From: Loxodes magnus
Taxonomy: Eukaryota; Ciliophora; Karyorelictea; Loxodida; Loxodidae
Length of the DNA: 64,000 nt
Assembly: GCA_946699065.1 (NCBI GenBank)
Contig: CAMPDV010000233.1
Location: 248,001 to 312,000 of the forward strand
Reading direction: 5' to 3'
A program made the position numbers and the translations under genes. The notes beneath the pieces were generated by a model. The model worked only from the letters and a program-made list of their open reading frames with translations, ran no database searches and was not told the origin of the DNA. Position 1 is the first letter of the stretch, and each line of letters opens with the position of its first letter. Positions 1 through 64,000 of this stretch are shown in pieces.

Positions 1-582
1 TACAAATGTATAAGCAGACAAATAATGAAATGTATTAAATTCCTTTTATATTTTAAGTTTATATAGCTTTAAGTTTATTATTTAGAATCTAAATTAAATA
101 AACTTTAAAATTATTTCTAAAGATAAAACCCAATTTTTTATACTAAACTTTTAGATAAAATAAGTAAGCTGCTCTTATTTAATTATAAGAAATATTAGCA
201 TTATTTAAAGAAACCTTTAACTTCAGATTATTCGATATTTCATATATTTTTAAAGTTAGTTTTATAAATTTAAAATAAGCATCAAATTCTTCTGTTTTAT
301 TATCTTATTATATTGCTATTTTTATAATAGTTTACCAAGTATTTAGTTTAGTTTCTGATATTTGTTCTTTTAATTTAATGCTTTACATATATTTTTATTT
401 TATAACTGGAAGTATAATTACTATAAAGCTTTCTTTTAAACCCATGGAATTTCTCAAATAAGTATATAGAGTTTATGCTGTTGAGAATTTAATTATGTAT
501 TTAGATACCAAATTGTTAATAAAGCATAAAGAATAGTCAATAAGTTAGAGTATTTAATGAAGTTAAACTTGTAATTATAACA
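1..582. other. AT-rich intergenic DNA
   Basis: No recognisable gene, repeat or domain was found on either strand. The base composition is strongly A/T, with short runs and the recurrent word TAAAGCATA near the tRNA-like sequence that follows. A small gene could be hidden, because the apparent all-sense code makes open frames uninformative. Confidence 0.5.
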
Positions 583-648
583 GACAGTGTGGCCGAGTGG
601 TCTAAGGCGCTAGTCTTTCGGGGCGTGGGTTCAAATCCCACCGCTGTA
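583..648 (+). pseudogene. tRNA-Ser-like sequence lacking the anticodon arm
   Basis: Acceptor strand GACAGTG pairs with CGCTGT at the 3' end. The D-arm region contains TGGCCGAGTGG, a perfect A-box. The T-arm GTGGG-TTCAAAT-CCCAC is fully paired and contains the B-box GGTTCAAATCC. The sequence is 66 nt long, whereas class II tRNA-Ser is usually 82-85 nt. The missing length of about 17 nt equals one anticodon stem-loop: the sequence passes from GGCGCTAG straight into a short variable-arm-like stretch TCTTTCGGGG. With no anticodon it cannot decode. The internal Pol III promoter boxes are intact, so it may be a tRNA pseudogene, a SINE-like head or a TFIIIC site. The assignment to Ser rests on similarity to eukaryotic tRNA-Ser; Leu is less likely. 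Confidence 0.8.
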
Positions 649-2227
649 ATTTTGAATTTAAAAATAAAGGATCAATAAAGCATAATAATTTAATATACTA
701 ACTAGCAATAAAAATAAATAGATTAATTATATAATATAATTATACTAGTTTAAGCTTTATTATTCATTTATAAATATAAATTTATTTATGATAAATAGCT
801 TACATTAATACTAAGATTTATAAACACCTTTGAAAAAAGCAAATGCTTTGAAAGCTTATACTAATTTAGAATTTATATTATATAGTATAATTTAATAATT
901 TTATTTTCAATAACCCTAGAAAAAATAACTTTTTGGGTTATAAAATACCTATAAATATAAAAAAGCGATATGGATTTGAAGAAATAAATAAAGATAAAAG
1001 TTATATTAAAATGAAACACTTAAGAATATAAGTAAGATAAAGAAAAGACTTAATGTAAAATAAAGTAGTTAATTATAAAACTAAGATTATTTATATAGTT
1101 ATTAATACTACAATTCTATTTATAATATTTAAAATAATCTATTACTAAATTAATAAACTAATATAATTTAAATGGAATTATTATAATTTATATTCACTTA
1201 CCTTATTATTCACTTTTAAAAATTACACTTAGATATGAAGTTATTAAACTGTCTTTAATTTTGAATAAATTAATGAGTATGAAAATAGTTATTAAGTTAG
1301 AAAGCAAAAATATTAGATGAATCTTAGTTAGCTGATAAATAAATTTAATTTGTTTCTTTTTTTCTGGCAAAATATTTTGGTATTCATTCTGTAATAAATA
1401 AAAAAACTCTTAATCGAACATTTAAAAAACAAAATTGAAATTAATAAAAAAATGAATATCTTCCCATTAGTTCCCAGTACTATTATAAAGCCAGATATTT
1501 GTAAGAAAATTAATTTTAAAATTATTCAGAAATAAAATATAATTAATTACAAATTATAACTTAATTAGAAATAAAATTAGTTTGCTTTTAATTTAATTTA
1601 TTAGATAATTTAACTTTCATACAATCTCATTCTTTTGCTGATAAATAATTTAATTTATTATCTAGTGCTTTAATTTATTTTATATAATACTTTATTTTTA
1701 CGCTTTCTAATAATTTAATAATTATTAGCTAAATTATTTTATTTTTTAATTAAAGAAGATATTCAGGAAAATATTAAGAAGGCTTTATTTTTAGAGATAT
1801 TAAATATTTCTACTATAGACTAAATCAATCTTATTAAATTAATTAAAATGTGTTTCTTCTACTATCTATTTTTATATTATAATAAACTAGGATAAAATTA
1901 TATTATTCTTTATTCTATTGAATTATTAATTAAAATTCAAACAAAATTTATTATATTTTAGTTCAATTTTATTTATAATATAGTTAATTCTGGAACAAAA
2001 TTAAAATCCTTAATTCTTAATATATTTAATTACTCTAAATAAAATTTAATTATTCCTAATTTTTATTCTTTTTAATAAGAATTATTATTTAATATAATTA
2101 AGACAATAAATATATTTAATTATAACTATACATAGATAACTTTAATTTTAATTATTGAACAGATTAACTAGAAAATTTAAATAAATAGGTTTAAATATAA
2201 ATTTTAGTTTAATAAGAGTATATTAGT
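649..2227. other. AT-rich intergenic DNA downstream of the giant surface-protein gene
   Basis: The composition becomes more extremely A/T than in the neighbouring gene, and no domain is visible. The minus-strand frame of the giant gene stays open into this stretch because TAA and TAG are read as Gln. Acidic and glycine codons largely vanish below about position 2230, which suggests 3' non-coding sequence. An in-frame TGA lies at 1937-1939 if the stop is further out than assumed. Confidence 0.45.
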
Positions 2228-5200
2228 TTATTATTGTCTGTCTAACTTAAATTGCACTTTCTTCTGCTAAAAGATGCTCTTAATATCCTAAATATCTAAA
2301 GAAATTTCTAAATATTTTATTGTTTTTTCAAAATTTTCTTCTGGTTCAGGATCCTCATCTATGCTTGTTATTCTTATTGGATAAGTTTCTCCTTGAAAAC
2401 ATTTCTCTAAATATTATATTTCCTACTGACTTTTTATCTCAGGTATATCATTTTCTGAATTTTTATTCATCTAAATATTTAATTGAAGATTTTCTTCTTA
2501 CAAATTTGATTTTACACTTGGAAATTTGACTTAAATAAACTCCTATTTTTCTATTTTTTATTTAGTTATTTGTGAGAATTCTTCTTTTATAGCTTTATTT
2601 TATTCTTCTTCTTCGCCAACTCTTTTAAACATATCTTGATTGATTTTAGAATATTTCAGTTTAAACTCTTGAAAGACTTTTATTCAATATTTTTGTTTTC
2701 CTTTTTACTAATTTTTGATATACTATTGATGTAAATCTTCGACATTTTTATCACAAAGAAGATAAAAATCTATTTTTTTTAAGAGATCCGTTATTTCAGT
2801 CTAATCAGTAAACTGCTACATTTCTTCACTTATGCATAATTCTTAGTCTTTGGTTCATAAATCCTTTAAGGTATTTTAATTTTATTTTTTATCCTTTTAA
2901 TTACCTTTTATTATATTTTGCTTCTTTTGTTTCTTTTTATTATTCTTTTTAATCTCTTACTCTTTATTCTTCTCCCATTCCTTAACAATACTCACTAGTT
3001 TTAATCCTTTTTTGAAGCAGTTTAATTTATATCAGAGTTATGAAGATTTTTTTTAGAGTATAGATCCAATTTCTTCAATTAATTTTCAACAGCATTTGAA
3101 TATGAAATAGAAATTTGAAAAAAGAAGTAAAATGAATACTATAATGTCTATAGCGTAATAACGTTAGCCAGAATCAAAGTAAATTCCCAAATATAGAATA
3201 AAAGCTGCAATGTACATATAATTAATTTCTAGATTATTCAGCTCTTTATTTACATAAGGCTTATACTTATTTTAAAGCTTAATGCTGCCTATCAGTATTA
3301 GTATTAAGATTCAGTATTAGAATATTAGAGTTGTTTTCTATAGAAATATGAATACTGATGAAATAGCATATTTTTCATATATCTTTATTAACTCTCAGAA
3401 GTAAAACTCATTTTTATATCCAATTGTGAGAAATCCAAATTGTTTTTTTATTTAATCTAATTATAGTTCTAATTTATGTTTCCTAAGGTATATATAAATT
3501 AAGAAAGGAACTAAAATACCATAAACCAATAGTCCTGGAAGAGATACAGCCAAAGCAAATGTTAAATGCTTACCTTTTCAGCATTCTATATCAGGATATG
3601 CATTCAAAACTGTTCTATTTTCTGAAATAGACTAACAGCTAAATGTTCCAAAAAGAGTTTTGATTATATTAGTGTTAATTTGAAAGAAGGAAATACTTAA
3701 CACTGAAATAAATACATTTATATTAAACTTTCTCCTTCTTATCATTGACCAAAGAAATAAAACTACAAACGAAAAACAAAATATTACTATAGGTAATAGT
3801 GCTGTAGATAAAGTCTTATAGTAATACCTATTTTCTTCTTCCCAATCCATGCAGTCAAATTTAAAATTATTTGCTGTTCCAGTAGTTGAATTGAACTTTT
3901 CATTTACTTAGAATAGATTTAATAAAGTCTGAGGCCAATTAAAATTGAAATTCTGAATTAAAGAAGTAAACTGCATGTAATTTATAAAAATCCTTCAATA
4001 AACACTTAAATATTCATCTTTTTTATGTGAATTTATTGTCCGATAAACTTAATAGACTATGTAACCTATAAATATTGCTATAATAAAGAGAGCTTAAATG
4101 GTTGAAACATATTTTTATGGACATCTTTGACATATATTATCACCATCCTTTCTTCAATCTTACTCGCAAACGTCACATAAAACTCCTTTATGTCCTTTTG
4201 CACAACCTCCTCCATTTATTAAGCTTTTCAAATTTAAGGAAGATTTTCTTTTATCAGATCCAGATGCTTCAAGATATTAAGTGATTTTTGTTTCTTTCAA
4301 ATATATTCCCCTACATGCTTTTTAAGTAGGACACTTAAAAATTTTATCTGTGTTAACATTTTCTCTTCAATATCCTTATTTTGGAGTTATTAAATCACCA
4401 CCGTAACATGTTGCTCCTTCCATGCATTCATTACAATCAGAATCATTTTTTTTTAAAGAATATTCTCCATATCTACAATTCTGACACTCATTTCCATCTA
4501 CGAATATTTACCCTCGCAAGCATTTTTGTATTTTTACGTATATTTATAGATCATTAGAATATTAACTAGATTGAAAAAGCTTTTATCAATTGCATTAGTT
4601 TCTAAATTCAATGTTACGTTATCTCCAGGTTTACCTTTTATTACTAAATCTCTATTGTCAAAAATTCCATACTATGAATATATTTTTGTTTTACCTGCCA
4701 ATTCTGCATTGTCCTTAGTAAAGATTTGAGCAATTGATGAGTTATCCGTTTTTACAATTTAACCATAAAAATCTGTAATGTATATGACACTCTCTGGAAC
4801 TTATTATCCAGGCAATAAAGAAATCTATAAATTCCTTTTTTTTTATTTTATTTGCAATAACCTAAAACATCATCAATATAACTGATATTAAGCATATAAG
4901 GAAAAGCAGCTAAGTTATTTCCATAGTAAGCTATATTATTTTAGAAGTACTAACAAATTTCTGATTCATTTACTCTAGGTATTAATTAAGGAATAGTTCC
5001 GTATATTGAAATTGCTCCTCCTTCACTGTATTAGTTAGTGATTTTGTTGTTTATAAAGCTGTTATTTTCAATAGAGTACTTACAAAGATATGTTCTATCA
5101 CATTCTAATCTTAAAGCTCCACCTTTTGAAATAAATGAATCTTGACCTTCTATTTTATTGTTTAGAAACTAGTTTTTTGAGAATGTGATATTTGCATTCT

Positions 5201-8200
5201 TGCAAAATCCTGCACCTCCATGTTCTGAAGCAACATTGTTTTCAAAAGTATTGTTAGACAGTTCATATTTTCCTTGGAGTAAATAATCATTTAGAATTGC
5301 AAAGCAAGATCCTGATTTAGATTTTTAGTTAGAGCAGTTAGAATTACTCATTTTCATTAAGGAATTTAGACTGAAAATAGCAGAGCCATAAGTACTATCA
5401 CTTTAACCAAAAGAGAGATTTATTTTGTCTAAGTATAAAATGCTTTCTGTTATAGCCAGAGCTGTATTATTATAGTTACTTAAACTACTTTATTTCATTT
5501 CCAAGCGTGAATTTTAAATAAATATAATAGACCCATAACTTCTAGATCTAGAGTATTAAAACTACGCATTAGAAATTGTTAGATTAGTTTGATAAGCGTA
5601 AATTGCTCCTCCTTATTCACTATCCATATTATAAAAATTAGTATTGAAAGCTTTGAAGGTAGAATTTTATAAGTAAATAGCTCCGCCTCATATACTTGTT
5701 CCGTTATTAAAAAGAGAACTGGAAATATAAATTTCAGATCAAAAGTTACTTGCAATGAAAGCTCCAGAATAAGATGTTTGATTATGGAAAGTTGAACTTT
5801 CAATATTAATAGAAAAGTTCCAAGCCATTATTCCCGAAGTAGATCCAGTTACTTAATTTTCATACATTTGAAAGTTTAACAGATTTAGGTAACTTTAATA
5901 TACGAAAATCATAGAAGTTCAACCAATATTCTTATAAAACTAGGTGTTCTATATAATACTTTTTTCTTATAATTTAGAAGTTCATATACTAATAATACCC
6001 AAATTTTTTACTTTGTTGTTGAAAATTAAAGAATCGTGTATCGCAAATTTCGCGTTTTATATGTAAAGGAAAGTTCCATCGTCGGAGGTACTATTTGTAA
6101 AATTAGATTTATATGCTTAAAAGTTACTATTTAGTTAAAGGTATCCAACTCCTCCTTTATCTATTGCTTAGTTTTAGTTACATAAAACTTATCGGAAAGT
6201 TAGTGTAGAATTTAGCATATGGAAAACAGCACCTTCTTCTGCTTTATTATTTGAAAACTCTGAATATTAGATGGAAATATTAGATATATATGATTTGATA
6301 ACTCCACCTATTGAGGCATTATTTCCTTTACATTTTATTTACTAAATGGCTATCTTATTTACCTGTGAAAATGAAAACACTGCTCCATTAGTAGCTTTAT
6401 TATTGGTGAAATTACATTTTTAAATACTTATATTTTAATCCGAATTTGCTTCTATAACACCTCCTGTACTTTCAGCTGAGTTGCTTGTGAAAGTGCATTA
6501 CACTAATGAATAATTAGAAAATTGACTATTTATTGAAGCTCCTTTCAATGCTTTATTATTCTAAAACTAAGAATTTTAAATTTAAGCTTTTACACTTTTT
6601 AAATCTAAAATGGATCCTTTTTTAGCATCATTATTTATAAATTAGCAATCCATTATATTAAAATATTCGCCAACAACTCCAATTAAAACTCCTTCCCTGA
6701 TTATGTTTCTTTCTATTTTAGTTTAGTAAATTTCCAATTTTGCTTCTTTAGTTCCTATTAGCTAAATATCAGCTTAGTTATATGAAAAATTATTATATCG
6801 TATGCCCATATACTTAGTCTATTTAGCCTAGATAAGTGAATTCGCGTAGTTTACCTTAAATATGCAGAATTCCAAAGATAAGTAATTTGAACTAGTAGCT
6901 TCTAGTAAGTTTCCAATAGGAGCAGTATTTTAAGTAAGCTAAATTTGATTAAATAAAGTATCAGTGCTTTATAAGAATAAAACAGATCCATACTAAGCTT
7001 CATTTTCCTCTATTTCACTATTAGTTAAGTTTAGAAATGAGTTTTGAAATACAAATATTACAGCTCCATTTCCAGCTTTATTTCTTAAAAACATGCAATT
7101 TTCTATCAAAAAATTAGTTTAAGAGCCAAATATATTTCCACCAAAATTTTCAGCTAAATTCAAGTTAAATTAGCTTTTAAAAATGTAAACTTAAGAATTC
7201 ATAGAAAATAAGGGGGCACCATACTTAGCTTTGCATTATTCAACTTAAATATTTTTAATATTTAAATTTCCATCTTTCTAGTAAATAAAGCCACCTTCTT
7301 CTATAGCTTAGTTTTTAAAGCTTCTAGTATTTTCTATTGAAACTTTTGATTATCAATTAAATAAAAGGCCACCTTTTCTTGCTATATTCTCTTATGCATT
7401 AAGTTAAGTAATTTAAGCATCTGAATTGTATAAAAATAAGCTTCCTGAATCATAAGCATTATTCTATTTTATTTATAGAAGATTCAAGTAAAGCTTATTT
7501 TGATATTAGAAGTAAGCTACACTTCCCTAGAAGGCTTCGTTAAGCAGGAAGGAATTATTTTGAATAAAAGATTCTTGCTAGAGTAAATATTAATCAAAAT
7601 AGAATACTCCTCCCATTAATGAGGCACTACTTTTTTCAAATTAACTATTTGATATTGTTTAAATGCTTGAAAAACCTGAAAACAAAAATCCTCCGTTTCC
7701 TTAAATAGCTTTACTATTTTATGAAGTTATATAGTTTATCAGTTTAATGTTTGAATATTCCATATATACCGCCACCTGATACCAGAGCTTAACTTTAAAT
7801 AAAACTGCAATTTTCAATTAGTTATATTTATGATTCAAATAAGGCTAATACTCCTCCTTAAGCTGTTACATTACTAATGGAAAATAGGTTATTTTTTATG
7901 TAACTTAGTTCGGTATTTTTTAAATATATGCTTCCTCCTTATTGAGCTTCACTGGAGTTAAATTCATTATCATTGATGCCTTAACTTATAATGCTGTTTT
8001 AAATGAAAAGTACTCCTCCCGAACTTCTTGCTGCGCTTAATAAGAAAGAGCAATTTTACAACGAAGATAACTTGGAAGCAAGTAAATACATAAATCCTCC
8101 ATTTCCATATACTGCCTTACTATATTTAATTTTAGTATTTTTAATTTCTTTTATTTAAGAAAATTACACACTTAAAGACCCTCCATCTCATTAAGCAGAA

Positions 8201-11200
8201 TTCTCATAAAAGAAGCAATTATCGATTTGAATATCTAATGAATCTATTAAAAAAATAGCTCCTCCAGATGTTAATGCTGAGTTGTTGATAAACGTATTAT
8301 TAATGACTGAAATGGATCATGATTGTTCTATATAAATAGCTCCTCCTTACTATTGAGCTGTGTTGTTTTCAAAGAAATTATTGTAAATCATAATTTCTGA
8401 ATAATCCCATAAAAAACTAAGCGAACCTCCTAATTAAGCCTTATTCGATAAGAAGTAGTTGTTAGTGAAATTCTATATTGTTGAAATAAACGCAAAAAGA
8501 AATCCTCCTCATCCATACAAAGCTTAATTTTAAATAGCGTTTATGTTATTGAAAATATTAAATATTATTAAATTGATAGTCTAAAGCATCAATATCTGCT
8601 TTACTAAAGATTTATCTTGTAGCCAAACCAAGTAAATCCATAAACTTGATAAGGCCCGAATCCACCAATTCCCAATTGCGATTCATTACATTACCTTAGT
8701 TAATGCAAGCACATGTCTACAACAACTTCACTTACCAATAAGGCTCCATTGCTGCAAAGCATGCTCCTAATTTATAGTTAATAATCATTTCTACAAGTCT
8801 TCACGAAATATAAACACTAAAATCCCTTGCGTAACTTTACTGCCAATATCTTAAGATATTGCATGACAATCTTACAACTATCATGTTATAAGCCGCAAAA
8901 AACTTGTATGTCTCCAAAAAATTCTTCCCAGCACCTTCTTTGCAATAGTCCAACTAAAAGTTTAACAGAACAAAAGTTCCAGACTGCAAAAAAGTGACTA
9001 AGTAAGAATTTATTTTCGACTACAGAAAGGCGCCAATTTTCCATAAAATGATTACTTAAACATTGGACGATCGAGTCTAGAATTCACATAAAAGCTCCGG
9101 AATTTGCTGGAATGGTCTGCCCAGCGTAGTAGAGTCCTTTACGGAAACCTTTGCAAGTTTCTGGAATTTATTTTCCCAGAAACTGAGTATTAAAAAATAC
9201 GTCCGAGTCCGGAATCAATTGGATTCGTCTAAACTGATCAATTCTAGTGGCTGCTGGGAAAATATAAGCCTCACGCAGGTGAAATTCAGAATTCAACCCC
9301 ATTCTGAAAATCCACCAGAACTTTTGTCCATCCATATATGCATAAAATATTGTTATTGAAAATATTAATTGAAGAATCCTCAGCATAAATTCCTCCTCCA
9401 TAATTGTATGCATAATTTCCAGAGAAAGTGCAGTTTATTAAATTAATTATGTTTGAATTTACTAAACATAAAGCTCCTCCTAAGTATGAGACATTGTTTT
9501 ATGTAAAGTTATTATTTAAAACAGAATTAATAACTGATCTTCACATAATTATTGCTCCTCCTTGCTCAGCTGAATTATTTAAGAAACTATTATTCTCTAT
9601 TTTTTCAATATTAGTATAACGTCCAAGAAATGCCGCACCTCCATTTAACCTTGCTTTATTAAAGGAAAGAGTGTTATTGCTAATTACTTCTACAATCGAA
9701 TCATACAGACATAAAAATCCACCATAACCTTATATTACTTCGTTTTAATAGCCTTTATTGTTTATTAATTACGTAACATATGAGTACTCTATATTAATAG
9801 CGCCACCAGAAAATTCTTAAACTTAATTTTGAGTAAAAATGCAGTTTTCAATAGATTCTATTTCTAAATAGTTTAAATTAATAGCTCCTCCAAAATATGT
9901 AGCATTATTTTAGTTAAAATTGCATCATTGAAAGGAATTTATAGTTGAATAATAACTATCAACTGCACCTCCGTTCAGCTAAGCTGAATTATTGTAAAAG
10001 TTAGTAAATTCAATTTTTAAAGAAATAATACCATGTCAGATAAATATTGCTCCGCCTGAAAAAGCTGCTTTATTTAAAGTAAAATTGCATCTACTTATTG
10101 AATTCATATCAGAATAATATAGCATTAAGAATCCTCCATAATATTATTTCACTTCGTTTTTTTCACCAGTAACATTACTAAGATTTTAAATTATCGAAAA
10201 TTCTAATCCTATTGCTCCCCCATATCAGTGCAACGCAGAATTTTCTATGAAATAGCTGTTTTCTATTACATCAATCCATGAATTTTATAAAAAAGAAGCC
10301 CCTCCTACAAGTAAAGCATTGTTTAGACTAAAGTTGCGTTAATTAATGGAAGTTATAATTGATGTTTCAGAATCTAATGCACCTCCATTTAACTAAGCTG
10401 AATTATTGGTAAAGTTAGTAAATTGAATGTTTTCTTTAATTTAGCTATTATAAGCAGAAAATACTCCTCCAGATTAACCTGCTTTATTTAAAGAAAAGCT
10501 ACAATTACTTATTTAAGTAATGTTAGAATAATCAAAGTTTAGAAATCCTCCATAACTATATTTTGCTTCGTTTTCTTCACCATTAGCATTCCTTATGTAT
10601 CTGATATTTGAGTTATTTGCTTCAATACATCCTCAATATTTATGAACTGCATAGTTTTAAAAAAAATTGCAATGCTCTATAGATTAATCTACGAATCATA
10701 AATAGCAATAGCACCTCCAGATAATTAAGCATTGCTTTAACTAAAATTACTTAATTTAAATTAGTTAGCCATAGAATTTAAAAAAAGCAAAGCTCCGCCA
10801 CTTTTTTAAGCTACATTATTAAAGAAAAAATTATTATAAACGCTTAGTGTTATGTTACTCTAAACTAAATATAAAGCTCCTCCAGATTAATTTGCTTCGT
10901 TTTATGAAAATCTACTTGCATCAATTTTTTTAATTTAAGATTAAAAGATATAAGAGAATCCTTCATTCTAAGCTTAGTTATTTAAACCTTAAACGTTTTC
11001 TATTTGTGAAATTAATGAAATTTTTATAAATAAAGCTCCACCTTAGCTTGATGCTTTATTTTCAGTAAAAACACAATTTTTCATAAAAAGTTCAGTATTT
11101 TATTTTGCATAGAGAGTTCCACCCTCTTCAGCTTAATTTTGATTAAATGAACTATTTTATATTGAAGCAAATGATTTATATAAATACATAGCTCCTCCAA

Positions 11201-11959
11201 ATTTTGCATGGTTTAAATTAAAAGTGCAATTATTTATATAAGTTCTAGACTCTATAACCATTAAGGATCCTCCTGAATATCCCTTGTTTTATTCAAATGT
11301 AGTATTTGACGCATTAAAATTTGAGTATTCGAAAAGAATGCATCCATAGCTTACTGAGTTAGTTTTAAATTATGTGTTAACCAGTGAAAACTAACTTTCG
11401 AAGCTTTAAAAAATAAGACCCTCATTGTTAATAAACTAGCTATCCTTAATATAGACTTCAGAGCTTTATATATAGAATATTTATCCATTCTAATCTGCCT
11501 TATTATTCTAAACTTATAAATGCTCAAAAATTATGTGACTACTATCAATTAAAAAGTAATTGCTACCTTAAGGGGAAAAATGTTCTATTTAAACTGAAGT
11601 AATTACTAACCTTGAATATTAAGTTGAATAGATAAAGACGCAATTTGTTTATTCGCAATTGTTATCCTAAATCAAGTTGTTTCCATTTATTGATAAATTT
11701 GTAAATTATAGATAATCTTAGCTGAGGAAAAAATAAGGCTTAGCTGATTCTAAAATGAGAGTGGTTTTACTTTATTTATTTAAACACATAGTTGAGCTTT
11801 AATCTTGCTATGAGCATTAATAGCCAAATAATTTAATTGATTTGAAATATTGCTATTCTCATCCTCCTCTGAATATTTCGCATTAATCTTAGCTTTCAGT
11901 TTAATTTAAGCAACCAAGAGAGTGATCATGTTAGGAAATGTATATTGAGTGATTTTCAT
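2228..11959 (-). CDS. Giant beta-helix / Cys-rich / multi-pass membrane surface protein
   Basis: This is a ciliate-type surface protein read with TAA/TAG as Gln and TGA as Trp. The start at 11959 gives MKITQYTFPNMITLLVA, a plausible signal segment. A frame change near 11.7-11.8 kb suggests a short intron. From about 11500 to 5000, tens of repeats follow the pattern FxxNxA..GGAI(Y/F), as in Chlamydia Pmp-like or pectate-lyase-like parallel beta-helices. Next comes a domain containing LPGQQVPESV and DFYGQ, then a Cys-rich module (about 4560-4330) with CxxC and CYGG motifs closing in GYWRENV, then several membrane helices (about 4100-3050) containing EFYFWELIKIYEK, then a Lys/Glu-rich cytosolic tail. 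The frame is continuous from about 5000 to 2228. The family is large in ciliates and its ligand is unknown. The end is placed at tandem TAA codons after an acidic tail; a TGA at 1937-1939 is the alternative. An insert of about 0.8 kb (8562-9368) lies inside. The expected product is about 2,970 residues. Confidence 0.85.
8544..9368. other. About 0.8 kb insert between 18-bp direct repeats inside the giant gene
   Basis: The 18-mer TGTTATTGAAAATATTAA occurs at 8544-8561 and again at 9351-9368, 807 bp apart. On the minus strand the beta-helix repeats run cleanly up to the right copy (GGGIYAEDSSINIFNN) and resume cleanly at the left copy (INAIQNQALYGWGGF). The DNA between does not continue the repeats in that frame, is visibly richer in G/C and uses different codons. 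Removing one repeat plus the insert joins the two halves in frame. An internal eliminated sequence, a mobile insertion with a long target duplication, or captured coding DNA are all possible. A different minus-strand frame of the insert reads as a balanced, Cys-containing polypeptide (for example CSNGALLVSEVVVDMCLHQL), which fits captured coding DNA. Confidence 0.65.
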
Positions 11960-12876
11960 TTTCGCTTGCTTAATAAATAGTCTCAGATACAGACGTAAAG
12001 GGAGAATCAAAAGAGCCATCAGACTATGTAAGTCCCAAAGTTTCAAAAACTTCAGGAATTGTAACATAAAAGTCCTCCGACTTAACTACATAGTTAGAAA
12101 CCAAGAGAGCGATTTACACAGATATAAGTGTGACTTAGACTGTGTACATGATTATTATAATTAAGTCTTAAAGATAGTTATTTAAGGGCAAAATTTAACA
12201 AATAATTAAAGTTTAAATCAATTTTTAAGAAAATAATTGTTGGATTTATTAAGTTACTTTATCTTCATTTATGTATTACCATTTACCTAAAATCTCTCTT
12301 AAGCAAAATAAAGTTTAAGTTAGATTCTTATAATTCCTTTAACTTACTAATAAAGAAAAAAATCTCTGCACTGGCAGAAAGGCATTTTGACTCTTTCTGC
12401 CTTTTAATTTTTATTTAAATGCTAAACTTAAGAAAGAAGCTTTATGCAATTTTTGGACTGTTCTTTTATTTTTTTTCTTAGATATCTTCTATTAAATCTT
12501 CTCCATTTTGAGAATGCTTAATTAAGCTAAAATAGCCTTAAGCTAAGATATAAAATTGATGTCTAAAAAGTTTGAATAAATAGGTTTATTTGTCTTAAGG
12601 AATCTATTAGCTAGAATAAATACAAAAGGAAGATAAATTCAAGCTAAGAAACTACTCTTAATTAGCTAATAAAGAGTATTCTATTTTAGTAGATTTGCTT
12701 ATCTTTATTTATCTAATAGCTTCTACTTTACCTCTATGTTTGAGCTTTTCCATTTATTTTTATTTAAATGTGATGAAATTATTTGATAAAAAAATATAAG
12801 CTTAACTTAAAGTTGATAGTTGTAAGTATAATAATTAACTAGTTGTAAGTGTAAGCTTAAATAATAATTTTAAAGT
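11960..12876. other. Intergenic region between divergent genes
   Basis: This separates the 5' end of the giant minus-strand gene from the plus-strand membrane-protein frame. It should contain both promoters, but no ciliate promoter motif could be recognised. Short open frames near 11949-12164 were not accepted as genes. The only distinct structure is the hairpin at 12373-12401. Confidence 0.45.
12373..12401 (+). other. 9-bp perfect inverted repeat followed by a T-run
   Basis: GGCAGAAAG at 12373-12381 is the exact reverse complement of CTTTCTGCC at 12393-12401, with an 11-nt loop. TTTTAATTTTT follows directly. This could be the 3' end of a small Pol III or other structured RNA, or a terminator-like element for a neighbouring transcript. 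No conserved RNA family was recognised. Confidence 0.4.
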
Positions 12877-15240
12877 ATGATTATTAAATTGAGGTATTTA
12901 GTAGTAACACTTGAAGAAATTAAAATTTATTGTAGATAAACTTTATTAACTTTAAAATAAACATTTCTAGCATCTTTTTCCTTTTAGCTCCTTTTACTAT
13001 TTTACTTAGAATTTGGGGGAGAAAGTCTAGAGTATTTATTACTTGAGACAGCATCTTCTTATAAAAGTACGATATACAGAGCTGTCATTTACATTATATT
13101 TTTTTAAATCTATAGCTAAGTTTAGTTGCTCTATTTTAAAGCTTCTTTATAAGGTTAAAATTCCAGGTATACTTCTATAGCAGGTTTACTTCATAAGAGA
13201 AGAATCTCTCTAAATAATTAAGAAGCCAATATTTTATCCTCTATTTTATCTACTCTCTATTTATTCATCCTATTTTACCTTTTCTACTAAGTATTATTAT
13301 AAGCATCTTTTATCTGTTTTTATCATAAGAGAAAAAACAATTAAGGATGTAATTTTCTTCAAATTAGACAAGACTTAATAAGCAACTTAAATTGGTTTTA
13401 TTTATAAGATATTCAGATTAATAATCCAGGCTACATTTAAAAAATAAGCAAAGAGTATAATAATTAAACTAGCTACATTTCCTATAGCTGTATTTATACT
13501 TTTATTTAAAGTTTTATTAATTAATAGCATAGCAAACTAAAAAGTATACAACTAGCTTAGTGTTATATATAAGAGATAAAATGAAAATACTTGGTTGATT
13601 ATAAATAATTAAAATGAATATGATACTTAGCTATCATGATAGAGTAATATTAATTATACTTATGCATATTCTATTATAGCTCTAATTTATTAAGTTCTTC
13701 ATACCTATTTCAGATATTTTATTTGCCTTTCTCTATTTATTCCTTTATCTATTAACTAGCATATTTAGAATTTTTCAATTTATTTAAAAAATTTCTTTCG
13801 CTCATTAATTAGAAGCTTCAAAACTAAGAAAAAAATTAGTGAAGCAAGGCAAAGGTTAAAATTAAATTTTTTAAAGGAGGAGAAAGATCCTTAAGGAGGA
13901 TTAATCTTCATTAATAGCCCTAATTACTAGGACATTTAAGCTAGATATATAGGAAATAATATGCAAGACATCATAATAATTAATTAAAACTTACTATCCT
14001 AGTTTACTTAATGCAAAAATAAAGAATATTAATGTAATCAAAGAATATTTGCTTAGAGTACTCCTTTTAGTATGAGATCTTCACAATTTCTTAATACAAA
14101 AATTTTTTTTTACTTAACGAAATCTTCTAAATGACAGATAATATTTAAAGAATCTGGAATATATCTAATACATTGAAAAAAAAGTAAAATGGTAATAATT
14201 TTTATTAGTCTAGGTTATGTGTATAACTTCAAAGATATTCTATTTAATATAATAGCTTTAGCATATTAGTTTATTAACTGGATAATTATTAAAATAAATA
14301 CCTCTTAGAAACTATTTATATAGCTAAGTTGTATGCTACTAAGTTGAAAGTAATAAAGATAAAATTATTTTGACTATACTTTTACTTTTGCTTAGCTTAA
14401 AAGAATTTATACCAATGGCTTCAAAGCTATAATTATAATAATTTACTCATTATTCATTCTAATAAGCGAAATTGTTACTATTGATGATTAAATACACAAA
14501 ATTAAGCTTTAGAATATTTACCTAATAGCTGATGAAAAGTAAGGTATATAATTTCTTAATAAAGCTATGTAAACGAATCTAGTTCCAACCTTGGGCTCTA
14601 AAGAAAAAATTAGTTAGATATAGCATAAGATATGAACTATGTGCTATCTCTATTTCTTAAATTTAGTATTAACTAGAATTTTATCTTGCATATAACTTTT
14701 AATCTAAGACCCTAATTTATATTAAAGTAGATGCTTGTAGATTTAATTAAACTTTAAGAGAAACTAACTTAGATTTTAACTTAAATAGATAAAGCTTAAG
14801 TTTTTTTCTAGTTATAGCAATTTATATAGTTAAAGTCATTCTATGAGTCTTTTCTTAATCCTGTTTATGTTTTATTGAAAATAGTGTATAGAATAGCTTA
14901 AAGTTATGCAATATATGTATTTATAGTTCTTTGAGCCTAAATGAATATGAAGAGATTTAAGTGCTCATTAATTATTTAGCTAGCCAAACTTTGCATTTCT
15001 ACCATCAACTAATAAAATTCCAAAACACTAGAAAGGATTACATTCTTTAGATTATTAAGGAAATTTATTTCATTTATCTGTCTTATAAGAGATAAAAGGA
15101 GCTTCACTTTATTTTTTAAATAGACTGGTAGATCTTGAGTCATTTGGTGGATGGGTAATACAAATATAGTGACAAACTTAAAATTGGGTAGTTAATGTTA
15201 AATATGTGTTTTTTTCGAATTAGCTTGATGCTTGCCCTAA
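12877..15240 (+). CDS. Possible multi-pass membrane protein, unrecognised (spans the left edge of the array)
   Basis: From ATG 12877 the frame reads MIIKLRYLVVTLEEIKIYC and continues through several hydrophobic stretches to about 13440. A second frame from about 13581 to 15240 reads equally protein-like, starting MKILGWLQ and including LIADEKQGIQFLNKAMQTNL and LVDLESFGGWV. The frame change between them could be a very short intron. No family was recognised. The support is amino-acid composition only, and with all three stops read as sense this is weak evidence. The array boundary at 13526 falls inside the gene, so only copy 1 can keep the 5' part; copies 2-5 start within it. Exact start, end and splicing are unknown. 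Confidence 0.35.
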
Positions 15241-15531
15241 GTGATTTAAATACTTTAGTTATTTATCATATTTATAAACAAAATCTCTAATTAAAAGGAA
15301 CTAAATTACTATTCTCTTAACGAAAGTCTAAAAAATAAATAGAGAAGAAAGCATATCTTCAGATAAGCAATAAATTGCAAAATATTGATAATCTATTGAT
15401 TAAATATAATGTGAAAAAGATTATTGTGTAAGCATTAAAGTAAGCTGATATGAGTAAAATTATGAAATAATCATTAATGTATTTAGATAAGTTATAAGCA
15501 TATAATTAAGGACCTATTGATTTATGAAGTG

Positions 15532-16640
15532 ATGACTCTGTAATAGAAGTCCAAGTATTATTAATCTAGCATCAAGAAAGATAATAATATGCTTATAGTT
15601 AAAGAAGCCAACTCTTTAAAGTTAAAATTTTTCATATTAGAGTAACTAGAATAAATAAGCTTGCAAAGCGATCAATTAGCTGGAGATAGTAGCAGGCGTT
15701 AGATATTTCTGAAATTATTTATTTTATAATCACAATCAAAGTGTTTCAATGCATCAAAGTTCTTTGACTATATACAAATATTAGAAAAATTTTATAAGAG
15801 AACATTTTAAATTTAAGAAACAAAAATAGCAAAAGCCTATAAAATTTAGAAAGTTTCTAAAGAGATAAATAAATCTTCTTTCAGATAAGAGAGAAACTTA
15901 TAAATGAAGACTTTTTAAGTTGTAGATAGAGGATATTATATTAATAAATAAATTTAGGCTTATTTAATCTTTCAATTAAATAAATAATGAGGATTATAGT
16001 TAAGACAATCTGTCCATTACATTTTTAGGAATTTTTATCTTAAAAGGTTGGCTTTAAAAAAGCAATGCTAAGAAAAATTTAATTTATAAAGGAACAACTC
16101 AACCTAGTGGAAGGAATAGAATCCAGATTTATGTCCTAAGAAAGAGAACTAAGCGCTTTCTGAAACATATCTTAAGACCAGAGTAGCTAATCCTAAAATT
16201 AGCTTCAGAAACAATCTTAGTATTAGACTGGAAATACTAGAAAAGAAATTAGATGAACAAAGGAGAGATCCAATGATGATTGAAGAGACCAATAGGAAGA
16301 CTAAAGTTAAACTCCAAAAAGTAGTGAAGAAATGTTACTACTGCAATTCGACAGAACACTTATGAAGACGCTGCAAGGAATTCCAAAATTTCAAGACGTA
16401 GTACTGGAATAAATAAAGAGCCATACAAACACAGTAGAGGAAGAAAAAACAAATGTAGTAGAGACAAATAAGAGAAAGATTATACTTAAATGAATAAGGA
16501 TACATTTAAAAGAGAAAATTTAATTAGAAATAAGGCTAGATCCGGAAATGACAAGAGTAATGGGAGGAGTAGAGACATCTAAAACTTTATTTTTAAAACT
16601 GGAGCAATCTGGTGTCCAGCATGAAGAGGTGAAAATCCTC
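15532..16640 (+). CDS. CCHC zinc-knuckle ORF (first paralogue), array copy 1
   Basis: One frame runs from ATG 15532 to about 16640. It reads a basic, Gln/Lys-rich protein with a helical segment (LSIRLEILEKKLDE) and then a CX2CX4HX4C knuckle, CYYCNSTEHLWRRC, at about 16333-16374. The knuckle contains an in-frame TGA at a Trp position. A Lys/Arg/Gln-rich C-terminus follows. CCHC knuckles bind single-stranded nucleic acid and occur in retroelement Gag or ORF1 proteins and in some host RNA-binding proteins. No reverse transcriptase, protease or integrase was recognised nearby. It converges on the MORN/F-box gene, about 110 bp away. It is related to the ORF at 22305, with the same spacing of a helical segment before the knuckle. 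The start is uncertain. Confidence 0.55.
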
Positions 16641-16750
16641 GAAAATTGCTAAACTTAATTTATCCTATTATTATTATTATATAGATTAAAAAAAAAATCA
16701 AGAATTAATAGTAAGTATTTTAATGTTTAATAGGAAGTTTAAGATATAAG

Positions 16751-19525
16751 TCATATTTCATTTGAATCAGGACTATCTAATTCTAACTCACAGAGCTTGT
16801 TATATTCTTATATTACTTATCCGTTAAATGATTTAAGATTAATAAATTTCTACTTTATTAAGATGCAGCAATAATCCTCATTATATAGTAAAGCATTATG
16901 ATTCATCTAGTTATTCTATAAATAGTAAAACTAATTAATATTCTACTTAGCTCTTATTTTCAAACTTTTCAAGTTGCTATAGATTTTATAAGGCTCATTA
17001 TTTTCGCCAGCATATTTAAAAGACTCTTACATATTCTGACCAAACTATGTGAAATCTAGTGAATTTAAAGCATTGCAATTAGATACTATTTAGTGAACAT
17101 CTTGGTTAAATAGCTACAATCCAATAAGTTGCAGACTCCTTAAAGTTTTTATTTAAACTACTTCGCTTATTCAATTTTATTCTTTTATTTAGATTAAAGT
17201 TAAATTTAAAGTATGCAAATACTAGCATGATTGCTTTATAACTCTCAAGGAGTTAGATTTTACTTCATCAACATTATTAAGTACTATTAATCTTAGATTT
17301 TAGCAATTCTAAAACATGAAAGCTAAATCCTCGTCTTTCACTTTTTTCATATCGCTTATACTCAACTATTCATATTTACGTCCATTATCACCTATTTAGC
17401 GAAGAGCCTAACTTGAAAGCTGCTATAAATCTTTCAATGTAAGTGATTTTAAATTAGGAGTTTATGTGAGTAAAAGCTTTAGAAGCTCATCATTGAATTA
17501 CTAGCAGCTATCAATACTAACGGTCTAAAGATAAATCAATTATTAAGTTGCCAGTTTACTAAAGTCTGATTTGTCAAATTATCCTTTTAATCTTAGAAGT
17601 TGTATATTCTTATTGTCCTTATATTTACTTAGTATTTTCTCAGCCGAATCATATTAATCTGAATCAATTTAGCATAAGTTAGGACATAAATCTATAAACT
17701 TCTGATTGCTTTTATTAATTCTAAGCTACTAAATGTTTCTTCCTTTTCTTTCTAAGTATTGCTTTATAGAGTTATTATCAATTTAAGAACCTTCTATTGT
17801 TAAAGATTAAATATTTAGGTCTAAACAAAATTCATTAAGAAAGCTACCTTTTAGATTTATTTCCTTCATCTATAAACTTTTTATTTCTAAATGCTTTAAC
17901 TTTTAGAGACTACTTAAAAAGTATAAATCTTCGTCCTTTAAATGACAACAAAGAGTTAATTTTTCTAAGTCTAAGCAAGATAAAAAGTCAGGTAAAGCTA
18001 TTGTCTTGTGTTTGTCAATTAAAGTAAATTCCTGTAATTTATATCTCTTTCCTCTTTTAACTTCAGTTCATAACTTATTCAAAATTACTTTATAAAGCTA
18101 GAAATTTATTTAAGAGCAGAAACTCTGGGAAAGATGACTAGTATCGATTACTAATTTCCTTACATCTGATTATGAAATTTATTTAAGTATTCACTTTATT
18201 TTAGATTAGTCTATTTTTTAAACTTTAATCTCCAATTAGCTGAACTTATAGTTAAGTGACTAGAAATATTTGCTAACTTATTATAACTAGCAGATACTTT
18301 TTAAGCCAAGAAATTACGATATCTCTTATAATATATCTATCCTTCCTCAGAAATTTTATTAAATACTTCTTTCTTTATTTTTTTAAATTGAGAGATTGCT
18401 ATCATTTAATATTATAGAAACTTATGGAGTCTGTCTTGCAACTGTATACAGCTTAGAAAAATCCTTTTAACATTGAAACAATCCTTTTTCGTAAATACCT
18501 CCATCTTTAAAGATTAATTTTCCAATTCACTGTATTTTATCATCAGCAAACTATCCTTCATAGCTATCTCCGCTTTTGAATTTATAGACACCTTTTCCAT
18601 ATTTCTTATCTTGTATTCATTCTCCTATATAAATATCACCGTTTTTGTAGAAAAAAGTTCCGTTTCCTCATCTTAATCCTTCAAATCAATAGCCTTTGTA
18701 TTTTTCTCCATCACTATATTTATAAACTCCGTATTCTTAAAAAACATTATTGATCCAATTACCTTTATATTTTTCTTCATTTTCAAAGTATTAAATTCCA
18801 TTTCCTTACTTTTAATCGTTTTCTCAATTTCCATTATAGATTTCACCATTTTAATATTTATAAGTTCCTTCTCCATTTTTTTTGTCTTAAAATCATTCCC
18901 CATTATATTCCTCTCCTGTGGCAAAATGTTAAATTCCTTAGCCTTATCTTAAATTGCTATCTCAATAACCCTCATATATATCTCCGTTTTTATAGGAAAA
19001 AGTTCCCTTTCCATGCTTCTTATCGTTAAGTCACTCACCTTCATATTTTTCTTTGTTTTTATAAATTAAGGTTCCTTCTCCTTATTTTTTATTGCTTTTT
19101 CATTATCCTTCATACTTTTATCCACTCTTTAAAGTTAGAACACCAAATCCTTCTTTTTTATTATTTAACCATTCTCCTTCGTATTTTTTGCCATCTCCAA
19201 AAATTTAAGTTCCCCATCCTTATTTTTTACCTTTTAATCATTATCCTTCATATCTTTTATCCTTTTATTAAATGAGAACTCCATATCCATGTTTTTTATC
19301 ACTTAATCAATCACCTTCGTAAACTTCTCCATTTATACTCTAAAGTTTTCCTTTTCCATGCCTTTTACCATTTTATAACTGGCCTTCATAAAGATCTTCA
19401 TTTTCGTAGTTTACAATGATATAGCCTTGTTTAATTTCTTCGATAGAGCTTTCTTGTTATTATCCTTCATTCTTTTAAAGAATATTTGGTTATAAAATAT
19501 CCTATTAATTAGAATGGTCTGACAT
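16751..19525 (-). CDS. MORN repeat - F-box - LRR protein, array copy 1 (intact, 924 aa)
   Basis: The start is ATG 19525 (MSDHSNQQ) and the stop is TGA 16751-16753, in one uninterrupted frame of 925 codons. Residues 46-344 form 13 consecutive 23-residue MORN repeats of the form YEGxW..DKKxGxG. The repeat Trp is TGA in nine repeats and TGG in two. Residues about 394-430 form an F-box (DILQEISQFLGLKSICQL, then VSKYF). Residues about 500-870 are leucine-rich repeats of the FBXL/AMN1 type (PNLKSLTLKDL, NLRLIVLNNVD). By family knowledge, MORN repeats bind membranes or phosphoinositides, and F-box/LRR proteins choose substrates for SCF ubiquitin ligases. A membrane- or cortex-bound ligase adaptor is therefore inferred. 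The stop assignment is less certain than the domains. Confidence 0.88.
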
Positions 19526-20218
19526 GATAATAATTGAAGATAGTTGATTAAATATCCAGTTTCTAATGTAATTTGACTAAATTATTTTGCAATTTATTTT
19601 AGAATTGATTTTCAAAATAAATTCTTTTATATTTCTTAGCTAGTTTAAAATAAATATTCCCTTAAATGAAGATAATAACGTTAGTTTTTATTAATTTAAA
19701 CTTTTAAGCTTTATAAGATTTTCTAGTTGAGATATGTTTAACTTTGTATATAATTAAATGGATGTCCATTCTTAATACAGTTCAAAGCAAACCTTAGACT
19801 AATTTCTTTTTACCTTGGATTATATTATTTATAATCACCTAGCTTTATTACCTTTAATAGCTCTATCTTAGAAGCTTCTTTTTAGAGATATTTATTAAAG
19901 GCTTTAATTTTATTGCTATTAAGGATTACTTAGCTTTAACTCTAAAATCTTTACATAAAACAGACTCTTTAATAATAAATCTCTAATAACTAGCTTTATC
20001 ATTTTAAGCCAATATTTATAAATAAAAATAATTAAAAGCTACGAAGAAGCTGAAGAAGTGATTGTTTAAACCTAAAGTACTAAAATAATTAAAAAGCTTT
20101 AATTTAAATCATACTTATAAATTAAATCCAACTGCCTTTAATAATACCTACAACAAATTTACCACAACTTCCAATTTAGTGACTGATTAAGGTTGTTCAA
20201 CCTTATACGTTATAGTTG
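19526..20218. other. AT-rich upstream region of the MORN/F-box gene
   Basis: No domain is seen. The minus-strand frame of the neighbouring unrecognised gene could extend here, because its TGA might itself be read as Trp. The stretch probably contains the MORN gene promoter. It is conserved in every array copy. Confidence 0.4.
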
Positions 20219-21150
20219 TCACTTAATAAATAATAGCATTATATTTAAAAATTCTTTATCTAATAAAAAATATTTAAATTACGCTAAATTAATTTTCAAA
20301 CTTAAGATTTGAATCTAAGTATAAAAATAAGTTTTATAAGTACCAATTGTATTAAACTATTATAGGTGTTAATGTTTTTTATGCACAATCGATAAGAAAA
20401 TAAATAAATTTGCTTAGGAAGTAAAAATAGCTTAGTCATATATTTTAGTTAATATTTGAGCAACTATCTTTTATAATTTCTCACTTTCTATATAATCTTT
20501 ATTATTATCTTCTTCTAAAATTATAAATTACTGCATGAGAATTTATAAATATAAGATACTTATAAATTAATATTTTGACTAAATAACTTCTATCTATCCT
20601 TTTATTATCTTACTATAACACTCTCATTAGTACTATGATTATTTTAGCTTTTTATTTTTTATCTATTCTGCTTATTTGTTACTTCAAGCTTATTGACTGA
20701 TAATATCTTAGTTAAGAGATTTAAATAGTAGTTAATATGCTTAATAAATTGTTTTACAGTTCTGCTATAAATTATTTGGTTTATAATTTTTATAGGCATC
20801 ATCTCTGAGAGTTCTCTAAAAATAAGATTTTAATGTCTTAGTAATTTTGCATTAAATCCTCAAAGGAATATCCACATTATATTTTAAGTCATATTTGAAT
20901 AATTAGCATAATCCATAATTTTTTGTATAGTTGCATCTGGATTTGTTCAGAGATTTTGTAATATACTCCTAAAATTAGTTTATTTGATATTACAAATAAG
21001 AATTGTAAATTTATTCCCAGACTAATTTAGCTGCATTATTAAACACTCTTAATTTAGTTAGATTTACTATATGTCTTAAACTTAAGCCCCAATTTATGAA
21101 ATTAATATTAAGAAATATTCTCTATGTCTGTCACACTTAAGATACAAATA
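20219..21150 (-). CDS. Unrecognised protein gene, array copy 1
   Basis: A minus-strand frame reads continuously for about 310 codons to TGA 20219-20221. It includes FINWGLSLRHIVNLTKL, NAAKLVWEQIYNSYLQ and LRDDAYKNYKPNNLQQ. TGG and TGA both occur as Trp. Composition is soluble, helical and Gln/Lys-rich, with no membrane segment or known domain. No clear ATG was found, so the 5' end near 21150 is approximate, and a short intron or an upstream exon is possible. The support is composition only. It lies upstream of, and in the same direction as, the MORN/F-box gene. Confidence 0.4.
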
Positions 21151-22188
21151 AAATTAAACCTAATAAAAATTAAGACTATCTAGATAAATATCCTTATTCC
21201 TTAAAATTACTTAACTAACTTTTTATTTTTTCTAATTAATTAAATCCACATTCAGTTAGTTTTTTCCTTAAATTCCTAAATATTTAATTTTTATTTATAA
21301 GTGATTAAGTGAATATATGAGATATTAAGAAAATGAAAATAACTACAAGCATAAATAGATTTTAAATAGAAGAAATTGAATAAATGCTTATTTTATCGTA
21401 TATCTAAAGAAAATTTAAACTTATTAAATTAAATCACTTTTCAACTTGCAACAGCTAGGTAGGCTTATATTTATAAAGGGTTAACTGAATGTTTTAGAGT
21501 ATTTAAAGATTAAAGAAAATATTAAAAATAAAAAGATTTATAAATAAGTATTGTCTACTAGAATTAGATTATATAAATTTAGTTGCTGTTTAAGATTAAG
21601 AATACGGAATAGATGTAATAAAATAATAAAAGATTAAATTACTCTTGATATAGTTTTAAAGCATATAAATTGAGTTAACTTATTTATTCAAAACTAATTA
21701 AAGTGCTTTGTAGTTATAAATTCATATTACAAATAAAATATAAACTTAACTATCTAAAATGAGTAAAATGTATTGGTACCTCTATAATAAGCTTTTATAT
21801 TTTTATTAATGCTTATATGTTTAGCATATATAAGTAAATTACATTATTTTATTAAAAATTAATAAAGCATAACGAATGCTTAAGATAAAGATTATTCTAT
21901 TTTATTTATATAGTTTTATATTAGAAAAATAAAGATAATTTCCTCAGTTTTAATATCCTAATAAGCATAGGTTATTTAAAAAAGGTTTATGAAATATCTA
22001 ATTTTATTTATTGATTGAAACATTTATTTTAGCTTTTATAAGTTTTTATTAATCTTAACTATTTAAGATATATAGTTATATTTTATTAAGCTATTTAGTA
22101 ACTAATTAAGATATATCATTATTAAATTTAATACCAACACTAATTTTTACTTAAGAGATTTAAAGAATTCTCTTCCTTATTTATAGCA
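21151..22188. other. AT-rich spacer before the tRNA-like sequence, array copy 1
   Basis: No gene is recognised. The stretch is extremely A/T-rich and contains the word AATAAAGCATAACGAATGCTT, a short imperfect palindrome around GCATAACGAATGC. The word TAAAGCATA also occurs close to the tRNA-like sequence at 583. Confidence 0.45.
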
Positions 22189-22254
22189 GACAGTGTGGCC
22201 GAGTGCTCTAAGGCGCTAGTCTTTCGGGGCGTCGGTTCAAATCCCACCGCTGTC
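22189..22254 (+). pseudogene. tRNA-Ser-like sequence lacking the anticodon arm, array copy 1
   Basis: It has the same 66-nt layout as the copy at 583: GACAGTG/CGCTGTC acceptor, A-box-like TGGCCGAGTGC, no anticodon stem-loop, B-box GGTTCAAATCC. The T-stem reads GTCGG/CCCAC, with one mismatch relative to the copy at 583. A run of eight T residues two bases past the 3' end would terminate Pol III. The CCHC ORF begins about 50 bp downstream. Confidence 0.8.
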
Positions 22255-22257
22255 ACT

Positions 22258-22265
22258 TTTTTTTA
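22258..22265 (+). terminator. Pol III-type T-run after the tRNA-like sequence
   Basis: A stretch of eight or nine T residues directly follows the tRNA-like sequence and is kept in all four full array copies. Four or more T residues are enough to end Pol III transcription. Confidence 0.55.
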
Positions 22266-22304
22266 ACAAGAGTAACAAATAAATCAATATATATAAATCA
22301 ATAA

Positions 22305-23384
22305 GAAAACTGCCATCAAAAAGGGCTACAACCTCCTTAGAATAGGAGAGAAAACCAGAAGCACATATTCTCATCACGTCTTCTTCAACTTACCGCTCTT
22401 CTTAATAAAAATAACCAGAACTATCTAAAAGATTAGAAGAACTTATAAAAAATACTAACTCCTACAAATTAAAGCGAATCTCTTCCATCAAAGGACAAGT
22501 AAGAACAAGAATCAAAATTCAGAACAGAAAACTTAACACAGCTCTCAACACCTCCATTGAAAACTGAAAAAATAGACCACTCAACTGAATCGATAAAAAT
22601 AATAACTAAAAAATAAACGAAGAAGATGTAGCAGATAATTCAATATAGATACTATTACCTTTTATTTAGAAAATACTGAAATAGAATAAATGGACTCTTA
22701 TAAATAAAAAATGGAACAGCTAATTTATCAACTTATTAGAAACATAAAAAACTCGAAGAGGAATTAAACTCCCAGAAGGAAGAGATGCTTGTGTTAAGTC
22801 AGGATTTGATAAATCATGAGGATGAAGTCAGTATGGTAGACCGAAGAGCTAAATTCGGAGTTTATAGGCAAATTGTAAGTTTAGAGAATGATATTTGAAT
22901 AATGCAAGAGCAAGACGAGAAAAACTGAGGGAAATTAGATTTAAGACTAAAATTAATAGAAGAAAATCTGTAGAAGCTTTCATAAGGAACTCCAATGGAA
23001 ATAGAGAAAAAAGAAAAGATATTTCCTAGAGCAAGAAAAAGATGTTACATTTGCAACAGCACTTGACATTTATGACGGAAATGTCCCCAATAGAAAAAAA
23101 TAAGAATGAATATCTGGAGAAATGTTAACTAGTAGCAACTAAAGTAACAAGCGAAGGTATTCTTCCCATCGGTAAATGGGAAAATCTGGAAGAAAAAAGA
23201 AATTCTCAACTCAGATTATATAAAAGAGAAGAGCCAAGAAAAAAGTGCAATGCAAGGACAGAACATGAAGAACGGAGATTTTATACATTTAAAATTTCAA
23301 TTAAACCGGAAAGCTAACAGTTATTTTAATGATTAAATAAATATAAAAGTAAATCAATTTGTGAACACAAAGTATTCTCGATGA
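22305..23384 (+). CDS. Coiled-coil CCHC zinc-knuckle ORF (second paralogue), array copy 1
   Basis: One frame runs about 360 codons to TGA 23382-23384. A Ser/Thr/Pro/Lys-rich N-terminal half is followed by a coiled coil (KKLEEELNSQKEEMLVLSQD) and then a CX2CX4HX4C knuckle, CYICNSTWHLWRKC, at about 23043-23084. Two knuckle Trp codons and nearby Trp codons are TGA. The segment before the knuckle (LDLRLKLIEENLQKL) resembles that of the ORF at 15532. The ORF starts just past the tRNA-like sequence and ends before a GC-richer island. Gag/ORF1-like or host nucleic-acid binding is possible. No polymerase domain was seen. No convincing ATG marks the start, so the 5' limit is approximate. Confidence 0.55.
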
Positions 23385-23439
23385 AGTGCAGCTCTTTAAA
23401 TTAATTTTATTTAAAGTTAATAAAATTTGTCCTTGGAAG

Positions 23440-23680
23440 TTTCCTCCAGTGTTTCACTTCCTTTAAAATTCTATCTTCTATCAAAGCATGGTCGGAGTGA
23501 TGCCCCAAGAGACTAATCGCTTGGCATCTTTCATCAACCATTACTCAATGCCTCCAGTTCTTTCCTGTTATCTCGTACCAAGATTCTTCCTCAGTTTGTC
23601 AGCTCCTGAAGTGGTTCCAGGTACTTGAGTTAAGTTAATCTCAGTTTAAGGATTGGTGGTGCCTATTTAAAATAAAAAGT
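23440..23680. ncRNA. GC-richer structured island, array copy 1
   Basis: This is about 240 bp of clearly higher G/C than the surroundings, placed directly after the second CCHC ORF and kept in every full copy. It contains a stem-loop at 23499-23528: GATGCC and AAG pair with CTT and GGCATC around a CC bulge and a 10-nt loop. It could be a structured RNA, the 3' end of an element, or a minus-strand exon; a minus frame also reads plausibly. No RNA family was recognised. Confidence 0.35.
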
Positions 23681-24266
23681 AAGAAAAGATGATTATTTTT
23701 ATATCTACTCAGCAATAAAAATAATAAGCTACTCTAAAATAATTTGAATAGTTTAAATTAAACAATTAAATAGAGAATAAAAAAGTGTATATATAAAAAT
23801 GCTTTATATATAAATAAGAAATATTTATTAACTACTTTTTAACTTTTATCTAAATATAGATATCTCCATATTCTATACCTGCTTACTTCTTCTTTTAATA
23901 TATTTTTATGAAGGATTACATTTTTAAATATAATAAATATCTAGTATAAATAAAATAATATAAACAAAGGGTGGTAGTAATAATAGCAATATTTAAATTA
24001 TAAGTACATAAGAAAAAATAAAGTAGTGAAGTGTAAAATATTTTGATTATTTCCCCATTTAAATGTTTTAAAATAGTAAAGTATAAAGGTAAAACTTAAT
24101 ATTTAAAATGTTTGGCTTATAAATTTTAAATTAATATTAACTAAGATAATAAAATATTTATACAGTATTAGGAAATTACTACAATTTCTTATTTTTTTAA
24201 ATCAATTATTTTCATCTATTAAAGCATTAGTTTAGCTTTATTACGATTTTATTCATAAATTTAAAA
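23681..24266. other. AT-rich spacer, array copy 1
   Basis: Nothing recognisable was found. This spacer includes the point (about 23868) where copy 3 carries a different block of about 28 bases. Confidence 0.45.
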
Positions 24267-25102
24267 ATGCAAAAAACTAAATTCTAGCCTTTAGATCAAT
24301 CTTAAGTCTCAGTTAACTAACAAGAACCAAGAATTCAAAAAAGATAAATATACTTCTGGTAATGATTGGGAAATACTGAATTTCCTAAAACTTAAAAGCT
24401 TGAGAAACTCCATGAGCAAGATATTATTTAGCTTTATTCCTTAATTGAGAAAATAAATACAGAAATTTAAACCCTGAAGGCAGAAAACTAGAATCTTAAG
24501 CTACTTTTGCAAGATAAAAAAAGGAAGATAAGGCTAGCTAAGTTAAGTTTTGTTTTAAATTGAATCCTTAACTTTCAAATTTGTATTGATAAATTAAAAA
24601 CCTAAAAGTAAATCCTTAGAAAATTGAAGAAGAATTACAGTTATAAATTAAAATCACTAACTATGAACAGACAAGATGGAAATTGAACAAAAATTTAAAC
24701 CAAATAAAAATTATATTTAAAACCCTTAATAATATCGTTGCTTTTGTTATCAAAAGACTGGACATTAATGGAGATAATATCTAAAATGAAGAAGAGTGCT
24801 TGAGCAGCATCAAAAAATATTTGGGTCATCAAGGAGACTATATTGAAACTGCTTTGGAGGTATTTATAGAAAGAAGTCGGTATTAGTAGACTCAAGTGAG
24901 ACATTATGGCAATTCATAGTAACGAAATAAACAATCTCAAAAGAACAACGATGACCTTAGAATTTATTTAGAGAAGCCGGATAAAATTTACAAGAAAATG
25001 GAAGAACAAAGTACATTCGAGCGATGGATATAAAGAGTTGTATTGTCTTTAATTTTAGGAAGGTTTCCTCTAATTAAAGATAACCCTAAGATTTTTAGTT
25101 AA
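24267..25102 (+). CDS. Coiled-coil protein gene, unrecognised, array copy 1
   Basis: From ATG 24267 (MQKTKFQPLDQ) the frame reads a hydrophilic head and then a clear coiled coil (LIEKINTEIQTLKAENQNLK, continuing LLLQDKK). Beyond about 24560 a different frame reads better, through IEEELQLQIKITNYEQ to an acidic tail with YLEKPDKIYKKMEEQSTFER. The switch may mark a very short intron, or the gene may be broken. The stop is uncertain; a TAA at 25100-25102 is used. The same sequence occurs in all copies. No known family was recognised. Confidence 0.45.
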
Positions 25103-25426
25103 ATTTAATAAAGAATTTAATAAATTTTTATCTAATATATTAAAAATTAAAATTAAAGACGGGAAATCAGATATGGTTCCAAATTATGTTTATTGTAGAT
25201 TTAATATATGTATTTAATATTTATTTTTGCTTATAAATAAAACTATAAATTTATATAAGCTATTTAGTTTTATTATGGCTTTATTTTTATTAACTAATTC
25301 ACTCTTACGATCTTATATAATTAAAGAGCAGAAGAAAATCATTAATTTTTAAGATACGTATAAGAGTTAGAAGCATAGCAAACTAAAAAGTATACAACTA
25401 GCTTAGTGTTATATATAAGAGATAAA

Positions 25427-27086
25427 ATGAAAATACTTGGTTGATTATAAATAATTAAAATGAATATGATACTTAGCTATCATGATAGAGTAATATTAAT
25501 TATACTTATGCATATTCTATTATAGCTCTAATTTATTAAGTTCTTCATACCTATTTCAGATATTTTATTTGCCTTTCTCTATTTATTCCTTTATCTATTA
25601 ACTAGCATATTTAGAATTTTTCAATTTATTTAAAAAATTTCTTTCGCTCATTAATTAGAAGCTTCAAAACTAAGAAAAAAATTAGTGAAGCAAGGCAAAG
25701 GTTAAAATTAAATTTTTTAAAGGAGGAGAAAGATCCTTAAGGAGGATTAATCTTCATTAATAGCCCTAATTACTAGGACATTTAAGCTAGATATATAGGA
25801 AATAATATGCAAGACATCATAATAATTAATTAAAACTTACTATCCTAGTTTACTTAATGCAAAAATAAAGAATATTAATGTAATCAAAGAATATTTGCTT
25901 AGAGTACTCCTTTTAGTATGAGATCTTCACAATTTCTTAATACAAAAATTTTTTTTTACTTAACGAAATCTTCTAAATGACAGATAATATTTAAAGAATC
26001 TGGAATATATCTAATACATTGAAAAAAAAGTAAAATGGTAATAATTTTTATTAGTCTAGGTTATGTGTATAACTTCAAAGATATTCTATTTAATATAATA
26101 GCTTTAGCATATTAGTTTATTAACTGGATAATTATTAAAATAAATACCTCTTAGAAACTATTTATATAGCTAAGTTGTATGCTACTAAGTTGAAAGTAAT
26201 AAAGATAAAATTATTTTGACTATACTTTTACTTTTGCTTAGCTTAAAAGAATTTATACCAATGGCTTCAAAGCTATAATTATAATAATTTACTCATTATT
26301 CATTCTAATAAGCGAAATTGTTACTATTGATGATTAAATACACAAAATTAAGCTTTAGAATATTTACCTAATGGCTGATGAAAAGTAAGGTATATAATTT
26401 CTTAATAAAACTATGTAAACGAATCTAGTTCCAACCTTGGGCTCTAAAGAAAAAATTAGTTAGATATAGCATAAGATATGAACTATGTGCTATCTCTATT
26501 TCTTAAATTTAGTATTAACTAGAATTTTATCTTGCATATAACTTTTAATCTAAGACCCTAATTTATATTAAAGTAGATGCTTGTAGATTTAATTAAACTT
26601 TAAGAGAAACTAACTTAGATTTTAACTTAAATAGATAAAGCTTAAGTTTTTTTCTAGTTATAGCAATTTATATAGTTAAAGTCATTCTATGAGTCTTTTC
26701 TTAATCCTGTTTATGTTTTATTGAAAATAGTGTATAGAATAGCTTAAAGTTATGCAATATATGTATTTATAGTTCTTTGAGCCTAAATGAATATGAAGAG
26801 ATTTAAGTGCTCATTAATTATTTAGCTAGCCAAACTTTGCATTTCTACCATCAACTAATAAAATTCCAAAACACTAGAAAGGATTACATTCTTTAGATTA
26901 TTAAGGAAATTTATTTCATTTATCTGTCTTATAAGAGATAAAAGGAGCTTCACTTTATTTTTTAAATAGACTGGTAGATCTTGAGTCATTTGGTGGATGG
27001 GTAATACAAATATAGTGACAAACTTAAAATTGGGTAGTTAATGTTAAATATGTGTTTTTTTCGAATTAGCTTGATGCTTGCCCTAA
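25427..27086 (+). CDS. Possible membrane-protein frame, array copy 2 (5' end cut by the array junction)
   Basis: This corresponds to the 13581-15240 part of the copy 1 gene. Upstream of 25372 it is joined to the end of the previous unit, not to the 5' part seen at 12877-13525. If expressed it would have a different N-terminus. The frame across the junction is open under the apparent code, which is weak evidence. Confidence 0.25.
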
Positions 27087-27377
27087 GTGATTTAAATACT
27101 TTAGTTATTTATCATATTTATAAACAAAATCTCTAATTAAAAGGAACTAAATTACTATTCTCTTAACGAAAGTCTAAAAAATAAATAGAGAAGAAAGCAT
27201 ATCTTCAGATAAGCAATAAATTGCAAAATATTGATAATCTATTGATTAAATATAATGTGAAAAAGATTATTGTGTAAGCATTAAAGTAAGCTGATATGAG
27301 TAAAATTATGAAATAATCATTAATGTATTTAGATAAGTTATAAGCATATAATTAAGGACCTATTGATTTATGAAGTG

Positions 27378-28486
27378 ATGACTCTGTAATAGAAGTCCAA
27401 GTATTATTAATCTAGCATCAAGAAAGATAATAATATGCTTATAGTTAAAGAAGCCAACTCTTTAAAGTTAAAATTTTTCATATTAGAGTAACTAGAATAA
27501 ATAAGCTTGCAAAGCGATCAATTAGCTGGAGATAGTAGCAGGCGTTAGATATTTCTGAAATTATTTATTTTATAATCACAATCAAAGTGTTTCAATGCAT
27601 CAAAGTTCTTTGACTATATACAAATATTAGAAAAATTTTATAAGAGAACATTTTAAATTTAAGAAACAAAAATAGCAAAAGCCTATAAAATTTAGAAAGT
27701 TTCTAAAGAGATAAATAAATCTTCTTTCAGATAAGAGAGAAACTTATAAATGAAGACTTTTTAAGTTGTAGATAGAGGATATAATATTAATAAATAAATT
27801 TAGGCTTATTTAATCTTTCAATTAAATAAATAATGAGGATTATAGTTAAGACAATCTGTCCATTACATTTTTAGGAATTTTTATCTTAAAAGGTTGGCTT
27901 TAAAAAAGCAATGCTAAGAAAAATTTAATTTATAAAGGAACAACTCAACCTAGTGGAAGGAATAGAATCCAGATTTATGTCCTAAGAAAGAGAACTAAGC
28001 GCTTTCTGAAACATATCTTAAGACCAGAGTAGCTAATCCTAAAATTAGCTTCAGAAACAATCTGAGTATTAGACTGGAAATACTAGAAAAGAAATTAGAT
28101 GAACAAAGGAGAGATCCAATGATGATTGAAGAGACCAATAGGAAGACTAAAGTTAAACTCCAAAAAGTAGTGAAGAAATGTTACTACTGCAATTCGACAG
28201 AACATTTATGAAGACGCTTCAAGGAATTCCAAAATATCAAGACGTAGTACTGGAATAAATAAAGAACCATACAAACACAGTAGAGGAAGAAAAAACAAAT
28301 GTAGTAGAGACAAATAAGAGAAAGATTATACTTAAATGAATAAGGATACATTTACAAGAGAAAATTTAATTAGAAATAAGGCTAGATCCGGAAATGACAA
28401 GAGTAATGGGAGGAGTAGAGACATCTAAAACTTTATTTTTAAAACTGGAGCAATCTGGTGTCCAGCATGAAGAGGTGAAAATCCTC
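27378..28486 (+). CDS. CCHC zinc-knuckle ORF (first paralogue), array copy 2
   Basis: This is the copy 2 version of the ORF at 15532. It is nearly identical in sequence and has the same position relative to the convergent MORN gene. Gag-like or host origin is undecided, and functional state was not assessed. Confidence 0.45.
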
Positions 28487-28598
28487 GAAAATTGCTAAAC
28501 TTAATTTATCCTATTATTATTATTATATAGATTAAAAACAAAAAATCAAGAATTAATAGTAAGTATTTTAATGTTTAATAGGAAGTTTAAGATATAAG

Positions 28599-31304
28599 TC
28601 ATATTTCATTTGGATCAGGACTATCTAATTCTAACTCACAGAGCTTGTTATATTCTTATATTACTTATCCGTTAAATGATTTAAGATTAATAAATTTCTA
28701 CTTTATTAAGATGCAGCAATAATCCTTACTATATAGTAAAGCATTATGATTCATCTAGTTATTCTATAAATAGTAAAACTAATTAATATTCTACTTAGCT
28801 CTTATTTTCAAACTTTTCAAGTTGCTATAGATTTTATAAGGCTCATTATTTTCGCCAGCATATTTAAAAGACTCTTACATATTCTGACCAAACTATGTGA
28901 AATCTAGTGAATTTAAAGCATTGCAATTAGATACTATTTAGTGAACATCTTGGTTAAATAGCTACAATCCAATAAGTTGCAGACTCCTTAAAGTTTTTAT
29001 TTAAACTACTTCGCTTATTCAATTTTATTCTTTTATTTAGATTAAAGTTAAATTTAAAGTATGCAAATACTAGCATGATTGCTTTATAACTCTCAAGGAG
29101 TTAGATTTTACTTCATCAACATTATTAAGTACTATTAATCTTAGATTTTAGCAATTCTAAAACATGAAAGCTAAATCCTCGTCTTTCACTTTTTTCATAT
29201 CGCTTATACTCAACTATTCATATTTACGTCCATTATCACCTATTTAGCGAAGAGCCTAACTTGAAAGCTGCTATAAATCTTTCAATGTAAGTGATTTTAA
29301 ATTAGGAGTTTATGTGAGTAAAAGCTTTAGAAGCTCATCATTGAATTACTAGCAGCTATCAATACTAACGGTCTAAAGATAAATCAATTATTAAGTTGCC
29401 AGTTTACTAAAGTCTGATTTGTCAAATTATCCTTTTAATCTTAGAAGTTGTATATTCTTATTGTCCTTATATTTACTTAGTATTTTCTCAGCCGAATCAT
29501 ATTAATCTGAATCAATTTAGCATAAGTTAGGACATAAATCTATAAACTTCTGATTGCTTTTATTAATTCTAAGCTACTAAATGTTTCTTCCTTTTCTTTC
29601 TAAGTATTGCTTTATAGAGTTATTATCAATTTAAGAACCTTCTATTGTTAAAGATTAAATATTTAGGTCTAAACAAAATTCATTAAGAAAGCTACCTTTT
29701 AGATTTATTTCCTTCATCTATAAACTTTTTATTTCTAAATGCTTTAACTTTTAGAGACTACTTAAAAAGTATAAATCTTCGTCCTTTAAATGACAACAAA
29801 GAGTTAATTTTTCTAAGTCTAAGCAAGATAAAAAGTCAGGTAAAGCTATTGTCTTGTGTTTGTCAATTAAAGTAAATTCCTGTAATTTATATCTCTTTCC
29901 TCTTTTAACTTCAGTTCATAACTTATTCAAAATTACTTTATAAAGCTAGAAATTTATTTAAGAGCAGAAACTCTGGGAAAGATGACTAGTATCGATTACT
30001 AATTTCCTTACATCTGATTATGAAATTTATTTAAGTATTCACTTTATTTTAGATTAGTCTATTTTTTAAACTTTAATCTCCAATTAGCTGAACTTATAGT
30101 TAAGTGACTAGAAATATTTGCTAACTTATTATAACTAGCAGATACTTTTTAAGCCAAGAAATTACGATATCTCTTATAATATATCTATCCTTCCTCAGAA
30201 ATTTTATTAAATACTTCTTTCTTTATTTTTTTAAATTGAGAGATTGCTATCATTTAATATTATAGAAACTTATGGAGTCTGTCTTGCAACTGTATACAGC
30301 TTAGAAAAATCCTTTTAACATTGAAACAATCCTTTTTCGTAAATACCTCCATCTTTAAAGATTAATTTTCCAATTCACTGTATTTTATCATCAGCAAACT
30401 ATCCTTCATAGCTATCTCCGCTTTTGAATTTATAGACACCTTTTCCATATTTCTTATCTTGTATTCATTCTCCTATATAAATATCACCGTTTTTGTAGAA
30501 AAAAGTTCCGTTTCCTCATCTTAATCCTTCAAATCAATAGCCTTTGTATTTTTCTCCATCACTATATTTATAAACTCCGTATTCTTAAAAAACATTATTG
30601 ATCCAATTACCTTTATATTTTTCTTCATCTTCAAAGTATTAAATTCCATTTCCTTACTTTTAATTTTTTTTTCAATTTCCATTATAGATTTCACCATTTT
30701 CATATTTATAAGTTCCTTCTCCATGCTTTTTATCTTAAAATCATTCCCCATTATATTCCTCTCCTGTGGCAAAATGTAAAATTCCTTAGCCTTATCTTAA
30801 ATTGCTATCTCAATAACCCTCATATATATCTCCGTTTTTATAGGAAAAAGTTCCCTTTCCATGCTTCTTATCGTTAAGTCACTCACCTTCATATTTTTCT
30901 TTGTTTTTATAAATTAAGGTTCCTTCTCCTTATTTTTTATTGCTTTTTCATTATCCTTCATACTTTTATCCACTCTTTAAAGTTAGAACACCAAATCCTT
31001 CTTTTTTATTATTTAACCATTCTCCTTCATATCTTTTGCCAGTTGCGAAAATTTAAGTTCCCCATCCTTATCTTTTATCTTTGAATCATTGTCCTTCATA
31101 TATTTTATCCTTTTATTAAATGAGAACTCCATATCCATGCCTTTTACCATTTTATAACTGGCCTTCATAAAGATCTTCATTTTTGTAGTTTACAATGATA
31201 TAGCCTTGTTTAATTTCTTCGATAGAGCTTTCTTGTTATTATCCTTCATTCTTTTAAAGAATATTTGGTTATAAAATATCCTATTAATTAGAATGGTCTG
31301 ACAT
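28599..31304 (-). CDS. MORN - F-box - LRR protein, array copy 2 (intact, 901 aa)
   Basis: ATG 31304 to TGA 28599-28601, 902 codons in one frame. It has 12 MORN repeats; one 23-residue repeat present in copy 1 is missing. The repeats flanking the missing one differ from copy 1 at several bases, so this is a distinct allele or paralogue. F-box and LRR regions match copy 1. Confidence 0.85.
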
Positions 31305-31997
31305 GATAATAATTGAAGATAGTTGATTAAATATCCAGTTTCTAATGTAATTTGACTAAATTATTTTGGAATTTATTTTAGAATTGATTTTCAAAATAAA
31401 TTCTTTTATATTTCTTAGCTAGTTTAAAATAAATATTCCCTTAAATGAAGATAATAACGTTAGTTTTTATTAATTTAAACTTTTAAGCTTTATAAGATTT
31501 TCTAGTTGAGATATGTTTAACTTTGTATATAATTAAATGGATGTCCATTCTTAATACAGTTCAAAGCAAACCTTAGACTAATTTCTTTTTACCTTGGATT
31601 ATATTATTTATAATCACCTAGCTTTATTACCTTTAATAGCTCTATCTTAGAAGCTTCTTTTTAGAGATATTTATTAAAGGCTTTAATTTTATTGCTATTA
31701 AGGATTACTTAGCTTTAACTCTAAAATCTTTACATAAAACAGACTCTTTAATAATAAATCTCTAATAACTAGCTTTATCATTTTAAGCCAATATTTATAA
31801 ATAAAAATAATTAAAAGCTACGAAGAAGCTGAAGAAGTGATTGTTTAAACCTAAAGTACTAAAATAATTAAAAAGCTTTAATTTAAATCATACTTATAAA
31901 TTAAATCCAACTGCCTTTAATAATACCTACAACAAATTTACCACAACTTCCAATTTAGTGACTGATTAAGGTTGTTCAACCTTATACGTTATAGTTG

Positions 31998-32930
31998 TCA
32001 CTTAATAAATAATAGCATTATATTTAAAAATTCTTTATCTAATAAAAAATATTTAAATTACGCTAAATTAATTTTCAAACTTAAGATTTGAATCTAAGTA
32101 TAAAAATAAGTTTTATAAGTACCAATTGTATTAAACTATTATAGGTGTTAATGTTTTTTATGCACAATCGATAAGAAAATAAATAAATTTGCTTAGGAAG
32201 TAAAAATAGCTTAGTCATATATTTTAGTTAATATTTGAGCAACTATCTTTTATAATTTCTCACTTTCTATATAATCTTTATTATTATCTTCTTCTAAAAT
32301 TATAAATTACTGCATGAGAATTTATAAATATAAGATACTTATAAATTAATATTTTGACTAAATAACTTCTATCTATCCTTTTATTATCTTACTATAACAC
32401 TCTCATTAGTACTATGATTATTTTAGCTTTTTATTTTTTATCTATTCTGCTTATTTGTTACTTCAAGCTTATTGACTGATAATATCTTAGTTAAGAGATT
32501 TAAATAGTAGTTAATATGCTTAATAAATTGTTTTACAGTTCTGCTATAAATTATTTGGTTTATAATTTTTATAGGCATCATCTCTGAGAGTTCTCTAAAA
32601 ATAAGATTTTAATGTCTTAGTAATTTTGCATTAAATCCTCAAAGGAATATCCACATTATATTTTAAGTCATATTTGAATAATTAGCATAATCCATAATTT
32701 TTTGTATAGTTGCATCTGGATTTGTTCAGAGATTTTGTAATATACTCCTAAAATTAGTTTATTTGATATTACAAATAAGAATTGTAAATTTATTCCCAGA
32801 CTAATTTAGCTGCATTATTAAACACTCTTAATTTAGTTAGATTTACTATATGTCTTAAACTTAAGCCCCAATTTATGAAATTAATATTAAGAAATATTCT
32901 CTATGTCTGTCACACTTAAGATACAAATAA
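31998..32930 (-). CDS. Unrecognised protein gene, array copy 2
   Basis: Copy of the gene at 20219-21150, with TGA at 31998-32000 and the same approximate 5' limit. Sequence is almost identical to copy 1. Confidence 0.38.
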
Positions 32931-33968
32931 AATTAAACCTAATAAAAATTAAGACTATCTAGATAAATATCCTTATTCCTTAAAATTACTTAACTAACTT
33001 TTTATTTTTTCTAATTAATTAAATCCACATTCAGTTAGTTTTTTCCTTAAATTCCTAAATATTTAATTTTTATTTATAAGTGATTAAGTGAATATATGAG
33101 ATATTAAGAAAATGAAAATAACTACAAGCATAAATAGATTTTAAATAGAAGAAATTGAATAAATGCTTATTTTATCGTATATCTAAAGAAAATTTAAACT
33201 TATTAAATTAAATCACTTTTCAACTTGCAACAGCTAGGTAGGCTTATATTTATAAAGGGTTAACTGAATGTTTTAGAGTATTTAAAGATTAAAGAAAATA
33301 TTAAAAATAAAAAGATTTATAAATAAGTATTGTCTACTAGAATTAGATTATATAAATTTAGTTGCTGTTTAAGATTAAGAATACGGAATAGATGTAATAA
33401 AATAATAAAAGATTAAATTACTCTTGATATAGTTTTTAAAGCATATAAATTGAGTTAACTTATTTATTCAAAACTAATTAAAGTGCTTTGTAGTTATAAA
33501 TTCATATTACAAATAAAATATAAACTTAACTATCTAAAATGAGTAAAATGTATTGGTACCTCTATAATAAGCTTTTATATTTTTATTAATGCTTATATGT
33601 TTAGCATATATAAGTAAATTACATTATTTTATTAAAAATTAATAAAGCATAACGAATGCTTAAGATAAAGATTATTCTATTTTATTTATATAGTTTTATA
33701 TTAGAAAAATAAAGATAATTTCCTCAGTTTTAATATCCTAATAAGCATAGGTTATTTAAAAAAGGTTTATGAAATATCTAATTTTATTTATTGATTGAAA
33801 CATTTATTTTAGCTTTTATAAGTTTTTATTAATCTTAACTATTTAAGATATATAGTTATATTTTATTAAGCTATTTAGTAACTAATTAAGATATATCATT
33901 ATTAAATTTAATACCAACACTAATTTTTACTTAAGAGATTTAAAGAATTCTCTTCCTTATTTATAGCA

Positions 33969-34034
33969 GACAGTGTGGCCGAGTGCTCTAAGGCGCTAGT
34001 CTTTCGGGGCGTCGGTTCAAATCCCACCGCTGTC
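33969..34034 (+). pseudogene. tRNA-Ser-like sequence lacking the anticodon arm, array copy 2
   Basis: Identical to 22189-22254, including the A-box-like and B-box words and the T-run that follows. Confidence 0.8.
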
Positions 34035-34084
34035 ACTTTTTTTTAACAAGAGTAACAAATAAATCAATATATATAAATCAATAA

Positions 34085-35164
34085 GAAAACTGCCATCAAA
34101 AAGGGCTACAACCTCCTTAGAATAGGAGAGAAAACCAGAAGCACATATTCTCATCACGTCTTCTTCAACTTACCGCTCTTCTTAATAAAAATAACCAGAA
34201 CTATCTAAAAGATTAGAAGAACTTATAAAAAATACTAACTCCTACAAATTAAAGCGAATCTCTTCCATCAAAGGACAAGTAAGAACAAGAATCAAAATTC
34301 AGAACAGAAAACTTAACACAGCTCTCAACACCTCCATTGAAAACTGAAAAAATAGACCACTCAACTGAATCGATAAAAATAATAACTAAAAAATAAACGA
34401 AGAAGATGTAGCAGATAATTCAATATAGATACTATTACCTTTTATTTAGAAAATACTGAAATAGAATAAATGGACTCTTATAAATAAAAAATGGAACAGC
34501 TAATTTATCAACTTATTAGAAACATAAAAAACTCGAAGAGGAATTAAACTCCCAGAAGGAAGAGATGCTTGTGTTAAGTCAGGATTTGATAAATCATGAG
34601 GATGAAGTCAGTATGGTAGACCGAAGAGCTAAATTCGGAGTTTATAGGCAAATTGTAAGTTTAGAGAATGATATTTGAATAATGCAAGAGCAAGACGAGA
34701 AAAACTGAGGGAAATTAGATTTAAGACTAAAATTAATAGAAGAAAATCTGTAGAAGCTTTCATAAGGAACTCCAATGGAAATAGAGAAAAAAGAAAAGAT
34801 ATTTCCTAGAGCAAGAAAAAGATGTTACATTTGCAACAGCACTTGACATTTATGACGGAAATGTCCCCAATAGAAAAAAATAAGAATGAATATCTGGAGA
34901 AATGTTAACTAGTAGCAACTAAAGTAACAAGCGAAGGTATTCTTCCCATCGGTAAATGGGAAAATCTGGAAGAAAAAAGAAATTCTCAACTCAGATTATA
35001 TAAAAGAGAAGAGCCAAGAAAAAAGTGCAATGCAAGGACAGAACATGAAGAACGGAGATTTTATACATTTAAAATTTCAATTAAACCGGAAAGCTAACAG
35101 TTATTTTAATGATTAAATAAATATAAAAGTAAATCAATTTGTGAACACAAAGTATTCTCGATGA
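34085..35164 (+). CDS. Coiled-coil CCHC zinc-knuckle ORF (second paralogue), array copy 2
   Basis: Copy of 22305-23384 with the same knuckle CYICNSTWHLWRKC and TGA at 35162-35164. It lies between the tRNA-like sequence and the GC-richer island. Confidence 0.5.
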
Positions 35165-35219
35165 AGTGCAGCTCTTTAAATTAATTTTATTTAAAGTTAA
35201 TAAAATTTGTCCTTGGAAG

Positions 35220-35458
35220 TTTCCTCCAGTGTTTCACTTCCTTTAAAATTCTATCTTCTATCAAAGCATGGTCGGAGTGATGCCCCAAGAGACTAATCGC
35301 TTGGCATCTTTCATCAACCATTACTCAATGCCTCCAGTTCTTTCCTGTTATCTCGTACCAAGATTCTTCCTCAGTTTGTCAGCTCCTGAAGTGGTTCCAG
35401 GTACTTGAGTTAAGTTAATCTCAGTTTAAGGATTGGTGGTGCCTATTTAAATAAAAAG
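35220..35458. ncRNA. GC-richer structured island, array copy 2
   Basis: Copy of 23440-23680 with the same GATGCC/GGCATC stem-loop. Confidence 0.32.
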
Positions 35459-36045
35459 TAAGAAAGATGATTATTTTTATATCTACTCAGCAATAAAAAT
35501 AATAAGCTACTCTAAAATAATTTGAATAGTTTAAATTAAACAATTAAATAGAGAATAAAAAAGTGTATATATAAAAATGCTTTATATATAAATAAGAAAT
35601 ATTTATTAACTACTTTTTAACTTTTATCTAAATATAGATATCTCCATATTCTATACCTGCTTACTTCTTCTTTTAATATATTTTTATGAAGGATTACATT
35701 TTTAAATATAATAAATATCTAGTATAAATAAAATAATATAAACAAAGGGTGGTAGTAATAATAGCAATATTTAAATTATAAGTACATAAGAAAAAATAAA
35801 GTAGTGAAGTGTAAAATATTTTGATTATTTCCCCATTTAAATGTTTTAAAATAGTAAAGTATAAAGGTAAAACTTAATATTTAAAATGTTTGGCTTATAA
35901 ATTTTAAATTAATATTAACTAAGATAATAAAATATTTATACAGTATTAGGAAATTACTACAATTTCTTATTTTTTTTAAATCAATTATTTTCATCTATTA
36001 AAGCATTAGTTTAGCTTTATTACGATTTTATTCATAAATTTAAAA

Positions 36046-36881
36046 ATGCAAAAAACTAAATTCTAGCCTTTAGATCAATCTTAAGTCTCAGTTAACTAAC
36101 AAGAACCAAGAATTCAAAAAAGATAAATATACTTCTGGTAATGATTGGGAAATACTGAATTTCCTAAAACTTAAAAGCTTGAGAAACTCCATGAGCAAGA
36201 TATTATTTAGCTTTATTCCTTAATTGAGAAAATAAATACAGAAATTTAAACCCTGAAGGCAGAAAACTAGAATCTTAAGCTACTTTTGCAAGATAAAAAA
36301 AGGAAGATAAGGCTAGCTAAGTTAAGTTTTGTTTTAAATTGAATCCTTAACTTTCAAATTTGTATTGATAAATTAAAAACCTAAAAGTAAATCCTTAGAA
36401 AATTGAAGAAGAATTACAGTTATAAATTAAAATCACTAACTATGAACAGACAAGATGGAAATTGAACAAAAATTTAAACCAAATAAAAATTATATTTAAA
36501 ACCCTAATAATATCGTTGCTTTTGTTATCAAAAGACTGGACATTAATGGAGATAATATCTAAAATGAAGAAGAGTGCTTGAGCAGCATCAAAAAATATTT
36601 GGGTCATCAAGGAGACTATATTGAAACTGCTTTGGAGGTATTTATAGAAAGAAGTCGGTATTAGTAGACTCAAGTGAGACATTATGGCAATTCATAGTAA
36701 CGAAATAAACAATCTCAAAAGAACAACGATGACCTTAGAATTTATTTAGAGAAGCCGGATAAAATTTACAAGAAAATGGAAGAACAAAGTACATTCGAGC
36801 GATGGATATAAAGAGTTGTATTGTCTTTAATTTTAGGAAGGTTTCCTCTAATTAAAGATAACCCTAAGATTTTTAGTTAAA
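36046..36881 (+). CDS. Coiled-coil protein gene, array copy 2
   Basis: Copy of 24267-25102. It carries a one-base length difference in the AACCCTTAAT region relative to copy 1 (AACCCTAAT here), which changes the frame in the C-terminal part if real. Confidence 0.4.
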
Positions 36882-37204
36882 TTTAATAAAGAATTTAATA
36901 AATTTTTATCTAATATATTAAAAATTAAAATTAAAGACGGGAAATCAGATATGGTTCCAAATTATGTTTATTGTAGATTTAATATATGTATTTAATATTT
37001 ATTTTTGCTTATAAATAAAACTATAAATTTATATAAGCTATTTAGTTTTATTATGGCTTTATTTTTATTAACTAATTCACTCTTACGATCTTATATAATT
37101 AAAGAGCAGAAGAAAATCATTAATTTTTAAGATACGTATAAGAGTTAGAAGCATAGCAAACTAAAAAGTATACAACTAGCTTAGTGTTATATATAAGAGA
37201 TAAA

Positions 37205-38866
37205 ATGAAAATACTTGGTTGATTATAAATAATTAAAATGAATATGATACTTAGCTATCATGATAGAGTAATATTAATTATACTTATGCATATTCTATTA
37301 TAGCTCTAATTTATTAAGTTCTTCATACCTATTTCAGATATTTTATTTGCCTTTCTCTATTTATTCCTTTATCTATTAACTAGCATATTTAGAATTTTTC
37401 AATTTATTTAAAAAATTTCTTTCGCTCATTAATTAGAAGCTTCAAAACTAAGAAAAAAATTAGTGAAGCAAGGCAAAGGTTAAAATTAAATTTTTTAAAG
37501 GAGGAGAAAGATCCTTAAGGAGGATTAATCTTCATTAATAGCCCTAATTACTAGGACATTTAAGCTAGATATATAGGAAATAATATGCAAGACATCATAA
37601 TAATTAATTAAAACTTACTATCCTAGTTTACTTAATGCAAAAATAAAGAATATTAATGTAATCAAAGAATATTTGCTTAGAGTACTCCTTTTAGTATGAG
37701 ATCTTCACAATTTCTTAATACAAAAATTTTTTTTTACTTAACGAAATCTTCTAAATGACAGATAATATTTAAAGAATCTGGAATATATCTAATACATTGA
37801 AAAAAAAGTAAAATGGTAATAATTTTTATTAGTCTAGGTTATGTGTATAACTTCAAAGATATTCTATTTAATATAATAGCTTTAGCATATTAGTTTATTA
37901 ACTGGATAATTATTAAAATAAATACCTCTTAGAAACTATTTATATAGCTAAGTTGTATGCTACTAAGTTGAAAGTAATAAAGATAAAAATTATTTTGACT
38001 ATACTTTTACTTTTGCTTAGCTTAAAAGAATTTATACCAATGGCTTCAAAGCTATAATTATAATAATTTACTCATTATTCATTCTAATAAGCGAAATTGT
38101 TACTATTGATGATTAAATACACAAAATTAAGCTTTAGAATATTTACCTAATAGCTGATGAAAAGTAAGGTATATAATTTCTTAATAAAGCTATGTAAACG
38201 AATCTAGTTCCAACCTTGGGCTCTAAAGAAAAAATTAGTTAGATATAGCATAAGATATGAACTATGTGCTATCTCTATTTCTTAAATTTAGTATTAACTA
38301 GAATTTTATCTTGCATATAACTTTTAATCTAAGACCCTAATTTATATTAAAGTAGATGCTTGTAGATTTAATTAAACTTTAAGAGAAACTAACTTAGATT
38401 TTAACTTAAATAGATAAAGCTTAAGTTTTTTTCTAGTTATAGCAATTTATATAGTTAAAGTCATTCTATGAGTCTTTTCTAATCCTGTTTATGTTTTATT
38501 GAAAATAGTGTATAGAATAGCTTAAAGTTATGCAATATATGTATTTATAGTTCTTTGAGCCTAAATGAATATGAAGAGATTTAAGTGCTCATTAATTATT
38601 TAGCTAGCCAAACTTTGCATTTCTACCATCAACTAATAAAATTCCAAAACACTAGAAAGGATTACATTCTTTAGATTATTAAGGAAATTTATTTCATTTA
38701 TCTGTCTTATAAGAGATAAAAGGAGCTTCACTTTATTTTTTAAATAGACTGGTAGATCTTGAGTCATTTGGTGGATGGGTAATACAAATATAGTGACAAA
38801 CTTAAAATTGGGTAGTTAATGTTAAATATGTGTTTTTTTCGAATTAGCTTGATGCTTGCCCTAAGT
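37205..38866 (+). CDS. Possible membrane-protein frame, array copy 3
   Basis: Corresponds to 13581-15240 of copy 1, joined upstream to the end of copy 2. Single-base length changes relative to copy 1 alter its frame. Low support, as for the other copies. Confidence 0.22.
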
Positions 38867-39155
38867 GATTTAAATACTTTAGTTATTTATCATATTTATA
38901 AACAAAATCTCTAATTAAAAGGAACTAAATTACTATTCTCTTAACGAAAGTCTAAAAAATAAATAGAGAAGAAAGCATATCTTCAGATAAGCAATAAATT
39001 GCAAAATATTGATAATCTATTGATTAAATATAATGTGAAAAAGATTATTGTGTAAGCATTAAAGTAAGCTGATATGAGTAAAATTATGAAATAATCATTA
39101 ATGTATTTAGATAAGTTATAAGCATATAATTAAGGACCTATTGATTTATGAAGTG

Positions 39156-40264
39156 ATGACTCTGTAATAGAAGTCCAAGTATTATTAATCTAGCATCAAG
39201 AAAGATAATAATATGCTTATAGTTAAAGAAGCCAACTCTTTAAAGTTAAAATTTTTCATATTAGAGTAACTAGAATAAATAAGCTTGCAAAGCGATCAAT
39301 TAGCTGGAGATAGTAGCAGGCGTTAGATATTTCTGAAATTATTTATTTTATAATCACAATCAAAGTGTTTCAATGCATCAAAGTTCTTTGACTATATACA
39401 AATATTAGAAAAATTTTATAAGAGAACATTTTAAATTTAAGAAACAAAAATAGCAAAAGCCTATAAAATTTAGAAAGTTTCTAAAGAGATAAATAAATCT
39501 TCTTTCAGATAAGAGAGAAACTTATAAATGAAGACTTTTTAAGTTGTAGATAGAGGATATTATATTAATAAATAAATTTAGGCTTATTTAATCTTTCAAT
39601 TAAATAAATAATGAGGATTATAGTTAAGACAATCTGTCCATTACATTTTTAGGAATTTTTATCTTAAAAGGTTGGCTTTAAAAAAGCAATGCTAAGAAAA
39701 ATTTAATTTATAAAGGAACAACTCAACCTAGTGGAAGGAATAGAATCCAGATTTATGTCCTAAGAAAGAGAACTAAGCGCTTTCTGAAACATATCTTAAG
39801 ACCAGAGTAGCTAATCCTAAAATTAGCTTCAGAAACAATCTGAGTATTAGACTGGAAATACTAGAAAAGAAATTAGATGAACAAAGGAGAGATCCAATGA
39901 TGATTGAAGAGACCAATAGGAAGACTAAAGTTAAACTCCAAAAAGTAGTGAAGAAATGTTACTACTGCAATTCGACAGAACATTTATGAAGACGCTTCAA
40001 GGAATTCCAAAATATCAAGACGTAGTACTGGAATAAATAAAGAACCATACAAACACAGTAGAGGAAGAAAAAACAAATGTAGTAGAGACAAATAAGAGAA
40101 AGATTATACTTAAATGAATAAGGATACATTTACAAGAGAAAATTTAATTAGAAATAAGGCTAGATCCGGAAATGACAAGAGTAATGGGAGGAGTAGAGAC
40201 ATCTAAAACTTTATTTTTAAAACTGGAGCAATCTGGTGTCCAGCATGAAGAGGTGAAAATCCTC
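39156..40264 (+). CDS. CCHC zinc-knuckle ORF (first paralogue), array copy 3
   Basis: Copy of 15532-16640, nearly identical to copy 2. Functional state was not assessed. Confidence 0.45.
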
Positions 40265-40376
40265 GAAAATTGCTAAACTTAATTTATCCTATTATTATTA
40301 TTATATAGATTAAAAACAAAAAATCAAGAATTAATAGTAAGTATTTTAATGTTTAATAGGAAGTTTAAGATATAAG

Positions 40377-43081
40377 TCATATTTCATTTGGATCAGGACT
40401 ATCTAATTCTAACTCACAGAGCTTGTTATATTCTTATATTACTTATCCGTTAAATGATTTAAGATTAATAAATTTCTACTTTATTAAGATGCAGCAATAA
40501 TCCTTACTATATAGTAAAGCATTATGATTCATCTAGTTATTCTATAAATAGTAAAACTAATTAATATTCTACTTAGCTCTTATTTTCAAACTTTTCAAGT
40601 TGCTATAGATTTTATAAGGCTCATTATTTTCGCCAGCATATTTAAAAGACTCTTACATATTCTGACCAAACTATGTGAAATCTAGTGAATTTAAAGCATT
40701 GCAATTAGATACTATTTAGTGAACATCTTGGTTAAATAGCTACAATCCAATAAGTTGCAGACTCCTTAAAGTTTTTATTTAAACTACTTCGCTTATTCAA
40801 TTTTATTCTTTTATTTAGATTAAAGTTAAATTTAAAGTATGCAAATACTAGCATGATTGCTTTATAACTCTCAAGGAGTTAGATTTTACTTCATCAACAT
40901 TATTAAGTACTATTAATCTTAGATTTTAGCAATTCTAAAACATGAAAGCTAAATCCTCGTCTTTCACTTTTTTCATATCGCTTATACTCAACTATTCATA
41001 TTACGTCCATTATCACCTATTTAGCGAAGAGCCTAACTTGAAAGCTGCTATAAATCTTTCAATGTAAGTGATTTTAAATTAGGAGTTTATGTGAGTAAAG
41101 CTTTAGAAGCTCATCATTGAATTACTAGCAGCTATCAATACTAACGGTCTAAAGATAAATCAATTATTAAGTTGCCAGTTTACTAAAGTCTGATTTGTCA
41201 AATTATCCTTTTAATCTTAGAAGTTGTATATTCTTATTGTCCTTATATTTACTTAGTATTTTCTCAGCCGAATCATATTAATCTGAATCAATTTAGCATA
41301 AGTTAGGACATAAATCTATAACTTCTGATTGCTTTTATTAATTCTAAGCTACTAAATGTTTCTTCCTTTTCTTTCTAAGTATTGCTTTTATAGAGTTATT
41401 ATCAATTTAAGAACCTTCTATTGTTAAAGATTAAATATTTAGGTCTAAACAAAATTCATTAAGAAAGCTACCTTTTAGATTTATTTCCTTCATCTATAAA
41501 CTTTTTATTTCTAATGCTTTAACTTTTAGAGACTACTTAAAAAGTATAAATCTTCGTCCTTTAAATGACAACAAAGAGTTAATTTTTCTAAGTCTAAGCA
41601 AGATAAAAAGTCAGGTAAAGCTATTGTCTTGTGTTTGTCAATTAAAGTAAATTCCTGTAATTTATATCTCTTTCCTCTTTTAACTTCAGTTCATAACTTA
41701 TTCAAAATTACTTTATAAAGCTAGAAATTTATTTAAGAGCAGAAACTCTGGGAAAGATGACTAGTATCGATTACTAATTTCCTTACATCTGATTATGAAA
41801 TTTATTTAAGTATTCACTTTATTTTAGATTAGTCTATTTTTTAAACTTTAATCTCCAATTAGCTGAACTTATAGTTAAGTGACTAGAAATATTTGCTAAC
41901 TTATTATAACTAGCAGATACTTTTTAAGCCAAGAAATTACGATATCTCTTATAATATATCTATCCTTCCTCAGAAATTTTATTAAATACTTCTTTCTTTA
42001 TTTTTTTAAATTGAGAGATTGCTATCATTTAATATTATAGAAACTTATGGAGTCTGTCTTGCAACTGTATACAGCTTAGAAAAATCCTTTTAACATTGAA
42101 ACAATCCTTTTTCGTAAATACCTCCATCTTTAAAGATTAATTTTCCAATTCACTGTATTTTATCATCAGCAAACTATCCTTCATAGCTATCTCCGCTTTT
42201 GAATTTATAGACACCTTTTCCATATTTCTTATCTTGTATTCATTCTCCTATATAAATATCACCGTTTTTGTAGAAAAAAGTTCCGTTTCCTCATCTTAAT
42301 CCTTCAAATCAATAGCCTTTGTATTTTTCTCCATCACTATATTTATAAACTCCGTATTCTTAAAAAACATTATTGATCCAATTACCTTTATATTTTTCTT
42401 CATCTTCAAAGTATTAAATTCCATTTCCTTACTTTTAATTTTTTTTTCAATTTCCATTATAGATTTCACCATTTTCATATTTATAAGTTCCTTCTCCATG
42501 CTTTTTATCTTAAAATCATTCCCCATTATATTCCTCTCCTGTGGCAAAATGTAAAATTCCTTAGCCTTATCTTAAATTGCTATCTCAATAACCCTCATAT
42601 ATATCTCCGTTTTTATAGGAAAAAGTTCCCTTTCCATGCTTCTTATCGTTTAAGTCACTCACCTTCATATTTTTCTTTGTTTTTATAAATTAAGGTTCCT
42701 TCTCCTTATTTTTTTATTGCTTTTTCATTATCCTTCATACTTTTATCCACTCTTTAAAGTTAGAACACCAAATCCTTCTTTTTTATTATTTAACCATTCT
42801 CCTTCATATCTTTTGCCAGTTGCGAAAATTTAAGTTCCCCATCCTTATCTTTTATCTTTGAATCATTGTCCTTCATATATTTTATCCTTTTATTAAATGA
42901 GAACTCCATATCCATGCCTTTTACCATTTTATAACTGGCCTTCATAAAGATCTTCATTTTTGTAGTTTACAATGATATAGCCTTGTTTAATTTCTTCGAT
43001 AGAGCTTTCTTGTTATTATCCTTCATTCTTTTAAAGAATATTTGGTTATAAAATATCCTATTAATTAGAATGGTCTGACAT
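40377..43081 (-). CDS. MORN - F-box - LRR gene, array copy 3 (frame disturbed)
   Basis: ATG 43081 to TGA 40377-40379, 2,705 bp, one base short of copy 2. At least seven single-base length differences from copy 2 lie in the gene, most in runs of A or T (for example TTACGTCCAT near 41000, GTTTAAGTC near 42650 and TTTTTTTATTGC near 42715). They disrupt the frame if real. The pattern looks like uncorrected long-read errors more than decay, since substitutions are nearly absent. It has 12 MORN repeats. Confidence 0.75.
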
Positions 43082-43774
43082 GATAATAATTGAAGATAGT
43101 TGATTAAATATCCAGTTTCTAATGTAATTTGACTAAATTATTTTGCAAGTTATTTTAGAATTGATTTTCAAAATAAATTCTTTTATATTTCTTAGCTAGT
43201 TTAAAATAAATATTCCCTTAAATGAAGATAATAACGTTAGTTTTTATTAATTTAAACTTTTAAGCTTTATAAGATTTTCTAGTTGAGATATGTTTAACTT
43301 TGTATATAATTAAATGGATGTCCATTCTTAATACAGTTCAAAGCAAACCTTAGACTAATTTCTTTTTACCTTGGATTATATTATTTATAATCACCTAGCT
43401 TTATTACCTTTAATAGCTCTATCTTAGAAGCTTCTTTTTAGAGATATTTATTAAAGGCTTTAATTTTATTGCTATTAAGGATTACTTAGCTTTAACTCTA
43501 AAATCTTTACATAAAACAGACTCTTTAATAATAAATCTCTAATAACTAGCTTTATCATTTTAAGCCAATATTTATAAATAAAAATAATTAAAAGCTACGA
43601 AGAAGCTGAAGAAGTGATTGTTTAAACCTAAAGTACTAAAATAATTAAAAAGCTTTAATTTAAATCATACTTATAAATTAAATCCAACTGCCTTTAATAA
43701 TACCTACAACAAATTTACCACAACTTCCAATTTAGTGACTGATTAAGGTTGTTCAACCTTATACGTTATAGTTG

Positions 43775-44705
43775 TCACTTAATAAATAATAGCATTATAT
43801 TTAAAAATTCTTTATCTAATAAAAAATATTTAAATTACGCTAAATTAATTTTCAAACTTAAGATTTGAATCTAAGTATAAAAATAAGTTTTATAAGTACC
43901 AATTGTATTAAACTATTATAGGTGTTAATGTTTTTTATGCACAATCGATAAGAAAATAAATAAATTTGCTTAGGAAGTAAAAATAGCTTAGTCATATATT
44001 TTTAGTTAATATTTGAGCAACTATCTTTTATAATTTCTCACTTTCTATATAATCTTTATTATTATCTTCTTCTAAAATTATAAATTACTGCATGAGAATT
44101 TATAAATATAAGATACTTATAAATTAATATTTTGACTAAATAACTTCTATCTATCCTTTTATTATCTTACTATAACACTCTCATTAGTACTATGATTATT
44201 TTAGCTTTTTATTTTTTATCTATTCTGCTTATTTGTTACTTCAAGCTTATTGACTGATAATATCTTAGTTAAGAGATTTAAATAGTAGTTAATATGCTTA
44301 ATAAATTGTTTTACAGTTCTGCTATAAATTATTTGGTTTATAATTTTTATAGGCATCATCTCTGAGAGTTCTCTAAAAATAAGATTTTAATGTCTTAGTA
44401 ATTTTGCATTAAATCCTCAAAGGAATATCCACATTATATTTTAAGTCATATTTGAATAATTAGCATAATCCATAATTTTTTGTATAGTTGCATCTGGATT
44501 TGTTCAGAGATTTTGTAATATACTCCTAAAATTAGTTTATTTGATATTACAAATAAGAATTGTAAATTTATTCCCAGACTAATTTAGCTGCATTATTAAA
44601 CACTCTTAATTTAGTTAGATTTACTATATGTCTTAAACTTAAGCCCCAATTTATGAAATTAATATTAAGAAATATTCTCTATGTCTGTCACACTTAAGAT
44701 ACAAA
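43775..44705 (-). CDS. Unrecognised protein gene, array copy 3
   Basis: Copy of 20219-21150 with TGA at 43775-43777. An extra T in a run near 43999 would change its frame. Confidence 0.33.
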
Positions 44706-45745
44706 TAAAATTAAACCTAATAAAAATTAAGACTATCTAGATAAATATCCTTATTCCTTAAAATTACTTAACTAACTTTTTATTTTTTCTAATTAATTAA
44801 ATCCACATTCAGTTAGTTTTTTCCTTAAATTCCTAAATATTTAATTTTTATTTATAAGTGATTAAGTGAATATATGAGATATTAAGAAAATGAAAATAAC
44901 TACAAGCATAAATAGATTTTAAATAGAAGAAATTGAATAAATGCTTATTTTATCGTATATCTAAAGAAAATTTAAACTTATTAAATTAAATCACTTTTCA
45001 ACTTGCAACAGCTAGGTAGGCTTATATTTATAAAGGGTTAACTGAATGTTTTAGAGTATTTAAAGATTAAAGAAAATATTAAAAATAAAAAGATTTATAA
45101 ATAAGTATTGTCTACTAGAATTAGATTATATAAATTTAGTTGCTGTTTAAGATTAAGAATACGGAATAGATGTAATAAAATAATAAAAGATTAAATTACT
45201 CTTGATATAGTTTTAAAGCATATAAATTGAGTTAACTTATTTATTCAAAACTAATTAAAGTGCTTTGTAGTTATAAATTCATATTACAAATAAAATATAA
45301 ACTTAACTATCTAAAATGAGTAAAATGTATTGGTACCTCTATAATAAGCTTTTATATTTTTATTAATGCTTATATGTTTAGCATATATAAGTAAATTACA
45401 TTATTTTATTAAAAATTAATAAAGCATAACGAATGCTTAAGATAAAGATTATTCTATTTTATTTATATAGTTTTATATTAGAAAAATAAAGATAATTTCC
45501 TCAGTTTTAATATCCTAATAAGCATAGGTTATTTAAAAAAGGTTTATGAAATATCTAATTTTATTTATTGATTGAAACATTTATTTTAGCTTTTATAAGT
45601 TTTTATTAATCTTAACTATTTAAGATATATAGTTATATTTTATTAAGCTATTTAGTAACTAATTAAGATATATCATTATTAAATTTAATACCAACACTAA
45701 TTTTTACTTAAGAGATTTAAAGAATTCTCTTCCTTATTTATAGCA

Positions 45746-45811
45746 GACAGTGTGGCCGAGTGCTCTAAGGCGCTAGTCTTTCGGGGCGTCGGTTCAAATC
45801 CCACCGCTGTC
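45746..45811 (+). pseudogene. tRNA-Ser-like sequence lacking the anticodon arm, array copy 3
   Basis: Identical to 22189-22254, followed by the same T-run. Confidence 0.8.
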
Positions 45812-45861
45812 ACTTTTTTTTAACAAGAGTAACAAATAAATCAATATATATAAATCAATAA

Positions 45862-46940
45862 GAAAACTGCCATCAAAAAGGGCTACAACCTCCTTAGAAT
45901 AGGAGAGAAAACCAGAAGCACATATTCTCATCACGTCTTCTTCAACTTACCGCTCTTCTTAATAAAAATAACCAGAACTATCTAAAAGATTAGAAGAACT
46001 TATAAAAAATACTAACTCCTACAAATTAAAGCGAATCTCTTCCATCAAAGGACAAGTAAGAACAAGAATCAAAATTCAGAACAGAAAACTTAACACAGCT
46101 CTCAACACCTCCATTGAAAACTGAAAAATAGACCACTCAACTGAATCGATAAAAATAATAACTAAAAAATAAACGAAGAAGATGTAGCAGATAATTCAAT
46201 ATAGATACTATTACCTTTTATTTAGAAAATACTGAAATAGAATAAATGGACTCTTATAAATAAAAAATGGAACAGCTAATTTATCAACTTATTAGAAACA
46301 TAAAAAACTCGAAGAGGAATTAAACTCCCAGAAGGAAGAGATGCTTGTGTTAAGTCAGGATTTGATAAATCATGAGGATGAAGTCAGTATGGTAGACCGA
46401 AGAGCTAAATTCGGAGTTTATAGGCAAATTGTAAGTTTAGAGAATGATATTTGAATAATGCAAGAGCAAGACGAGAAAAAACTGAGGGAAATTAGATTTA
46501 AGACTAAAATTAATAGAAGAAAATCTGTAGAAGCTTTCATAAGGAACTCCAATGGAAATAGAGAAAAAAGAAAAGATATTTCCTAGAGCAAGAAAAAGAT
46601 GTTACATTTGCAACAGCACTTGACATTTATGACGGAAATGTCCCCAATAGAAAAAAATAAGAATGAATATCTGGAGAAATGTTAACTAGTAGCAACTAAA
46701 GTAACAAGCGAAGGTATTCTTCCCATCGGTAAATGGGAAAATCTGGAAGAAAAAAGAAATTCTCAACTCAGATTATATAAAAGAGAAGAGCCAAGAAAAA
46801 AGTGCAATGCAAGGACAGAACATGAAGAACGGAGATTTTATACATTTAAAATTTCAATTAACCGGAAAGCTAACAGTTATTTTAATGATTAAATAAATAT
46901 AAAAGTAAATCAATTTGTGAACACAAAGTATTCTCGATGA
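45862..46940 (+). CDS. Coiled-coil CCHC zinc-knuckle ORF (second paralogue), array copy 3
   Basis: Copy of 22305-23384 in the same place between the tRNA-like sequence and the GC-richer island. Functional state was not assessed. Confidence 0.48.
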
Positions 46941-46984
46941 AGTGCAGCTCTTTAAATTAATTTTATTTAAAGTTAATAAAATTT

Positions 46985-47225
46985 GTCCTTGGAAGTTTCC
47001 TCCAGTGTTTCACTTCCTTTAAAATTCTATCTTCTATCAAAGCATGGTCGGAGTGATGCCCCAAGAGACTAATCGCTTGGCATCTTTCATCAACCATTAC
47101 TCAATGCCTCCAGTTCTTTCCTGTTATCTCGTACCAAGATTCTTCCTCAGTTTGTCAGCTCCTGAAGTGGTTCCAGGTACTTGAGTTAAGTTAATCTCAG
47201 TTTAAGGATTGGTGGTGCCTATTTA
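46985..47225. ncRNA. GC-richer structured island, array copy 3
   Basis: Copy of 23440-23680 with the same stem-loop. Confidence 0.32.
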
Positions 47226-47422
47226 AAATAAAAAGTAAGAAAAGATGATTATTTTTATATCTACTCAGCAATAAAAATAATAAGCTACTCTAAAATAATT
47301 TGAATAGTTTAAATTAAACAATTAAATAGAGAATAAAAAAGTGTATATATAAAAATGCTTTATATATAAATAAGAAATATTTATTAACTACTTTTTAACT
47401 TTTATCTAAATATAGATATCTC

Positions 47423-47450
47423 AAAACCTTTTTCAAGAAGAGTAAATCAT
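47423..47450. other. Block of about 28 bases unique to array copy 3
   Basis: All other full copies read CATATTCTATACCTGCTTAC after GATATCTC at this point. Copy 3 instead reads AAAACCTTTTTCAAGAAGAG, then rejoins the shared sequence at CTTTTAATATA. No length-run explanation fits, so this is a real variant or a local assembly join. Confidence 0.7.
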
Positions 47451-47825
47451 CTTTTAATATATTTTTATGAAGGATTACATTTTTAAATATAATAAATATC
47501 TAGTATAAATAAAATAATATAAACAAAGGGTGGTAGTAATAATAGCAATATTTAAATTATAAGTACATAAGAAAAAATAAAGTAGTGAAGTGTAAAATAT
47601 TTTGATTATTTCCCCATTTAAATGTTTTAAAATAGTAAAGTATAAAGGTAAAACTTAATATTTAAAATGTTTGGCTTATAAATTTTAAATTAATATTAAC
47701 TAAGATAATAAAATATTTATACAGTATTAGGAAATTACTACAATTTCTTATTTTTTTAAATCAATTATTTTCATCTATTAAAGCATTAGTTTAGCTTTAT
47801 TACGATTTTATTCATAAATTTAAAA

Positions 47826-48660
47826 ATGCAAAAAACTAAATTCTAGCCTTTAGATCAATCTTAAGTCTCAGTTAACTAACAAGAACCAAGAATTCAAAAA
47901 AGATAAATATACTTCTGGTAATGATTGGGAAATACTGAATTTCCTAAAACTTAAAAGCTTGAGAAACTCCATGAGCAAGATATTATTTAGCTTTATTCCT
48001 TAATTGAGAAAATAAATACAGAAATTTTAAACCCTGAAGGCAGAAAACTAGAATCTTAAGCTACTTTTGCAAGATAAAAAAAGGAAGATAAGGCTAGCTA
48101 AGTTAAGTTTTGTTTTAAATTGAATCCTTAACTTTCAAATTTGTATTGATAAATTAAAAACCTAAAAGTAAATCCTTAGAAAATTGAAGAAGAATTACAG
48201 TTATAAATTAAAATCACTAACTATGAACAGACAAGATGGAAATTGAACAAAAATTTAAACCAAATAAAAAATTATATTTAAAACCCTTAATAATATCGTT
48301 GCTTTTGTTATCAAAAGACTGGACATTAATGGAGATAATATCTAAAATGAAGAAGAGTGCTTGAGCAGCATCAAAAAATATTTGGGTCATCAAGGAGACT
48401 ATATTGAAACTGCTTTGGAGGTATTTATAGAAAGAAGTCGGTATTAGTAGACTCAAGTGAGACATTATGGCAATTCATAGTAACGAAATAAACAATCTCA
48501 AAAGAACAACGATGACCTTAGAATTTATTTAGAGAAGCCGGATAAAATTTACAAGAAAATGGAAGAACAAAGTACATTCGAGCGATGGATATAAAGAGTT
48601 GTATTGTCTTTAATTTTAGGAAGGTTTCCTCTAATTAAAGATAACCCTAAGATTTTTAGT
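47826..48660 (+). CDS. Coiled-coil protein gene, array copy 3
   Basis: Copy of 24267-25102, with extra bases in T and A runs near 48026 and 48268 that shift the frame if real. Confidence 0.38.
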
Positions 48661-48986
48661 TAAATTTAATAAAGAATTTAATAAATTTTTATCTAATATA
48701 TTAAAATTAAAATTAAAGACGGGAATCAGATATGGTTCCAAATTAATGTTTATTGTAGATTTAATATATGTATTTAATATTTATTTTTGCTTATAAATAA
48801 AACTATAAATTTATATAAGCTATTTAGTTTTATTATGGCTTTATTTTTATTAACTAATTCACTCTTACGATCTTATATAATTAAAGAGCAGAAGAAAATC
48901 ATTAATTTTTAAGATACGTATAAGAGTTAGAAGCATAGCAAACTAAAAAGTATACAACTAGCTTAGTGTTATATATAAGAGATAAA

Positions 48987-50646
48987 ATGAAAATACTTGG
49001 TTGATTATAAATAATTAAAATGAATATGATACTTAGCTATCATGATAGAGTAATATTAATTATACTTATGCATATTCTATTATAGCTCTAATTTATTAAG
49101 TTCTTCATACCTATTTCAGATATTTTATTGCCTTTCTCTATTTATTCCTTTATCTATTAACTAGCATATTTAGAATTTTTCAATTTATTTAAAAAATTTC
49201 TTTCGCTCATTAATTAGAAGCTTCAAAACTAAGAAAAAAATTAGTGAAGCAAGGCAAAGGTTAAAATTAAATTTTTTAAAGGAGGAGAAAGATCCTTAAG
49301 GAGGATTAATCTTCATTAATAGCCCTAATTACTAGGACATTTAAGCTAGATATATAGGAAATAATATGCAAGACATCATAATAATTAATTAAAACTTACT
49401 ATCCTAGTTTACTTAATGCAAAAATAAAGAATATTAATGTAATCAAAGAATATTTGCTTAGAGTACTCCTTTTAGTATGAGATCTTCACAATTTCTTAAT
49501 ACAAAAATTTTTTTTACTTAACGAAATCTTCTAAATGACAGATAATATTTAAAGAATCTGGAATATATCTAATACATTGAAAAAAAAGTAAAATGGTAAT
49601 AATTTTTATTAGTCTAGGTTATGTGTATAACTTCAAAGATATTCTATTTAATATAATAGCTTTAGCATATTAGTTTATTAACTGGATAATTATTAAAATA
49701 AATACCTCTTAGAAACTATTTATATAGCTAAGTTGTATGCTACTAAGTTGAAAGTAATAAAGATAAAATTATTTTGACTATACTTTTACTTTTGCTTAGC
49801 TTAAAAGAATTTATACCAATGGCTTCAAAGCTATAATTATAATAATTTACTCATTATTCATTCTAATAAGCGAAATTGTTACTATTGATGATTAAATACA
49901 CAAAATTAAGCTTTAGAATATTTACCTAATAGCTGATGAAAAGTAAGGTATATAATTTCTTAATAAAGCTATGTAAACGAATCTAGTTCCAACCTTGGGC
50001 TCTAAAGAAAAAATTAGTTAGATATAGCATAAGATATGAACTATGTGCTATCTCTATTTCTTAAATTTAGTATTAACTAGAATTTTATCTTGCATATAAC
50101 TTTTAATCTAAGACCCTAATTTATATTAAAGTAGATGCTTGTAGATTTAATTAAACTTTAAGAGAAACTAACTTAGATTTTAACTTAAATAGATAAAGCT
50201 TAAGTTTTTTTCTAGTTATAGCAATTTATATAGTTAAAGTCATTCTATGAGTCTTTTCTTAATCCTGTTTATGTTTTATTGAAAATAGTGTATAGAATAG
50301 CTTAAAGTTATGCAATATATGTATTTATAGTTCTTTGAGCCTAAATGAATATGAAGAGATTTAAGTGCTCATTAATTATTTAGCTAGCCAAACTTTGCAT
50401 TTCTACCATCAACTAATAAAATTCCAAAACACTAGAAAGGATTACATTCTTTAGATTATTAAGGAAATTTATTTCATTTATCTGTCTTATAAGAGATAAA
50501 AGGAGCTTCACTTTATTTTTTAAATAGACTGGTAGATCTTGAGTCATTTGGTGGATGGGTAATACAAATATAGTGACAAACTTAAAATTGGGTAGTTAAT
50601 GTTAAATATGTGTTTTTTTCGAATTAGCTTGATGCTTGCCCTAAGT
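48987..50646 (+). CDS. Possible membrane-protein frame, array copy 4
   Basis: Corresponds to 13581-15240 of copy 1, joined upstream to the end of copy 3. Low support. Confidence 0.22.
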
Positions 50647-50936
50647 GATTTAAATACTTTAGTTATTTATCATATTTATAAACAAAATCTCTAATTAAAA
50701 GGAACTAAATTACTATTCTCTTAACGAAAGTCTAAAAAATAAATAGAGAAGAAAGCATATCTTCAGATAAGCAATAAATTGCAAAATATTGATAATCTAT
50801 TGATTAAATATAATGCTGAAAAAGATTATTGTGTAAGCATTAAAGTAAGCTGATATGAGTAAAATTATGAAATAATCATTAATGTATTTAGATAAGTTAT
50901 AAGCATATAATTAAGGACCTATTGATTTATGAAGTG

Positions 50937-52046
50937 ATGACTCTGTAATAGAAGTCCAAGTATTATTAATCTAGCATCAAGAAAGATAATAATATGCTTA
51001 TAGTTAAAGAAGCCAACTCTTTAAAGTTAAAATTTTTCATATTAGAGTAACTAGAATAAATAAGCTTGCAAAGCGATCAATTAGCTGGAGATAGTAGCAG
51101 GCGTTAGATATTTCTGAAATTATTTATTTTATAATCACAATCAAAGTGTTTCAATGCATCAAAGTTCTTTGACTATATACAAATATTAGAAAAATTTTAT
51201 AAGAGAACATTTTAAATTTAAGAAACAAAAATAGCAAAAGCCTATAAAATTTAGAAAGTTTCTAAAGAGATAAATAAATCTTCTTTCAGATAAGAGAGAA
51301 ACTTATAAATGAAGACTTTTTAAGTTGTAGATAGAGGATATTATATTAATAAATAAATTAGGCTTATTTAATCTTTCAATTAAATAAATAATGAGGATTA
51401 TAGTTAAGACAATCTGTCCATTACATTTTTAGGAATTTTTATCTTAAAAGGTTGGCTTTAAAAAAGCAATGCTAAGAAAAATTTAATTTATAAAGGAACA
51501 ACTCAACCTAGTGGAAGGAATAGAATCCAGATTTATGTCCTAAGAAAGAGAACTAAGCGCTTTCTGAAACATATCTTAAGACCAGAGTAGCTAATCCTAA
51601 AATTAGCTTCAGAAACAATCTGAGTATTAGACTGGAAATACTAGAAAAGAAATTAGATGAACAAAGGAGAGATCCAATGATGATTGAAGAGACCAATAGG
51701 AAGACTAAAGTTAAACTCCAAAAAGTAGTGAAGAAATGTTACTACTGCAATTCGACAGAACATTTATGAAGACGCTTCAAGGAATTCCAAAATATCAAGA
51801 CGTAGTACTGGAATAAATAAAGAACCATACAAACACAGTAGAGGAAGAAAAAAACAAATGTAGTAGAGACAAATAAGAGAAAGATTATACTTAAATGAAT
51901 AAGGATACATTTACAAGAGAAAATTTAATTAGAAATAAGGCTAGATCCGGAAATGACAAGAGTAATGGGAGGAGTAGAGACATCTAAAACTTTATTTTTA
52001 AAACTGGAGCAATCTGGTGTCCAGCATGAAGAGGTGAAAATCCTCG
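50937..52046 (+). CDS. CCHC zinc-knuckle ORF (first paralogue), array copy 4
   Basis: Copy of 15532-16640, nearly identical to copies 2 and 3. Functional state was not assessed. Confidence 0.45.
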
Positions 52047-52157
52047 AAAATTGCTAAACTTAATTTATCCTATTATTATTATTATATAGATTAAAAACAA
52101 AAAATCAAGAATTAATAGTAAGTATTTTAATGTTTAATAGGAAGTTTAAGATATAAG

Positions 52158-54863
52158 TCATATTTCATTTGGATCAGGACTATCTAATTCTAACTCACAG
52201 AGCTTGTTATATTCTTATATTACTTATCCGTTAAATGATTTAAGATTAATAAATTTCTACTTTATTAAGATGCAGCAATAATCCTTACTATATAGTAAAG
52301 CATTATGATTCATCTAGTTATTCTATAAATAGTAAAACTAATTAATATTCTACTTAGCTCTTATTTTCAAACTTTTCAAGTTGCTATAGATTTTATAAGG
52401 CTCATTATTTTCGCCAGCATATTTAAAAGACTCTTACATATTCTGACCAAACTATGTGAAATCTAGTGAATTTAAAGCATTGCAATTAGATACTATTTAG
52501 TGAACATCTTGGTTAAATAGCTACAATCCAATAAGTTGCAGACTCTTAAAGTTTTTATTTAAACTACTTCGCTTATTCAATTTTATTCTTTTATTTAGAT
52601 TAAAGTTAAATTTAAAGTATGCAAATACTAGCATGATTGCTTTATAACTCTCAAGGAGTTAGATTTTACTTCATCAACATTATTAAGTACTATTAATCTT
52701 AGATTTTAGCAATTCTAAAACATGAAAGCTAAATCCTCGTCTTTCACTTTTTTCATATCGCTTATACTCAACTATTCATATTTACGTCCATTATCACCTA
52801 TTTAGCGAAGAGCCTAACTTGAAAGCTGCTATAAATCTTTCAATGTAAGTGATTTTAAATTAGGAGTTTATGTGAGTAAAAGCTTTAGAAGCTCATCATT
52901 GAATTACTAGCAGCTATCAATACTAACGGTCTAAAGATAAATCAATTATTAAGTTGCCAGTTTACTAAAGTCTGATTTGTCAAATTATCCTTTTAATCTT
53001 AGAAGTTGTATATTCTTATTGTCCTTATATTTACTTAGTATTTTCTCAGCCGAATCATATTAATCTGAATCAATTTAGCATAAGTTAGGACATAAATCTA
53101 TAAACTTCTGATTGCTTTTATTAATTCTAAGCTACTAAATGTTTCTTCCTTTTCTTTCTAAGTATTGCTTTATAGAGTTATTATCAATTTAAGAACCTTC
53201 TATTGTTAAAGATTAAATATTTAGGTCTAAACAAAATTCATTAAGAAAGCTACCTTTTAGATTTATTTCCTTCATCTATAAACTTTTTATTTCTAAATGC
53301 TTTAACTTTTAGAGACTACTTAAAAAGTATAAATCTTCGTCCTTTAAATGACAACAAAGAGTTAATTTTTCTAAGTCTAAGCAAGATAAAAAGTCAGGTA
53401 AAGCTATTGTCTTGTGTTTGTCAATTAAAGTAAATTCCTGTAATTTATATCTCTTTCCTCTTTTAACTTCAGTTCATAACTTATTCAAAATTACTTTATA
53501 AAGCTAGAAATTTATTTAAGAGCAGAAACTCTGGGAAAGATGACTAGTATCGATTACTAATTTCCTTACATCTGATTATGAAATTTATTTAAGTATTCAC
53601 TTTATTTTAGATTAGTCTATTTTTTAAACTTTAATCTCCAATTAGCTGAACTTATAGTTAAGTGACTAGAAATATTTGCTAACTTATTATAACTAGCAGA
53701 TACTTTTTAAGCCAAGAAATTACGATATCTCTTATAATATATCTATCCTTCCTCAGAAATTTTATTAAATACTTCTTTCTTTATTTTTTTAAATTGAGAG
53801 ATTGCTATCATTTAATATTATAGAAACTTATGGAGTCTGTCTTGCAACTGTATACAGCTTAGAAAAATCCTTTTAACATTGAAACAATCCTTTTTCGTAA
53901 ATACCTCCATCTTTAAAGATTAATTTTCCAATTCACTGTATTTTATCATCAGCAAACTATCCTTCATAGCTATCTCTCCGCTTTTGAATTTATAGACACC
54001 TTTTCCATATTTCTTATCTTGTATTCATTCTCCTATATAAATATCACCGTTTTTGTAGAAAAAAGTTCCGTTTCCTCATCTTAATCCTTCAAATCAATAG
54101 CCTTTGTATTTTTTTCCATCACTATATTTATAAACTCCGTATTCTTAAAAACATTATTGATCCAATTACCTTTATATTTTTCTTCATCTTCAAAGTATTA
54201 AATTCCATTTCCTTACTTTTTAATTTTTTTTTCAATTTCCATTATAGATTTCACCATTTTCATATTTATAAGTTCCTTCTCCATGCTTTTTATCTTAAAA
54301 TCATTCCCCATTATATTCCTCTCCTGTGGCAAAATGTAAAATTCCTTAGCCTTATCTTAATTGCTATCTCAATAACCCTCATATATATCTCCGTTTTTAT
54401 AGGAAAAAGTTCCCTTTCCATGCTTCTTATCGTTAAGTCACTCACCTTCATATTTTTCTTTGTTTTTATAAATTAAGGTTCCTTCTCCTTATTTTTTATT
54501 GCTTTTTCATTATCCTTCATACTTTTATCCACTCTTTAAAGTTAGAACACCAAATCCTTCTTTTTTATTATTTAACCATTCTCCTTCATATCTTTTGCCA
54601 GTTGCGAAAATTTAAGTTCCCCATCCTTATCTTTTATCTTTGAATCATTGTCCTTCATATATTTTATCCTTTTATTAAATGAGAACTCCATATCCATGCC
54701 TTTTACCATTTTATAACTGGCCTTCATAAAGATCTTCATTTTTGTAGTTTACAATGATATAGCCTTGTTTAATTTCTTCGATAGAGCTTTCTTGTTATTA
54801 TCCTTCATTCTTTTAAAGAATATTTGGTTATAAAATATCCTATTAATTAGAATGGTCTGACAT
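52158..54863 (-). CDS. MORN - F-box - LRR gene, array copy 4 (frame disturbed)
   Basis: ATG 54863 to TGA 52158-52160, 2,706 bp. Total length equals copy 2, but compensating length changes are present: a lost C near 52545, an extra CT near 53975, and gains or losses in A/T runs near 54149, 54222 and 54358. Local frame is lost between them if these are real. It has 12 MORN repeats. Confidence 0.75.
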
Positions 54864-55559
54864 GATAATAATTGAAGATAGTTGATTAAATATCCAGTTT
54901 CTAATGTAATTTGACTAAATTATTTTGGAATTTATTTTAGAATTGATTTTCAAAATAAATTCTTTTATATTTCTTAGCTAGTTTAAAATAAATATTCCCT
55001 TAAATGAAGATAATAACGTTAGTTTTTATTAATTTAAACTTTTAAGCTTTATAAGATTTTCTAGTTGAGATATGTTTTAACTTTGTATATAATTAAATGG
55101 ATGTCCATTCTTAATACAGTTCAAAGCAAACCTTAGACTAATTTCTTTTTACCTTGGATTATATTATTTATAATCACCTAGCTTTATTACCTTTAATAGC
55201 TCTATCTTAGAAGCTTCTTTTTAGAGATATTTATTAAAGGCTTTAATTTTATTGCTATTAAGGATTACTTAGCTTTAACTCTAAAATCTTTACATAAAAC
55301 AGACTCTTTAATAATAAATCTCTAATAACTAGCTTTATCATTTTAAGCCAATATTTATAAATAAAAATAATTAAAAGCTACGAAGAAGCTGAAGAAGTGA
55401 TTGTTTAAACCTAAAGTACTAAAATAATTAAAAAGCTTTAATTTTAAATCATACTTATAAATTAAATCCAACTGCCTTTAATAATACCTACAACAAATTT
55501 ACCACAACTTCCAATTTAGTGACTGATTAAGGTTGTTCAAACCTTATACGTTATAGTTG

Positions 55560-56490
55560 TCACTTAATAAATAATAGCATTATATTTAAAAATTCTTTAT
55601 CTAATAAAAAATATTTAAATTACGCTAAATTAATTTTCAAACTTAAGATTTGAATCTAAGTATAAAAATAAGTTTTATAAGTACCAATTTGTATTAAACT
55701 ATTATAGGTGTTAATGTTTTTTATGCACAATCGATAAGAAAATAAATAAATTTGCTTAGGAAGTAAAAATAGCTTAGTCATATATTTTAGTTAATATTTG
55801 AGCAACTATCTTTTATAATTTCTCACTTTCTATATAATCTTTATTATTATCTTCTTCTAAAATTATAAATTACTGCATGAGAATTTATAAATATAAGATA
55901 CTTATAAATTAATATTTTGACTAAATAACTTCTATCTATCCTTTTATTATCTTACTATAACACTCTCATTAGTACTATGATTATTTTAGCTTTTTATTTT
56001 TTTATCTATTCTGCTTATTTGTTACTTCAAGCTTATTGACTGATAATATCTTAGTTAAGAGATTTAAATAGTAGTTAATATGCTTAATAAATTGTTTTAC
56101 AGTTCTGCTATAAATTATTTGGTTTATAATTTTTATAGGCATCATCTCTGAGAGTTCTCTAAAAATAAGATTTTAATGTCTTAGTAATTTTGCATTAAAT
56201 CCTCAAAGGAATATCCACATTATATTTTAAGTCATATTTGAATAATTAGCATAATCCATAATTTTTTGTATAGTTGCATCTGGATTTGTTCAGAGATTTT
56301 GTAATATACTCCTAAAATTAGTTTATTTTGATATTACAAATAAGAAATTGTAAATTTATTCCCAGACTAATTTAGCTGCATTATTAAACACTCTTAATTT
56401 AGTTAGATTTACTATATGTCTTAAACTTAAGCCCCAATTTATGAAATTAATATTAAGAAATATTCTCTATGTCTGTCACACTTAAGATAC
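55560..56490 (-). CDS. Unrecognised protein gene, array copy 4
   Basis: Copy of 20219-21150 with TGA at 55560-55562. Several one-base gains occur in T or A runs relative to copy 1. Confidence 0.33.
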
Positions 56491-57534
56491 AAATAAAATT
56501 AAACCTAATAAAAATTAAGACTATCTAGATAAATATCCTTATTCCTTAAAATTACTTAACTAACTTTTTATTTTTTCTAATTAATTAAATCCACATTCAG
56601 TTAGTTTTTTCCTTAAATTCCTAAATATTTAATTTTTATTTATAAGTGATTAAGTGAATATATGAGATATTAAGAAAATGAAAATAACTACAAGCATAAA
56701 TAGATTTTAAATAGAAGAAATTGAATAAATGCTTATTTTATCGTATATCTAAAGAAAATTTAAACTTATTAAATTAAATCACTTTTCAACTTGCAACAGC
56801 TAGGTAGGCTTATATTTATAAAGGGTTAACTGAATGTTTTAGAGTATTTAAAGATTAAAGAAAATATTAAAAATAAAAAGATTTATAAATAAGTATTGTC
56901 TACTAGAATTAGATTATATAAATTTAGTTGCTGTTTAAGATTAAGAATACGGAATAGATGTAATAAAATAATAAAAGATTAAATTACTCTTGATATAGTT
57001 TTAAAGCATATAAATTGAGTTAACTTATTTATTCAAAACTAATTAAAGTGCTTTGTAGTTATAAATTCATATTACAAATAAAATATAAACTTAACTATCT
57101 AAAATGAGTAAAATGTATTGGTACCTCTATAATAAGCTTTTTATATTTTTATTAATGCTTATATGTTTAGCATATATAAGTAAATTACATTATTTTATTA
57201 AAAATTAATAAAGCATAACGAATGCTTAAGATAAAGATTATTCTATTTTATTTATATAGTTTTATATTAGAAAAATAAAGATAATTTCCTCAGTTTTAAT
57301 ATCCTAATAAGCATAGGTTATTTAAAAAAGGTTTATGAAATATCTAATTTTATTTATTGATTGAAACATTTATTTTAGCTTTTATAAGTTTTTATTAATC
57401 TTAACTATTTAAAGATATATAGTTATATTTTATTAAGCTATTTAGTAACTAATTAATAATATCATTATTAAATTTAATACCAACACTAATTTTTACTTAA
57501 GAGATTTAAAGAATTCTCTTCCTTATTTATAGCA

Positions 57535-57600
57535 GACAGTGTGGCCGAGTGCTCTAAGGCGCTAGTCTTTCGGGGCGTCGGTTCAAATCCCACCGCTGTC
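57535..57600 (+). pseudogene. tRNA-Ser-like sequence lacking the anticodon arm, array copy 4
   Basis: Identical to 22189-22254, followed by the same T-run. Confidence 0.8.
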
Positions 57601-57650
57601 ACTTTTTTTTAACAAGAGTAACAAATAAATCAATATATATAAATCAATAA

Positions 57651-58731
57651 GAAAACTGCCATCAAAAAGGGCTACAACCTCCTTAGAATAGGAGAGAAAA
57701 CCAGAAGCACATATTCTCATCACGTCTTCTTCAACTTACCGCTCTTCTTAATAAAAATAACCAGAACTATCTAAAAGATTAGAAGAACTTATAAAAAATA
57801 CTAACTCCTACAAATTAAAGCGAATCTCTTCCATCAAAGGACAAGTAAGAACAAGAATCAAAATTCAGAACAGAAAACTTAACACAGCTCTCAACACCTC
57901 CATTGAAAACTGAAAAAATAGACCACTCAACTGAATCGATAAAAATAATAACTAAAAAATAAACGAAGAAGATGTAGCAGATAATTCAATATAGATACTA
58001 TTACCTTTTATTTAGAAAATACTGAAATAGAATAAATGGACTCTTATAAATAAAAAATGGAACAGCTAATTTATCAACTTATTAGAAACATAAAAAACTC
58101 GAAGAGGAATTAAACTCCCAGAAGGAAGAGATGCTTGTGTTAAGTCAGGATTTGATAAATCATGAGGATGAAGTCAGTATGGTAGACCGAAGAGCTAAAT
58201 TCGGAGTTTATAGGCAAATTGTAAGTTTAGAGAATGATATTTGAATAATGCAAGAGCAAGACGAGAAAAACTGAGGGAAATTAGATTTAAGACTAAAATT
58301 AATAGAAGAAAATCTGTAGAAGCTTTCATAAGGAACTCCAATGGAAATAGAGAAAAAAGAAAAGATATTTCCTAGAGCAAGAAAAAGATGTTACATTTGC
58401 AACAGCACTTGACATTTATGACGGAAATGTCCCCAATAGAAAAAAATAAGAATGAATATCTGGAGAAATGTTAACTAGTAGCAACTAAAGTAACAAGCGA
58501 AGGTATTCTTCCCATCGGTAAATGGGAAAATCTGGAAGAAAAAAGAAATTCTCAACTCAGATTATATAAAAGAGAAGAGCCAAGAAAAAAGTGCAATGCA
58601 AGGACAGAACATGAAGAACGGAGATTTTTATACATTTAAAATTTCAATTAAACCGGAAAGCTAACAGTTATTTTAATGATTAAATAAATATAAAAGTAAA
58701 TCAATTTGTGAACACAAAGTATTCTCGATGA
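57651..58731 (+). CDS. Coiled-coil CCHC zinc-knuckle ORF (second paralogue), array copy 4
   Basis: Copy of 22305-23384 in the same context. Functional state was not assessed. Confidence 0.48.
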
Positions 58732-58774
58732 AGTGCAGCTCTTTAAATTAATTTTATTTAAAGTTAATAAAATT

Positions 58775-59015
58775 TGTCCTTGGAAGTTTCCTCCAGTGTT
58801 TCACTTCCTTTAAAATTCTATCTTCTATCAAAGCATGGTCGGAGTGATGCCCCAAGAGACTAATCGCTTGGCATCTTTCATCAACCATTACTCAATGCCT
58901 CCAGTTCTTTCCTGTTATCTCGTACCAAGATTCTTCCTCAGTTTGTCAGCTCCTGAAGTGGTTCCAGGTACTTGAGTTAAGTTAATCTCAGTTTAAGGAT
59001 TGGTGGTGCCTATTT
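58775..59015. ncRNA. GC-richer structured island, array copy 4
   Basis: Copy of 23440-23680 with the same stem-loop. Confidence 0.32.
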
Positions 59016-59613
59016 AAAATAAAAAGTAAGAAAAGATGATTATTTTTATATCTACTCAGCAATAAAAATAATAAGCTACTCTAAAATAATTTGAATAGTT
59101 TAAATTAAACAATTAAATAGAGAATAAAAAAGTGTATATATAAAAATGCTTTATATATAAATAAGAAATATTTATTAACTACTTTTTAACTTTTATCTAA
59201 ATATAGATATCTCCATATTCTATACCTGCTTACTTCTTCTTTTAATATATTTTTATGAAGGATTACATTTTTAAATATAATAAATATCTAGTATAAATAA
59301 AATAATATAAACAAAGGGTGGTAGTAATAATAGCAATATTTAAATTATAAGTACATAAGAAAAAATAAAGTAGTGAAGTGTAAAATATTTTGATTATTTC
59401 CCCATTTAAATGTTTTAAAATAGTAAAGTATAAAGGTAAAAACTTAATATTTAAAATGTTTGGCTTATAAATTTTAAATTAATATTAACTAAGATAATAA
59501 AATATTTATACAGTATTAGGAAATTACTACAATTTCTTATTTTTTTAAATCAATTATTTTCATCTATTAAAGCATTAGTTTAGCTTTATTACGATTTTAT
59601 TCATAAATTTAAA

Positions 59614-60450
59614 ATGCAAAAAACTAAATTCTAGCCTTTAGATCAATCTTAAGTCTCAGTTAACTAACAAGAACCAAGAATTCAAAAAAGATAAATATAC
59701 TTCTGGTAATGATTGGGAAATACTGAATTTCCTAAAACTTAAAAGCTTGAGAAACTCCATGAGCAAGATATTATTTAGCTTTATTCCTTAATTGAGAAAA
59801 TAAATACAGAAATTTAAACCCTGAAGGCAGAAAACTAGAATCTTAAGCTACTTTTGCAAGATAAAAAAAGGAAGATAAGGCTAGCTAAGTTAAGTTTTGT
59901 TTTAAATTGAATCCTTAACTTTCAAATTTGTATTGATAAATTAAAAACCTAAAAGTAAATCCTTAGAAAATTGAAGAAGAATTACAGTTATAAATTAAAA
60001 TCACTAACTATGAACAGACAAGATGGAAATTGAACAAAAATTTAAACCAAATAAAAATTATATTTAAAAACCCTTAATAATATCGTTGCTTTTGTTATCA
60101 AAAGACTGGACATTAATGGAGATAATATCTAAAATGAAGAAGAGTGCTTGAGCAGCATCAAAAATATTTGGGTCATCAAGGAGACTATATTGAAACTGCT
60201 TTGGAGGTATTTATAGAAAGAAGTCGGTATTAGTAGACTCAAGTGAGACATTATGGCAATTCATAGTAACGAAATAAACAATCTCAAAAGAACAACGATG
60301 ACCTTAGAATTTATTTAGAGAAGCCGGATAAAATTTACAAGAAAATGGAAGAACAAAGTACATTCGAGCGATGGATATAAAGAGTTGTATTGTCTTTAAT
60401 TTTAGGAAGGTTTCCTCTAATTAAAGATAACCCTAAGATTTTTAGTTAAA
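59614..60450 (+). CDS. Coiled-coil protein gene, array copy 4
   Basis: Copy of 24267-25102 with one-base length differences in A runs (for example near 60070 and 60160). Confidence 0.38.
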
Positions 60451-60773
60451 TTTAATAAAGAATTTAATAAATTTTTATCTAATATATTAAAAATTAAAAT
60501 TAAAGACGGGAAATCAGATATGGTTCCAAATTATGTTTATTGTAGATTTAATATATGTATTTAATATTTATTTTTGCTTATAAATAAAACTATAAATTTA
60601 TATAAGCTATTTAGTTTTATTATGGCTTTATTTTTATTAACTAATTCACTCTTACGATCTTATATAATTAAAGAGCAGAAGAAAATCATTAATTTTTAAG
60701 ATACGTATAAGAGTTAGAAGCATAGCAAACTAAAAAGTATACAACTAGCTTAGTGTTATATATAAGAGATAAA

Positions 60774-62433
60774 ATGAAAATACTTGGTTGATTATAAATA
60801 ATTAAAATGAATATGATACTTAGCTATCATGATAGAGTAATATTAATTATACTTATGCATATTCTATTATAGCTCTAATTTATTAAGTTCTTCATACCTA
60901 TTTCAGATATTTTATTTGCCTTTCTCTATTTATTCCTTTATCTATTAACTAGCATATTTAGAATTTTTCAATTTATTTAAAAAATTTCTTTCGCTCATTA
61001 ATTAGAAGCTTCAAAACTAAGAAAAAAATTAGTGAAGCAAGGCAAAGGTTAAAATTAAATTTTTTAAAGGAGGAGAAAGATCCTTAAGGAGGATTAATCT
61101 TCATTAATAGCCCTAATTACTAGGACATTTAAGCTAGATATATAGGAAATAATATGCAAGACATCATAATAATTAATTAAAACTTACTATCCTAGTTTAC
61201 TTAATGCAAAAATAAGAATATTAATGTAATCAAAGAATATTTGCTTAGAGTACTCCTTTTAGTATGAGATCTTCACAATTTCTTAATACAAAAATTTTTT
61301 TTTACTTAACGAAATCTTCTAAATGACAGATAATATTTAAAGAATCTGGAATATATCTAATACATTGAAAAAAAAGTAAAATGGTAATAATTTTTATTAG
61401 TCTAGGTTATGTGTATAACTTCAAAGATATTCTATTTAATATAATAGCTTTAGCATATTAGTTTATTAACTGGATAATTATTAAAATAAATACCTCTTAG
61501 AAACTATTTATATAGCTAAGTTGTATGCTACTAAGTTGAAAGTAATAAAGATAAAATTATTTTGACTATACTTTTACTTTTGCTTAGCTTAAAAGAATTT
61601 ATACCAATGGCTTCAAAGCTATAATTATAATAATTTACTCATTATTCATTCTAATAAGCGAAATTGTTACTATTGATGATTAAATACACAAAATTAAGCT
61701 TTAGAATATTTACCTAATAGCTGATGAAAAGTAAGGTATATAATTTCTTAATAAAGCTATGTAAACGAATCTAGTTCCAACCTTGGGCTCTAAAGAAAAA
61801 ATTAGTTAGATATAGCATAAGATATTGAACTATGTGCTATCTCTATTTCTTAAATTTAGTATTAACTAGAATTTTATCTTGCATATAACTTTTAATCTAA
61901 GACCCTAATTTATATTAAAGTAGATGCTTGTAGATTTAATTAAACTTTAAGAGAAACTAACTTAGATTTTAACTTAAATAGATAAAGCTTTAAGTTTTTT
62001 TCTAGTTATAGCAATTTATATAGTTAAAGTCATTCTATGAGTCTTTTCTTAATCCTGTTTATGTTTTATTGAAAATAGTGTATAGAATAGCTTAAAGTTA
62101 TGCAATATATGTATTTATATGTTCTTTGAGCCTAAATGAATATGAAGAGATTTAAGTGCTCATTAATTATTTAGCTAGCCAAACTTTGCATTTCTACCAT
62201 CAACTAATAAAATTCCAAAACACTAGAAAGGATTACATTCTTTAGATTATTAAGGAAATTTATTTCATTTATCTGTCTTATAAGAGATAAAAGGAGCTTC
62301 ACTTTATTTTTTAAATAGACTGGTAGATCTTGAGTCATTGGTGGATGGGTAATACAATATAGTGACAAACTTAAAATTGGGTAGTTAAAGTTAAATATGT
62401 GTTTTTTTCGAATTAGCTTGATGCTTGCCCTAA
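60774..62433 (+). CDS. Possible membrane-protein frame, array copy 5
   Basis: Corresponds to 13581-15240 of copy 1, joined upstream to the end of copy 4. Low support. Confidence 0.22.
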
Positions 62434-62725
62434 GTGATTTAAATACTTTAGTTATTTATCATATTTATAAACAAAATCTCTAATTAAAAGGAACTAAATT
62501 ACTATTCTCTTAACGAAAGTCTAAAAAATAAATAGAGAAGAAAGCATATCTTCAGATAAGCAATAAATTGCAAAATATTGATAATCTATTGATTAAATAT
62601 AATGTGAAAAAGATTATTGTGTAAGCATTAAAGTAAGCTGATATGAGTAAAATTATGAAATAATCATTAATGTAATTTAGATAAGTTATAAGCATATAAT
62701 TAAGGACCTATTGATTTATGAAGTG

Positions 62726-63831
62726 ATGACTCTGTAATAGAAGTCCAAGTATTATTAATCTAGCATCAAGAAAGATAATAATATGCTTATAGTTAAAGAA
62801 GCCAACTCTTTAAAGTTAAAATTTTTCATATTAGAGTAACTAGAATAAATAAGCTTGCAAAGCGATCAATTAGCTGGAGATAGTAGCAGGCGTTAGATAT
62901 TCTGAAATTATTTATTTTATAATCACAATCAAAGTGTTTCAATGCATCAAAGTTCTTTGACTATATACAAATATTAGAAAAATTTTATAAGAGAACATTT
63001 TAAATTTAAGAAACAAAAATAGCAAAAGCCTATAAAATTTAGAAAGTTTCTAAAGAGATAAATAAATCTTCTTTCAGATAAGAGAGAAACTTATAAATGA
63101 AGACTTTTAAGTTGTAGATAGAGGATATTATATTAATAAATAAATTTAGGCTTATTTAATCTTTCAATTAAATAAATAATGAGGATTATAGTTAAGACAA
63201 TCTGTCCATTACATTTTTAGGAATTTTTATCTTAAAAGGTTGGCTTTAAAAAAGCAATGCTAAGAAAAATTTAATTTATAAAGGAACAACTCAACCTAGT
63301 GGAAGGAATAGAATCCAGATTTATGTCCTAAGAAAGAGAACTAAGCGCTTTCTGAACATATCTTAAGACCAGAGTAGCTAATCCTAAAATTAGCTTCAGA
63401 AACAATCTGATTATTAGACTGGAAATACTAGAAAAGAAATTAGATGAACAAAGGAGAGATCCAATGATGATTGAAGAGACCAATAGGAAGACTAAAGTTA
63501 AACTCCAAAAAGTAGTGAAGAAATGTTACTACTGCAATTCGACAGAACATTTATGAAGACGCTTCAAGGAATTCCAAAATTTCAAGACGTAGTACTGGAA
63601 TAAATAAAGAACCATACAAACACAGTAGAGGAAGAAAAAACAAATGTAGTAGAGACAAATAAGAGAAAGATTATACTCAAATGAATAAGGATACATTTAC
63701 AAGAGAAAATTTAATTAGAAATAAGGCTAGATCCGGAAATGACAAGAGTAATGGGAGGAGTAGAGACATCTAAAACTTTATTTTTAAAACTGGAGCAATC
63801 TGGTGTCCAGCATGAAGAGGTGAAAATCCTC
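62726..63831 (+). CDS. CCHC zinc-knuckle ORF (first paralogue), array copy 5
   Basis: Copy of 15532-16640, nearly identical to copies 2-4. Functional state was not assessed. Confidence 0.43.
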
Positions 63832-63943
63832 GAAAATTGCTAAACTTAATTTATCCTATTATTATTATTATATAGATTAAAAACAAAAAATCAAGAATTA
63901 ATAGTAAGTATTTTAATGTTTAATAGGAAGTTTAAGATATAAG

Positions 63944-64000
63944 TCATATTTCATTTGGATCAGGACTATCTAATTCTAACTCACAGAGCTTGTTATATTC
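63944..64000 (-). CDS. MORN - F-box - LRR gene, array copy 5 (3' end only)
   Basis: TGA at 63944-63946 and the last codons of the gene are present; the rest lies beyond the window. The sequence matches copies 2-4 (CATTTGGATCAGG), not copy 1. Confidence 0.75.
   Translation of the reverse strand, partial: EYNKLCELELDSPDPNEI

Follow-up and report, generated by a model that had tools for sequence, protein, structure and literature searches.

Genes and repeats of the window

The window analyzed here, a 64,000-nucleotide stretch of the Loxodes magnus contig CAMPDV010000233.1 (hereafter C233), holds a gene for a MORN-repeat/LRR protein, a giant gene with a repetitive and a cysteine-rich part, CCHC zinc-knuckle motifs and short tRNA-like stretches (Table 1). 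Under NCBI table 11, the window contains no open reading frame of at least 150 amino acids. Read under table 27, the MORN gene runs on the minus strand from an ATG at position 19525 to a final TGA, a span of 925 codons including the last. This reading matches the Pfam families MORN (E = 7.6e-54) and LRR_At5g56370 (E = 1.5e-7), and a weak F-box-like match between the two parts (F-box, 0.0028) lies below the Pfam cut-off. The MORN region is composed of 13 YxGxx units, namely 11 with Trp, one YEGQL and one YEGQF. Across the window, three of the seven stretches searched against Pfam gave no match.

Much of the window (positions 14016–63934) is a tandem array with a unit of approximately 11.78 kb, present in four to five copies. 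Among 20 of the 41 repeat families listed, identity is mostly 93–100%, with some at 80–87%, and is lower in the MORN repeats. Copies of the MORN gene continue along C233 as far as C233:437458. The third and fourth copies in the window may be interrupted or decayed, because their matches to the first copy are split over frames.

No tRNA was found in the window by ARAGORN. Rfam marked five tRNA-like stretches of 67 nt, and a zinc-knuckle motif lies about 850 nt beyond each of the last four. The anticodon region is shorter than in the Rfam model in the two alignments viewed, and we do not link these stretches to decoding; each may be the leading end of a mobile element.

Table 1. Features of the window, with coordinates counted from its first nucleotide (w, TGA).
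Feature	Position	Strand	Details
MORN-repeat/LRR protein gene	16751..19525	-	924 aa under table 27; from translation, codon counts and Pfam
MORN repeats	18617..19309	-	Trp of YxGxW is TGA in 9/11, TGG in 2/11
TGA taken as the true stop of the MORN gene	16751..16753	-	from codon positions and downstream GC
MORN gene, array copy 2	28605..31298	-	95.6% protein identity
MORN gene, array copy 3	41499..43075	-	matches split over frames
MORN gene, array copy 4	52520..54857	-	matches split over frames
Giant gene in several coding/frame segments, with beta-helix/Chlam_PMP-type repeats and a Cys-rich part	2285..11966	-	TGA as Trp
Giant gene motif GYwREN	4358-4375	-	
Giant gene motif CEqDwRK	4148-4168	-	
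Giant gene motif FYFwELIK	3383-3406	-	
CCHC zinc knuckle CYYCNSTEHLwRRC	16333..16374	+	
CCHC zinc knuckle CYICNSTwHLwRKC	23043..23084	+	same at 34823, 46600 and 58389
67-nt tRNA-like stretches	583-649, 22189-22255, 33969-34035, 45746-45812, 57535-57601		Rfam

Reassigned codons and gene ends

The Trp of the MORN motif is encoded by TGA at codons 73, 96, 142, 165, 188, 211, 234, 280 and 303, and by TGG at codons 119 and 257. Over its whole length the gene contains 16 TGA codons (15 internal plus the last) and 3 TGG codons, along with 57 TAA, 23 TAG, 9 CAA and 8 CAG. A preliminary description, made from the sequence, had reported TGA in nine and TGG in two of the YEGxW motifs, TAA or TAG at Gln positions of the same gene, and TGA in the motifs GYWREN, CEQDWRK and FYFWELIK of the giant protein. 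Our codon counts return the same nine and two among 11 motifs, TAA and TAG account for 80 of the 97 Gln codons under table 27, and all three giant-protein motifs were located with TGA.

The openness of the MORN frame proves nothing by itself because TAA occurs 26 to 65 times in each of the remaining frames of this gene region, versus 57 times in the coding frame. An open frame is uninformative where nothing is a stop, and codon meaning was therefore tested by homology.

In this one gene, 140 codons separate the final TGA from the closest internal TGA upstream and 19 codons separate it from the closest TAA, a spacing compatible with the context-dependent stop published for L. magnus. The 60 nt 3' of the stop have a GC content of 16.7%, compared to 26.5% in the coding sequence. 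For L. magnus, internal UGA and UAA are described as depleted over roughly 20 codons ahead of the stop, and the median 3' UTR is given as 41 nt (PMC11441545). The gene ends that we read are TGA, both in the MORN genes and in five thioredoxin reductase (TrxR) loci, and probably in the eRF1 locus L011; these are few genes, read from genomic DNA.

These ends bear on whether the window might instead use the code of Condylostoma (table 28), where TGA, TAA and TAG would each be possible stops as well. The sense meanings of table 28 equal those of table 27 and are identical to those found here for all three codons. However, UAA and UAG are described as stops too in Condylostoma magnum (PMC4967479), whereas the ends read here, few as they are, are UGA, and L. 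magnus is itself described with UGA as its sole stop (PMC11441545). We therefore consider table 28 very unlikely for this DNA.

Codon meaning by homology

We aligned conserved genes from elsewhere in the genome to PDB chains. The PRP8 locus (contig C59), which is the single Pfam PROCN match in the genome, was compared with chain 6zym_A using query positions 136–1029 of 136–1405. Within this aligned part, TGA stands opposite Trp in 12 of 12 cases and TGG in 8 of 9. The thioredoxin reductase locus L068, aligned with chain 9uin_B, has five TGA codons: four are opposite Trp, and the remaining one, at the Sec position, lies opposite a Cys that stands for Sec in the printed chain. The eRF1 alignment to PDB is without any TGA. 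Chains 6zym_A, 9uin_B and 1dt9_A are all human.

When the PRP8, TrxR and eRF1 alignments are taken together, TAA is opposite Gln in 27 of 56 cases and TAG in 7 of 17. The columns of TAA and TAG are looser than those of TGA, and the standard Gln codons are loose as well, with CAA opposite Gln in 6 of 20 and CAG in 0 of 3; TGG is opposite Trp in 10 of 13. The queries in these alignments carried table-27 letters, which could slightly favor Trp and Gln, and an alignment of the MORN family was therefore run with the stop codons masked. This alignment comprised eight genes, the window gene and seven paralogues sharing 33.7 to 83.7% identity with it, drawn from a family of 87 listed matches, with TGA, TAA and TAG each entered as X.

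The masked alignment has 822 TGA cells; each cell is an ordered pairing within one gene family, and the cells are not independent. TGA is found opposite TGA in 366, TGG in 130, Phe in 89 and Tyr in 51. Relative to background, TGG occurs at 28.5 times its expectation, with Phe second at 2.1 times. Five columns covering at least six genes contain TGA and TGG exclusively, and TGG is also present in 14 of the 41 TGA columns. CAA and CAG occur at 3.4 times expectation opposite TAA and at 3.0 times opposite TAG.

A rival reading takes the internal stops for errors of sequencing or assembly, or the genes for pseudogenes, and the split-frame matches of the third and fourth MORN copies lend it some support. 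Against it, TGA occupies 12 conserved Trp sites in PRP8, a gene with a single match in the genome, and within the MORN family the codon that alternates with TGA is TGG rather than any codon at random. The TGA counts are also similar between copies: three full-length MORN copies on C233, including the window gene, have 15 each and a fourth has 14, while each of seven copies on C488 has 18. The preliminary description had named assembly errors as one finding that would overturn its reading; the PRP8 and TrxR alignments and the masked MORN-family alignment contradict them, and we regard errors or pseudogenes as extremely improbable. Equally improbable is a code like that of Blastocrithidia, with UGA as Trp and UAA/UAG as Glu: TAA is opposite Glu in 6 of 56 cases and TAG in 2 of 17 in the three conserved genes, far from the figures for Gln given above, enrichment opposite TAA in the masked alignment is 1.5 times for Glu against 3.4 times for Gln, and the tRNAs with anticodons UUA and CUA fit a tRNA-Gln pattern.

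Decoding tRNAs and eRF1

The genome searched comprises 7843 contigs and 705,730,643 bases. The pattern for a tRNA-Gln bearing a UUA or CUA anticodon gave 248 matches, versus 0 in the reversed control. All three of the loci examined fold as tRNAs, and ARAGORN, run under the standard code, labels them Stop or Pyl. Their Gln identity, from which the ARAGORN label differs, we take from a tRNA-Gln consensus together with the codon columns.

A pattern for tRNA-Trp(UCA) returned 7 matches, fewer than the 28 of its reversed control, and none of the 7 was called a tRNA by ARAGORN. A stricter version gave three matches, all of them tRNA-Sec. Both patterns would miss a tRNA with an unusual loop. The tRNA-Trp(CCA) pattern, on the other hand, gave 130 matches versus 24 in the control, and 98 of the 100 listed among these 130 share one 30-nt core, on contigs C67 and C148. 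On C67, one identical tRNA is found in all 19 loci examined, with an anticodon stem of four pairs (drawn for L028); the C148 copies viewed have a four-pair stem too. The copy L054 (C110:470000-470250) possesses a full 5-bp anticodon stem and a mismatch in the T-stem, and the short stem of tRNA-Trp(CCA) is therefore not universal.

The tRNA-Trp(CCA) genes are arranged in two large tandem arrays. The first (C67:482323-491201) has 48 copies among 100 of the 130 matches, mostly spaced by ~187 nt, and the second (C148:155464-168939) has at least 50 copies, mostly spaced by ~241 nt.

Two copies of eRF1 lie approximately 35 kb apart on C196 (L010 and L011), and both retain NIKS. In L010, the copy of this pair identified by PDB comparison, the alignment to the PDB eRF1 places Ala at position 70 and shows FxCxxxF where the reference motif is YxCxxxF; NIKS and YxCxxxF are the motif names in use for human eRF1. 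The first match to the eRF1 family, on C2, was set aside since its translation, judged by eye, looks like pelota.

UGA in thioredoxin reductase

Of 13 Pyr_redox_dim loci, five (L064–L068) end in TGC TGA GGT TGA, the Gly-Cys-Sec-Gly-stop (GCUG) terminus of a selenoprotein thioredoxin reductase; this end is absent in the other eight. L066 and L067 are near identical, and the best PDB match of L068 is thioredoxin reductase 2 (E = 2.9e-161). The genome also contains three tRNA-Sec(UCA) genes (L012–L014) and SepSecS (E = 1.9e-104). Given these ends together with tRNA-Sec and SepSecS, UGA therefore appears to carry three meanings within one gene. Judging from its sequence, a single frame in L068 appears to use UGA as Trp at four conserved sites, as Sec in GCUG, and as the stop two codons further on. 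UGA codon triality has been described for C. magnum and Parduczia (Swart et al., 2016; PMC4967479), and Trp and Sec UGA codons are described within one gene for the Blastocrithidia SelTryp (PMC12153298).

Rfam found no SECIS in the five TrxR loci at E values up to 5. A hairpin with a GTGA core is present 3' of each of the five stops. Its folding z-scores, calculated for four sequences, are −4.28, −5.99, −2.06 and −2.96; out of 200 shuffles each, 0, 0, 10 and 1 reach an equally good fold (10 for L066). In all five loci, a further in-frame TGA is located three codons past the stop.

This arrangement touches on the published rule for L. magnus, by which UGA is Trp when distant from the poly(A) tail and the sole stop (PMC11441545). 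The SECIS-like hairpin fills ~100 nt after the stop, and the distance from the Sec and stop UGAs to the poly(A) tail would therefore exceed what a distance rule allows for stopping. Should the hairpin function as a SECIS, the TrxR 3' UTR would be longer than the 41-nt median, a length hard to reconcile with distance as the single criterion. It is conceivable, although on balance we doubt it, that with three meanings of UGA in one frame, closeness to the poly(A) tail is not the sole stop signal and that termination is aided by the hairpin or by the additional downstream UGA.

Discussion

We conclude that the L. magnus window almost certainly uses NCBI table 27, in which UAA and UAG encode Gln and UGA encodes Trp internally and serves as the stop near the 3' end of the mRNA. 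The preliminary reading of TGA as Trp and of TAA and TAG as Gln is upheld. For TGA it is borne out by 12 of 12 sites in PRP8, four of five in TrxR L068, the TGG enrichment in the masked MORN-family alignment and the tRNA set; for TAA and TAG the homology in conserved genes, the masked alignment and the tRNA set all agree.

In the mechanism that we propose, UAA and UAG would be read as Gln by tRNA-Gln-type tRNAs with the anticodons UUA and CUA; their genes were found, and their charging and decoding are presumed from these. Internal UGA would be read as Trp, most likely by the tRNA-Trp(CCA) with a four-pair anticodon stem, whose gene was likewise found; the ability of such a tRNA to read UGA is taken from literature on other species. 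A UGA close to the 3' end of the mRNA would terminate translation, following the rule published for L. magnus.

Use of this code by L. magnus has been published before, and the novelty of our results is limited to the gene examples. The published L. magnus macronuclear assembly, of 706 Mbp, is stated to use table 27 (PMC11441545). In comparison with table 27 as known from Loxodes and Parduczia, the genes described here are alike in UAA and UAG as Gln, in internal UGA as Trp and in the UGA at the gene ends that were read, and no difference was seen in the features tested. The tRNA-Trp(CCA) with a 4-bp stem is also shared, being cited for Loxodes by a 2026 paper (PMC13092985).

Resemblances extend to other lineages. 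In C. magnum, tRNA-Trp(UCA) is described as undetected, as was the case in our searches, and UGA is described as Trp, stop and Sec (PMC4967479). Blastocrithidia is likewise described with all three stops reassigned, UGA as Trp and a tRNA-Trp(CCA) with a 4-bp stem. The eRF1 residue at human position 70 is changed in both, to Gly (from Ser) in Blastocrithidia as described (PMC12153298) and to Ala here. However, in Blastocrithidia UAA and UAG are described as Glu, with UAA also a stop, whereas here they encode Gln. The preliminary description had held that codes of this kind are known only in karyorelicts and Condylostoma. Both groups are rightly named, but the restriction to them does not stand, as reassignment of all three stops is also described for Blastocrithidia and for Amoebophrya sp. 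ex K. veneficum.

Where no codon is reserved for stopping, the meaning of a codon can depend on its place in the message, and such place-dependent stop meaning was established earlier for karyorelicts and Condylostoma. The TrxR loci are concrete test genes, because a single codon in one mRNA appears to be contested between Trp, Sec and stop there, which makes the question of what decides its meaning directly testable.
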